Notes under the pieces: model-generated
Databases searched by the model: none
Told to the model about the DNA's origin: nothing
What the model saw: the letters and a program-made list of their open reading frames with translations, nothing else
Shown here: in pieces, positions 1 to 64,000 of the stretch
Layout of the letters: every line of letters starts with the position of its first letter
How positions within the stretch are numbered: the stretch's first letter is position 1
NCBI GenBank assembly: GCA_964019135.1
Contig: OZ025265.1
Span: forward strand, 20,869,143-20,933,142
Source of the DNA: Arenicola marina
Lineage: Eukaryota; Annelida; Polychaeta; Arenicolidae
DNA: 64,000 nucleotides
Reading direction: 5' to 3'
Made by a program: the position numbers and the translations under genes

Positions 1-400
1 CTATATATCATGGTTTACCATGTTATACCAAGGTTTATCATAGCATACCATGGTATACCATGATATTCCATACCCTACCATACATGTACCATGGTATACC
101 ATGATATTCCATACCCTACCATACATGTACCATGGTATACCATGATATTCCATACCATGCCATACATCTACCATGGTATATCATGGTAGGGTAGGGTATA
201 TCATGATATACCATGGTACATGTATGGTAGTATATGAAATATCATGGTATACCATGATATATCATGGTATACCATGGTATATCATGGTACATGCATGGTA
301 GGGTATTGTATATCAAGGTATACCATGATATATCATGATATACCATGATATACCATGGTATACCATGGTATACCATGATATACCATGGTATATTATGGTG
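1..400. repeat. Palindromic minisatellite of ATACCATGGTAT-like units
   Basis: The stretch is almost entirely built from variants of ATACCATGGTAT, ATACCATGATAT and ACATGTACCATGG. Most units are their own reverse complement or nearly so, so either strand could fold into many short hairpins. A short open frame beginning at 345 only reads through the repeat and is not a gene. Confidence 0.9.
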
Positions 401-582
401 TTTTTTCGTAAGGGTCGTGACGTCATCATTAGCTGTAATGCGCTACCCCTGGGACTGGTGCAGTGGTTGGCGTTCAATCGATGATTACTCCGTTATCAGA
501 TTGATAAAAATAAGTTCTTATGGTGATGAACTCCTTTTCTTTCTTATTTTCAATGAAAAATACTTCCTCTCCCTTTCTCCAA

Positions 583-851
583 CAATAGACCGATCCATAC
601 GCCGAAACTAAGCCCCGGCCACGCTTGAATCATATTTCATTAATCGTGAGTATGAAATTGATAATCATAGCTGATGGTAGATACAAGTGAAAAGTGCTTA
701 TCTCTGAAACTGACAACCAAGTGACATACGGCTTTGTTTGTCCAACTTGTTTGTCCGACATAACGCAGGTGAAAGTTCTACTTTGACCACATGATTGGAT
801 AAAAGCAACAGTGACGTCACTGCATAACTGACAGACTGGGTCGGTCTATTG
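583..851. mobile_element. 269-bp MITE with CAATAGACCGA terminal inverted repeats
   Basis: The left end reads CAATAGACCGATCC and the right end GGGTCGGTCTATTG, so the first 11 bases form a perfect inverted repeat. A relative lies at 13708-13977 and its duplicate at 61222-61490, sharing most of the interior, including a repeated TTTGTCCGACTTGTTTGTCC-like stretch and a TGACGTCA motif near the right end. No transposase is encoded. A target duplication is not obvious. This copy lies outside the segmental duplication. Confidence 0.75.
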
Positions 852-1670
852 ATCGGTCAGGTTATGCACTCTATGTGCAAGGATGATAATCAATCCCGGG
901 ATATACCGTTTATTTGTTTTTCCTTTTGCTTCTGAACGTTATAAAAGCAGAATTTTCTGTTTCACAAAAGGTAAAGCGGAAATGGGTTTCGGCAATTTCT
1001 TGTCTCATTACCGTTTTTAAACATGAAAAAGCCAAAAAATAAAATTCATCAGAAACCGTTTGCCCTTTTTGAAAGGAGCAAAATGAAAATAGGCAGCAAC
1101 ACTCGCGCGATACCTTTACCCTTTCGTAAAGTACAAAGTAAAGTCCGGTAAAAACAATAATATCCGGCTCAGATTACGCAAAAACTGTCGTTTCGCTTTT
1201 TCGACTGTAGGGACAAACACGATCCTTTCCATAAGAGTTAAATTTAGACGCGATAGGGTTCGATAGGAGTATTCCCACTAGGCGGAAGTGGTTGGAAACC
1301 CGTTCGCACGACGTCGTCCCCAGACGTTGAAATTTTGCCCATATCTGGTTGCATGCGCCAATTGATCCGACGTGCGTTTTATACGTCCTATCAACATGAA
1401 ATGTCAACGTCTTCAAGACGTCAGATTCCACTCGGTTATAAACGTCAATTATCATTTATTCATCATGCAAGATGCAACATGCAAAACAATAATAGTATTG
1501 CAATACCGTCAGTGTCTAAAGCAATTACCCGTCTGAAAAAAGTGACCAGATGTTACAATTCATATGGTAACTGATAATCGCAGTTCAACCGAAAGAAAAT
1601 TTAAAACAATCCATATCATAACCACGGTATATAGACATGCAAATGACCATTGACACATCACAGTATAACG
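852..1670. other. No recognised gene
   Basis: AT-rich sequence up to the left edge of the segmental duplication. Open frames at 1174-1455 and 1335-1574 overlap on opposite strands, lack any recognisable motif and have no splice context, so I treat them as chance. Confidence 0.6.
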
Positions 1671-4600
1671 TACTAGATATTACAAAATTGTGTCATCAAT
1701 GTTGGAACAACGTTAACACAACCAGGCTTTGAGAGGAATGACCGATCTTCAAGGGTGCCCAGATTTCACAAGTGTCTTACCCACAATATTTACGATTAAC
1801 CGATAGTGACATTACAATCGTAGGCATTTTTTATTAAACCGAAGCAAATGATAACGACCATGACAACTACCCTTTGAAACAGCAAAGCATATTACTTAGT
1901 ATGCAAACGAATGTATCTATTCACTGTTTAAAAAAATAAACAGTACCAGAAAGTAATTGCCAGTCTTAAAGACCGCATGAGAACCAAAATAAAATATCAG
2001 TAAGAGGAGATGTGATTTATTCATTGTCTAAGATATCTGAACAAACCTTTCCAAATTTAAATTGTGTGCCACAAGCCTGTAAACGCTACATTTGAGTGTT
2101 CTAGAACGCAAGAAAAATGGGTGCCGAAGGCTGGGTCCAGAAATAGGTAAACTGGAGCAGACTACGTCCGTCCCTAGTTATTGATCTAGTTACACACTTT
2201 GCAACTTCATCCAGTACAAGACTTCATACTGAAGCCAATGGTTCCAAGAATCCATCAAGAATGCTTAAAATGTTGATATATTAGTTTGTATTAATTGTCA
2301 AAATCAGAAACATAAATGCTCTGGTGTTCCCGTATATTTGAAAGCAGATCTTTTCAGAGCTATCAAGTGGTATCAATACTCTCATGGGGCATTTAAAGAG
2401 TGACCAGAATTCTCAATAATGTGGTTCCCAAAAGATAATGACAGTAGAATTAAGCTAATTGCCGCAAAAGTGATATACAATTAAAATTCAACAAGCTCTT
2501 CACTCAGAGTGCTGTTAGTATGAATTCCTTTGACGTTTAAGTGTGTAAACAATCTGACTACACTAGCTGAAACGAATTTTCACAGTGCTGATAAAAAAAT
2601 TAATATGAATATTTCCAGTTAACCAAAAGGATAAGAAAGATATAGAATAGTGCTCTGCCAGGCCGTTTTGCACAGCACATGTGCGCTTGCAGGTATGACA
2701 TGATACTGCTTGCATTCTGTTATGATCATATATAACTACTAGCTCCCTCAGCGGCAAGGTTCTGTGACCTTCGATGTATACAAGTATAACAATCATTGTG
2801 CGTATCAATCTACTTGAATTAAAAAAAAGTGTGGCAAAATAAATGCCGTTTGTTAAAACAGTACATAAGATTATTAAGTCCCCCCTCAGTTCGCAGCACA
2901 CAACCCGGCGACCATCGGGCATTTTGAAGTATTATATAACTGATAGGCCTCGATTTAATTACAACTATATTGCAAACTTGGCCTATTAAACACCTTTTGA
3001 TACTATCTGGATCAAGTGCGAGCTCTTTAAAATTGTATTTTCATTGACGTTTCTAATGTTGTTCTAACGCTACATATTTATCAGGCGAATAGAATATCGA
3101 CCTCAAAATCGAATACTCAATGACGGTGAACAGTGAGGTGAGGTAAAAAAAACATGGACCAATATAACAACAGCACGAGCTAACGGGGCCCTAGTGACTT
3201 CATGTGCCCGACGTCAAGCTGCTGCAGCCCGCCACTTTTTAAAACAACAAGAGAGACTAAGGCTGCAAATTACTGACAGAAATTGTTCCTACATCGTCCT
3301 GATCTCCACGTCGTCTTTCACCCCCGGAGATTCAAACCGCAACCCATGGCATCAACCATCGCCCAAACCATCGCTGGCTTATGGTATTTAATTCCCCGTG
3401 TACTTATCATTGTTAACAGGGCAAAAGGAATGATCGGCTACAACGCTGTCTAGCTTTATAAACTGAGCAGGCATACTAAAGTGTTCACACTTTTCTCGTC
3501 TTTTGCGACCGGTTCCAACTCTTCAACGACCATATTAAGCGAGTGATGGCCAGTCCAACTCGCAAGAACTGCCAGTTGTTTCCTCCGTTGACTCGACTGA
3601 CTCGGTTATGTCCAAGCCATATATTTAGGCCGTTAAAGTAATAGGGCAGAAACAACAACAATTCAAACCCAAGCACGTTTATTATCGTATTTTCAAGGGA
3701 TTCAACATGCAATTCAATGCCACATGCAATACCATTTGCAAACTCCACGCTTTCATACGTTTCATTTCATAAGTGCGTTTTACATTGATGATCAATTTAA
3801 TGATGCAATTATAATGGTTTTATATGAGTGAGAGCATTTTTCAATATTTATATTTGGGATACAATATTCACTTTGCCCTAACGTTTTGTAAAATGAAATC
3901 CTCACTTATTTTACCATTGCATATTAGCAAATCTTTCAAGAACCATCAATCACTTCAGTGAAAGACTTGAAGAAGAGGCATTTCTGAGGTTTACCCCTAT
4001 TTATTTGTACATATGTGTTACCCCATATAAATTTCTCTGTAATATCTCGCCCACACTTTACCTTTAAACACTTCTATAATCTAAATATATTATAATACAC
4101 ACATTTCCTTATAAAATTCTGGTATTTTATCGATCTCAACAAAGTTTCTGGCATCGATACAATTGACTAACAATGAACGTTTAGTGTATACACACAGATC
4201 GTATTGCAAGATTGTATGCAATAAATAGTTTGACATATTGTTAAGCCACTTTTTTGGACCAAATTGAGGACATTAAAGATGTTTTACCTTGTAACATATA
4301 ACAATACATTTATTTTGAATATAATTGATATCCACATATTCAGATAATGTGTCCAAGCCGTTATTTAGTCAATATTTGAAGGGATTGAGCAGATTTCAAC
4401 AAATGCTGTATGAGGAATTTTAAGAATATTACTCGAATAATGTTCTACATCAGATCACTTACATATGCATGAGATAAATATAATTGCACCCCTAGACCTA
4501 TTTATTCTTTCGTATATAAATATTAATCAACAATACGAACAGACAAAGTCAGACAACTACCACATATTTAATCCTTATGCTTATGATTAATGAAAAGCCT

Positions 4601-5606
4601 TGATTACGGCGGTCGGCTAATACCTCATTCCCACTTCACAAAGAATTATTTTCCATATTCCCAGTTCATGGTGAAATGAAAATCCCAGTCCCGAGGAACG
4701 CAAATAGCCCTTGCACCCCCCCCCCCCCCCAACCACCCCACTGCAAGCCACCCGTTACATGGGCCTGATAAGCAAAACACCCTAAATATGGCACCTTAAT
4801 AGCAGACAATGACACCATTGTATCAGGTCAACGACTTGCACCATGTGCGTTGCGTACGGTTTAGCAAGGTGGCAACACCACTTAGAGCCCCCAAGTTCAA
4901 AGTCAAGTTCAAAGTCCATGTGGGAGACATTCTGTTGCGCAGCGGCCCGCGCCTTGCTAACCTTGTTGCATACACGGCGGGTATCTCATTATGTCGGATG
5001 GCGACACGTTTGGTGGTAAACATGCGTTGGTTGGTTTGTTCTTTTCATTTCCACCGCCTCCACGAATGTCTAGTTTGAGCTGTTACTCTATGCAAATGGT
5101 CAAAATCATCTCACAGAAGATAAAGAACGTGTTGAAAACTTGAAAATGGATGCATGACCAATTTGAAGCCGATCACTGGCAATGTGGTGGTAGTATAGAC
5201 AACAAAGCTGTCAAGTTTTGGGGCCACAGCTGTTCTGAGTGTCCAAGTACACGCATAATGCGAAGGCACCCGCTGAATAACTGAGTAATTCTATTAGGGC
5301 AACTATGTGCCATACAATTTACAATAGTCGGTATCGACCTGCCTGGCTTGATCCAGGTCGAAGGATGAAGGGGGCGCAACAATCCTACTTTTGGGAAATA
5401 GCAATAGACTGTGAAGCGGAAGGCAGTGATTTTATTTTACAGGTTTATTAGCGTGCGCGCACCCGTCGCCATTGTGAATATCTGGCTGATGCAAATGGGA
5501 CATCAACAAACTGAGAAAGTATGGGTGTTTATTGCAGACACACGCACTCACCCTCCCTCTTTTTTGTTTCCAAACGCACAGGAACAGCGCCCATGCATAC
5601 CGACGC
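1671..5606. other. Duplicated non-coding stretch, no recognised gene
   Basis: The whole stretch is repeated in copy 2 (48584-53146). It is AT-rich and contains a C-run at about 4716-4730 whose length differs in copy 2. Open frames at 2563-2922, 3194-3391, 3485-3748 and 4809-5078 show no family motif. Several are not kept at the same length in the other copy, so no gene is called. Confidence 0.55.
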
Positions 5607-5700
5607 ATGTTAAAAGCGGCTCGCCGATATGATACTATACGTTCTGCACTCTTGATTACTGTGTTTGTTATACTCTGCATACTTTATGCGGACTAGGCAG
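5607..5700 (+). pseudogene. Possible membrane-anchor exon, interrupted by a stop (copy 1)
   Basis: An ATG at 5607 opens a frame beginning MLKAARRYDTIRSALL, followed by a hydrophobic run (LLITVFVILCILY) typical of a signal anchor. The frame ends in CAG|GTATCA, a plausible splice donor. Copy 1 has TAG where copy 2 (53147-53240) has CAG, just before the donor, so this copy is closed. I found no convincing downstream exon on the plus strand before the oppositely oriented METTL24-like gene. It could be a gene remnant or chance. Family not recognised. Confidence 0.3.
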
Positions 5701-6402
5701 GTATCAAATATTGCATTTGGTGCCGTGACAAGGATACGGACATAGGATTATCGTTTGGTACTTTCCCTCAATGCAGATGGTCGCAGATCGATCCTGCGTC
5801 AGTTCAGACTGTGGACTATTCGGCGTCCATTTGAGCCTGATGCCTCAAATACTACACATATTGTCGTGAACACATGCTATCTACGGGGAAATCGCAGAAT
5901 CGAACTAATGTATGTTTCTTACGGACTAGCAATTTCAGTTGTGTGCATACTCACCTCAGCGGGTCTTTTTTTAAATCGGAAGCAGACCCATCTGACACCG
6001 AGGCGCGAGTCGGACTATGAAATTGTTCTTGAAAGAAACAATATCAGACACAGATGTTTGCATTGTGGCATTTAGACGTATCACACTTTAAGAGATTGGC
6101 GTCATTTTCGAAACAGGTTTAGGTGTGGGAGGGTGAGGGGGGGGGGAGGGGAGGGGGGAGGTAATGTTAAGCCCAATCTACTTGGTTACGCCGATGCCGC
6201 GTAGTTGAGTAAGAGTCATTCATAATCAATCAATTATAATCGCCAAATGATTAGCTAATCATGGGTCGGAAATCCCATCAAATGACCTCTCCTGATCTCC
6301 AAATTTTGCGCAGCATTCTATATATGTGCAGTTCACATTTCTTCATTTCAAACCTTGACACATCTTGACGCACACATTTACTTTGATGACGATGCACTAA
6401 GA

Positions 6403-9400
6403 TCAGGTATGCGAATGTGTGTCAGAGACAAAGTTGGTGTTCACGTAAAATATTTCATAGCAACATAGCGACTTTCCACCGATGGATACTGGTGTCAATT
6501 CCGCGAAGCGGCCACAACAATTATTGTTTGTATGGTATATGAACTTGCGGAATCCGACTCGCTCCAGGTCGTCGAAGCTCTGGTAGATCTCGGCGTAGTC
6601 CAGGAGTGACATGACCTCCTTGGCGGCCCGGAGACGCGGGGTGTGGACTTCAATGGCCAGCTGCTTGACCTGGTTAATGACGCCGGAGTCGATCATTTCT
6701 CTGAGGGCGGGAAACTCGGCGCCTTCCACGTCCACCTTCAAGTAGTCGATCGCCCTCTAAAGGGAGAAATAAAATATCGCAAATATGATAAGGTAAATGG
6801 CTACTTTTGCTATGAGTCTTCTCTTTCAGTATATTTATATTTGTATCTCTGAGTTCCCATTCATATTACCTATCATAGCAACACCAGGTAAACCTACTAG
6901 GTAACATATTGGCGTAATTATGATGCTAACAAGGGCTAATCTGGAACAATGAATGTGATACGAGAATGAGCTAACGATGAAACAAATCAAATTCTTGCAG
7001 TTTTTTTTGCGTTAGCTCACGTTTTGGTGCTTGAGCTGCTTGACGATCTCGCTGAGTGCAGCCATCTTCCATCCGTTCGGGTTCACCAATGAGGAGCCCC
7101 ATAAGCCCAGATTGTGGAAGTACATGTTGGGCTTGTGGAGGTGGTCCTCTAGATGTATGCTGGGAGAAAAGATCGGTTGTGTAAATATATTGCAGTACCT
7201 TACTTTAGGAGACAATAATTGACAGTTCGATAATTGAGCATTGGGGCGCGGAGTCCTCCAACCCGACCAATTAGAAAAATAAATAATAATAATTGGTAAG
7301 TAAATAACTTGAGGGTGGATGTGATATTTCGATGGACTATAGTCCGCCCCAACGGATCCCTCCCGCACATTGTGAAGTCCAATAATGTTATTGTGATGAA
7401 TCATTACAAATGATGTTTTGTTTACCTGGGATCGAACGAATGTACCTCGCAGCCAAACTCCGCATTAATTGCGTCATCAAAACTCCAGTCATTTGAAATA
7501 CTGCAAGACAACAAGAGTTTTGAAGCCATGATTTTTGAAACAGGGAAGTGTATACTAAGCGAACAATAGACCGCTGCATGTAATGCAGGTGATGCAATTC
7601 CACTTAGCAGTAAAAAACTATCTCATAAATTCAAGTAGTTATCTATCTTGCTAGAACATCGTAGCACATCGTCCCATTAAAAACTAAATAATTAATTAGA
7701 TATAATTGATAGCGATTTATGTCAAACAGGTACACAATTTCGCAATTCCGTTGTAAGCAGTTCACACTGACCCGAAAGAGTAGACGAGGCAATTGTTTTT
7801 GACTGGTGCCAACGGTTCGGCTAAACACGCTTCATAGCCCCCGTCACGCGCCCGACCAAACCTCTGAACCGTGGTGCACTGGTAGCTTTGCGAGGTCATT
7901 TTTCTGAGAAACAAAAATAACAATTATTTTGCCAGTAAAAACAAAACAAAATGTGTTGCCTGGACACAGGGGAAAGAAATAGGTTGTATATGGTAGGCAA
8001 TTATTATGAATATAGTGCGAAAGGTAAGTTTAGAAATATTGGGTGAAAAATTAAATTTAATGAAGCAGGCTGTATGATATCAATACCTGCTGTCAACTTG
8101 TGGCAAACGTTAATTAAGGCTGTAAATTATGGTAATGAAAGGTTTTGGATAGTTATACTTTCGCCAATAGTCGATTCAGGTAGCGACGACGCGTCGGAAA
8201 GGGGTAAAGGGGTCTAAATGTCTGAGGCGGACTGACAAACCAATGAGAAACTAATATTTAATAACAATAATAAACACAACTATATACTAGTAGCCTTCAT
8301 AATTAAAATACATTTTATTTCTTATAAACCTGGGCATTGTAGTCACCGAGGAGCCCGCGATCTGTGCATGTTGACGCCAGAGGAAACAATGAACAGCTCA
8401 GTTTAAACATGTGGCGCATAACGTTAAATATGATTTATTCAAGGTTTTATGTATGTCGGCTTATGGGTGCCAATTATGGGATTTCTCGTCCACGGCATGT
8501 CAATCGTTTTATATAGCCTGGCGGAAGGTGATACGCAGACTATTTGATTTACCTTATCGAACTCACTCCAAATTTCTTCCAATTATGTGTAATGACCTGG
8601 CTGTTGAATGGCAACTTCACAATAGATTTATAGTTTTCGTAAAAAGTATGCTGGTAAGTAAGAACCCTTGCACGAATTTCTGTGCACGGTTATCCTTAAA
8701 GGGACGCAAATCCAATGGAAGTAAGAGTGTGAATTTTATATGTGACAAATATCTTATCAGTAAGTACAATTTTAGTGCTTTATCAGCCAGCCGCTTAAGG
8801 AAGCACGTCTTAAATCATTGTGATCGTGCCACGGAAGGAGATGTAATGCGTGTCAGTGCCATAAAAGAATTTTTGCAATTAAGGGCACAAAATACAGGTT
8901 CTGACGACAATGAAAGCATAACTGACATCATCGAGTATTTATGCACTGAGTAGCACAGACCTAAACGTTCCTCTGAATTTCTTTCTGTTCTGTTTTTGTT
9001 ATTGTTATTTTTTTTGTTCTCTGAATTTCTATGTTTTGCTCCTTTTTTTTGTTCTCTGTGACTGCCATCTGTATTCCGTGTACGAGTAAAGATATATAAA
9101 GAAAGGAGGGTTATGAAGGTTGGTGGAAAGGTGAATATATGTCGACTCGCACACTTCGCAAATACACAAGAGCTGATGGAAAGGTGAATATATGTCGACT
9201 CGCACACTTCGCAAATACAGTTACAACACAAGAGCTTTAACTCGTCTGCCGCGCACAGGGCAAAGACTACTTTGTCTGAGACGTGTATCCGAAATAGCGG
9301 TCCCATTATATTTAATAAAGGGCCGAGAAAAGTTGGGCGCGTCCATATACATGTCCAAGTCACATGTTAAATGTATCCGATGAGCGCACTGCTTCCCTTA

Positions 9401-10772
9401 GATGTGTTATCCATTAACGTTACTGTGACTTATGTTGCCATAGATATTACGAAACCTTCAATGACTCCAATAGTTTTATATTTATTTAACTTAGTCCTGC
9501 CCTTTTTTTTCAAGTTTCGTCGTCTTTTGCGCGTGTATCATGTTCAAATTAACACTCCCATCTTAGTCGAGTGAACAAGCCTTTGGTTTCTGCACTTGCC
9601 GCGAGTAGCTGTCATGTAAATTAATTTGATTGAATGCAAGTTATTTTCGTGTGAGAATAAACTGATTGTTAAAACAGAAAGTTGCTCGAATCCGAAGACC
9701 CGCACTTTTGTAGTAGGGCGATTTGTGTCATGCCTCAAGCAGCTCGAAAGAATGGAATAAAGTATGTGACTAAGTATTTACTTATGCAATCACAATATTT
9801 TACAATGACTCACCCATGGAACAGTCCTTGGGCCTCCAGCAAAGAAAGATTGGCGACTATCATGGAGATTTGTCCGTCGCCAAGGTAGCGACCCGGGTCC
9901 TCTTGTTTGAGGCGTCGTGCGTCGGCAGCAGAAACTCTGGGCGGTGGGTTGTTCGGTGGTTGACGGGGCCCATCGATGGAATCTCCATCTTTAAAGATAC
10001 GAGTGTTAATTGACTATTGCAGTAAAATCTAATGTTACTATTAGAAATGCAATGCTTAATTAAGCGATCATTACACAAAATATAAACTGCTTACAACTGA
10101 TTTTAAAGTGACTTATATATACAAGGAATGTTAGTGAGAATTACGATAAATGTCAGTGGCAATCACCATCAACGCTAAAGTGAAGAAATGTTAGGGGTCT
10201 AGTCTCCAGTGTTTCTTTTGCAAAGTGTTCAGTGTCCACCCTCGATTTTTTGAGTAAAGGTGACACTGTCGAAACTTCGAAAAACACATGTAAAACTGTA
10301 TAAGTGTCGAATTTGAAATTTTCGAAGTTGGGAATTTGGATTGCAATGTCGGGTATTTATTTAACCAGCATGCAGCCTGTCGCCTTGTTCCCAACCAGAC
10401 CCACTGTATTGTCAATCTAGCGTCCAGCGTCCATTTCTCCAAAGTGTCAGTGTTCACTCGATTTTTTTAATAACGGTGTCGCTGTCGAAATTTCTGTAAA
10501 ACCTTTTCTGTTTCGGGAATTTGAAGTGTTCCGGGTATCGTGGGTGTTGCTGATTAGCGTTTAAAGTTAGCAATGGCGAGTGATGCTTAAATTCGTTTGA
10601 TTCTAGTTTCACCAGCGTCACACTTAATTTACCGCATACCCAGACCTACCTGTCCGTTCGCTGTCACGCGTGCAGCACCACCATATATAATGTGATTAGC
10701 CAGCCCAACCAGGAAGACTCCCATAGCAACGAGGGCGAACCCCTTGCAATATTTCACCGGCCAGACATGCAT
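6403..10772 (-). CDS. METTL24-like FkbM-family methyltransferase, copy 1 (six exons)
   Basis: Proposed exons, 5' to 3' on the minus strand: 10772-10650, 10013-9814, 7903-7772, 7500-7426, 7159-7021 and 6756-6403. Phases join throughout and give about 340 residues, close to my memory of vertebrate METTL24 (roughly 360). Exon 1 encodes a signal anchor (GFALVAMGVFLVGLANHIIY). Exon 2 is a stalk. Exons 3-4 carry RFGRARDGGYEAC, CLVYSFG and ISNDWSFDDAINAEFGCEVH then SFDP, the SAM-binding start of the FkbM-type fold. Exon 6 carries DYLKVDVEGAEFPALREM and the Cys-rich end. Exon 2 here stays in frame if the acceptor is CAATAG at 10014; a 4-bp difference from copy 2 means the two copies need different acceptors. 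A LINE 3' end sits antisense in intron 2. Substrate unknown; secretory-pathway location is inferred from the anchor. Confidence 0.8.
8393..9110 (+). mobile_element. 5'-truncated LINE, C-terminal end of ORF2
   Basis: The frame from 8393 to 8953 reads HVAHNVKYDLFKVLCMSAYG, then CQLWD, IAWRKVIRRLFDLPYRTHS and a C-terminal tail ending in EYLCTE. This is the segment after the reverse-transcriptase palm in CR1/Jockey-type non-LTR retrotransposons. The catalytic domain is missing and an in-frame TGA lies just upstream, so it is a dead 3' fragment. A T-rich 3' UTR follows. It lies in intron 2 of the METTL24-like gene in opposite orientation and is also present in copy 2 (55961-56670), so it predates the duplication. 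Confidence 0.8.
9124..9229. repeat. Two tandem 53-bp units (one in copy 2)
   Basis: A 53-bp unit starting TGGAAAGGTGAATATATGTC occurs at 9124-9176 and again from 9177. The matching place in copy 2 (about 56692-56744) has only one unit. This accounts for the 53-base step in offset between the duplicated blocks. Confidence 0.9.
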
Positions 10773-10857
10773 GCCACGTCTGAATCGGAACGATGGGGAT
10801 TACTAAGCAAAGCATAATTTGAATATGATGGACACAAATGCGGAAGTTGGTGACCTG

Positions 10858-10962
10858 CTCTACATTTTACTTCACATTTTACTCAACATTTTATTTTACT
10901 TTACATTTTACTACACATTTTACTACATATTTTACTGCACATTTTACTTCATCTTTGACTGA
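10858..10962. repeat. ACATTTTACT tandem repeat
   Basis: About ten units of ACATTTTACTNC, 11-12 bases each, with small variations. It lies just upstream of METTL24-like exon 1 and is shared with copy 2 at about 58370-58474. Confidence 0.85.
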
Positions 10963-11054
10963 AGTTACACCGAAGAGGACTTCGCCAAGAATGTCCTTCA
11001 TCGAAAGAGCCATGAGAGGCTCAATGATTTATAGGTATTATCTTCAATTTGGCG

Positions 11055-11485
11055 ACGAACCCATATCCCGCGACCGGGGCCATAACCCGCGACCGGGGCC
11101 ATGGCCCGGAGCCCGGAGCCACAGCCTTGATCGGTGCCCAGTGCTATAGCCTGACGCCCAGAACCATAACCCGGAGCCATAGTCCGGCGTCAGGAGCCAT
11201 AGTCCACCGCACGAACCCATAGTTCGCGACCGGGGCCATAGCCCGCGACCAGAGCAAAGGCCCGGCAACAAGAGCCATAGCCCGGTGTCCGGTGCCCAGA
11301 GCCATGACAGGCGCAAAGTGCTATATCCAGACGCCCAGAGCCATAGCCGGGAATGCTATTCCGGCGACCGGAACCATAGCCAATGCCCGGAGCCATAGTC
11401 TAGCACTCGGATCGAGAGCCGGCGACCGGGCTATAACCGGAACCATAGTCCGAAGCTATAGTCCGGCGACCGAAGCCGTAGCGCT
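11055..11485. repeat. GC-rich CCATAGCCCG minisatellite
   Basis: Degenerate units of roughly 18-20 bases built on GAGCCATAGCCCGGCGACCG. It is strikingly GC-rich against AT-rich surroundings. The overlapping open frames on the minus strand (11044-11316, 11190-11396) are repeat translations rich in GYGSGR and are not genes. It lies upstream of the METTL24-like promoter side and is duplicated at 58567-58997. Confidence 0.85.
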
Positions 11486-13707
11486 CGCGAATTCATAATT
11501 GCGTTCTCGCGTTGCGGCCCCTTCTTGTGCCAGCCGAGAATGCGAGATGGCGAGCGGCCCAAGTAAACCACCATAGTATCGTGTCATTCGGCGAAGTTAT
11601 TGGAAAGTACAGAAACGGTAATTAAACGGATCTAAATAGGTTATACCAGTTCAACCTAAACAAACGAGAGACACAGTGCGTGTATCACGATATATTGGTT
11701 CTTTCCAATGATGATGATATCAAACTTACCAATGATAAGCTTCTTGATCAATGAAACTGATACCCACAAGTTGCTTCAAGTTGCCTCCCCTTCACCGTCT
11801 TCAGACAAGCTAGGAATGAGCACCAAGAAATATTGGTGTGTTTCTGCGGTAACACGAGACAAAATAAGATGTGATGTCTGAGGTTCGGTAGGTAGTCTGG
11901 CCAATGCCAGCCAAACTCTCGTTCTCGCTCCGCACAAATCAATTGAATGAATTAGTTTTCAAGAGCGGGTAAAGGCCATATTGGTGCGTTTTCATTGGTT
12001 GCAACGAAAATATCAATGGGCGAGTCTAGTATCGCACGTAGGGCGACGGGAGGATGCCGTGGGTCAGTGACATCTACACAATGTTGCTGAACAGTCACCC
12101 CGGGATCTCATCGAGACCTTACTGGACAAGGAACATTATTCAATTAATCGGTTTAATCGCAGTGTTTATGATTGGCCATATATGTCGCCTGTGGTATTTG
12201 GAACGGTATATTGGTTCCCGCAGACTACAGATCAGCATTACCGTACGATCAGAAGGCTGCGGGCAATCGTGCAACATTACTCATTTCTGGTTATTGGAAT
12301 ATGAAGACGGGACGGGGGGGGGGGCGGGTATCTTTTCAGATCTTAGCAGCGACTGGCATCCAGAAAATCTTGGAGATTCGCGATCAGCTTTTGACAATTT
12401 TTGCAGATCCCTATCCGTACAATTCTTAGTTCAACGCGAAGACCCTTTGCCTATTTACCGCGATGCGTTATAGCAGTCTGCGAATTTCTCGCGATATATT
12501 CGCGATATCACCATTAAGACTTTTTTTTCTCGCGCCCAGCTTGAAAACGTCCTAATCTTGGAGATTCGTTATTGCTCTCTCCAATGTTTGGGCATTCGCG
12601 ATTCAGAGAATTGACAGACAAATGGTGACAGAATTAACACACAAATGGGGATACTCCCACCCTTCAATTCTACTTATATAATGACATAACTGTAGCCGGT
12701 ATTTATGTATCTCGGTATGATTTCATAATGATAAGCGGGCTCGCCCGCAGCTTCCCGTTACCTCTGGCACGTTTAAGTAAAAGAGGAATTGAAAATATAT
12801 TAAGAGCACTCATAATTAATGTGCTGGCTTAAATTTGACGCATCATTTTCAGGAAGCTTGAGTTAACACGTATTAAAAGTTCAACTGAGCTGATTGCTCT
12901 TATCGGTTAGTCAAGGAAATTCAGGGGACATTCGTCATGCTCAGAAATATATGATCAATGACATTCATTATTTTCATATTTAAATATCTTGACACCACAT
13001 GTATTATATAAATAGGCTTTATTCTGAATTGAAATCATCCTGTTGATCAAATCAAAAAGAATTTGTGACATAAAATTAAAATGAACCAATTTCGATTTTT
13101 ATACTTGGTATGGAGACTCATTCTGATTGGTTAAAACTCATTCTGATTGGTTAAAACTCAGTCCGATCGCTTTCATGAGAATCACTGGAAATATCGCTTG
13201 TAATGCATCTTTCTATTTAATTGAAAGCTGGGGGTATCGAAAGTGTTATGTAATTGAAGTATTCATATGTCCCACGAACAAAAACCACACGACACGACAA
13301 CTGACAGTCTCAAGAAGGGTTTTATTAAAGTCACCCCTCTTTATACATACGTTTCCCCTGGTGGCCAATACAACAATCACACTAGCGCCACATACAAGAT
13401 ATACACATCAGTTCATATGAGCTGGTTCAAAGTGAATCAGCTCTTCACTATAATGCAAACATACATGAAAGTATTGAAAAGAAGTGGTTGCCGTGCTGCC
13501 CATTTCTAACCGAGTGGTTCACAACACGGTAAGAAATCCAACAGTTGCAAAAAGTTCTGTGGTTCACTCACTCTGATCCCAGTGGACAGCATGTGGGCGA
13601 CTCGCTATTCGATATCATAAAAATCTCTGCTATTTCTCAACCGTGTTTCTTGGGACTAATAGATTTCTTATTTTTCTTTGAAGTCTACAGCGGGTGTCCA
13701 ACCTAAT
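11486..13707. other. No recognised gene
   Basis: Duplicated in copy 2. The open frame at 12054-12473 crosses a G-run (about 12315-12325) whose length differs in copy 2, where the frame ends differently; it is therefore unlikely to be coding. A 20-bp tandem pair (ACTCATTCTGATTGGTTAAA) lies at about 13117-13160. No splice-linked exons were recognised. Confidence 0.55.
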
Positions 13708-13977
13708 CTAGTAGATCGATCGAGGCGCCGACTCTAAGACCCGCCCACGCTTGAGTCATTTTTCCTTACTCGTGAGTATGAAATCAACAATCACAGCTGA
13801 TGGTAGGTACAAGTGAGAGTCACTCATCTCTGAAACTGACAACAAAGTAACATGCTGCTTTGTTTGTCCGACTTGTTTGTCCGACATAACGCACGTGGAA
13901 GATATTTTTTTGCCACGTGATTGGATAAAAGCATAAGTGACGTCAGTGAATGATTGACAGCCTGGATCGGTCTATTG
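13708..13977. mobile_element. MITE related to 583-851
   Basis: Shares the interior of the 583-851 element, including the CCCACGCTTGA, CGTGAGTATGAAAT, CAGCTGATGGTAG and TTTGTCCGACTTGTTTGTCC blocks. It ends in GGATCGGTCTATTG, matching that element's right terminus. The left terminus is diverged (CTAGTAGATCGATCG). A TGACGTCA motif is kept near the right end. Confidence 0.7.
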
Positions 13978-14061
13978 CAATCTGCCCCGAAAGTTTACGT
14001 CTTAAAATTAAATTTGCGAGTTTTAATGCTTCGTTTCGGCCGACTGTGATCGCTTTGTCCG

Positions 14062-14622
14062 AAAATACAAACCATAACCTATGAAAGCCTGATAATATCA
14101 GCGATGTTCATGTTGTTCGCCATTGACATTAATCTCATCGCGATCGCTAATTTGAAAGGCGGACTGTCAATTTAAAGGTTGCGTCACATATCATATACCC
14201 CATGTAAAGCCACACCGGTTTAAAATGATTAAATATTGATAGATAGAACCAAAAACATTCGGCATTTTCAATTCAGTGAGTTTAAATATGATTGCAAGAA
14301 CCACCTGATATTTGAATTTATATAAGCGAATGTAATATGAGCGAATGTAGTATGAGCGAATGTAACATGACCGATAGGGAAATATATTGCATCATTATAC
14401 AAATGCAAAATATAACCTATGAAAGCATGATAGTATCACCAATGTTCATGTTGTTCGCCATTGACATTAGTCTCATTGCGATCGCTAATTTGAAAGGCGG
14501 GGTGTCAATTTGAATGTTGCATCACATATCATATACCCCATCTAAAGCCACGCCAATTTGAAATGATTAAACATATATACAGAGAACCAAAAACATTCGG
14601 CGCTTTCCATTCAGTGAGTTTA
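14062..14622. repeat. Internal promoter-side duplication (two ~223-bp units, 338 bp apart)
   Basis: Unit 1 (14062-14284) and unit 2 (14400-14622) share ATAACCTATGAAAGC, TTCATGTTGTTCGCCATTG, CGATCGCTAATTTGAAAGGC and ACCAAAAACATTCGG. Unit 2 ends immediately before the start codon of gene A. Three 15-bp units (GCGAATGTAATATGA type) lie between them at 14326-14370. The unit's 3' part is also recognisable upstream of gene B, so it is probably ancestral upstream sequence that doubled in gene A. Confidence 0.85.
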
Positions 14623-14634
14623 CATTTTTTTGCC

Positions 14635-17600
14635 ATGAGGTGGACTGTTGTCAGAACACCGTTGTTGGCCTTAACGGCTTGTCTGCTGATAAATGGTTTG
14701 CTATATCATGTAAGTACACGGGATGCGGAACGGAGCTGGGCCATGGGATACATTGGGACTGTGTGCTCGTTGGTGAGCGTTTTCATGTATTAGGTAAGCG
14801 CCGGAGCGTGGCGAATTGGCAACAAAGATATATAATAACTGTTCCAGTGGAAGCGTCGTCCAACATCAAGAAAAACTCATATAGAGTAGATATTCAAGAT
14901 CCCTCTAAAGAATGTTTTTCAGAACTAGTCACATTCTAATATGGGTCCTGGCTTTGACGCACGTGTAAGTCCAGTAGTGTTTGGTATACATGTTATTATT
15001 TTGTTGCAACTGCTATATATCTGCACACTGTGTCACCTTACTGAAGTCATTCATTCATCAGGCCGCTTAACCGCCAGCCAATCAGCCAACATGTGATAGT
15101 CAAGTAGTGGCGGTGACAGTAGGTCTTTGCGTCAAAAATGACAAAATGCAGGCATGTTTCGATCGCGTTCCATTTGGCGTTTAACAAATATATTTCAGAG
15201 CGAATACATGACAACATGACCAATATTTCCCGCTCCTACTCGAAGTATTTTCATAAAGGGTTGATATTCAACAAGATCTGACTTTCTTTTAACACGGTAG
15301 ATCTCACAGAGGATGCCTCTGTCGTACCGCCCCCCTCCCCAGTCCCGCGTCACGGCACTAGGCAAGCCGATGAACGTCAGCGAAACACTACTTCGCAAAC
15401 TCGGGATACCGCCGACGAGGTTCAAGACGCTGACGGCACATAATGTCCGAGACTACGTGTTTGTGACTGCCGCCAGCAGTAACCACTTCAACGAGAGTCA
15501 GGACTGCGTGGCCGGGATCCAGCAGTTCTTTCCTGGTTGGCAAATACTATACTTCGACATCGGTCTCACGGAGGAACAGCGCGACACGGTAAGGTTGGCT
15601 TCTATTCGTGATCTACAATAGGATAAACGAGGCCAAGTAAGACTGTATAACAGAGGACATGTTCCCCAACACAGCGCAATAACGTAATGATGGAGGTTTC
15701 TCACAAGTAGTACTCATCAAAGAGATTCACATACTTCAGGTAAGGCCGAAGAAGGGAAATAGAGTAAATCTGGCATACACGAAGGAGGACCAGGGTCGTG
15801 TCCTCATGCTCAGGAGTTGCAATATAAGGTTCGTGGCTATATACTTGTTCGTATTTGCTACTAATAGTCTGCACCTCCATTTCCCTCGTAGGGGCGTAGG
15901 GGCACTGGGGCTGCTTAATTGGTATAAACAATGTAAGGACGGAAAACCAGACGTGGTACGACGCAGAAATATAGTGAGCCTGCGTTGTCTCTGACAAACC
16001 TGGCCCAAACGAACTGAGTTTCGTTAGCAGTGGCTAGGCCGGGGTTGTCTATGTATCACCAAACGATGATCCCGGTAAATAGATTGAAAGGGGGAAAGAT
16101 AAAGAAACGTTGTCGACTTTGAGTCACCTGGATCGTGTAGGCTGAGCGAGAGAGATGAACCGAAAGCGGAACCGAATCAGCAACGGGTTACGTCGAATGT
16201 AATCTATGCAATGCATAGGAGTGCACGGCAAAATAGAGTTAATTCTTCAATCGTTACAGTTCTAACAATACTTGTGACGTATTAATGTTTATAGTCAATA
16301 AGCAATATAAGACATTAGTGGCATCTGTTAACGAACAACATTAATTTTTTTCAGATACGGACTTGGTGTGACGTGCAGCTTCGGTCATTTAGAAAGGAAT
16401 TATATCCAAAACATGTCAACAATCTCTATACTTACGCATTCAAACCCCTTATTATTCAGGTAAGAAATTCACAACAAGCAAGATAAAGCTAATAAACTGA
16501 GGCAAGTTTCTTTTTTTCTGAAGCATGTTCGGTATGTCGAACACGCCGAGCGATCACCATAACTATCGCGCGCAAAACCTAGCTCACGTCTTACTCACCC
16601 CTAGCATTTACTATAATAGCGAACAGAACTTAGAGATATCTTTTTGCTTCCACACTGGCCGCTATTTATCTTGATTCATAACGTGCATTTACCGAAATAG
16701 GCCGAACCCCCAACTTTAATACAATAATGATTTCCAATGAAGGTGAGCCGGATTGTACCAGATGCAGCTCATCGACCGCCATTTGTTTTATGTCTGTGTC
16801 GAATTATTATGATCAAATTAACAAAATTATGAACGTTATTAATCCAAAAGTGTTCTGGTCGATAACAATTAAAGCCGAAGTGTCAGGGATGGGAAATCGT
16901 TTACATTGATTGTAATCGGGCATGCAAGTGAATCTCGTTTTATGTGTGCGAGACCAAATTTTGGAGACAACAACGTTATGTGCGACCTTATGTTTTCACT
17001 GCGCAGGTCACTCGCTCCCTGCTTGACGAATCGCTGTCATTCTAGTCACGATTTGGGACGAGGAACTAGGCAAACTGCGCGGTGAGCGTTGCGAGAAAAG
17101 GGTGGGTCCATTATAGACCTGTATGCAACTTAAATAAGAACCTGTTAACTATCTAGTGACAATATATTGGTGGAAGACACTTTGAACTTGTATTTTTCCG
17201 TATCAATAACTGCGGTCAGTAAACTTGGCGCACTACAGCCCGCTGAATACCCAATATTTGCGCTGACCTGACATTGTTGCCGACGGCCGAATTACAGAGG
17301 CAAGCGGAATAAACTATAATTAGCGGAAATGGGGAAATTGCTATTGTTTTCGACAGACCGATTTATCTTGTTCAAAGTAGGTTATTGATGAACATATATA
17401 CAATGTTTGTTAGCATCATACTACTGACGCATATGGATAAATTTATGAGCAGATATGATTGAACCACTTGAGCTCAATAATACTTAATTGTTATTTTACC
17501 ACGACTGATTTTGTTACAGTTTTCATGAATGATGAAGGCTTTGACAAATCATAACTAAGCTTTGTTTAAATATAGCTTTGAACAGAAATACTATTATAAA

Positions 17601-19199
17601 AAGAAAAAAATGCTTACTGGCCTTTTGTATTAACCGAAATATTGTGACAATATAACTCCTCAATCATGCCCTTTGTATTTAGCAAATATTTGATGTCAAA
17701 TAATGTGTACAATATGTATCTACATTTTTGTCTGAGATATATATTACACATAGGTATAGAACTAAGCATATGAAATGAAAATGTACCTTACATATGTTTT
17801 CATCTATGATTAATTCTTTCTTAATTTGTCAAATTTTATTTTATTTCTTATTTGATTAAAATTGAGTTTTTTGCACGTCAACAGTCAAGTGAACATATCA
17901 ATAAAACATTGCAAAGTATGTAAATATGAATTAGACAAGAGTACAAAGTACTTAGATGCAAATGTCAACTAAATCTATGAAAATGAAATGAAAAAGTTAA
18001 CATGCCGACTGTATGCATAAAACTATAGAACATTTAAATAGAATTGATGAATTTGCAAATGTCATGAATAATAGTTGCCATCACAGAATGTAGAAAGTTG
18101 ATGATTATTATAGCCTATTGATCTGTAATTTCGAGTTATATTTAAAATATCGTAAACTGATCTTGTCAAATAATGGAACACATTATAACATATATACTAT
18201 AGCAACCGAGCAGAAGTCTAAAAAAGTGATTATACGAGACCAATTTATTTATTACGACACACAGGATTTATTAAGAAAGCAACATGTCTTGGTGCTCGTG
18301 TCACAACTGTTCAAGGTGTCATCTACCACAATATGGACACGAACAAGTTAATAGTTCTTTATTTAAGTCCCACGAAAGACGAAATGCGACTCACCCCTTG
18401 CTCGCCGCGCCGGCCGCGCAGCTTGCCTGGTTCCACGTTTCATGTAGTAACTAGTATGACAGCCCTCTGCGCGCGGTATCTATTGTTACGCAGGGGGCGA
18501 ATGAGGCTGCGCACTGAACAAAAAGCACGTGTTCGTTTGTCTCCAAATTGCCAAGCCGGAAGTAGAACCCGCGAGAACTGACATGCCCTATTTTCTGATT
18601 TTCTCTATGTCTATTAATATAACTTAGGGACATTTTTTCCCTAAATATAGAGTGTATTGACGCAGTTTGACGGCGTTGTCTGGATGGACGCATCATTTCG
18701 AGTTAAACACAACGACTGGGAGGCTATCTACGATCGTCTCTTGGCCACAGATGGATTCTACATGCCGAGAAATCAGGGAATTCCTACATTCACCGTCACC
18801 CATCCGGGCATGTACGCTTACCTATCTACAGACCTGGAATACCAGAAACACAATATGAGCTACGGGGCAGCGAACGCGTTGATAATACACAACACGAAAT
18901 CGACGTATTGGAATATTCTCCACTGGTGGTATCTATGCAGTCTGGACCCAGCATGCATTGCGCCGACTGACCAGCGATTCTGCGGAAATTGGGGAAAATG
19001 TGCTGGCAAGGGCGGCAACATCACGTGCTGGGCTGGTTGCCATCGCTACGACCAATCAGCTATTAATATTTTGGCCTCCAACGCCATGCGGGATCAAGGG
19101 CATATCTTTGTATGCCCAGCATGGGAACAGAATACTCCCATTACAATACAGCGGCGTAATACTGCATGGTATGAAACGCGGTTCTGTCCGTCAAATTGA
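14635..19199 (+). CDS. DUF1647 family membrane protein, gene A (four exons)
   Basis: Exons: 14635-14772, about 15310-15588, 16355-16459 and 18651-19199. All junctions are phase 0 and the protein is about 356 residues. Exon 1 encodes a signal anchor (RTPLLALTACLLINGLLY). Exon 2 carries VFVTAASSNHFNES and ILYFDIGLTEEQRDT. Exon 3 carries WCDVQLRSF, YP, and LYTYAFKPLIIQ. Exon 4 carries QFDGVVWMDASFRV and CHRYDQSAINIL. This order matches what I know of Pfam DUF1647, a metazoan family of unknown function with a glycosyltransferase-like layout. The acceptor of exon 2 is ambiguous: the sequence just before ATGCCTCTGTCG lacks a good pyrimidine tract, unlike in B, C and D. The stop comes five residues earlier than in gene B (TGA where B has CGA). 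Intron 3 holds a 1.67-kb transposon relic. A Golgi or ER location is inferred. Confidence 0.85.
16918..18588. mobile_element. 1.67-kb DNA transposon relic with long degenerate inverted repeats
   Basis: The left end GGGCATGCAAGTGAATCTCG pairs with the reversed right end GGGCATGTCAGTTCTCGCGG. Further in, TTTTGGAGACAACAACG pairs with ATTTGGAGACAAACGAAC, then CACTGCGCAG and CTGTCATTCTAGT-type blocks also recur inverted, so the repeats extend at least 150 bp. The equivalent intron of gene B (25440-25960) lacks it. No transposase frame was found, so it is non-autonomous or decayed. The superfamily and target duplication could not be assigned. Confidence 0.7.
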
Positions 19200-21462
19200 A
19201 CTAATGAAATGTAGTCTATAATAAGAAACATGACAGCAAGGGCAGAAGATTACGACTTCGATATGAGCAATTAGATGCCTGATGCTTTCCCAGTTTCCCG
19301 CATGCATATCTCAAGTTTAGACGATATGTTGACAATGAGACTCTCATACCCAGTGTTCATGACGTTTTGTTCTTCTCGAATGTAAGAATGTCTTAATGCA
19401 CAGCCAGGCTAAGGTACTTGCAGTACACACAGAGGAATACCGTTGTTTTAAATTGTCAGGTCAATACAGTAGTAAGTAAGTAAGTTTATTTCGTATTGGA
19501 GGCCATCGGTCCCATAGCACATACAGAGTTACATAAATATGTCGGTGTTACAGGATATATACAATTTAAGTTTCGCCGTTTGCTTGGTGTAATCTTTCCG
19601 CCTTCCATAAATAAATCGATAAATTCAGTATGTCTTGCTTATTGTGGAACTTCATCAATTTAACGATTTAGTTGCCAGATCAATAAAGTTGACCCATTAT
19701 AAATGTGCTGTCGGTTTGCAGATGTTTTCAGTTTATCAAGGCTTAAGTACGGGAATCTAAGAAATCGGGGCCTGAACATATATCGATTTATTCAGGATTA
19801 GATTCAAGGTCGTTCTACTATATGTTAAATGGGTGATTATACTTTAATGTCCGATAAGCAAGATACATGGACACATAATTCGAAGATCTAATCGAGCATG
19901 TCTGCATGGTTAAAGCTTTTAAACTGCAGAGATGAAAGACACGAGTTTATGGACTCCACAATGCCTTACAAAACTAGGTCAAGGACGCTCAACAATTCCA
20001 GCAGAGGTTCAAAACGGAACAGAGCGCGACGGTCAGATGATAAAAGTTAACCTACAACTTTGAAAGAGATAGTCAGCGAGATTTAATACATAGTAAGGTA
20101 GGAACATGTATAACGTAACATTAGGATAAACCCAGAGTACCGGATACCTAAATCTACGGGATCTCACGGGACAGGTATACGTGTGCTCCATGTCAATGCC
20201 TAGCATCATCGGCCTGTACGTGCTGCATACCTTCCGGTTGTTTGCCTTCACTCACTTCACATACAAAATCGGCTAAACCGGTCCTTGAATGCAAAACTGA
20301 CCACTGAAGTTCCGTGCATATCAGAATTATAACTATCAAAGTAGATTTATATAATACATGAGCGGTTAGAGAGTTTTAAAAAACCAGAATGCGGTTGCCT
20401 CATGAATAACTGTCAGTGTCATGCGATCTAATGCGCTGCGCTAGGTTTTCCATGTCGTATGAGGTAATAATCATCATGGCAGAAATGCAAACAACGCTTC
20501 GTCTCATCGAACGGACCACATGCATCATGGAGAGATAAATGTCTTATCTTTTACTATATTATTCATTTTATGGTTTGGAATGCTTGGACCAAAGCCAACA
20601 AAAAAATAGTTTCATACCAACTCGATTATTCACGCACAAACCGCGCAGCCGGTCGGTCCCGAAAGCTCAAATGTTGACTACAATGAGTGCGCTTCACGCA
20701 ACTGTAGCAAGGAACCAGCGTGATGCGCATTCGTTCTAAGAGCACGTGTTTTTTTGCGTGTCCCCAGAGGGCCTTTAAACGGAAATTGATGGGGCCTGTG
20801 TATAGGAAGGGAGAAGAGGGCGGTGGATGGCTTACAGGAGAAGCTCGTAGCGTCATTTGTCTTCCACATTATGTCGATTAAATCATTATCAAATCATTGT
20901 TCAAAATACCCCCCAAAAAACGTCCAAGTATTGATTCATGGGATACACCAGGCACAAATCTGACGGCTTTTGGTCGAAAACAACTCGCTACTTGTGGCTA
21001 TAGTGTTATCGATCCCATCATTCATGCAATTATTGAGTTACTTGTTGCTTTCCTGATGCCAAGAAAATATCACTATAACCCCTCTGTCTGAAAGCGGCAA
21101 GTATATCCTATTATCAATGCGTCGAAGAATTACTTGACTGCATAAGCTGGTTATTTAACGCCATGTTATTCGACCCAATAGGGCGCTGTTGTTAAATTGT
21201 ATGTTTGTCATACTGACAGAAATGAAAGTTATCACACAATGATAACTGATTTTATGCGGTGTTCAGCCAAGGGTGCATCTAGGGGTGGGTTAACAGAAAC
21301 TGTTGTAACCTGTTATCACCGTATGCAGTATCGATCGCTTGATGCTGTGTCTTCTCTACCTGTTATAATAAAACTTGTTTACCTTTTTATTAGTAGACTT
21401 CTACCGCGACATGTACATACAAGCGGTCGTTATAACCTGCGCGTTCTGCCTTTGCCAATATA
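19200..21462. other. Gene A 3' flank, shared with the gene B 3' flank
   Basis: This stretch aligns collinearly with about 26525-29640, interrupted there by extra sequence at roughly 27247-27455, 27665-27950 and 28577-28940. It contains a LINE tail (19470-19660) but no gene I can support. The open frames at 20033-20251, 20539-20739 and 20626-20869 are not preserved in the gene B counterpart. Confidence 0.65.
19470..19660 (-). mobile_element. LINE 3' end with (ACTT)n tail
   Basis: On the minus strand the sequence codes for a short tail (LMKFHNKQDILNLSIYLWKA), stops, then ends GACCGATGGCCTCCAATACG plus AAATAAA and an ACTTACTTACT tail. This is the usual 3' end of a CR1-like LINE. The same fragment lies downstream of gene B at about 26779-26970, so it was inserted before the A/B duplication. 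Confidence 0.65.
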
Positions 21463-21741
21463 TCGGATTGGATCTATTTCAAAATTCGAGGCCTTTAGGC
21501 CCATAATACAAAATAAAATATAACGCAAACGTTTAACAATGTGCGCACAACAACAGCAAAATCATAACTTATTACGAAAATTCATGTCTAATTTCATTTA
21601 ACATTTCTGAGCACGTTTTTCAACAGTGTATACATCCATGGCTGCACCTCACTGAGTAGTGGCATAATTTGAAGTCATCAAGTGCATGAAATTTATATCA
21701 ATAGGGGGATTCCAAAATGTTTGATCTATATATAACCTTCT
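21463..21741 (-). mobile_element. Short LINE 3' insertion with AATATA target duplication
   Basis: On the minus strand it starts inside a LINE C-terminus (RRLYIDQTFWNPPIDINFMH, then LMTSNYATTQ and a stop) and continues into a 3' UTR containing ATGGGCCTAAAGGCCT. It is flanked by AATATA at 21457-21462 and 21742-21747. The equivalent place upstream of gene C reads GCCAATATAGTTTCC (about 29632-29646) with a single AATATA and no insert. The C-terminus resembles the one at 33379-33636. Confidence 0.85.
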
Positions 21742-21783
21742 AATATAGTTCCCTAGCGAGTAACTACCTACGGGGCGACACCA

Positions 21784-21898
21784 GCGCCCTCTGGCGAAGT
21801 AGTTTGCCTTTTGTCTTTTCCCCCTTTCGCTAGATGTCGCTTCATCTGAAACGCCCTGGTTGGTTATTCTCGTCCGGAGCTGTTCCGGGGTATACATT
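21784..21898 (+). promoter_or_regulatory. Putative upstream promoter block of gene B
   Basis: The block contains a CTCF-like word on the minus strand (TCGCCAGAGGGCGC, 21784-21797, two mismatches to CCASYAGRKGGCRS), then CTCGTCCGGAGCTGTTCCGG and a TATA-like TATACATT at 21891. The same layout occurs upstream of gene C with a better TATA box. Gene B's ATG is about 350 bp further on. The alignment of B and C is seen directly; promoter function is inferred. Confidence 0.4.
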
Positions 21899-22236
21899 TA
21901 AGTGGTAATGGCCGTCCTATCTCGTTCTGAAAAATTCTGCACCAGAGCCAGGCGAAAACTTCAGCCACCCACCATCCCCAGCCGGCTCTCTGATCGTTTT
22001 TGATGTTGCCAATGACAATCCCAAACCAATCACTAATTTTAAAGGTTGAATTTAAACGTTGTGTCATAAACATTTGGCCCCAATGTAAAACCAAACCACT
22101 TTGAAATGATTACATATCGATTGGTAATTTTAAAACATTCGGCGCTTTCAACCACCTGGTACTGGAATAGAATGTGAGCGATGGGACATATATATATGGC
22201 TTCATTGTAACTAGCTTCCCACACGACGTGTCCGCC

Positions 22237-25200
22237 ATGAGGGGGGAAATTGGCCGGATAGCGTTGTTGACCTTAACGGCTTGTCTGCTGATAACTGGTT
22301 CGCTATATCATTTAAGTTCACAGGATGCGGAACAGGGCTATGCCATGGGAAATATTAGGACTGGTTTCTCGCTGGTAAGAGTTTTTATGTCTTAGGCAAG
22401 CGTCGGAGCATGGCGAGTTGGTAAAATATATATATATATAAAATATTTTTTGCATTGAATGCATCGGCCTTGTCGCCTATTTTATTTAAGCTGCATGAAA
22501 GCGCCGTTCAAGATTAAGAAAATCTCACATAGAGTAGACATTCAAGATACCTCTAGAGTATGTTTTTCATCCAAGGTTCAATCGAAGATATTCAATATAA
22601 ATTGGCCTGAGGCAAAACTTAGTAGCTTCAGGAGTGAGGATGGATACCCATCAGGTCGTATTTTGTAGGAATAAGCGCGCTCCTTGAACCTTGATCACCT
22701 ACCCTATTGGCGAAGGATTCGTGACAAGGGGTATCCATCGCCCGACCTAATAACTAATTATTCTTGCTTTCAACTGGCTCCCTTCATTGCTTGGCTTCAG
22801 CTGGCCAGGCACATTTTGAAAGATTGAGGTTGTTATGCATATTTATTCAGATAAAAGGAGACCAGTGAACTCCTGGGACGATAAGGTGCAAGCATGGCAC
22901 ACGGGGTTTAAACCCGCAACCCTCTGTCGCTAGGTCCTGACCACGGCGGAAATATCGACGAAATGGCGTGAATTAACTATGCAGCAACAATCCTTGCGCG
23001 CAATGAACACTTTTTTAACGATTTAAATTTAAGTGTTTCACAAGCTATACGTTAATCAGCTTTGGTAACAACTTTGTTACAAAATATCACGTTGAAAATG
23101 TCAAGCCATTTATTATTAATTCAACGCATTGAGCATCCACTGCTTAATTCGTTTCTCACTGTGCTGATACCCAAGTTAGTTCAAATTTAGTAACTATTGA
23201 CACAGTTACGAAAATATGAGCCATTTATTTTTGGCAACTAGCCCAAATAGCTTATATGTTATTTTCCATGGGCAAGACAAATCAACGCTATTGAGTAATG
23301 TACGAATGACTGGCATTTAATCTTGTACCTGTTTGTAGAGAGGTCACAATGATTGGTTTTCGTTATTGAAGATTGAGTGTAAGAAAGAAATGATGCTGGC
23401 CCATGTGTAAAGTTTCATACGCAGCTATGAGCGATTAATAGGTTTTCAATTACTAAATTGTTACGGCTTAGCGTCTGTCATGACGTTTATCACACCAGCT
23501 GATTTGAAATAATTAGATATCGATAGGTATGTATGTCCAAGCTTCAACGCTATCCGTTTAGCGAGTTAAAATATTTTTGAGAACAATCGCGTGATATGCC
23601 TACATGAATAGAATGTATAGCGATAGGGAACGTCTGGCAGTATATATACACATGCATATAAACCAGTTAGTGTAGTCCTGCAATTACTCTATATTATATA
23701 TACCAACTGGTTAGTGTTGTGTCGTAACGTGCCGCTCGTGGCCGCTCCCGCGCGATTCTCGCAGACAATATCTAGTCGCCATGATTATTTTCAAGTAATA
23801 TAATCTAAACTCACTCTTTCGCAATGATTTAATTTTAGAATTGTTGAGGCGATATTGATAAAACGAGTGTTATACATGTCTTAGAGTTCATTTCCTAAGT
23901 CTAAAAGGACTAGGACACATGAATCTGAACAAAGCAGTACCAAATTATAATCTCATGTATTTATTTAATTAATGTACTGCACAATAAGAAATATTTGCCA
24001 CCACCCATATGATGCATTCAACAGACAGGCTATGTCGTTAAAGATGAACCTTAACAAAATAGTTAATTTCTACATCTCGTTTGTTTTGTATTGCTTTTCA
24101 GGATACATCTGTGCCTCTGTCGTACAGCCCTCCTCCCCAGTCCCGCGTCACGACAATCGGTAAGGCGATGAACGTCAACACAACGCTACTGCGCAGACTC
24201 AATATTCCGCCAACGAGGTTCAAAACACTGACGTCACAGAACATCCGAGACCACGTGTTTGTGACCGCTGCCAGCAGTAACCACTTTAACGAGAGTCGGG
24301 ACTGCGTGGCCGGGATTCAGCTGTTCTTTCCCGGTCGGCAAATACTCTACTTCGACATCGGGCTCACAGAGGAACAGCGCGACACGGTAAGGTTGGGTTC
24401 TATTCGTTTCCCATAACAACGCAATAACGTAATGATGGAGGTTTCTCAGAAGTAGTACTCATCAAAGAGATTCACATACTTCAGGTAAGGCCGAAGAAGG
24501 GAAATAGAGTAAATCTGGCATATACGAAGGAAGACCAGGTCCGTGTCTTCATGCTCAGGAGCTGCAATATAAGGTTCGTGGCCATACACTCATTGGTATC
24601 TGTTAACCATTGTTGCCACAGGCAGATCAGGCAGTCTGCACCTTCCTTTCCCCTCCGTTTGATCGTAATGGCACTGGGGCTGCATAATTTGTATGTGGAT
24701 TCCTCCTAAAGGAAGTTCGTTGACCCAATTTAACCCTTGCTGGTTAGATTCTGTACACTTTTACGGAAAGCTCAGTCCATCCAATGTAGACGCCCCCCCC
24801 CCCCTCTCCCTGCATTTTCAGTATTTTGGCTCCGCCTTCCACTAAATAATCTAAACGTTAGTTATAAACAATGTAAGGACTTACCAATGTAAGTAAAGCT
24901 ACTGTTACAGTAAATGACCTGGCCGATACGGAAAACCAGATGAGGCGCGGCACAGAAATATAGTCTGTGACAAACCCGGCCCAAACGAGCCGAGGTTCGT
25001 GAGCAATGGCTAGGCCGGGTGTGTCTATGTATCACCAAGTAAGATCCGGGTAAATAGGTTTAAAGCGGGAAAGATAAAGCAACGTTGTCAATTTTGAGTT
25101 ACCTGGATCGTGTAGGCTGACCGAGAGAGACGAAACGAAAGCGGAACCGAATCAGCAAAGGGTTACGTCGAATGTAAACTATGCAATGCATAGAATTGCA

Positions 25201-26524
25201 CGGCAAAATGGAGTTAATTCTCCAATCGTTACAGTGCTAACATGACTTGTGATGGATAAATGCTTAAGGTCAATCTGCAATATAAGACATCTGCTAGTGG
25301 CGTCTGTTAACGAACAACATAATTTTGTTTTCAGATACGCACTTGGTGTGATGTGCAGCTTCGGTCATTTAAGAAGGAATTTTATCCAGAACACGTCAAC
25401 AATCTCTATACTTACGCATTCAAACCCCTAATTATTCAGGTAAGAAAGTCACAACAAGCAAGATAAAGCTAATAAACTGAGGCAAGTTTCCTTTTTTCTG
25501 AGCCATGTTCCGTATATCGAACACGTAGACCGATCACCATAACTATAGTGCGCAAAATATAGCTCACGTCTTATTCACGCCTAGCATTTAATATAATAAA
25601 AAACAGAATTTAGAATGGGAAATATCGTTGCCTCCACACTGGCCATTATTTTAGCTCGTCTATCATGAAGTGGAATTCTTGATTCATAACGTGCGGTTAC
25701 CGAAATCAGCAGAACCCCCAACTTTAATTCAAAAATGATTTCCAATGACGGTGAGCCGGATTGTACCAGATGCAGCTCATCGACCGTCATTTGTCCTATG
25801 TTTGTATCGAATTATAAACGTTATTAATCCGTGCTTTGGTTGATAACGATGAAAGTCGAAATGTCATGAGGTATGCGAAATGCTTTACATTGATTGCAAT
25901 TGTCCGATTATTTTCATTTCCATTATTATAACTTAGGGACTATTTTTGCCCTAAATACAGAGTGTATTGACGCAGTTTGACGGCGTTGTCTGGATGGACG
26001 CATCATTTCGAGTTAAACACAACGACTGGGAGGCTATCTACGATCGTCTCTTGGCCACAGATGGATTCTACATGCCGAAAAACCAGGGTATTCCTACATT
26101 CACTGTCACCCATCCGGGCATGTACGCTTACCTATCTACAGACCTGGAATACCAGAAACACAAGACGAGCTACGGAGCAGCGAACGCGTTGATAATACAC
26201 AACACGAAATCGACGTATTGGAATATTCTCCACTGGTGGTATCTGTGCAGTCTGGACCCAGCATGCATCGCGCCGACGGACCAGCGATTCTGCGGAAATT
26301 GGAGGAAATGTGCTGGCAAGGGCGGCAACATCACGTGCTGGGCTGGTTGCCATCGCTACGACCAATCAGCTATTAATATTTTGGCCTCCAACGCCATGCG
26401 TGATCAAGGGCATATCTTTGTATGCCCAGCATGGGAACAGAATACCCCCATTACAATACAGCGGCGTAATACTGAGTGGTATGAAACGCGGTTCTGTCCG
26501 TCAAATCGAACTAATGAAATGTAG
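22237..26524 (+). CDS. DUF1647 family membrane protein, gene B (four exons)
   Basis: Exons: 22237-22374, 24102-24386, 25335-25439 and 25961-26524. All junctions are phase 0 with standard GT and AG, giving about 363 residues. Exon 1 has a signal anchor (RIALLTLTACLLITGSLYHL) of the same 46-codon length as gene A. Exon 2 starts DTSVPLSYSPPPQSR and holds VFVTAASSNHFNES and LYFDIGLTEEQRD. Exon 3 is near identical to that of A. Exon 4 holds FDGVVWMDASFRV, WNILHWWYLCSLDPACI and CHRYDQSAINIL. The pyrimidine tract before exon 2 is good. Exon 4 and its 3' flank are very close to gene A, which suggests recent duplication or gene conversion. I see no disabling change. Product activity is unknown. Confidence 0.87.
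22880..22960 (-). mobile_element. Possible tRNA-derived SINE fragment
   Basis: On the minus strand GGTCAGGACCTAGCGACAG is followed by GGGTTGCGGGTTTAAACCCC. The second part resembles an RNA polymerase III B box and the spacing to the first part resembles an A box. No tail or target duplication was found. It lies in intron 1 of gene B. Confidence 0.35.
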
Positions 26525-29500
26525 TCTATAATAAGAAACATGGCAGCAAGGGCAGAAGATTACGACTTCGATATAAGCAGTTTAATGCCTGATGCTTTTC
26601 CAGTTTCCCGCATGCATATCTCAAGTTTAGACGATATGTTAACAATGAGACTCTCATACCCAGTGTTCATGACGTTTTGTTCTGCTCGAATGTAAGAATG
26701 TCCTAATGCACAGCCAGGCTAAGGTACTTGCAGTACTTACGGGGAAGACCGTTTTTCAAATTGTCAGGTCAATACGCTAGTAAGTAAGTACGTTCATTTC
26801 GTATAGGAGGCCATCAGGTCCATGGTACATACCGGGTTACATAAATATTTCGGTGTTACAGGATATATACAATTTAATTTCGCCGTTTGCATGGTGCAAC
26901 CTTTCTGCCTTCTATAAATAAATCGATAAATTCAGTATGTCTTGCTTATTGTGGAACTTCATCAATTTAGCGATTTAGTTGTCAGACCAAAACAGTTGAC
27001 CCACTATAAATGTGCTGTCGGTTTTCAGATGTTTTCAGTTTATCCCGGCTTAAGTACGGGATTCTAAGAAATCGAGGCCGGGACATATATCGATTTATTC
27101 AGGATTAGATTTGAGGTCATTCTAATGTATGCTAAGTGGGTGATTATACTTTAATGTCCGATAAACATGATACATAGACACATAATTCGAAGATCTAATC
27201 GGGCATGTCAGCATGGTTAAAGCTTTTAAACTGCAGAGATGAAAGAAACACAACAACAAGATCTAGAAGACTTAGTCAAGTGTTGCGTGATATGGAGTGA
27301 AATAGAAAATGCACGGTTTGATCCCAAAATGCAACAGTTGCTTACGTAATTACTTTGTAATTTGTTGACCTCTTCGTCTACGAAACTCTTCATATGTGCT
27401 ATGGGCTCTTTTTTCACTGTTATTAAAAACCTTGGGACAGGGGCTTAAATACCGGCGTTTATGGACTTCACAATGCGTTACAAAACTAGGTCAAGGACGC
27501 TCAACAATTCGGACAGGGTTTCAAAACAAACAGTGCCCAACAGTCAGATGATAAAAGGTAACCTACAATTTTAAACGATATAGCTAGATTAAACACATAT
27601 TAAGGTAGGAACATGTATAAAGTAACCTTAAGATAAACACAGAGTACCCGGCCGTTACCTAAATCTGAAGAAATAAACAAGCAAGGTAAATACAGGCGAC
27701 AACTGTCAAAATCGGTTCCGTGATAGAGTTAGTGCCCAAGTTACGCACGAGTTATGCCGTGGCTTTTCCAGCTCGCAGTCGTGGTGTCAATAATAATCCG
27801 AAAATGAAACTTATTGATATATTTGCAATTGCCTGATTCAGAAAATCCACTCTATGCTCCATTTGCGTCGAATAAACTCTCGACATATTTTCTATATGGC
27901 ACTAACTAGATATAGGGTTGTACAAGATATGATCAAAAGCTCTGATAAAGAACTCACGAGACAGGGATACTTATGCTCTTTGTCAATGCCTAGCATCAAT
28001 GGTCTGTACGTGCTGCCTACCTTAATTTCGGTTGTTTGCCTTCACTCGCTTCACATACAAAATCGGCTGAATCTGTCCTTGGATGCCTAACTGACCACTA
28101 AAGTTCTATGCATATCAGAATTATCATCATAAGAGTAGATTTATATAATACATGGGCGGTTAGACAGTTTATAAACCAGAATGTAGTTGCCTCATAAATA
28201 ACTGTCAGTTTCATGCGATCTAATGTGCTGCCCGGGGTTTTCCATGTCGTATGACGTAATAATCATCATCGCATCGATGATTTGCTTTAAAATACAACGC
28301 TTCGAACAGTCTCATCGAAAAAACCACACGCATCATGGAGAGATGTCTTATCTTTAACTATATTATGAATTTTATAGTTAGAAATGCTTGGACCAAAGCC
28401 AACCTACTCGGTTATTCACGCAGAAACCGCGTAGCCAGTCGGTTCCCTAAACTCAAATGTTGACAATGAGTGCGCGTCACGCCACTGTAGCAAGGAACCC
28501 ACGTAATGCGCCTTCATGCTAAGAGCACGTGTTTTTGTGTTGGTCCCCAGAGGATCTAAACCGGAAATTGACGGACTAATGGTGACACCCCTACAGCTGT
28601 ACTAGCTGTACATTATCAGAGCTGTATCCGGTATTGACGTACATTATTCGAGTGTTAAGCGTCGATATTTGGATACTAGTACATAATCCTCTGACAGACG
28701 TCAATTGAATTCATTGATATCTTTATTCCACGAAACAAACATAAAATGTAGGTTTTTGAAACTGCAGCTGGTCGATAGCTTTCAATGCGTTGATATAAGT
28801 CCGAATACTTTTGATCATAATCCTACTGAATGAATGTTTTTCCAAACGCATACACTACTTTTCAGTTATAAATCTTCACATCAATTGCTCATCATTATAT
28901 AGGTTATGATCATTAAGGCGAGATACGTGTAGCAAGGGGGCGGGGGTGGGGCCTGTGTAAGGGAAGGGGCAAGAGGGATGTGGATGGCTTACAGGAAAAA
29001 ATTGCCTTCCACATTATATTGATTAAATCATTATCAAATCATCGTTCAGAGTACAAAACAAGCAAAGGTCCAAGTATCGATTCATGAGATACACCAGGCA
29101 CAAAAATGACGGCTTTTTGTCGAAAACAACTCGCTACCTGTGGCTATAGTGTTATCGATCCAATCATTCATGCAATTACTCAGTTATTTGTTGCTTTCCT
29201 GATGCCAAGAAAATATCACTATATCCCCTCTGTCTGAAAGCGGCGGGTATATCCTCTTATCAGTGCATCGATTAATTAATTGACTGCATAAGCTGGTTAT
29301 TTAAAGCCATGTTATTTGACCCAATAGGGCGCTGTTGTTAAATTGTATGTGTGTCATACTGACAGAAATGAAAGTTATCACACGATGATAACTGAATGTA
29401 TGTGGTTTTCAGCCAAGGGTGCATCTAGGGGGTGGGTTAACAGAAACTGCTGTAATCAGTTATCACCCTATGCAATAGCGATCGCTTGACGTCTTCTCTA

Positions 29501-29640
29501 CATGTTCTAATAGAACTTGTTTTTAGCAGGGTGCGTATATCGTTGGGTTTAAACTTTTTATTAGTACACTCTATTAGTTCTACCCCGCCATGTACATGCA
29601 AGCGGTCGTCATAACCTGCGCGTTCTGCCTTTGCCAATAT
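26525..29640. other. Gene B 3' flank, no gene recognised
   Basis: Collinear with the gene A 3' flank, with three extra segments (about 27247-27455, 27665-27950 and 28577-28940) absent from the A flank. It includes the shared LINE tail at about 26779-26970. The open frames at 27226-27417 and 27854-28090 fall mostly in the extra segments and show no motif. Confidence 0.6.
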
Positions 29641-29677
29641 AGTTTCCTAGCGAGTAACTACCTACGGCGCGACACCA

Positions 29678-29757
29678 GCGCCCTCTGGCGAAGTAGTTTG
29701 CCTTTTGTTTTTCCCCGTTTGCTAGATCTCGTCCGGAGCTGTTCCGGGGTATAAAAG
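29678..29757 (+). promoter_or_regulatory. Putative promoter of gene C with TATA box
   Basis: TATAAAAG at 29750-29757 lies in GGGGTATAAAAGTAAGTGG. It is preceded by CTCGTCCGGAGCTGTTCCGG and, at 29678-29691, by the same CTCF-like word as upstream of gene B. The following CACCAGAGCCAGGCGAAAAC is shared with gene B. The ATG of gene C is about 440 bp downstream. Confidence 0.45.
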
Positions 29758-30197
29758 TAAGTGGTAACGGCCGTCCGACCCCTCCTGACAAATCCTGCAC
29801 CAGAGCCAGGCGAAAACTTCAGCCACAGACCATCCCCAGCCGGCTCCGCGATAGCTTTTGATGTTGGCTTTTGTCACTAGTTATCATTATGTTATCAAAT
29901 TATAGTGGATAAATCTTTGTTTGAATTGTGTGGCGTTTTGTCCCCCACCTTGCAGGACAGTTAACCGGGCGGTTATGCATAACTTGCGTAATTTGTGTAA
30001 TTATTACGTAACTCTTAAAATAAGATTGCGTAATATATTTTATACTCGAGTTACGCTATAATTATTAAAATATGTGGCGCTTGTAATTCAGCGAGCATGA
30101 ATGTTTTTGCAAGAAGCACCTGGTACCTGAATAGAATGCGACCGATAGGGACATACATGGCTTCATTGTAACTAGATTGCCACATGACGTATCCGCC

Positions 30198-32316
30198 ATG
30201 AGGGGGAATATTGGTCGCATAGCGTTGTTGGCCTTAACGGCTTGTCTGTTGACAGAAACCTGCTGTCAGCTCGCTATATCATGTAAGTTTACAGGACGCG
30301 GAACAGAGCTATGCTATGGGATACATTGGGACTGGTTTCCCGCTGGTAAGATATTATATGTCTTAGGTAGGCGACGGAGCGAAATTTGTTATAAAATATC
30401 ACGTTGAAAATGTTATGCCATTTATAATGAATCCAACGCATGCAACATCCACTGCTTGATTCGTTTCGCACTTGAATATTTATATTCATCTTCCACCTGC
30501 CTATGATTAAGTGGCTTCATTGATGATTAAAACAGACACTGCATACCCCTACATAACTTGATGCGACAATTACATCTATGGTCGTTTAGTGCAGATGCCC
30601 AAGTTGTTTAAATCTCGTAACTTTCGATACAGTTACGAAAACATGAGCCATTTATTTTTGGCAGCTAACCCAAATAGTGTATATGTTATTTTCCATGGGC
30701 AAGTAGAATCAATGCTATTGAGTAATGAACGAAGAACGGGCATTTAATAATCTTTATCTGTGCCTGTTTGTAGAAAGGTCACCATGCTTGGTTTTCGTTA
30801 TCGAAGATTGAGTGTAACAAGGAAATGACGCTGGCCCATATGCGAAGTTTCATTTTTTTATACATGTCTTAGAGTTCACTTCTTAAGTTTAAAAAGACTA
30901 AGACACATGAATCTGAACAAAGCAGAACCAAATTAAGATTTTAATTTTAATTATTGTTATGCAGAATAAGAAATATTTGCCACCACCCATATGAAGCGTT
31001 CAACTGACAGGCTATATCGTTAACGATGAACCTTAACAAAAAAGTTAATTTCTATATCTCGTTTGTTTTGCATTGCTTTTCAGGAGATATCTGTGCCTCT
31101 GTCGTACCGCCCTCCCAGTCCCTGTGTCACGACAATCGGTAAGACGATGAACGTCAGCACAACGCTACTGCGCAGACTCGGGATACCGCAGACGAGGTTT
31201 AAGACTCTGACGTCACAGAACGTCCGAGACCACGTGTTTGTGACCGCCGCCAGCAGTAACCACTTCAGCGAGAGTCGGGACTGCGTGGCCGGGATTCAGC
31301 AGTTCTTTCCGGGGTGGAAAACACTGTACTTCGACATTGGGCTCACAGGAGAACATCGCAACGAAGTTAAGATTTCATCATCGATTGGCACATTCTCGAA
31401 AGTTAATGATTGAATTATCAACTTAAATACATTTTGGGTTGGAATGTGTTGGTAAGATACTCCAAAGCAGCATGAAACGGTGCAACAACATACACACTTT
31501 GGCTTCGTACCCTTATATTTGACTTTTTCAGATAAAAGGCTGGTGCGACGTTGAGTTGCGCCTTCGAGGTCTTCCCACCGCACGTCAGCAATCGATACAC
31601 ATACGCCTTCAAATCATTATTACGGTAATTAAGTAAGGGACAAATGAACAAGGTTTGTCTAGATATGAGACAATTTGTCTTGCTATATTGAGAGTTTGTC
31701 AGCTTTAAATCAGGCTTAAATATCTTATGTTCTTTTACCACTTTAACAGAGTGTGATGGTGGAGTTTGACGGCATATACTGGGAGGATGCTTCAATTCGC
31801 ATAAAGCGCAGCGACTGGGTAACCGTCTACGAGCACATTATGGATACCAATGGATTTTACATGGCGAGAAATACGTGGATCCCTCTCTTTGCTGTCACCC
31901 ATCCGGGCATATATGAGTATCTACCCACGGACCTCGAATATCAGAGAGGATATGCGGGCGCTGGTGCCTCTTGGGTTCTGATTCTGCACAACACATGGAC
32001 AACTTATTTGAATATCTTGCATTGGTGGTTCTTGTGCGGTCTTGACCTAGCCTGCATTCCGCCTACTGAGCAGCGCTTATGCGGAGATTGGGGGAAGTGT
32101 GTTGAAGCAGGCTTTGGCGCCACGTGCCGGGCTGGTTGTCATCGCTACGACCAATCACAATTAAGTTTGCCACCACAATTAACATTGTGGTGTCATGCGG
32201 GATCAAGGGCACGTGTACTTACAACCGGGCGGGGAGAACTCCATCATTGTAGAGAGGAGACCGACAAATTGGTACACGCTTCGACATTGCACACTAGACA
32301 CCCTAAGATAACATAA
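30198..32316 (+). pseudogene. DUF1647 family gene C, decayed (four exon remnants)
   Basis: Exon remnants: 30198-30345, 31084-31365, 31532-31624 and 31750-32316. The order and splice signals are those of A and B, and exons 2 and 4 are closest to gene D (EISVPLS start, AEFDG/VEFDG, RYDQS). Exon 1 is 148 bp instead of 138, an insertion in the anchor region that shifts the frame. Exon 3 lacks 8 bp present in gene D after GTTGAGTTG and is scrambled near its end. Exon 4 loses its frame after CHRYDQS through a small inverted duplication. An AATAAA lies at 32373-32378. Three independent frame-breaking changes make a working DUF1647 protein very unlikely. Confidence 0.8.
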
Positions 32317-32372
32317 AAACCTGCTCTTCGCATACTGGATACTTGATCTTCATCAATTATATATTTTGGTTC

Positions 32373-32378
32373 AATAAA
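32373..32378 (+). terminator. Polyadenylation signal of gene C
   Basis: AATAAA about 57 bp after the last frame of gene C, followed by a GT-rich stretch (CTGCTGATGTTTT). Consistent with a former 3' end of the transcript. Confidence 0.5.
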
Positions 32379-32399
32379 CTGCTGATGTTTTATATTATA

Positions 32400-32985
32400 T
32401 ATGTTGTGCTCATTCTTATTGATCGATTGGTTAGTTACTCCGTATTATTACGCCGAATAAGCATTTTCGAATTCACCAATATATTATCACTAAATCTGTA
32501 TCATTAATTATCACTAAATCTTACTTGAACCACGTAGTAATCGTGGTAGAACTATATGGTATTGCTTACATGTTTATATGATTTCCCGATTTAGTATTAA
32601 TTATTACGTAGGTTTTAATTCGTAATAATGCGAGCATTATCCAGTACATCCAATCAAACTTTAAATTACCAGCATGAAATAATTGATATTACGATCGAGA
32701 GCATATTTACATATATATCTACATGCTATCGGGGTTGCATTTACAGACAAGTTACACACGCTCAACCTGAAATCATGCAATTACATTTCTAGAAATACAG
32801 CTAGTTACAATTTTATAATTAAGTAACATTTTGAAGGATGAAAAAGTGCAAAACATCTGACATCACAAAATGATTCAGTTGCTTCCCCTAAACCTCTTAC
32901 CTATATGAATGGCATCATACCAGCACGAGGGACATGTTACGGATCGAAGTGCGTATTAAGTGCCGTAACGGTGGCCTATAGGTTT
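32400..32985. other. AT-rich, nothing recognised
   Basis: Contains repeated ATTATTACG and ATTATCACTAAATCT words but no gene, LINE frame or clear terminal repeat. Confidence 0.5.
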
Positions 32986-33029
32986 TGGTTTATTGCTCAC
33001 CTGGCAAGACAGAAGAATGATACTATGAT

Positions 33030-33800
33030 ATGCTGAAGGATTTTGATGAACATGATAGGCCAACATGGGCATCTTCTGTAAGAAATCTCATTGAGAAATA
33101 TGACTTCGGTGGTGTGTCGGCAATGCAGGTTGTTGTCGTTGGTTATTCAGGACGCTTTAACCACTTTTGGTCATATCGCGTCAATGGGAGAAGGAACGGA
33201 GAGTGGAGCCATGTCTCCGGGGGTAACCCCCTAATTTTTACGAAGAAAGGCATGGGATCTTTATCCTGCGACCACACAGACATGGCCACAGCGGGCAATG
33301 AAAGAGTTTATTTGTGAAACTGAACGATAATTTCTCACGTATCTGTCTGCAGTAAATTGTGCCAGAATTAAAAAAACATTGTCGCGTTTCAGGTGTTCCG
33401 CCCATCGAGTAGAGCTCGGAAGAAGAAATGGAACATTATTAGCAGGTAGAATCTGCAATTATTGTAAACGAATGGATATTGTAATTCTCAAAGACGAACA
33501 CCATGCCTTGTTTTGTTGCCCGCGCTATAGAGATATCAAGGAACTATACATAGAAAACACTTTTTGGAACCCACCAACCCTTGAAAACTTTCTCATATTA
33601 ATGACTTGCGCCAATGCTAGAACTCAAAGGAATTAGGCGATGTATGTTTACACTATTGAGGAAAGAGGCATATTTTTTATCAATACTGGATAATTTATTG
33701 TGTACCCCCAGCATTCGTTCTTTCATTTTGTATTTCGTTTTCATTGATTCCTTGTATTATGTACTTTGGGCCTGATAGCCTTTGAAATAAAAATGAAATC
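33030..33800 (+). mobile_element. 5'-truncated CR1/L2-like LINE, C-terminal end
   Basis: The frame at 33030 reads MLKDFDEHDRPTWASSVRNL and IEKYDFGGV; another frame from about 33350 reads LSRFRCSAHRVELGRRNG, ICNYCKRMD, DEHHALFCCPRYRDIKELY and LILMTCANARTQRN then stop. This is the C-terminal tail of L2/CR1-type ORF2 with its Cys-His cluster. At least one frameshift separates the parts and the reverse transcriptase is absent. The 3' end (GGGCCTGATAGCCTTTGAAA, then TAAAAATGAAATC) matches the GGGCC..GGCCT style of the elements at 21463-21741 and 35377-35680. Confidence 0.8.
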
Positions 33801-34404
33801 AATTAACAGAAGAAGACATTTCAAGAAGTGTTGTGATGCTAATTCATAGGCGTGGAAAGACTGTTGCGATTTGACGGGGGGGGGGGGGGCACAACCAATA
33901 CGTAATTGATCGAACACTTTTCGTTCGGTCATTTTCTGCTCAACAAACGCTATGTATGCACCCCGTCAAAATAACACTGGTTTGCTTGTAGTCTACCCGA
34001 TAAGTTGCATGCCTATTAGTATTATTACTATAAATCAAGTATCAAATGCTGGAAAAGTCTGTGATCGAATTTTCTTTTTATACTCGTTGTGCTTAAAGGA
34101 TTAAATACCGTGTTCACTAAAGGCATTAACATAGTATTTTTTACTCTTTGCCAATAGTAAATAAATACTTTTTGCAAAAAAAACCTGCTCATTCAGCTTA
34201 AACCGGTCTATTACGCAAGTTTTCGCATAATTCGCAATATAAAAATGTGTTTGAACTCAAGCTAAATTTTCGCATACCTGTTTTTCATTTACTTTTGATA
34301 CCGCTGCAAAGACCATGGTGCTTTCACCTTATAGAAGTCTAAGTCATCACATTGAAGTTGAAGTATTTAAATGACCGATGACGACATCAGGACAGATTCC
34401 TGTG

Positions 34405-34600
34405 CCAGATCCAGAAATTTACAAAAGAGGCGGGGGGCACCAATTAATTTGCGATTGGGGGAGGGGAGGGCGTGCTGGTTAGGCTGTGCAGAAAGAATAG
34501 TGACTGTGCTCCCTGTGCCCCCTTCTTCAGATCACCGGGGTGGGGGGGGGGGGGGGGTGCTGTCCCTCGTTTCGCCACTGGATTCTATAAAAATCCCTAT
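34405..34600. mobile_element. G-rich MITE-like repeat
   Basis: Begins near CAGATCCAGAAATTTACAAA and AGAGGCGGGGGGCACC, and ends near CGTTTCGCCACTGGATTCT after a run of more than ten G. The ends are weakly inverted (GATCCAG and CTGGATTC). G-run elements of this style are common in animal genomes. Boundaries are uncertain. Confidence 0.35.
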
Positions 34601-35150
34601 ACTATAGTCATGTCTCGTTGCTTAAATCGACGTGCCAGTTTTTTCGTTCTTCTGTTTTCTGGTTCTCTGAAAGTATTGGTGAGATAAGTAGCCCTCGGCG
34701 CATATGTATCGATGATTTTCAGATCCAGATTCTCAGATCATTTGGCCCACCCTCTCCAGATCTATAATAGAGTAAGGTAGTCCTTCCACCGTCAGAAAAT
34801 CTAGGTCTAGAAAAAAATTAGTAGATATGAAACAAATGTCCAACTTCATATTGCCGAGTCGAGATTAGGACTTACTGACTTTATCTGCTGTTTTTCGTGG
34901 CCGTTTTACAATCCCAAACTTGAGCAGCGTGGAATTTAACGCTTCTTTTCTGGCTTCATATTGTGTGCTTTTCACGCTTAACGTAACACCACACTGCACG
35001 CGAGTTGCTCAGCAATGACAATACCGCATTGATCAGATGATTCGTGGTTCTATATAAGATGCACCCATACAAAGATCTCTGAAATTTATCGTGAGGCTTT
35101 ACCACGATAATAGTAGGAAAAACATTATCATGTCTTAGGTTGGAAAGCAG

Positions 35151-35266
35151 CATGAGAATTATTGGCAGGGGGGGGGGGGGCAGAAAGATACCCGTGCCTC
35201 CCACCCCAATATTTTGATCGGGGGGGTCACATGCCCCCTCCCCCCCCCCTTCCAATAATTCTCATG
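35151..35266. mobile_element. 116-bp MITE with perfect 15-bp inverted ends
   Basis: The left end CATGAGAATTATTGG (35151-35165) is exactly matched by CCAATAATTCTCATG (35252-35266). The pairing continues into G-runs and C-runs, so the whole element could fold back. No coding content. Target duplication not resolved. Confidence 0.7.
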
Positions 35267-35376
35267 GTCTGTGATTGATATTACGTCAAAATAACTTAGC
35301 TTGTGATTAATTAAATTGCATTTCATACCGACAAATACCTCAGTTGTGTAACATTAATTAATTTCGTCGGATTCTT

Positions 35377-35680
35377 ATGCCAGTAATTAATTCTTTCAGA
35401 AAATTCTGTAGTTATTGTTTGAATCGCGAAAAGGAAGTTGTGGAAGAATGTCATTTCATAATGGTGTGTCCTCTTTATGATAACATAAGAACTCGGTCTT
35501 TGAATTTGTCAAGCTGTCCAGCGGAACACAAACCCGTCGTAAGCAGTGTCGCTGCTTATGTTTACACCGCAATGAATGTACATTCCACCAGTATTTGAAG
35601 AGCGTTTTGTTTTCCAATCGAAATGTTTTCGTTATTTTTACTTTACTATGGGCCCAAGGCCTGAAGTAATAAAGCTATGA
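35377..35680 (+). mobile_element. LINE 3' fragment
   Basis: The frame from 35377 reads FRKFCSYCLNREKEVVEECH then FIMVCPLYDNIRTRSL, the Cys-Cys-His-Cys tail of CR1/Rex-type ORF2, and stops at 35598. It is followed by ATGGGCCCAAGGCCTGAAGT and AATAAAG, a typical 3' end. Upstream domains are missing. Confidence 0.75.
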
Positions 35681-37290
35681 ATTACATGTATCTAATAATT
35701 CTCAACAGACCAACCCGTCTAGGGTCATCTATTTGGCAAATATAGGCCAATGAATAATCCATTGAGATCCCCTACGCGTATATACGTAGATACCTCGTCA
35801 TAACCAGAAACTCCAAGAACCGGCATGTCATCAATAGGACGGCTTAATGCACTTTTCTTCTTCAAATACATTTTGTTAAATGGATCAATGCTATGCAATT
35901 CCTACATGTTATGTGTTACTCTGGCATCGTATATACACAGATACCTGTGACTGTGATTAAACTGTGACCGACGTGCGTTGCCTCCTTGACTCGTTGTCTG
36001 GTCTTGGTTAATGCTCATTAGTCTCCTAGTTTGACGTGTCCAGCGCAGGTTCCAGTACCAGCGTAGATCGCGAAGAAACCATTTGTAAAAACATTGGGAT
36101 CCGGCCTCTTCATCCGAGATGGTTGAGTTGGTAACCCTGTTATTGGAATAAGTCTTCTTCTTCTTCTTCTTTCTTAGGGGGGGGGGGGCCCAAGGGGTGA
36201 TTTTGCATGTCTCTAGTTGCTGCTTCCTTGTTGCAATGCCACAAGAAAAAAAGATTGTCACGTATAGCTTGAGAAAAAAAAACGAAAATCGGTGTGATAG
36301 GTGCAAATTGAACATGTTAGTACCGACTGCGACTATGTACATGCAATATCGTCACCGCGCCGCCAGGCATTTGGCGTATCGAGGCTTTATAATAGGATCG
36401 ATCATGTTAAAGTGTGATTATTTTCTACCGTCCAAACTACTGGTTCGATTTCGATGCTATTTGGCAAACATGATGTTAGTAATTGACATGGCCACACAGT
36501 CAACCACCTGCATTCGCTTTTGGCAATGTCCAACGTTGATCAGCCAACTCGAAATCTATAAATGTGAGGCAAAATATAACATTACGATAATACGATAATG
36601 CGCTTCCGCCTCTCTCTAAGAAACACTCTGAAACTAACTGTGAATCTCTAGACCCAATATTAACGTAGTTACGCGGGAAAACATGGTCTGTGACCTTGAC
36701 TTTGCTGTGATCTTTACCTTGATCAATATAGTACTTCGCGCCCCAATGCTAATGTCATGTCTCAAGGTGTCGTTTGTCAGACTTGTCCCCTTCATCGAGA
36801 AATTGAGGGTGCTATTTCCCGCCAAAATCCTCTCATCCAAAGAGTTCAATGTTAAAGAATTTTTGTAGAAAAACTATGCGGGCGATTTGCAAATTAAAAC
36901 ACTGGCTTTGGCTTTGTGGTAGAACCCTCTCAAACCCAGCCATGTACTGAGTACTTCGCCCCTCCCCCGCTCGTCGGCTCCCCGATAGGTCACGCTTGTC
37001 AACAACATATGGACAGCATTCTAGTTTGCTATGGTAATTCCTAAACAAAATAGAGAGCGCAAGCGAGCTCTTAAGGTAACATGCATGTATATGTAGCAAA
37101 ATCCAAGTTTATTTCAAGCATAGGCTTAGGACTCGAAATATGTTATGTCAAGTCTTTAATAATTAAATTATCTGCCCTAAAAAGGTAACGAATAAATTAC
37201 TCAAACGCTAACACTTCATCTACACTTTACATTACAATGCATTGATGAGTTTATCGATCCGCGCCGCGCAAAATAATAGTTGTCACTCTC

Positions 37291-37304
37291 CCAGCAGAGG
37301 GCGC
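37291..37304 (+). promoter_or_regulatory. CTCF consensus match
   Basis: CCAGCAGAGGGCGC matches the core CCASYAGRKGGCRS at every position. It sits in a locally CpG-containing stretch (GCGCCGCGC just upstream), about 160 bp before a possible first exon and between the plus-strand genes A-C and minus-strand gene D. Site function is inferred from the motif only. Confidence 0.4.
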
Positions 37305-37448
37305 TCGGACTGTGTTCCACTAGACAACAAGCCGAATCTGATACTGATTGTTTTGGTTTTCACTGACTGGTTCTCGTCCACAGTGGCTTCCCGTAAAGGG
37401 AACGTCACCTACCGGCGTCTTAAACTATAAGCGTCTCCGCTTAAAAAC

Positions 37449-37580
37449 ATGGCTGGTCGTCTGCTGGCCTTCTCAATTATAAATAGACTGACTGGAATCT
37501 TGCAAGAAATAAGTTTCATTTATACAACCTTTTCGTGCAGGTTTTGTCGAATTTATGTGACAAAAGTCATCAATGCAAAT
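37449..37580 (+). other. Possible first exon of an unidentified transcript
   Basis: An ATG with acceptable context (AACATGG) opens MAGRLLAFSIINRLTGILQE and continues for 44 codons to AAT|GTAAGT, a strong donor. No downstream exon was found in the AT-rich sequence that follows and the peptide matches no family I know. It could equally be non-coding or chance. Confidence 0.22.
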
Positions 37581-38776
37581 GTAAGTGGGGTCACCATCAT
37601 TGCTACCTATACATATACAATCAAGCACATTAACAAAAGTAAATGAATGATATTTAATAAGAGAAGTTTATAAATACTGTATTTAATTTTTCACACATAT
37701 TTTTCTTATATCTACAATAAATTACTTTTGACTTAAGATCAACTTTTTTAGCATGTCAGTATCAGTATTTTTAGCATCAGTAGCTTAATTTAGAGTTGAT
37801 TTTATTATCTTAGGCTTAGACCACAGTAGGGTAATAATAAATTGTACATATTATATATTAAGCATGCACATGTAACGGTATATATATCAAATCCATGGCT
37901 AGGCTTATATATACCTAATAACTGCATGTCATTTATTCACTTGTTTTCTGTTATGTTAGTTTAATTTTATAAGAGAGATTAACATTGATTGCCCAAAAAG
38001 ATCCACAGAGTAAAACTGCTCAAGTGTTACTGGTAGGTTAAAGTTGTTATTGTCCATTTCCGTTCCCTGCCTGCATTTGAGAAATACTAATAAAAATTGC
38101 ATCTTTATCAATATAAATGGCAGTTAATAGCTGGTGATCATTTATAGGTGGCTTCATGATTTTCACAGATAGAGTAGCTGTCACATCCAGCTCAGCCAAT
38201 CCATGCAGGATTTTATTTGTTATTCCTTAATTTCATTGGCTTCCAGCATATCATTCATGTTGCGGAGTTGCTAGTTACATTCAGGGTTTAATATTCTTTT
38301 GGTCTGAGATTGTAAGAATGTGGCTATATTGTTAATTTTGTTATGGACTAATACATCAAAATCAATATCCTATTATATATTCTATTATAGGTATTATATA
38401 AACTTGTCTTACCATGTAGGCTCAAATGGCATAATGTGCCCCTTTGATATTGAATGCAATCATTTCAGGGTTTATGCATTTGGTTTCACGTTGTATCAAA
38501 ATTGAACATCATGGTCAAAATGATATAGTATGTCAGTATGTAGTTTTGCCACATTCAGTTATTATGTCCATATTTTTGTCTGCTACTAGCTGCAGTCATC
38601 CGTGTCATCTGGTTATTGCGACAACTTAAGTTACTCCCCTTTCATCATTATACTTTTTATTTTACTATGTTGTAAAATAAAGACAAAGAGAGATGTGAAC
38701 CTATGTAGCTATGCATAGTTGATTTAAAAATGCAAAATCCCTTGGTAACAAATAAACTAATGAGCCAATTAAAACA

Positions 38777-39110
38777 TTAGGCAACTACATATCGTACGAC
38801 AATGCAGCTAGCTATGACAAACGTGTAAAAAGTAAGATAAAAGACATGAAATATAATAATCAACTTATTGCGAACCTGCAACCTCACTGTATTAGGTAAA
38901 ATACAAATTATGAAAAACTACCTTATATCTAAATTACAGTTTATGTTTTCTGTGCAGTTTTTGGATAAAGACACAATTAAACAAATAAAAACAATTATAC
39001 TCAAAATTCATATGGAATGGTAAAAATGAAAAAATAAAGCGAGACACCCGTGTAGACACTAATATAAATGGAGGATTAAATGCCCCACACCTAGAAAAAC
39101 ACTTAGGGAT
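38777..39110 (+). mobile_element. L1/Tx1-like LINE fragment
   Basis: One frame reads LGNYISYDNAASYDKRVKSK and NQLIANLQPHCIR; the next frame reads GKIQIMKNYLISKLQFMF; a third reads KFIWNGKNEKIKRDTRVDTN then GGLNAPHLEKHL. The order (GRIQ-like, FIWN, GGL.APHL) is that of the region after the palm in L1-clade reverse transcriptases. Two frameshifts are needed, so it is dead. It ends in a C-run near 39132-39148, just beyond gene D's 3' end. Confidence 0.75.
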
Positions 39111-39234
39111 ACCATGCCCATCCTTCTATACCACCCCCCCCCCCCCCAACATAGGGCTCATGTATTAATTCCGCTCTAAAGACCGAATCACGGGACAGCC
39201 TCGTCAGCTTACGTTATCCCTTATTGTCGTTAAG

Positions 39235-42200
39235 TTATTTTGAGGTGTCTTCGGTACAATGTCGAAGAGTGTACCAATTTGTTGGTCTCCTTTCCACAGT
39301 GATGGGCGGGTTCTCCCCGCCCGGTTGTAAGTACACGTGCCTTTGATCCCGCATGACGTTTGCCACCACAATGTTAATGGCCGATTGGTCGTAACGATGA
39401 CAACCAGCCCAGCACGTGGCACCAACGCCTGCTGCAACACACTTCCCCCAATCTCCGCATAATCGCTGCTCAGCAGGCGCAATGCATGCTGGGTCAAGAC
39501 CGCACAAGTACCACCAATGTAGGATATTCCAATAAGTTGTCTTTGTGTTGTGCAGAATCAGAGCCCCCGCAGCACCAGCGCCCGCATATCCTTTCTGATA
39601 GTCGAGATCGGTGGGTAGGTATTCATATATGTCCGGATGGGTCACAGCAAAGAGAGGGATCCACGTATTTCTGGCCATGTAAAATCCATTCGTATCCATA
39701 ACGTTCTCGTAGACGGTTTCCCATTCGTTGTGCATTATACGAATTGAAGAATCCACCCAGAATATGCCGTCAAACTCCGCCATCACACTCTGTTAGAATG
39801 TTAAAAGAACTTAATATATTTAAGCCTGATTTAAGGCGAACTTTCAATTAATTCCTTTAATATTGAGAGGATTGTTTTGCAAGCTTCAGAAAGGTCCCAA
39901 TTATGTAATATGTGTAAACTCCTAAAGACAACAATGCCATATCAAGACGAATCTTGTTGTTTTCCCCTGCTTAATTACCTTAATGATGATGGGTTTGAAG
40001 GCGCATGTATATCGATTGCTGACGTGCGGTGGGTAGTCCTCGAAGGCGAACGCCCTCAACTCAACGTCGCACCAGTCTTTTATCTGAAAAAGTCAAATAG
40101 AGGAGTACGGAACCTGCGCGTGTTACACCTTGTCACGACGCGTTGGAATATCTTGCCAATGCATTCCAACCCAAAATGTAGTTGATAATTCAATCATTAA
40201 TTTCGAGAATGTGTCAAGCGATGATTAAGGCTTGATTATTATACTTAAATATATTAATATTAATTCAAATATCGCGTGTCGATTCCGTGACAAGTTGCTA
40301 AGTGAGAGCCCGGAAAGGAAAATTCAGACACGCACACTTTCAGTTGCAGCGTCCTTCCGACCGGCCTGAGCCATCATGGGAATATAAGCGGCAGTCGTTC
40401 AAACGATCAATTTAGTTTCTTTGCGATCTGATATCAAACTATGTTTAACCTCGTTGCGTTGTTCCTCCGTCAGCCCGATGTCAAAGTAGAGTATTTGCCG
40501 ACCGGAAAAGAACTGCTGAATCCCGGCCACGCAGTCCCGACTCTCGTTGAAGTTGTTACTGCTGGCGGCGGTCACAAACACGTGGTCTCGGATGTTCTGT
40601 GACGTCAGCGTCTTGAACCTCGTCGGGGGAATCCCGAGTCTGCGCAGTAGCGTTGTGCTGACGTTCATCGGCTTCCCGATTGTCGTGACGCGGGACTGGG
40701 GAGGGGGTCGGTACGAGAGCGGCACCGATATCTCCTGAACGGAAATAAAAAACCAACGAGATTTCGAAATTAACTTCATGATATAGCCAACGAATTGGTT
40801 CATTTTGGTTCAAGTGGTAGACGTGGGTAATAACGTGGGTTATGCTGATACAATGGTTTCCCCCGAACATGGCAGCACGACAGTGCGTCTAATCTCAATC
40901 AAGGGTTTTGTGTACTATAATCCCACCGAGGCCCCACCTTGGAAAATTACAGCTTTTGTTGAAGACTAGCTCCTACGTCCCAAGGGACTTTCAAAACCAT
41001 AAATGCCAATAAGTTGCTCCATCAAAATAGAATACCCGATAATTTCCTTATGGGAAATTATTTGCCGTTATCTTTTAACAATTAATCAGAGCCGTTCATT
41101 TGACGTTTCGCAATGTAAACGTGAATTCGCATTTGAAGCTGGTGCTCTGTACGCACGAGGCGGGCAGTCATGCCTTTTTTCTGTCACAAACTCCGTTACA
41201 AGGCATCGTAGGTTAAAACAAAATTGATGATACTATGAATTCAACACTACAAACACCTACTTGGTGCTTCCTTTATACCAAATGCCTATTCGTTTGAATA
41301 GCTACATACACCCTTCACCTGTCTATATTTACCGATTAAACTGGAACCTACGTCACTTGGCGTCAAAATCGGTTTGAATCGTTCAGAGTTAATGCCCAAG
41401 TTGGTTCAGATGTCCTGACTAAAGCAAAACGCCACACTATTTTCGGAAACGAACAAGATTGCTCATTTTCTCTGACCTTTAAGCGTCAGGTATTTCCATA
41501 GGCACTGCCTGTTTTTCAATTGTGAAATAAAACCCGAAATGGGGTCAGATGGTTAAGTAATCGACCTATTATTATTTATTAGGCTAATTAGTTACTATAG
41601 TGCTGCAAAGACCAACAGATAGTGGCTTTACCTCAATCGATAGCGAATCGCGGCCACTCGCACGATTAACGTCTGGCGCGTCCTGTACGGTGGATTCTCC
41701 ATTGTAGCGTTCTCGGCTGTCAGTCGATGTGGTGCTATTCTGTAAGTTCACTGAAACATGTACTGTGAGTTAAAGTTACTCATGCAGCAATATGTTCCCT
41801 GTAAAACTTCAAAATAGTTTGAATGAAAATGATGTATACATGTAGGTTTTTCTGTGTATGTGCAAACACCTGTATGCAATAAATACCAAGGCAAACCACG
41901 TTTTAAGGCCAAACGGTTGCATTTCTCGTGGAAAGTGTGGCATCCTTGTGGCCTCATCAAAAGGGTCTTTTTGTGTACTCATCAACATGTCTTCTTGTAT
42001 ACTCATCAGCATGTCTTCTTGTTTACTCATCAATATATCTTCTTTTGGCCTCATCAAATTGGCCTTCTTGTGAACTCATAAACACGTCTTCTTGTGTACC
42101 CATCAAAATGGCTTATTGTGTACTCATCAAAATGTCCTCTTGTGTACTCATCAAAATGTGTTTTTTAGTGTATTAACAAGAATATCTTCTTGTGTACTCA

Positions 42201-45200
42201 TCAATGCGTCTTCTTGTGATCTCATCAAGATGGCTTCTTGTGTACTCATCAAAATGGCTTCTTATGTACTCATCGAAATGGCTTCTTGTGTACTCAACAT
42301 GCCTTCTTGTATACTCAACATGTCTTCCTGCATACTCATCATCATGACTTCTTGTTTACTCATCAATATATCTTCTTGTGGCCTCACCAACATGTCTTCT
42401 TGTGTACTCATCAACATGTCTTCTTGTGTACTCATCAAAATTTCTTCTTGTGTACTCATCAAAATGGCTTCTTGTGTACTCATCAAATTGGCCTTCTTGT
42501 GTTCTCATCTACATGTCTTCTTGTATACTCATCAGCATGTCTTCTTGTTTACTCATCAATATATCTTCTTGTGGCCTCACCAACATGTCTTCTTGTATAC
42601 TCATCAGCACGTCTTCTTGTGTACTCATCAAAATGGCTTCTTGTGTACTCATCAAAATGTCTTCTTGTGTACCCATCAAAATGGCTTATTGTGTACTCAT
42701 CAAAATGTCTTCTTGTGTAATCATCAAAATGTGTTTTTTAGTGTATTAATAAGAAGATCTTCTTGTGTACTCATCAATGTTTCTTCTTCTGTACTCATCA
42801 AAATGGCTTCTTGTGTACTCATCAAAATGGCTTCTTATGTACTCATCAAAATGGCTTCTTGTGTACTCATCAACATGTCTTCTTGTGTACTCAACATGCC
42901 TTCTTGTATACTCAACATGTCTTTTTGTATACTCATCATCATGACTTCTTGTGGCCTCATCAAAATATCTACGTGTGTACTCATCAACATGTCTTTACTT
43001 TAATATATACCATAACACACTATTGTGTGCAGAGCTAGTATTCACACAGCCAGATAATGATAATATGTCCGAGACATTGTATATCCGAGACCCGTTCTAT
43101 ATAGCGGTCATGATACTCTCGGCACTCTCTCAGCAGATGGAGATCAGGTCACACATCACCTGCACCTCACCTCTGCCCCAAGTAACTGCCAACCTCGCGT
43201 CGGCCCTAACGGTGCTGGCGTCACCAAGGTGGTTCGAGGGTCGTTGAATTCGGGGTTTTCGATGCAGAATTCAAAGATATGTATTCATTTCAGTTATCGT
43301 AAAATCACAGCGGGTTAGTTAGTTCGCTGAGCATATTTCCAAATCAACACAGAGCCAGAGTTTAAAGCCTTTCTATATAGCGGTCATGATACTCCCGGCA
43401 CTCTCTCAGCAGATGGAGATCAGGTCACACATCACCTGCACCTCACCTCTGCCCCAAGTAACTGCCAACCTCGCGTCGGCCCTAACGGTGCTGGCCTCAC
43501 CAAGGTGGTTCGAGGGTCTTGAATTCGGGGTTTTCGATGCAGAATTTAAAGATATGTATTCATTTCAGTTATCGTAAAATCACAGCGGGTTAGTTAGTTC
43601 GCCAAAAATATTTCCAAATAACACAGAGCCAGAGTTTAAAGCCTTTCACGCCATTGACCTCGATCGAACTAGCATTTGGTAGTAACATGGCCTCAACCCG
43701 AATACAGTTTATACTCATCGTATGAACTCATATGAACTCATCGTATGAAATCAGACCGGAAGGTAAACTTTATGAAGTATTTGGAACAAAAGGGCCCATT
43801 CCATTGAGTCTAGGGCTTTTTCAAAATCCTTAAAATAAAAGTATACTCTCTATTTTTTACCTTGCTAAGTACTCTATGACATCGTGAATTAATTGAATAT
43901 TGTTACCAATAAATTAATTTTTAATAACCCTCGTATTTTCGAATAGTCATGCGTGACCAAATTGGGTATTATCTGTCTATGAGCCAACTGGCATCTACTC
44001 GGGCATCCCTCTGCCTCAGGCCAAACTGTATGTGATTGTCATTGGCGTTAGCTGTGTTACAGCCGAACCAAGTTTGAACAACATGAATTCGACAGGGAAG
44101 TTCAACTTTCTCCAAATGTGCCTAATAATGGACCAATCAAACTGTGATTATCTGGTCTTGGCGTCATTGTTTTGTATAGCAGGCAAACATACTAAATCCT
44201 TCCTAGAATCAACAAAAATATGTAGGTGGCTGCCTCTCTCGATTTTGAGACACTTATTGTTCGCTCGACTTCGATATTTGACCTCGAATCGATAGCAAAG
44301 GGACACACTTTTTGTAAATCGCTGGTGTTTCGATAGAAATTAGAGAGTACGAATGGACTCGGTTAGACCTCGAAACGCCTCAACCATCAGTGTCGGCTTG
44401 ACATCGACTCGATAGTTGACAGCGATTTGGCATTAAAATCCGTCCAGTCCGAAGATCTGAATCCGATATAAGCATGCAATGATACTTCGCAAACTAATAG
44501 TGTGCACAGTACACATTAAAAAGAAATCAATTCGGCATGATACATGATTTGAAACGTCATAACGTATTTAAATGAGACAATTTAATTCATAGGCAGAAAA
44601 TGCTAGGCCAGCTTTGAGAGCTAAAAGTAGTCTAATCGGTAGTCATCCACGATCAATTTACACAAACCTTACCTTCATTCTCACGCACCATGCATAAAGT
44701 AACAGTGAATTCAAAACTTTACTTTGTTGTGGCATCTTACATTTTAAAAACGCCGACAAAGAATTGTAGCACTATTCAGTACAACGGGCTGGAGCACGCG
44801 GAAACTGTCGTAGTTAGGTCGCCTTGCAATTAAGTCACATACTTGGAGTCGTAAATTATCTATATATTTCTCTGCATTCTAATTGTCTTTAATATAGAGA
44901 TATTAAAAAGGAATAGCAAACGTCAAAAGACGGTTAATTTAATAATATGGGCACGTATTTTATAGTAAATCCTACAGCAAATTACCAACGTTATTCGAGG
45001 TCGAATCGATATCAATTGACGTCGATGGCAAAAATCTTATGGCGACGTTGGATTCGGCTGCACTTTGTAATGCTACACCGCCAAAATTAATGAAACGACA
45101 GCAATTCAATTTTAGTAACAATGACATTTTCATGTTCTAGAGTCAGTTGATCCACGTCACAGGCATGAAGCATGCCCGCGCTCCAATTGCTGATTATGTT

Positions 45201-46359
45201 AGTTCAGTGGTCACATTTCGTCCATGTGTTCACAAAAGTTAAACACCAACATTTCCTGTTATTTCTAAAGACTTTTTGCTTTAAAAAAATTGCAAAATTT
45301 ATGTCTCAGATTATTGCATAAAATCGATATATATCTGCTGTCACGTTGCCCGAGTGTTCCCATGGCAGATATCCTCCAACGATGCAATGTCAGATCGACG
45401 TCGGTTGCCGACGGCAAATGGGACCCGACAATTAGATATAGTTGGTTTTGGTTTTTCTTTGATAAAGTACAATGACATAGATGTTGATAAATTCATACAT
45501 GAAATTTTACATAGTCCTACGACGACAGAACGCCGTACACAATTTTAATTTAGGTCTTTGCTTTTTTCAGACAACTCTGAGAAGCGATCTTTAAAAGAGC
45601 TGTGATAATTATTGGTTTTATATATAGGCACGACCAAAAATACGTGTTTTAACCAACTTGGTTTGTAGTATTCTACATAAGTAATATACAAGTGGATATC
45701 GTTTAGTATCCAGCAGAAGTGTTTGGTGTGTTATCGATACTTTGTATATATTATACCGACACATTATGTTTGTAAACAACTATTCAATTACTACCACGAC
45801 CAATGTATGAACGTTTGAGGTGAGCATCTACATGTGAATTTGATGTTGCAAACCTCAGAAAAATAAATTATGTTTAAACCAAGTACTTGGTTAAAAGTCA
45901 TGAAATTGTGTTTGATAGCGGACATCTGAGCTAAATTAATTAGATATAGTTCGTTTTGTTTTGGTCTTTGTTTCATACAAATACAATAGCATAGCTGCTG
46001 ATTAATTTAAATCATCAAAACACTTTCAATCTTCGATAAAAATAGTGGTATATCAGATATTGTGCTGCATAAGTAAGAACATTATGTTCTTACTTATTCG
46101 GACACATCTGGCATTGCGACAAACCTGGATCACCCCACACTTATTATGATCACATGGAGAGCACACACGTATTGTCCGTTTGTATCTTGCCAGCGTAATT
46201 TGTTATTCATGAGATTATTTTGAACTTACCACTAATCGGATGTGATGGCGGGGTGGCCTCGCCCACCGCGGACATTGGGTTGTACACATTATTCAGCTTG
46301 AAGATGATTATGAAGGTTATAATTGACAGTAGAGCTAGAACCTTTACGGATGATTTCAT
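39235..46359 (-). CDS. DUF1647 family membrane protein, gene D (five exons)
   Basis: Exons, 5' to 3' on the minus strand: 46359-46230, 41750-41632, 40734-40450, 40083-39979 and 39789-39235. The exon 1/2 junction is phase 1 and the rest phase 0; all sites are GT..AG; the product is 397 residues. Exon 1 encodes a signal anchor (KVLALLSIITFIIIFKL). Exon 2 is a Ser/Thr-rich stalk with an N-glycosylation site (NLQNSTTSTD) and has no equivalent called in A-C. Exon 3 starts EISVPLSYRPPPQSR and holds VFVTAASSNNFNES and LYFDIGLTEEQRN. Exon 4 holds WCDVELRAF and CAFKPIIIK. Exon 5 holds EFDGIFWVDSSIRI, WNILHWWYLCGLDPACIAP and CHRYDQSAINIV. No disabling change is seen. Intron 1 is 4.5 kb and contains a minisatellite. 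Confidence 0.9.
41939..42997. repeat. 24-bp minisatellite with higher-order structure, in intron 1 of gene D
   Basis: About 44 units of CTTCTTGTGTACTCATCAAA plus four bases. Because 24 is divisible by three and the unit lacks stops in five of six frames, long false open frames appear (for example 42092-43003). Variant units (for example TGTTTTTTAGTGTATTAA at 42158 and 42731) recur about 573 bp apart, showing block duplication inside the array. Confidence 0.95.
43095..43647. repeat. Tandem pair of ~277-bp units
   Basis: Units at 43095-43371 and 43371-43647 share TTCTATATAGCGGTCATGAT, GGAGATCAGGTCACACATCA and ATTTCAGTTATCGTAAAATC. The plus-strand frame (ILSALSQQMEIRSHITC, then SPRWFEGLEFGVFDAEF) is open in both with almost no change. 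It has no recognised family and may be chance in a recent duplication. It lies in intron 1 of gene D. Confidence 0.9.
43648..46229. other. Rest of gene D intron 1
   Basis: AT-rich with no element I can name. Short open frames (44032-44295, 45290-45548) lack motifs. Confidence 0.5.
46071..46095. other. Perfect 12-bp inverted repeat with one-base loop
   Basis: AAGTAAGAACAT, one T, then ATGTTCTTACTT. It lies upstream of exon 2 within intron 1 of gene D. Function unknown. Confidence 0.6.
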
Positions 46360-46936
46360 CCTTGTATAATGTCTAGAGGCTGATATACAATTGTATATGG
46401 GCTGGTTGAATACGCATCTCAGGCGCGTAATAGAGCTGTAACCAAATGACTTCGGTCGGTATAATATTGTAAGGAATACCGTTAGTTTAGGTGTCGTAAT
46501 ATTGGATGTATTTTATTTGACAGACGAAATATATGGGGGATGTCTTTAAAGTGACATATTATAGCAGATATTCGTATTGTACCTGTTGTACGCGGATAAT
46601 TTTCAGCTTTTAGGTGAATAGACGCAGTCATAGCAACGGTTGTCATGGTAGTGACGTCAGATCAATTATACTGTTATCGCGTCATGGTAACGGGCGCGCT
46701 TTGTTACTACGTATGTCACTATGTTGCAATTTTCCACAACGATAGATTCCACAAGCCGTGGAACGGTAAGTTTGTATCAATAACTGTTGATGTACTGAGG
46801 CCATATAAATATTTACATTTCATTCGGTGCTATCTAGTAGCGAATATATTCACAGAGTCTTACCAGCCTGTTAGGATTGCAATTTGTGTATGTTGCCGTC
46901 ATAAGGAAGTGACTATCTTTTAGGGCTTAACTTACA

Positions 46937-47560
46937 TGTTATGGTAGAAATTTAGTGGAATGCGAGTGGAATTATGGTGGAAGGTAAAGTTGGTGGAATA
47001 TGGTATTGGTGGAAATATTGTGGAAATGTCTAAGGTATAAAAGGAGCGCGGACGGGCGTACAAGCAGTTCGCGTGGGTTACTCTCACGGTACTCGTCTTA
47101 GGTTACATAAACTGGTTATTTCAGTTTGAGAAATGCTAATGTATTAAATTAATTCTAAGCTTTATTTGATTCACGGTCTAAGTGCATACAGGCTGCAGGT
47201 CCTGGTATGATGCCTCTAGAACATTAGTGGCCTATTTTACCGGTGTCATTGACGTTCAGATGTTTATTCCTGGTGGCACTCGGGTATTAATTTAGGACAC
47301 TAGATGGATAGTTTGGACTGGTTTAAGCCGCCACAAGTAGGTTGCGGTGAAGGAACCACGGTCATGAGGTAGAGGGGCTGAGTAGTAGTATAAACGGATG
47401 CCAGTTAATGAATCACAAAGACTTATTTTACGTATATGATTGTGATTATTCCTGGGGACTTACTCTTTGCGTCTGTATAACTGCTTTTACGTATCGAATT
47501 GTATACAGGTGTATGATACTACGTTCGTTTTATCACCAAATCGAATAAATGGGGCAACCC
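46937..47560 (+). mobile_element. Possible solo LTR or TATA promoter
   Basis: Begins TGTTATGGTAGAAATTTAG and has TATAAAAGG at about 47036 followed by GAGCGCGGACGGGCGTACAA. This layout resembles an LTR U3-R boundary. No matching target duplication or second LTR was found, and no internal retroelement genes are present, so an ordinary promoter is equally possible. If an LTR, it is an old solitary one. Confidence 0.25.
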
Positions 47561-48583
47561 AAAAGTATTTCACGCCTTGGTTACTAGAGTCCTTGCGAAA
47601 AACCGTTACAATATTGACATATATAAGCAGTGGAAGTTGATTCGCCCCACTCGATGATCAACAGCCATCACAACCAATTCAGATGCTTAATCGATGCCAC
47701 ATTGCAGCAGACGAATAGAAACTCGATGCTAAAATCGATAGTGTTTATGACAACGGCAACGCATGCAAATAGCCTTATATTTATTGCACACCATATACGT
47801 GTCAAGTTTTTATTGATCTGATATTTGAAAGTCAATACAGGTAACCAAATAGGGCGACATTGTGCCGGATGATGAAGCTACTTGTAGATTATGCGATCGA
47901 AAGGTCCTGGACCTGTATATTGGGCAAACTCAATGGGGGAGCTAACCCGTCTATGCATACATGAGTGCGAAAGTCAACATGGCATACTACAGAAGTGCTG
48001 TTTGATGACACACCCCAACGTGTTAAAACAATTTATACACCAATAAACAGATCATTTCCCATAAAAATTGTTTAACACGTTTTAGGTGGAAATCATTCAT
48101 TGGGCGCAGTGTTATGCAATGCCATTGTGAACATTAAATGCAAAGGGGATGCTTTAAAAGATTTTCTTTTAGACTACTAAAGGTTGATGCCCGCAAAGTA
48201 TGCAGCAGAGACCGTTGATGCTATAGCATTGACGCAGAAAGTATCCCTCTCTCGTGGGGTCTCGAGCCCTATCATGTCTAAATGTAACTCATAGGGAAAG
48301 GGTCGTGTGTTGCCCTATATAGTGACAGTTCAACAAAAATCGAAGCGACAGTTTTTTCTGTAATCATAAGCCGAATATTAGCTTTTTACCGCAAACGACA
48401 ATATCAAAGCACGTCATCAAACAGCGGGCATTGTCGACGTTCTCTGACGACTTAAAGGGGAACCAATTCCGGCCGTAAGAGCACTGCCAAGGAGAGAATA
48501 TAGTCTAAAGATACCATTCATAAAAGAAAACAAATATATAGCTACGAATTTACGGAGTAGAACAACAGTGTAGACTTAAAACA
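47561..48583. other. No recognised gene
   Basis: Sequence between the TATA-bearing segment and the left edge of duplication copy 2. No frame, repeat end or RNA gene could be supported. Confidence 0.5.
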
Positions 48584-51474
48584 TACTCGATATTACAAAA
48601 TTGCGTCATCAATGTTGGAACAACGTTAACACAACCAGGCTTTGAGAGGAATTATCGATATTCAAGGGTGACCAGATTTCACAAGTGTCGTACCCACAAT
48701 ATTTATGGTTAACCGATAGTGACATTACAATCGTAAGAACTTTTTACTAAACCGAAGCAAATGATAACGACCATGACAATTACCCTTTGAAACAGCAAAG
48801 CATATTACTTAGTATGCAAATGAATGTATATATTCACTGTTTGAAAAAATTAACATTACCAGAAAGTAATTGCCAGTCTTAAAGACCGCATGAGAACCAA
48901 ATTAAAATATCAGTAAGAGGAGATATGATTTATTCATTGTCTAAGATACCTGAACAAACATTTCCAAATTTAAATTGTGTGCCACAAGCCTGTAAACACT
49001 ACATTTGAGTATTCTAGAACTCATGAATATTCAAATATGATGTCATGTACTGGACGCAAGAAAAATTGGTGCCAAAGGCTGGGTCCAGAAATATGTAAAC
49101 TGGAGCAGATTACGTCCGTCCCTAGTTATTGATCTAGTTACAGACTTTGCAACTTCATCCAGTACAAGACTTCATACTGAGGCCAATGGTTCCAAGAATC
49201 CAGCAAGAATGCTTGAAATGTTGATATGTTAGTTTGTATTAATTGTCAAAATCAGAAACATAAATGCTCTGGTGTTCCCGTATATTTGAAAGCAGATCTT
49301 TTCAGAGCTATCAAGTGGCATCAATACTCTCATGGGGCATTTAAAGAGTGATCAGAATTCTCAATAATGTGGTTTCCAAAAGATAATGACAGTAGAATTA
49401 AGCTAATTGCCGTAAAAGTGATATACAATTAAAATTCAACAAGCTCTTTACTCAGAGTGCTGTCAGTATAAATTCCGTTGACGTTTAAGTGTGTGAACGA
49501 TCTGACGACACTAGCTGAAACGAATTTTCACAGTGCTGATATTAAAATCAATATGAATATTTCCAGTTAACCAAAAAGATAAGAAAGATATAGAATAGTG
49601 CTCTGCCAGGCCGTTTTGCACAGCACATGTGCGCTTGCAGGTATGACATGATACTGCTTACATTCTGTAATGATCATGTATAACTACTAGCTACCTCAGC
49701 GGCAAGGTTCTGTGACCTTCGATGAATACAAGTATAACGATCATTGTGCGTATCAATCTACTTGAATTAAAAAAAAGTGTGGCAAAATACACGCCGTTTG
49801 TTAAAACAGTACATAAGATTATTAGGTCCCCCCTCAGTTCGCAGCACACAACCCGGCGACCATTGGGCATTTTGAAGTAATATATAACTGATAGGCCTCG
49901 ATTTAATTACAACTATATTGCAAACTTGGCCTATTAAACACCTTTGATAATATCTAGATCAAGTGCGAGCTCTTTAAAATTGTATTTTCATTGACGTTTC
50001 TAATGTTTTTGTAACGCTGCATATTTATCAGACGAATAGAATATCGACCTCAAAATCGAATACTCAATGACGGTGAACAGTGAGGTGAGGTAGAAAAACA
50101 TGGGCCAATATAACAACAGCACGAGCTAACGGGGTCCTAGTGACTTCATGTGCCCGACGTCAAGCTGCAGCAGCCCGCCACTTTTTAAAACAACAAGAGA
50201 GACATAGGCTGCAAATTACTGACAGAAATTGTTCCTACATCGTCCTGATCTCCACGTCGTCTTTCACCCCCGGAGATTCAAACCGCAACCCATGGCATCA
50301 ACCATCGCCCAAACCATCGCTGGCTTATGGTATTTAATTCCCCGTGTACTTATCATTGTTAACAGGGCAAAAGGAATGATTCGCTACAACACTGTCTAGC
50401 TTCATAAACTGAGCAGGCATACTAAAGTTTTCACTTTTTTCTCGTCTTTTGCCACCGGTTCCAACTCTTCAACGACCGTATTAAGCGAGTGATGGCCAGT
50501 CCAACTCGCAAGAACTGCCAGTTGTTTCCCCCGTTGACTCGAGTGACTCGGTTATGTCCAAGCCATATATTTAGGCCGTTAAAGTAAATGGGAATGCAAC
50601 AACAACAATTCAAACCCAAGCACGTTTATTATCGTATTTTCAAGGGATTCAATATGCAATTCAATGCCACATGCAATACCATTTGCAAACTCCTCGCTTT
50701 CATACGTTTCATTTCATAAGTGCGTTTTACATTGATGATCAATTTAATGATGCAATTATAATGGTTTTATATGAGTGAGAGCATTTTTCAATATATATAT
50801 TTGGGATACAATATTCACTTTGCCCTAACGTTTTGTAAAATGAAATCCTCACTTATTTTACCATTGCATATTAGCAAATCTTTCAAGAACCATCAATCAC
50901 TTCAGTGAAAGACTTGAAGAAGAGGCATTTCTGAGGTTTACCCCTATTTATTTGTACATATGTGTTACCCCATATAAATTTCTCTGTAATATCTCGCCCA
51001 CACTTTACCTTTAAACACTTCTATAATCTAAATATATTATAATACACACATTTCCTTATAAAATTCTGGTATTTTATCGATCTCAACAAAGTTTCTGGCA
51101 TCGATACAATTGACTAACAATGAACGTTTAGTGTATACACACAGATCGTATTGCAAGATTGTATGCAATAAATAGTTTGACATATTGTTAAGCCACTTTT
51201 TTGGACCAAATTGAGGACATTAAAGATGTTTTACCTTGTAACATATAACAATACATTTATTTTGAATATAATTGATATCCACATAGAATCTATTCAGATA
51301 ATGTGTCCAAGCCGTTTTCAATATTTGAAGGGATTGAGCAGATTTCAACAAATGCTGTATGAGGAATTTTAAGAATATTACTCGAATAATGTTCTACATC
51401 AGATCACTTACATATGCATGCGATAAATATAATTGCACCCCTAGACCTATTTATTCTTTCGTATATAAATATTA

Positions 51475-52062
51475 TTACGAGTTGGTGGGCATGTTAACTA
51501 GTACAATAGCGTTACATCTGAAGGCCTCTAAAATGCCGTATTCTGACCCAAACCGCCCTGCTGCCAATGCAATCGACAATCGTTGCCATGGCGACGCTGC
51601 ATAGAACAATGAAACATGACGTCACGCACAAAAGAATTGTAGTTATAGCTTTAAATAGCCCGCTTTCATGACTAGTTGCCTAGTTGCACATGCTATGTTT
51701 CTTGGCAACATATATATGGTATAAAAAGGCGACTGGCCAACTATATGTGGAAAGGCTTGCGATTTGCGGACAGTCAGTCCCAAAATGCTTTACTTTTGTC
51801 ATTGCATGCGGAAATGAAACCAAAAAAGCAGAGACAAGTCAACGCCTTAAATTTAAATTCAACTCGTAATAATAGTAATAGCGCGAGTTTTGCTTGGCGT
51901 TAGGCATTTTATTGGCCCTTCATCAAGCTGTAGCAGCCCTTCATTTTCATTATCCGCCCTCGGCCTTGCGGCCTCGGGCCGATAATGAAAATTGGCGGGC
52001 TGCTACAGCTTGATGTCGGGCCAATAAAATTGCCTAACGCCCCGCAAACTCGCGCTATTGTC
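51475..52062. mobile_element. 588-bp insertion unique to copy 2, with ATATTA target duplication
   Basis: Copy 1 reads straight through (TATAAATATTAATCAACAAT), while copy 2 has ATATTA at 51469-51474 and again at 52063-52068 around the insert. The insert has two parts: a roughly 400-bp segment bounded by a 14-bp inverted repeat (ATTATTACGAGTTG at 51471-51484, CAACTCGTAATAAT at 51860-51873), and a 183-bp palindrome. Inside the first part are an RFX X-box-like GTTGCCATGGCGAC (51582-51595), a perfect CRE TGACGTCA (51617-51624) and TATAAAAA (51720-51727). No transposase or recognised protein; family not assigned. Confidence 0.85.
51877..52059. repeat. 183-bp long imperfect palindrome (foldback hairpin)
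   Basis: The left arm starts AATAGCGCGAGTTTTGC and the right arm, reversed, starts AATAGCGCGAGTTTGCG. The arms continue with GGCGTTAGGCA, TTTTATTGGCCC, CATCAAGCTGTAGCAGCCC and TTTTCATTATC on both sides. The turn is a GC-rich CCTCGGCCTTGCGGCCTCGG. The arms are about 80 bp each with only scattered mismatches. Confidence 0.92.
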
Positions 52063-53146
52063 ATATTAATCAACAATACGAACAGACAAAGTCAGACAAC
52101 TACCACATATTTAATCATTATGCTTATGATTAATGAAAAGCCTTGATTACGGCGGTCGGCTAATACCTCATTCCCACTTCACAAAGAATTATTTTCCATA
52201 TTCCCAGTTCATGGTGAAATGAAAATCCCAGTCCCGAGGAACGCAAATAGCCCTTGCACCCCCCCCCCCCCACCACCCCACTGCAAGCCACCCGTTACAT
52301 GGGCCTGATAAGCAAAACACCCTAAATATGGCACCTTAATAGCAGACAATGACACCATTGTATCAGGTCAACGACTTGCACCATGTGCGTTGCGTACGCT
52401 TTAGCAAGGTGGCAACACCACTTAGAGCCCCCAAGTTCAAAGTCAAGTTCAAAGTCCATGTGGGAGACATTCTGTTGCGCAGCGGCCCGCGCCTTGCTAA
52501 CCTTGTTGCATACACGGCGGGTATCTCATTATGTCGGATGGCGACACGTTTGTTTGTAAACATGCGTTGGTTGGTTTGTTCTTTTCATTTCCACCGCCTC
52601 CACGAATGTCTAGTTTGAGCTGTTACTCTATGCAAATGGTCAAAATCATCTCACAGAAGATAAAGAACGTGTTGAAAACTTGAAAATGGATGCATGACCA
52701 ATTTGAAGCCGATCACTGGCAATGTGGTGGTAGTATAGACAACAAAGCTGTCAAGTTTTGGGGCCACAGCTGTTCTGAGTGTCCAAGTACACGCATAATG
52801 CGAAGGCACCCGCTGAATAACTAAATAATTCTATTAGGGCAACTATGTGCCATACAATTTACAATAGTCGGTATCGACCTGCCTGGCTTGATCCAGGTCG
52901 AGGGATGAAGGGGGCGCAACAATCCTACTTTTGGGAAATAGCAATAGACTGTGAAGCGGAAGGCAGTGATTTTATTTTACAGGTTTATTAGCGTGCGCGC
53001 ACCCGTCGCCATTGTGAATATCTGGCTGATGCAAATGGGACATCAACGAACTGAGAAAGTATGGGTGTTTATTGCAGACACACGCACTCACCCACCCTCT
53101 TTTTTGTTTCCAAACGCACAGGAACAGCGCCCATGCATACCGACGC

Positions 53147-53240
53147 ATGTTAAAAGCGGCTCGCCGATATGATACTATACGTTCTGCACTCTTGATTACT
53201 GTGTTTGTTATACTCTGCATACTTTATGCGGACCAGGCAG
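53147..53240 (+). CDS. Possible membrane-anchor exon, open in copy 2
   Basis: Same frame as 5607-5700 (MLKAARRYDTIRSALL, then a hydrophobic run) but with CAG instead of TAG, so it stays open through the candidate donor CAG|GTATCA and, unspliced, to 53374. A longer frame starting at 53072 includes it. No downstream exon or family was recognised, so coding status is doubtful. Confidence 0.3.
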
Positions 53241-53943
53241 GTATCAAATATTGCATTTGGTGCCGTGACAAGAATACGGACATAGGATTATCGTTTGGTA
53301 TTTTCCCTCAATGCAGATGGTCGCAGATCGATCCTGCGTCAGTTCAGACTGTGGACTATTCGGCGTCTATTTGAGCCTGATGCCTCAAATACTACACATA
53401 TTGTCGTGAACGCATGCTATCTACGGGGAAATCGCAGAATCGAACTAATGTATGTTTCTTACGGACTAGCAATTTCAGTTGTGTGCATACTCACCTCAGC
53501 GGGTCTTTTTTTAAATCGGAAGCAGACCCATCTGACACCGAGGCGCGAGCCGGACTATGAAATTGTTCTTGAAAGAAACAATATCAGACACAGATGTTTG
53601 CATTGTGGCATTTAGACGTATCACACTTTAAGAGATTGGCGTCATTTTCGAAACAGGTTTAGGTGTGGGAGGGTGAGGGGGGGGGGGGGGAGGGGGGGGA
53701 GGTAATGTTAAGCCCAATCTACTTGGTTACGCCGATGCCGCGTAGTTGAGTAAGAGTCATTCATAATCAATCAATTATAATCGCCAAATGATTAGCTAAT
53801 CATGGGTCGGAAATCCCATCAAATGACCTCTCCTGATCTCCAAATTTTGCGCAGCATTCTATATATGTGCAGTTCACATTTCTTCATTTCAAACCTTGAC
53901 ACATCTTGACGCACACATTTACTTTGATAACGATGCACTAAGA

Positions 53944-56900
53944 TCAGGTATGCAAATGTGTGTCAGAGACAAAGTTGGTGTTCACGTAAAATATTTCATA
54001 GCAACATAGCGACTTTCCACCGATGGATACTGGTGTCAATTCCGCGAAGCGGCCACAACAATTATTGTTTGTATGGTATATGAACTTGCGGAATCCGACT
54101 CGCTCCAGGTCGTCGAAGCTCTGGTAGATCTCGGCGTAGTCCAGGAGTGACATGACCTCCTTGGGGCCCAGAAGACGCGGGGTGTGGACTTCAATGGCCA
54201 GCTGCTTGACCTGGTTAATGACGCCGGAGTCGATCATTTCTCTGAGGGCGGGAAACTCGGCGCCTTCCACGTCCACCTTCAAGTAGTCGATCGCCCTCTA
54301 AAGGGAGAAATAAAATATCGCAAATATGATAAGGTAAATGGCTACTATTGCTATGAGTCTTCTCTTTCAGTATATTTATATTTGTATCCCTGAGTTCCCA
54401 TTCATATTACCTATCATAGCAACACCAGGTAAACCTACTAGGTAATATATTGGCGTAATTATGATGCTAACAAGGGCTAATCTGGAACAATGAATGTGAT
54501 ACGAGAATGAGGTATAGGACTCCATATGTGATCCCACGAACTAACGATGAAACAAATCAAATTCTTGCAGTTTTTTTTGCGTTAGCTCACGTTTTGGTGC
54601 TTGAGCTGCTTGACGATCTCGCTGAGTGCAGCCATCTTCCATCCGTTCGGGTTCACCAATGAGGAGCCCCATAAGCCCAGATTGTGGAAGTACATGTTGG
54701 GCTTGTGGAGGTGGTCCTCTAGATGTATGCTGGGAGAAAAGATTGGTTTTGTAAATATATTGCAGTACCTTACTTTAGGAGACAGCAATTGACAGTTCGA
54801 TAATTGAGCATTGGGGCGCGGAGTGCTCCAACCCGACCATTTAGAAAAGTAAATAATAATGATTGGTAAGTAAAAACTTGAGGGTGGATGTGATATTTCG
54901 ATGGACAATAGCCGCCCCAACGGATCCCTCCCGCACACATGTGAAGTCGAATAATGTTATTGTGATTGATCATTGGAAATGATGCTTTGTTTACCTGGGA
55001 TCGAATGAATGTACCTCGCAGCCAAACTCCGCATTAATTGCGTCGTCAAAACTCCAGTCATTTGAAATACTGCAAGACAACGAGAGTTTTTAAGCTATAA
55101 TTTTAAAATCAGGGAAGTGTATAATAAGCGAACAATGGACCGCTGCATGCAATGCAAGTGATGCAATTCCATGTAGCAGTAAAACACATCTCATAAATTC
55201 AAGTAGTTATCTATCTTGCTAGAACTTCGTGGCACATCATCCCATTAAAAACAAAATAATTAATTGGATAGGATATCGATTTATTTCAAACAGGTACACA
55301 ATTTTGCAACTGCGTTGTAAGCAGTTCACACTGACCCGAAAGAGTAGACGAGGCAATTGTTTCTGACTGGTGCCAACGGTTCGTCTAAACACACTTCATA
55401 GCCCCCGTCACGCGCCCGACCAAACCTCTGAACCGTGGTGCACTGGTAGCTTTGCGAGGTCATTTTTCTGAGAAACAAAAATAACAACAATTATTTTGCC
55501 AGTAAAAACAAAACAAAATGTGTTGCCTGGACACAGGGGAAAGAAATAGGTGGTATATGGTAGGCAATTTATTATGAATATAGTGCAAAAAGTAAGTTTA
55601 GAAATATTGGGTGAAAAATGAAATTTAATGAAGCAGGCTGTATGATATCAATACCTGCTGTCAACTTGTGGCAAACGTTAATTAAGGCTGTAAATTATGG
55701 TAATGAAAGGTTTTGGATAGTTATACTTTCGCCAATAGTCGATTCAGGTAGCGACGACGCGTCGGAAAGGGGTAAAGGGGTCTAAATGCCTGAGCTGGAC
55801 TGACAAACCAATGAGAAACTAATATTTAATAACAATAATAAACACAACTATATACTAGTAGCCTTCATAATTAAAATACATTTCATTTCTTATAAACCTG
55901 GGCATTGTAGTCACTGAGGAGCCCGCGATCTGTGCATGTTGACGCCAGAGGAAACAATGAACAGCTCAGTTTAAACATGTGGCGCATAACGTTAAATATG
56001 ATTTATTCAAGGTTTTATGTATGTCGGCTTATGGGTGCCAATTATGGGATTTCTCGTCCACGGCATGTCAATCGTTTTATATAGCCTGGCGGAAGGTGAT
56101 ACGCAGACTATTTGATTTACCTTATCGAACTCACTCTAAATTTCTTCCAATTATGTGTAATGACCTGGCTGTTGAAGTGCAACTTCACAATAGATTTATA
56201 GTTTTCGTAAAAAGTATGCTGGTAAGTAAGAACCCTTGCACGAATTTCTGTGCACGGTTATCCTTAAAGGGAAGCAAATCCAATGGAAGTAAGAGTGTGA
56301 ATTTTATATGTGACAAATATCTTATCAGTAAGTACAATTTTAGTGCTTTATCAGCCAGCCGCTTAAGGAAGCACGTCTTAAATCATTGTGATCGTGCCAC
56401 GGAAGGAGATTTAATGTGTGTCAGTGCCATAAAAGAATTTTTGCAATTAAGGGCACAAAATACAGGTTCTGACGACAATGAAAGCATAACTGACATCATC
56501 GAGTATTTATGCACTGAGTAGCACAGACCTAAACGTTCCTCTGAATTTCTTTCTGTTCTGTTTTTGTTGTTGTTGTTTTTTTTGTTCTCTGAATTTCTAT
56601 GTTTTGCTCCTTTTTTTTGTTCTCTGTGACTGCCATCTGTACTCCGTGTACGAATAAAGATATATAAAGAAAGGAGGGCTATGAAGGTTGGTGGAAAGGT
56701 GAATATATGTCGACTCGCACACTTCGCAAATACACAAGAGCTTTAACTCGTCTGCCGCGCACAGGGCAAAGACTACTTTGTCTGAGACGTGTCCCCGAAA
56801 TAGCGGTCCCATTATATTTAATAAAGGGCCGAGAAAAGTTGGGCGCGTTCATATACATGTCCAAGTCACATGTTAAATGTATCCGATGAGCGCACTGCTT

Positions 56901-58284
56901 CCCTTAGATGTGTTATCCATTAACGTTACTGTGACTTATGTTGCCATAGATATTACGAAACCTTCAATGACTCCAATAGTTTTATATTTATTTAACTTAG
57001 TCCTGCCCTTTTTCTTTCCAAGTTTCGTCGTCTTTTGCGCGTGTATCATGTTCAAATTAACACTCCCATCTTAGTCGAGTGAACAAGCCTTTGGTTTCTG
57101 CACTTGCCGCGAGTAGCTGTCATGCAAATTAATTTGATTGAATGCAAGTTATTTTCGTGTGAGAATAAACTGATTGTTAAAACAGAAAGTTGCTCGAATC
57201 CGAAGACCCGCACTTTTGTAGTAGGGCGATTTGTGTCATGCCTCAAGCAGCTCGAAAGAATGGAATAAAGTATGTGACTAAGTATTTACTTATGCAATCA
57301 CAATATTTTACAATGACTCACCCATGGAACAGTCCTTGGGCCTCCAGCAAAGAAAGATTGGCGACTATCATGGTGATTTGTCCGTCGCCAAGGTAGCGAC
57401 CCGGGTCCTCTTGTTTGAGGCGTCGTGCGTCGGCAGCAGAAACCCGGGACGGTGGGTTGTTCAGTAGAAGGTTGACGGGGCCCATCGATGGAATCTCCAT
57501 CTTTAAAGATACGAGTGTTAATTGACTATTGCAGTAAAATCTAATGTTACTATTAGAAATGCAATGCTTAATTAAGCGATCATTACACAAAATATAAACT
57601 GCTTACAACTGATTTTAAAGTGACTTATATATACAAGGAATGTTAGTGAGAATTACGATAAATGTCAGTGGCAATCACCATCAACGCTAAAGTGAAGAAA
57701 TGTTAGGGGTCTAGTCTCCAGTGTTTCTTTTGCAAAGTGTTCAGTGTCCACCCTCGATTTTTTGAGTAAAGGTGACACTGTCGAAACTTCGAAAAACACA
57801 TGTAAAACTGTATAAGTGTCGAATTTGAAATTTTCGAAGTTGGGAATTTGGATTGCAATGTCGGGTATTTATTTAACCAGCATGCAGCCTGTCGCCTTGT
57901 TCCCAACCAGACCCACTGTATTGTCAATCTAGCGTCCAGCGTCCATTTCTCCAAAGTGTCAGTGTTCACTCGATTTTTTTAATAACGGTGTCGCTGTCGA
58001 AATTTCTGTAAAACCTTTTCTGTGTCGGGAATTTGAAGTGTTCCGGGTATCGTGGGTGTTGATGATTAGCGTTTAAAGTTAGCAATGGCGAGTGATGCTT
58101 AAATTCGTTTGATTCTAGTTTCACCAGCGTCACACTTAATTTACCGCATACCCAGACCTACCTGTCCGTTCGCTGTCACGCGTGCAGCACCACCATATAT
58201 AATGTGATTAGCCAGCCCAACCAGGAAGACTCCCATAGCAACGAGGGCGAACCCCTTGCAATATTTCACCGGCCAGACATGCAT
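53944..58284 (-). CDS. METTL24-like FkbM-family methyltransferase, copy 2 (six exons)
   Basis: Exons: 58284-58162, 57500-57322 (if the acceptor is AAAG|ATGGAG), 55467-55336, 55069-54995, 54729-54591 and 54297-53944. This gives about 333 residues with phases joining. Domains are as in copy 1: anchor, stalk ending RRLKQEDPGRYLGDGQITMI, RFGRARDGGYEAC, ISNDWSFDD, EFGCEVHSFDP, DYLKVDVEGAEF and the Cys-rich end. Four extra bases in exon 2 relative to copy 1 (CTTCTACTGAA against CACCGAA) break the frame if the copy 1 acceptor is used. So this copy either uses the downstream acceptor or is the damaged one. In exon 6, LLGPKEV replaces copy 1's LRAAKEV, both in frame. Confidence 0.7.
55961..56670 (+). 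mobile_element. 5'-truncated LINE in METTL24-like intron 2, copy 2
   Basis: Same fragment as 8393-9110: CMSAYGCQLWDFSS, AWRKVIRRLFDLPYRTHS and a tail ending EYLCTE. The open frame is kept at 180 codons in both copies with a handful of replacements, as expected for a young duplication and not for selection. Confidence 0.8.
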
Positions 58285-58566
58285 GCCACGTCTGAATCGG
58301 AACGATGGGGATTACTAAGGAAAGCATAATTTGAATATGATGGACACAAATGCGGAAGTTGGTGACCTGCTCTACATTTTACTTCACATTTTACTCAACA
58401 TTTTATTTTACTTTACATTTTACTTCACATTTTACTACATATTTTACTGCACATTTTACTTCATCTTTGACTGAAGTTACACCGAAGAGGACTTCGCCAA
58501 GAATGTCCTTCATCGAAAGAGCCATGAGAGGCTCAATGATTTGTAGGTATTATCTTCAATTTGGCG

Positions 58567-58997
58567 ACGAACCCATATCCTGCGACCGGGGCCATAACCC
58601 GCGACCGGGGCCATGGCCCGGAGCCCGGAGCCACAGCCTTGATCGGTGCCCAGTGCTATAGCCTGACGCCCAGAACCATAACCCGGAGCCATAGTCCGGC
58701 GTCAGGAGCCATAGTCCACCGCACGAACCCATAGTTCGCGACCGGGGCCATAGCCCGCGACCAGAGCAAAGGCCCGGCAACAAGAGCCATAGCCCGGTGT
58801 CCGGTGCCCAGAGCCATGACAGGCGCAAAGTGCTATATCCAGACGCCCAGAGCCATAGCCGGGAATGCTATTCCGGCGACCGGAACCATAGCCAATGCCA
58901 GGAGCCATAGTCTAGCACTCGGAACGAGAGCCGGCGACCGGGCTATAACCGATACCATAGTCCGAAGCTATAGTCCGGCGACCGAAGCCGTAGCGCT
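58567..58997. repeat. GC-rich CCATAGCCCG minisatellite, copy 2
   Basis: Counterpart of 11055-11485 with the same unit count and scattered substitutions. Array length has not changed since the duplication. Confidence 0.85.
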
Positions 58998-61221
58998 CGC
59001 GAATTCATAATTGCGTTCTCGCGTTGCGGCCCCTTCTTGTGCCAGCCGAGAATGCGAGATGGCGAGCGGCCCAAGTAAACCACCATAGTATCGTGTCATT
59101 CGGCGAAGTTATTGGAAAGTACAGAAACGGTAATTAAACTGATCTAAATAAGTTATACCAGTTCAACCTAAACAAACGAGAGACACAGTGCGTGTATCAC
59201 GACATATTGGTTCTTTCCAATGATGATGACATCAAACTTACCAATGATAAGCTTCTTGATCAATGAAACTGATACCCACAAGTTGCTTCAAGTTGCCTCC
59301 CCTTCACCGTCTTCAGACAAGCTAGGAATGAGCACCGAGAAATATTGGTGTGTTTCTGCGGTAACACGAGACAAAATAAGATGTGATGTCTGAGGTTCGG
59401 TAGGTAGTCTGGCCAATGCCAGCCAAACTCTCGTTCTCGCTCCGCACAAATCAATTGAATGAATTAGTTTTCAAGAGCGGGTAAAGGCCATATTGGTGCG
59501 TTTTCATTGGTTGCAACGAAAATATCAATGGGCGAGTCTAGTATCGCACGTAGGGCGACGGGAGGATGCCGTGGGTCAGTGACATCTACACAATGTTGCT
59601 GAACAGTCACCCCGGGATCTCATCGAGACCTTACTGGACAAGGAACATTATTCAATTAATCGGTTTAATCGCAGTGTTTATGATTGGCCATATATGTCGC
59701 CTGTGGTATTTGGAACGGTATATTGGTTCCCGCAGACTACAGATCAGCATTACCGTACGATCAGAAGGCTGCGGGCAATCGTGCAACATTACTCATTTCT
59801 GGTTATTGGAATATGAAGACGGGACGGGGGGGGGGGGGCGGGTATCTTTTCAGATCTTAGCAGCGACTGGCATCCAGAAAATCTTGGAGATTCGCGATCA
59901 GCTGTTGACAATTTTTCCAGATCCCTATCCGTACAATTCTTAGTTCAACGCGAAGACCCTTTGCCTATTTACCGCGATGCGTTATAGCAGTCTGCGAATT
60001 TCTCGCGATATATTCGAGATATCACCATTAAGACTTTTTTTTCTCGCGCCCAGCTTGAAAACGTCCTAATCTTGGAGATTCGTTATTGCTCTCTCCAATG
60101 TTTGGGCATTCGCGATTCAGAGAATTGACAGACAAATGGTGACAGAATTAACACACAAATGGGGATACTCCCACCCTTCAATTCTGCTTATATAATGACA
60201 TAACTGTAGCCGGTATTTATGTATCTCGGTATGAATTCATAATGATAAGCGGGCTCGCCCGCAGCTTCCCGTTACCTCTGGCACGTTTAAGTAAAAGAGG
60301 AATTGAAAATATATTAAGATCACTAATAATTAATGTGCTGGCTTAAACTTGACGCATCATTTTCAGTAAGCTTGAGTTAACACGTGTTAAAAGTTCAACT
60401 GAGCTGATTGCTCTTATCGGTTAGTCAAGGAAATTCAGGGGACATTCGTCATGCTCAGAAATATATGATCAATGACATTCATTATTTTCATATTTAAATA
60501 TCTTGACACCACATGTATTATATAAATAGGCTTTATTCTGAATTGAAATCATCCTGTTGATCAAATCAAAAAGAATTTGTGACATAAAATTAAAATGAAC
60601 CAATTTCGATTTTTATACTTGGTATGGAGACTTATTCTGATTGGTTAAAACTCATTCTGATTGGTTAAAACTCAGTCCGATCGCTTTCATGAGACGCACT
60701 GGAAATATCGCTTGTAATGCATCTTTCTATTTAATTGAAAGCTGGGGGTATCGAAAGTGTTATGTAATTGAAGTATTCATATGTCCCATGAACAAAAACC
60801 ACACGACACGACAACTGACAGTCTCAAGAAGGGTTTTATTAAAGTCACCCCTCTTTATACATACGTTTCCCCTGGTGGCCAATACAACAATCACACTAGC
60901 GCCACATACAAGATATACACATCAGTTCATATGAGCTGGTTCAAAGTGAATCAGCTCTTCACTATAATGCAAACATACATGAAAGTATTGAAAAGAAGTG
61001 GTTGCCGTGCTGCCCATTTCTAACCGAGTGGTTCACAACACGGTAAGAAATCCAACAGTTGCAAAAAGTTCTGTGGTTCACTCACACTGATCCCAGTGGA
61101 CAGCACGTGGGCGACTCGCTATTCGATATCATAAAAATCTCTGCTATTTCTCAACCGTGTTTCTTGGGACTAATAGATTTCTTGTTTTTCTTTGAAGTCT
61201 ACAGCGGGTGTCCAACCTAAT
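58998..61221. other. No recognised gene (copy 2 of 11486-13707)
   Basis: Same features as copy 1. The G-run near 59826-59839 is longer than its counterpart, shifting the overlapping open frame (59566-59943), which supports treating that frame as non-coding. Confidence 0.55.
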
Positions 61222-61490
61222 CTAGTAGATCGATCGAGACGCCGACTCTAAGACCCGCCCACGCTTGAATCATTTTTCCTTACTCGTGAGTATGAAATCA
61301 ACAATCACAGCTGATGGTAGGTACAAGTGAGAGTCACTCATCTCTGAAACTGACAACAAAGTAACATGCTGCTTTGTTTGTCCGACTTGTTTGTCCGACA
61401 TAACGCACGTGGAAGATATTTTTTGCCACGTGATTGGATAAAAGCATAAGTGACGTCAGGGAATGATTGACAGCCTGGATCGGTCTATTG
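61222..61490. mobile_element. MITE, copy 2 of 13708-13977
   Basis: Ends in GGATCGGTCTATTG and carries the same interior blocks as the element at 583-851. It differs from copy 1 by a one-base change in a T-run and isolated substitutions. Confidence 0.7.
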
Positions 61491-62147
61491 CAATCTGCCC
61501 CGAAAGTTTACGTCTTAAAATTAAATTTGCGAGTTTTAATGATTCGTTTCGGCCGACTGTGATCGCTTTGTCCGAAAATACAAACCATAACCTATGAAAG
61601 CCTGATAATATCAGCGATGTTCATGTTGTTCGCCATTGACATTAATCTCATCGCGATCGCTAATTTGAAAGGCGGACTGTCAATTTAAAGGTTGCGTCAC
61701 ATATCATATACCCCATGTAAAGCCACACCGGTTTAAAATGATTAAATATTGATAGATAGAACCAAAAACATTTGGCATTTTCAATTCAGTGAGTTTAAAT
61801 ATGATTGCAAGAACCACCTGATATTTGAATTTATATAAGCGAATGTAATATGAGCGAATGTAGTATGAGCGAATGTAACATGACCGATAGGGAAATATAT
61901 TGCATCATTATACAAATGCAAAATATAACCTATGAAAGCATGATAGTATCACCAATGTTCATGTTGTTCGCCATTGACATTAGTCTCATTGCGATCGCTA
62001 ATTTGAAAGGCGGGGTGTCAATTTGAAGGTTGCATCACATATCATATACCCCATCTAAAGCCACGCCAATTTGAAATGATTAAACATATATACAGAGAAC
62101 CAAAAACATTCGGCGCTTTCCATTCAGTGAGTTTACATTTTTTTGCC

Positions 62148-63973
62148 ATGAGGTGGACTGTTGTCAGAACACCGTTGTTGGCCTTAACGGCTTGTCTGCT
62201 GATAAATGGTTTGCTATATCAGGTAAGTACACGGGATGCGGAACGGAGCTGGGCCATGGGATACATTGGGAATGTGTGCTCGTTGGTGAGCGTTTTCATG
62301 TATTAGGTAAGCGCCGGAGCGTGGCGAATTGGCAACAAAGATATATAATAACTGTTCCAGTGGAAGCGTCGTCCAACATCAAGAAAAACTCATATAGAGT
62401 AGATATTCAAGATCCCTCTAAAGAATGTTTTTCAGAACTAGTCACATTCTAATATGGGTCCTGGCTTTGACGCACGTGTAAGTCCAGTAGTGTTTGGTAT
62501 ACATGTTATTATTTTGTTGCAACTGCTATATATCTGCACACTGTGTCACCTTACTGAAGTCATTCATTCATCAGGGCCGCTTAACCGCCAGCCAATCAGC
62601 CAACATGTGATAGTCAAGTAGTGGCGGTGACAGTAGGTCTTTGCGTCAAAAATGACAAAATGCAGGCATGTTTCGATCGCGTTCCATTTGGCGTTTAACA
62701 AATATATTTCAGCGCGAATACATGACAACATGACCAATATTTCCCGCTCCTACTCGAAGTATTTTCATAAAGGGTTGATATTCAACAAGATCTGACTTTC
62801 TTTTAACACGGTAGATCTCACAGAGGATGCCTCTGTCGTACCGCCCCCCTCCCCAGTCCCGCGTCACGGCACTAGGCAAGCCGATGAACGTCAGCGAAAC
62901 ACTACTTCGCAAACTCGGGATACCGCCGACGAGGTTCAAGACGCTGACGGCACATAATGTCCGAGACTACGTGTTTGTGACTGCCGCCAGCAGTAACCAC
63001 TTCAACGAGAGTCAGGACTGCGTGGCCGGGATCCAGCAGTTCTTTCCTGGTTGGCAAATACTATACTTCGACATCGGTCTCACGGAGGAACAGCGCGACA
63101 CGGTAAGGTTGGCTTCTATTCGTGATCTACAATAGGATAAACGAGGCCAAGTAAGACTGTATAACAGAGGACATGTTCCCCAACACAGCGCAATAACGTA
63201 ATGATGGAGGTTTCTCACAAGTAGTACTCATCAAAGAGATTCACATACTTCAGGTAAGGCCGAAGAAGGGAAATAGAGTAAATCTGGCATACACGAAGGA
63301 GGACCAGGTCCGTGTCTTCATGCTCAGTAGTTGCAATATAAGGTTCGTGGCTATATACTTGTTGGTATTTGCTACTAATAGTCTGCACCTCCATTTCCCT
63401 CGTAGGGGCGTAGGGGCACTGGGGCTGCTTAATTGGTATAAACAATGTAAGGACGGAAAACCAGACGTGGTACGACGCAGAAATATAGTGAGCCTGCGTT
63501 GTCTCTGACAAACCTGGCCCAAACGAACTGAGTTTCGTTAGCAGTGGCTAGGCCGGGGTTGTCTATGTATCACCAAACGATGATCCCGGTAAATAGATTG
63601 AAAGGGGGAAAGATAAAGAAACGTTGTCGACTTTGAGTCACCTGGATCGTGTAGGCTGAGCGAGAGAGATGAACCGAAAGCGGAACCGAATCAGCAACGG
63701 GTTACGTCGAATGTAATCTATGCAATGCATAGGAGTGCACGGCAAAATAGAGTTAATTCTTCAATCGTTACAGTTCTAACAATACTTGTGACGTATTAAT
63801 GTTTATAGTCAATAAGCAATATAAGACATTAGTGGCATCTGTTAACGAACAACATTAATTTTTTTCAGATACGCACTTGGTGTGACGTGCAGCTTCGGTC
63901 ATTTAGAAAGGAATTATATCCAAAACATGTCAACAATCTCTATACTTACGCATTCAAACCCCTTATTATTCAG
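62148..63973 (+). CDS. DUF1647 family membrane protein, gene E (partial, exons 1-3)
   Basis: Second-copy counterpart of gene A. Exons: 62148-62285, about 62824-63102 and 63869-63973; the fourth exon lies beyond the window. All three exons are open, with phase 0 junctions. Exon 1 differs at two residues (YQVSTRD for YHVSTRD, GNVCSL for GTVCSL). Exons 2 and 3 encode the same motifs (VFVTAASSNHFNES, LYFDIGLTEEQRD, WCDVQLRSF, AFKPLIIQ). The same ambiguous exon 2 acceptor as in A is present. The tandem 338-bp-spaced upstream duplication is also present (about 61575-62135). Confidence 0.82.
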
Positions 63974-64000
63974 GTAAGAAATTCACAACAAGCAAGATAA

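What the first reader, a model, noticed from the sequence alone, without database searches (positions are those of the whole stretch)
51475..52062. Recent 588-bp insertion combining an enhancer/TATA-bearing segment with a giant hairpin
It is present only in duplication copy 2, with a clean empty site in copy 1 and a 6-bp ATATTA duplication. One part is bounded by a 14-bp inverted repeat and carries an RFX X-box-like site, a perfect CRE and a TATA box; the other is a 183-bp foldback. I cannot place this in a known superfamily. It may be a composite or nested element, or a foldback-type element that brings its own promoter.
Basis: seen in the sequence. Interest (0 to 1): 0.72.

Follow-up and report, generated by a model that had tools for sequence, protein, structure and literature searches.

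The report
Rolling-circle-like transposon with giant hairpin
A 591-base piece of DNA here is one copy of a young, very numerous jumping element that cannot move by itself; its ends look like those of rolling-circle transposons, but it carries an unusually huge hairpin at one end.

Summary
The insertion is real, recent and precise, but it is neither unique nor, as far as tested, two elements that move apart. In the window's own genome (867 Mb, unnamed) the 40 best matches are all full-length at 99-100%; short probes hit 867 (5') and 1636 (3') places. The 6-bp ATATTA duplication is not the rule: only ATT is constant on both sides. So the element is 51474-52064 (591 bp) in a strict ATT site, as a 3-bp duplication or an insertion without duplication. 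It has no clear terminal inverted repeats. A 14-bp repeat at the 5' end recurs inverted inside, just before a 183-bp terminal hairpin. That is the plan of non-autonomous Helentron/Helitron2 elements (HINE/DINE-1), whose 3' palindromes are more than tenfold smaller. Apparently intact Helentron genes exist in this genome, but none was found with these ends, so membership rests on anatomy. The CRE, X-box and TATA matches exist, but 23 other 8-mers of the same segment are better conserved. The internal inverted repeat lies in one of only two long fully conserved runs. Verdict: a new variant of a known kind; the enhancer reading is unsupported.

The parts
51474..52064 (+). The element, 591 bp (head-to-tail repeat unit 594 bp with ATT)
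   Evidence: Boundaries from 22 copies and three readable empty sites; tandem period 594
51471..51473 (.). Left ATT: target copy, or first 3 bp of the element
   Evidence: 284 exact 5' ends with ATT against 10 with another first base, genome-wide
52065..52067 (.). Right ATT: target
   Evidence: ATT in 21 of 22 copies; the next base is never T in 22
51471..51484 (+). 5' asymmetric inverted repeat ATTATTACGAGTTG
   Evidence: 0 of 1000 shuffles
51860..51873 (-). Internal 3' copy of the asymmetric inverted repeat, just before the hairpin
   Evidence: lies in one of only two runs of 12 bp or more fully conserved in older copies
51877..52059 (+). 183-bp terminal hairpin
   Evidence: folds in older copies too; internally shortened in 11 of 46 places with exact inner-repeat and 3' probes
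51503..51511 (+). Second short inverted repeat ACAATAGCG, 5' side
   Evidence: 9 bp; 13 of 1000 shuffles reach it: weak
52053..52061 (-). Second short inverted repeat, 3' side
51582..51595 (+). X-box-like site
   Evidence: Seen in sequence; older copies mostly read CATAG where this one reads CATGG; not exceptional in conservation
51617..51624 (+). CRE TGACGTCA
   Evidence: Intact in 22 of 22 young copies and 7 of 8 older ones; above the segment average, but 23 other 8-mers do better
51720..51727 (+). TATA box
   Evidence: TATAAAA in 19 of 22 young copies; the 8-mer intact in 5 of 7 older ones
51736..51749 (+). Conserved run GCCAACTATATGTG, role unknown
   Evidence: Fully conserved in the 7 older copies covering it
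50113..50185 (-). Ancient relative of the 3' end (one hairpin arm only)
   Evidence: 75.7% over 74 bp, E 2e-7; same in duplication copy 1 at 3167-3239

Best explanation
A copy of a young, high-copy non-autonomous DNA element built like a Helentron/Helitron2 derivative (HINE/DINE-1 type). Its 3' terminal stem-loop has grown into a 183-bp foldback. Inferred working: a Rep-helicase encoded elsewhere in this genome recognises the asymmetric inverted repeats, starts rolling-circle copying at the 5' end, stops at the hairpin-bearing 3' end, and inserts the strand or circle into an ATT site. Multimers and self-insertions give the head-to-tail and nested copies. Shown: one family, recent burst, strict ATT target, asymmetric repeat plus terminal hairpin, tandem junctions, apparently intact Helentron genes in the genome. 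Not shown: the enzyme, the intermediate, and any role for the promoter motifs.
For: Asymmetric 14-bp inverted repeat and terminal hairpin, the plan described for HINEs and Helitron2. The internal repeat lies in one of two fully conserved runs of 12 bp or more in older copies. No clear terminal inverted repeat (7 of 15 ungapped matches, shuffle p 0.057; 10 of 20, p 0.015). Strict ATT site; of the 10 non-A left variants, the three whose right side I could see keep ATT on the right. Head-to-tail copies sharing one ATT: 3 of 67 exact 5' ends; clustering far above random. The genome holds 53 Helitron_like_N matches, 24 of them in open frames over 2,000 aa; the one element traced joins OTU, Rep, Pif1 and endonuclease domains. 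No Y1_Tnp (PF01797) match.
Against: No autonomous element with these ends was found: 0 matches to the 14-mer at up to 2 mismatches in 165,590 bases of Helitron-related loci (looser probes gave two 1-mismatch 11-mers at one homologous place and one 2-mismatch 15-mer, not at known ends). Most true ends of those Helentrons were not reached. The hairpin (183 bp) and the distance from internal repeat to end (191 bp) far exceed published values (5-10 bp palindrome, 38-60 bp). A 3-bp ATT duplication cannot be told from insertion without duplication. Tandems can also form by insertion at an older copy's end: L013 is a young copy against an older one. The terminal resemblance of 10 in 20 bases (p 0.015) is weak but not nil.
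Confidence: 0.58

Rival explanations
1. A MITE moved by cut-and-paste with a 3-bp ATT duplication (PIF/Harbinger or Pangu-like), which happens to hold a foldback near one end.
For: ATT on both sides in nearly all copies is formally a 3-bp duplication; Pangu uses ANT sites; the ends share ATnAC, and 10 of 20 terminal bases match (p 0.015).
Against: No 11-40 bp terminal inverted repeat as in Pangu; the best inverted repeat pairs the 5' end with an internal site 191 bp from the 3' end; of the 10 non-A left variants, the three testable ones are not mirrored on the right. No search for DDE transposases was made.
Confidence: 0.22
2. A composite: a TIR element (51471-51873) fused, perhaps long ago, to a separate foldback.
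For: The 14-bp repeat does bound the first segment, and the inner copy includes AAT, the same ATT read on the other strand, as an insertion end might. 26 of 84 exact 3' ends had neither exact upstream probe within reach.
Against: The 40 best matches are full-length; 42 of 67 exact 5' ends have an exact 3' end downstream and 46 of 78 exact inner-repeat probes have an exact 3' end within 250 bp. The six odd 5' ends that were read gave broken, deleted or full copies and no first segment ending cleanly at the inner repeat.
Confidence: 0.08
3. Another single-strand mechanism, with an unknown HUH or other enzyme, not Helentron.
For: Strict short target, hairpin end and no Helentron with matching ends.
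Against: PF01797 (Y1_Tnp) has no match in the genome; Helitron-type Rep is present. Other HUH families were not searched.
Confidence: 0.12

Closest known systems
HINE / DINE-1 (non-autonomous Helentrons), Thomas et al. 2014, PMC4067079 (passages seen)
   Same: 12-15 bp subterminal inverted repeats, the 3' one internal and followed by a palindrome; no coding; T-containing target without clear duplication; high copy number
   Different: Published palindrome 5-10 bp and internal repeat 38-60 bp from the end in mite HINEs; here 183 bp and 191 bp. Target is a strict ATT, not a T run. No partner with shared ends found.
Helitron2 / FoHeli of Fusarium, PMC5148889 (passages seen)
   Same: Asymmetric terminal inverted repeat; FoHeli1/2 end in ATATTTT and insert at a fixed A/T site; tandem and self-insertions discussed
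   Different: FoHelis encode their enzyme; ends differ in sequence; small hairpins
Pangu / PIF-Harbinger MITEs, PMC4482050 (passages seen)
   Same: 3-bp A/T-rich target, possible 3-bp duplication
   Different: No terminal inverted repeat of the required kind
Foldback (FB/TU/Tetris-type) elements (Tetris and Tm1 seen as titles in the listing; FB and TU recalled)
   Same: Large foldback DNA
   Different: Here the foldback is one end of an asymmetric element, not a pair of long terminal arms

Membership tests
Helentron/HINE (HLE2) | Subterminal (asymmetric) inverted repeats of about 11-15 bp | tested here: met
   14 of 14 bp, 0 of 1000 shuffles
Helentron/HINE (HLE2) | Palindrome between the 3' repeat and the 3' end | tested here: met
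   Hairpin 51877-52059, but far larger than published
Helentron/HINE (HLE2) | 3' repeat about 38-60 bp from the 3' end | tested here: not met
   191 bp here; by arithmetic (start-to-start probe distance minus 4), 29-183 bp in the 11 shortened of 46 places. The range is that given for mite HINEs.
Helentron/HINE (HLE2) | Insertion in T-rich/TT site without duplication | tested here: inconclusive
   Target ATT nearly always; a 3-bp duplication cannot be excluded
Helentron/HINE (HLE2) | Autonomous Rep-helicase partner sharing the ends | tested here: inconclusive
   Rep genes present; no shared ends in 165,590 bases examined, most element ends not reached
PIF/Harbinger-Pangu MITE | Terminal inverted repeats of 11-40 bp | tested here: not met
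   7 of 15 and 10 of 20 ungapped matches
PIF/Harbinger-Pangu MITE | 3-bp target duplication | tested here: inconclusive
   ATT both sides, indistinguishable from none
IS200/IS605-type (Y1 HUH) | Y1_Tnp transposase in the genome | tested here: not met
   PF01797: 0 matches; rings in 5 of 14 control genomes
Replitron | Its own HUH protein; short direct terminal repeats | not tested
   PF01797 need not detect replitron proteins; features known here only from a review passage
Canonical Helitron (Helitron1) | 5'-TC and 3'-CTRR ends | tested here: not met
   Ends ATTACGAG / GTCAT
Any known RNA family (ribozyme etc.) | Rfam match at gathering score | tested here: not met
   0 matches in the whole window

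The most novel reading that the evidence does not exclude
A rolling-circle-type element whose terminator became a 183-bp foldback through inverted duplication of its own 3' end. It keeps that foldback through mobilisation although copies tend to lose parts of it, perhaps because transcription from the internal TATA region makes a long-hairpin RNA, or because the hairpin strengthens termination.
Probability: 0.2. Interest if true: 0.6.

Novelty: new variant of a known kind. Interest (0 to 1): 0.36.

Why it matters
It is a very young, still nearly uniform family (22 young copies differ from their majority sequence by 0-4 of 588 bases) with readable empty sites, so insertion rules and hairpin decay can be studied directly. 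If the Helentron assignment holds, it shows that the 3' terminator can be very large. The hairpin is shortened in about a quarter of the places measured (11 of 46), a natural record of palindrome loss. For annotation, it warns that a duplication inferred from one insertion can be overcalled, and that motif-bearing segments need not be regulatory.

Tried and rejected
Rejected: 6-bp duplication; functional promoter as the explanation. Disfavoured: two independent elements. A 5.9-kb place with the same ends, thought a possible autonomous copy, is an ordinary copy broken by a foreign transposon of about 5.3 kb with no ORF of 90 aa or more. Six of the 13 exact 5' ends on C1-C3 that lacked both exact partners were read (L074-L079): L075 is a full older copy; L078 is an older copy followed to position 516 of the 588-base probe, where the fetched stretch ended; L077 is an older copy that has lost the inner repeat and hairpin; L076 is a deletion derivative with one hairpin arm; L074 is broken by another repeat; L079 keeps 45 bp in a duplicated locus. 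No longer relative emerged; seven of the 13, and the places of about 1.5-2.9 kb, were not read. Helentron ends: one 3' border was approached, the 5' border not. Viral contigs: 0 exact hits to a 19-mer of the 5' end; phages: no match. Hairpin-arm covariation was looked at by eye on one alignment and not scored. The 22 flanked copies are 22 of the 40 best matches (20 fetched regions, one holding two copies, plus the window copy); the other 18 were not read. First-look ranking may favour nested copies, so 5 of 21 loci lying in or against another copy or fragment of the family (L013, L014, L018, L020, L022) is not an unbiased rate. A rough multiple alignment gave the CRE 63 of 64 identical against 0.80 for the whole first segment, X-box 0.87 and TATA 0.78; its average is lowered by truncated pieces, so (pairwise) was preferred.

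Changed on checking: odds of the composite rival 0.06 to 0.08 and of the best explanation 0.60 to 0.58. The inner-repeat probe lies in the first segment and so does not test the hairpin, 26 of 84 3' ends stay unexplained, and the inner repeat carries AAT.

Full report
The window lies in G000, an unnamed eukaryotic genome of 867,369,267 bases in 762 contigs, at C20:20869143-20933142. It contains a large direct duplication. Around the finding, 2106-4525 and 4520-6970 match 49054-51474 and 52063-54511 at 96.7% and 98.8%. Copy 1 reads AAATATTAATC where copy 2 carries the insertion, so the insertion most simply followed the duplication.

The unit is a family. Of 97 match rows (40 of 2951 first-look candidates scored), the 40 best cover the probe at 99-100%, 39 over 1-588 and one over 1-587; the other 57 are partial neighbouring copies or the hairpin matching itself. 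Best-first ranking favours full-length copies, so I also used short probes: 24 bases of the 5' end, 867 matches (up to 2 mismatches, reversed control 0); 22 bases ending at the inner repeat, 1127 (up to 2, control 1); 21 bases of the 3' end, 1636 (up to 3, control 6). Among exact matches on contigs C1-C3 (67, 78 and 84), 47 of 67 5' ends have the exact inner-repeat probe downstream within 7 kb, 42 the exact 3' end, 35 both and 13 neither; 35 of 67 have the 3' end at 300-700 bp. Of 84 3' ends, 46 have the inner-repeat probe within 250 bp upstream, and 26 have neither upstream probe in reach. Those 26 were not read. Six of the 13 5' ends were and are old, broken or deleted copies. So the two parts are usually together; an excess of 3' ends remains unexplained.

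The boundary needs revision. In 22 copies from 21 loci the left flank ends TTA in 22 and ATTA in 21, the right starts ATA in 22 and ATATT in 21, and the next base is never T. Three empty sites can be read, the window's and those of older family members holding a younger copy (L018, L022), and each shows a single ATT. The element is therefore ATTACGAG...GTCAT, 51474-52064, between two ATTs. Genome-wide, 284 exact 5' ends have ATT and 10 another first base; four 3' ends have a non-A there, and none of these is the same copy as any of the 10. Three of the 10 can be checked on the right (C1:43237790, C3:3797123, C10:20925264) and have ATT there. So the site is strict, and nothing shows a true duplication of another triplet.

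Anatomy: ATTATTACGAGTTG opens the element and recurs inverted at 51860-51873, not at the 3' end. Three bases on comes the 183-bp hairpin (51877-52059), which ends 5 bases before the 3' terminus. Terminal inverted repeats in the ordinary sense are at best weak (7 of 15, p 0.057; 10 of 20, p 0.015).

Age and constraint: 22 young copies differ from their majority base by 0-4 of 588 positions. Nine pieces of eight older copies (80-97% identity) were compared with the window element. Only two runs of 12 bp or more are fully conserved where at least six cover them: element positions 262-275 and 387-400 (51475 being 1), the latter being the internal inverted repeat less its first base plus one base. 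CRE is intact in 7 of 8, the X-box half in 6 of 8, TATA in 5 of 7; 23 of 363 8-mers are intact in all. The CRE is above average in both analyses (63 of 64 bases) but not exceptional, so the promoter reading has no special conservation support. The hairpin still folds in older copies. It is shortened by more than 5 bp in 11 of 46 places with exact inner-repeat and 3' probes, whereas the 5' segment keeps 377 plus or minus 2 in 34 of 43.

Arrangement: three of 67 exact 5' ends directly follow another copy's 3' end with one shared ATT. Neighbouring 3' ends within 1 kb number 6 pairs among 84, against 0.04 in random placement (maximum 2 in 2000 runs); 5' ends 2 among 67 against 0.03. At least one such pair joins a young to an older copy (L013), so sequential insertion contributes and rolling-circle dimers are not proven.

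Mobiliser: the genome has 53 Helitron_like_N matches, all over the curated cut-off, 24 of them in open frames over 2,000 aa. The one traced carries OTU, Rep, Pif1 and exo/endonuclease domains, that is, a Helentron; a second lineage (L064) showed no endonuclease in the stretch read. PF01797, the Y1 transposase of IS605-type elements, has no match. None of 165,590 bases of Helitron-related loci has the 14-base repeat at up to 2 mismatches; looser probes gave two 1-mismatch 11-mers at one homologous place and one 2-mismatch 15-mer.

Comparison: published mite HINEs have 12-15 bp subterminal inverted repeats, the 3' one 38-60 bp from the end, a 5-10 bp palindrome, T-rich target and no target modification (PMC4067079, passages). 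Oyster HINEs are alike (PMC7492417, passages). Helitron2-type elements of Fusarium have asymmetric terminal inverted repeats, some ending ATATTTT and inserting at a fixed A/T site (PMC5148889, passages). The present element follows that plan but exceeds it in hairpin size and spacing. Pangu MITEs use ANT sites but have 11-40 bp terminal repeats (PMC4482050, passages), which are missing here. Replitrons, by a secondary account, have short direct terminal repeats and 2-8 bp duplications and are known from green algae and land plants (PMC10741241, passages). I saw no description of this family, or of a Helentron with so large a hairpin, in the listings, which cover only open-licence papers; no repeat database was available.

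Conclusion: a real, young, abundant non-autonomous element, most likely of Helentron/Helitron2 type with an enlarged terminal hairpin (0.58). Cut-and-paste with a 3-bp duplication is the main rival (0.22).

Noticed in passing
G000, e.g. L055/L059/L060 (C2:23206410-23219900): 53 Rep-type (Helitron_like_N) matches, 24 in open frames over 2,000 aa; the one traced is a Helentron with OTU and endonuclease domains. They look recently active.
   Followed up: partly
window 50113-50185 and 3167-3239: Ancient relative of the element's 3' end, with only one hairpin arm, in both duplication copies.
   Followed up: partly
contigs C1-C3: 26 of 84 exact 3' ends have neither the exact 5' probe nor the exact inner-repeat probe upstream: mutated or broken copies, or 3' ends that occur alone.
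   Followed up: no
window as a whole; C20:20.96, 21.00, 21.04 and 21.107 Mb: Window 50060-51300 has further copies of 96-100% along the next 175 kb or so of C20: a local segmental duplication cluster.
   Followed up: no
window 41938-42996: Dense, degenerate short-period tandem array, about 77-88% between copies.
   Followed up: no
window 1-400: Stretch rich in overlapping inverted and direct repeats.
   Followed up: no
L073 about 318-5592: A foreign transposon of about 5.3 kb with inverted ends, without an ORF of 90 aa or more, nested in a copy of the element.
   Followed up: partly
L014 2045-2290 (minus strand): An old copy whose hairpin arm carries a unit of about 21 bp repeated in tandem.
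   Followed up: no
window 18651-19199, 25955-26524, 31747-32316, 39235-39792: Four related open frames of 182-189 aa; the first one, the only one scanned, has no Pfam match.
   Followed up: no
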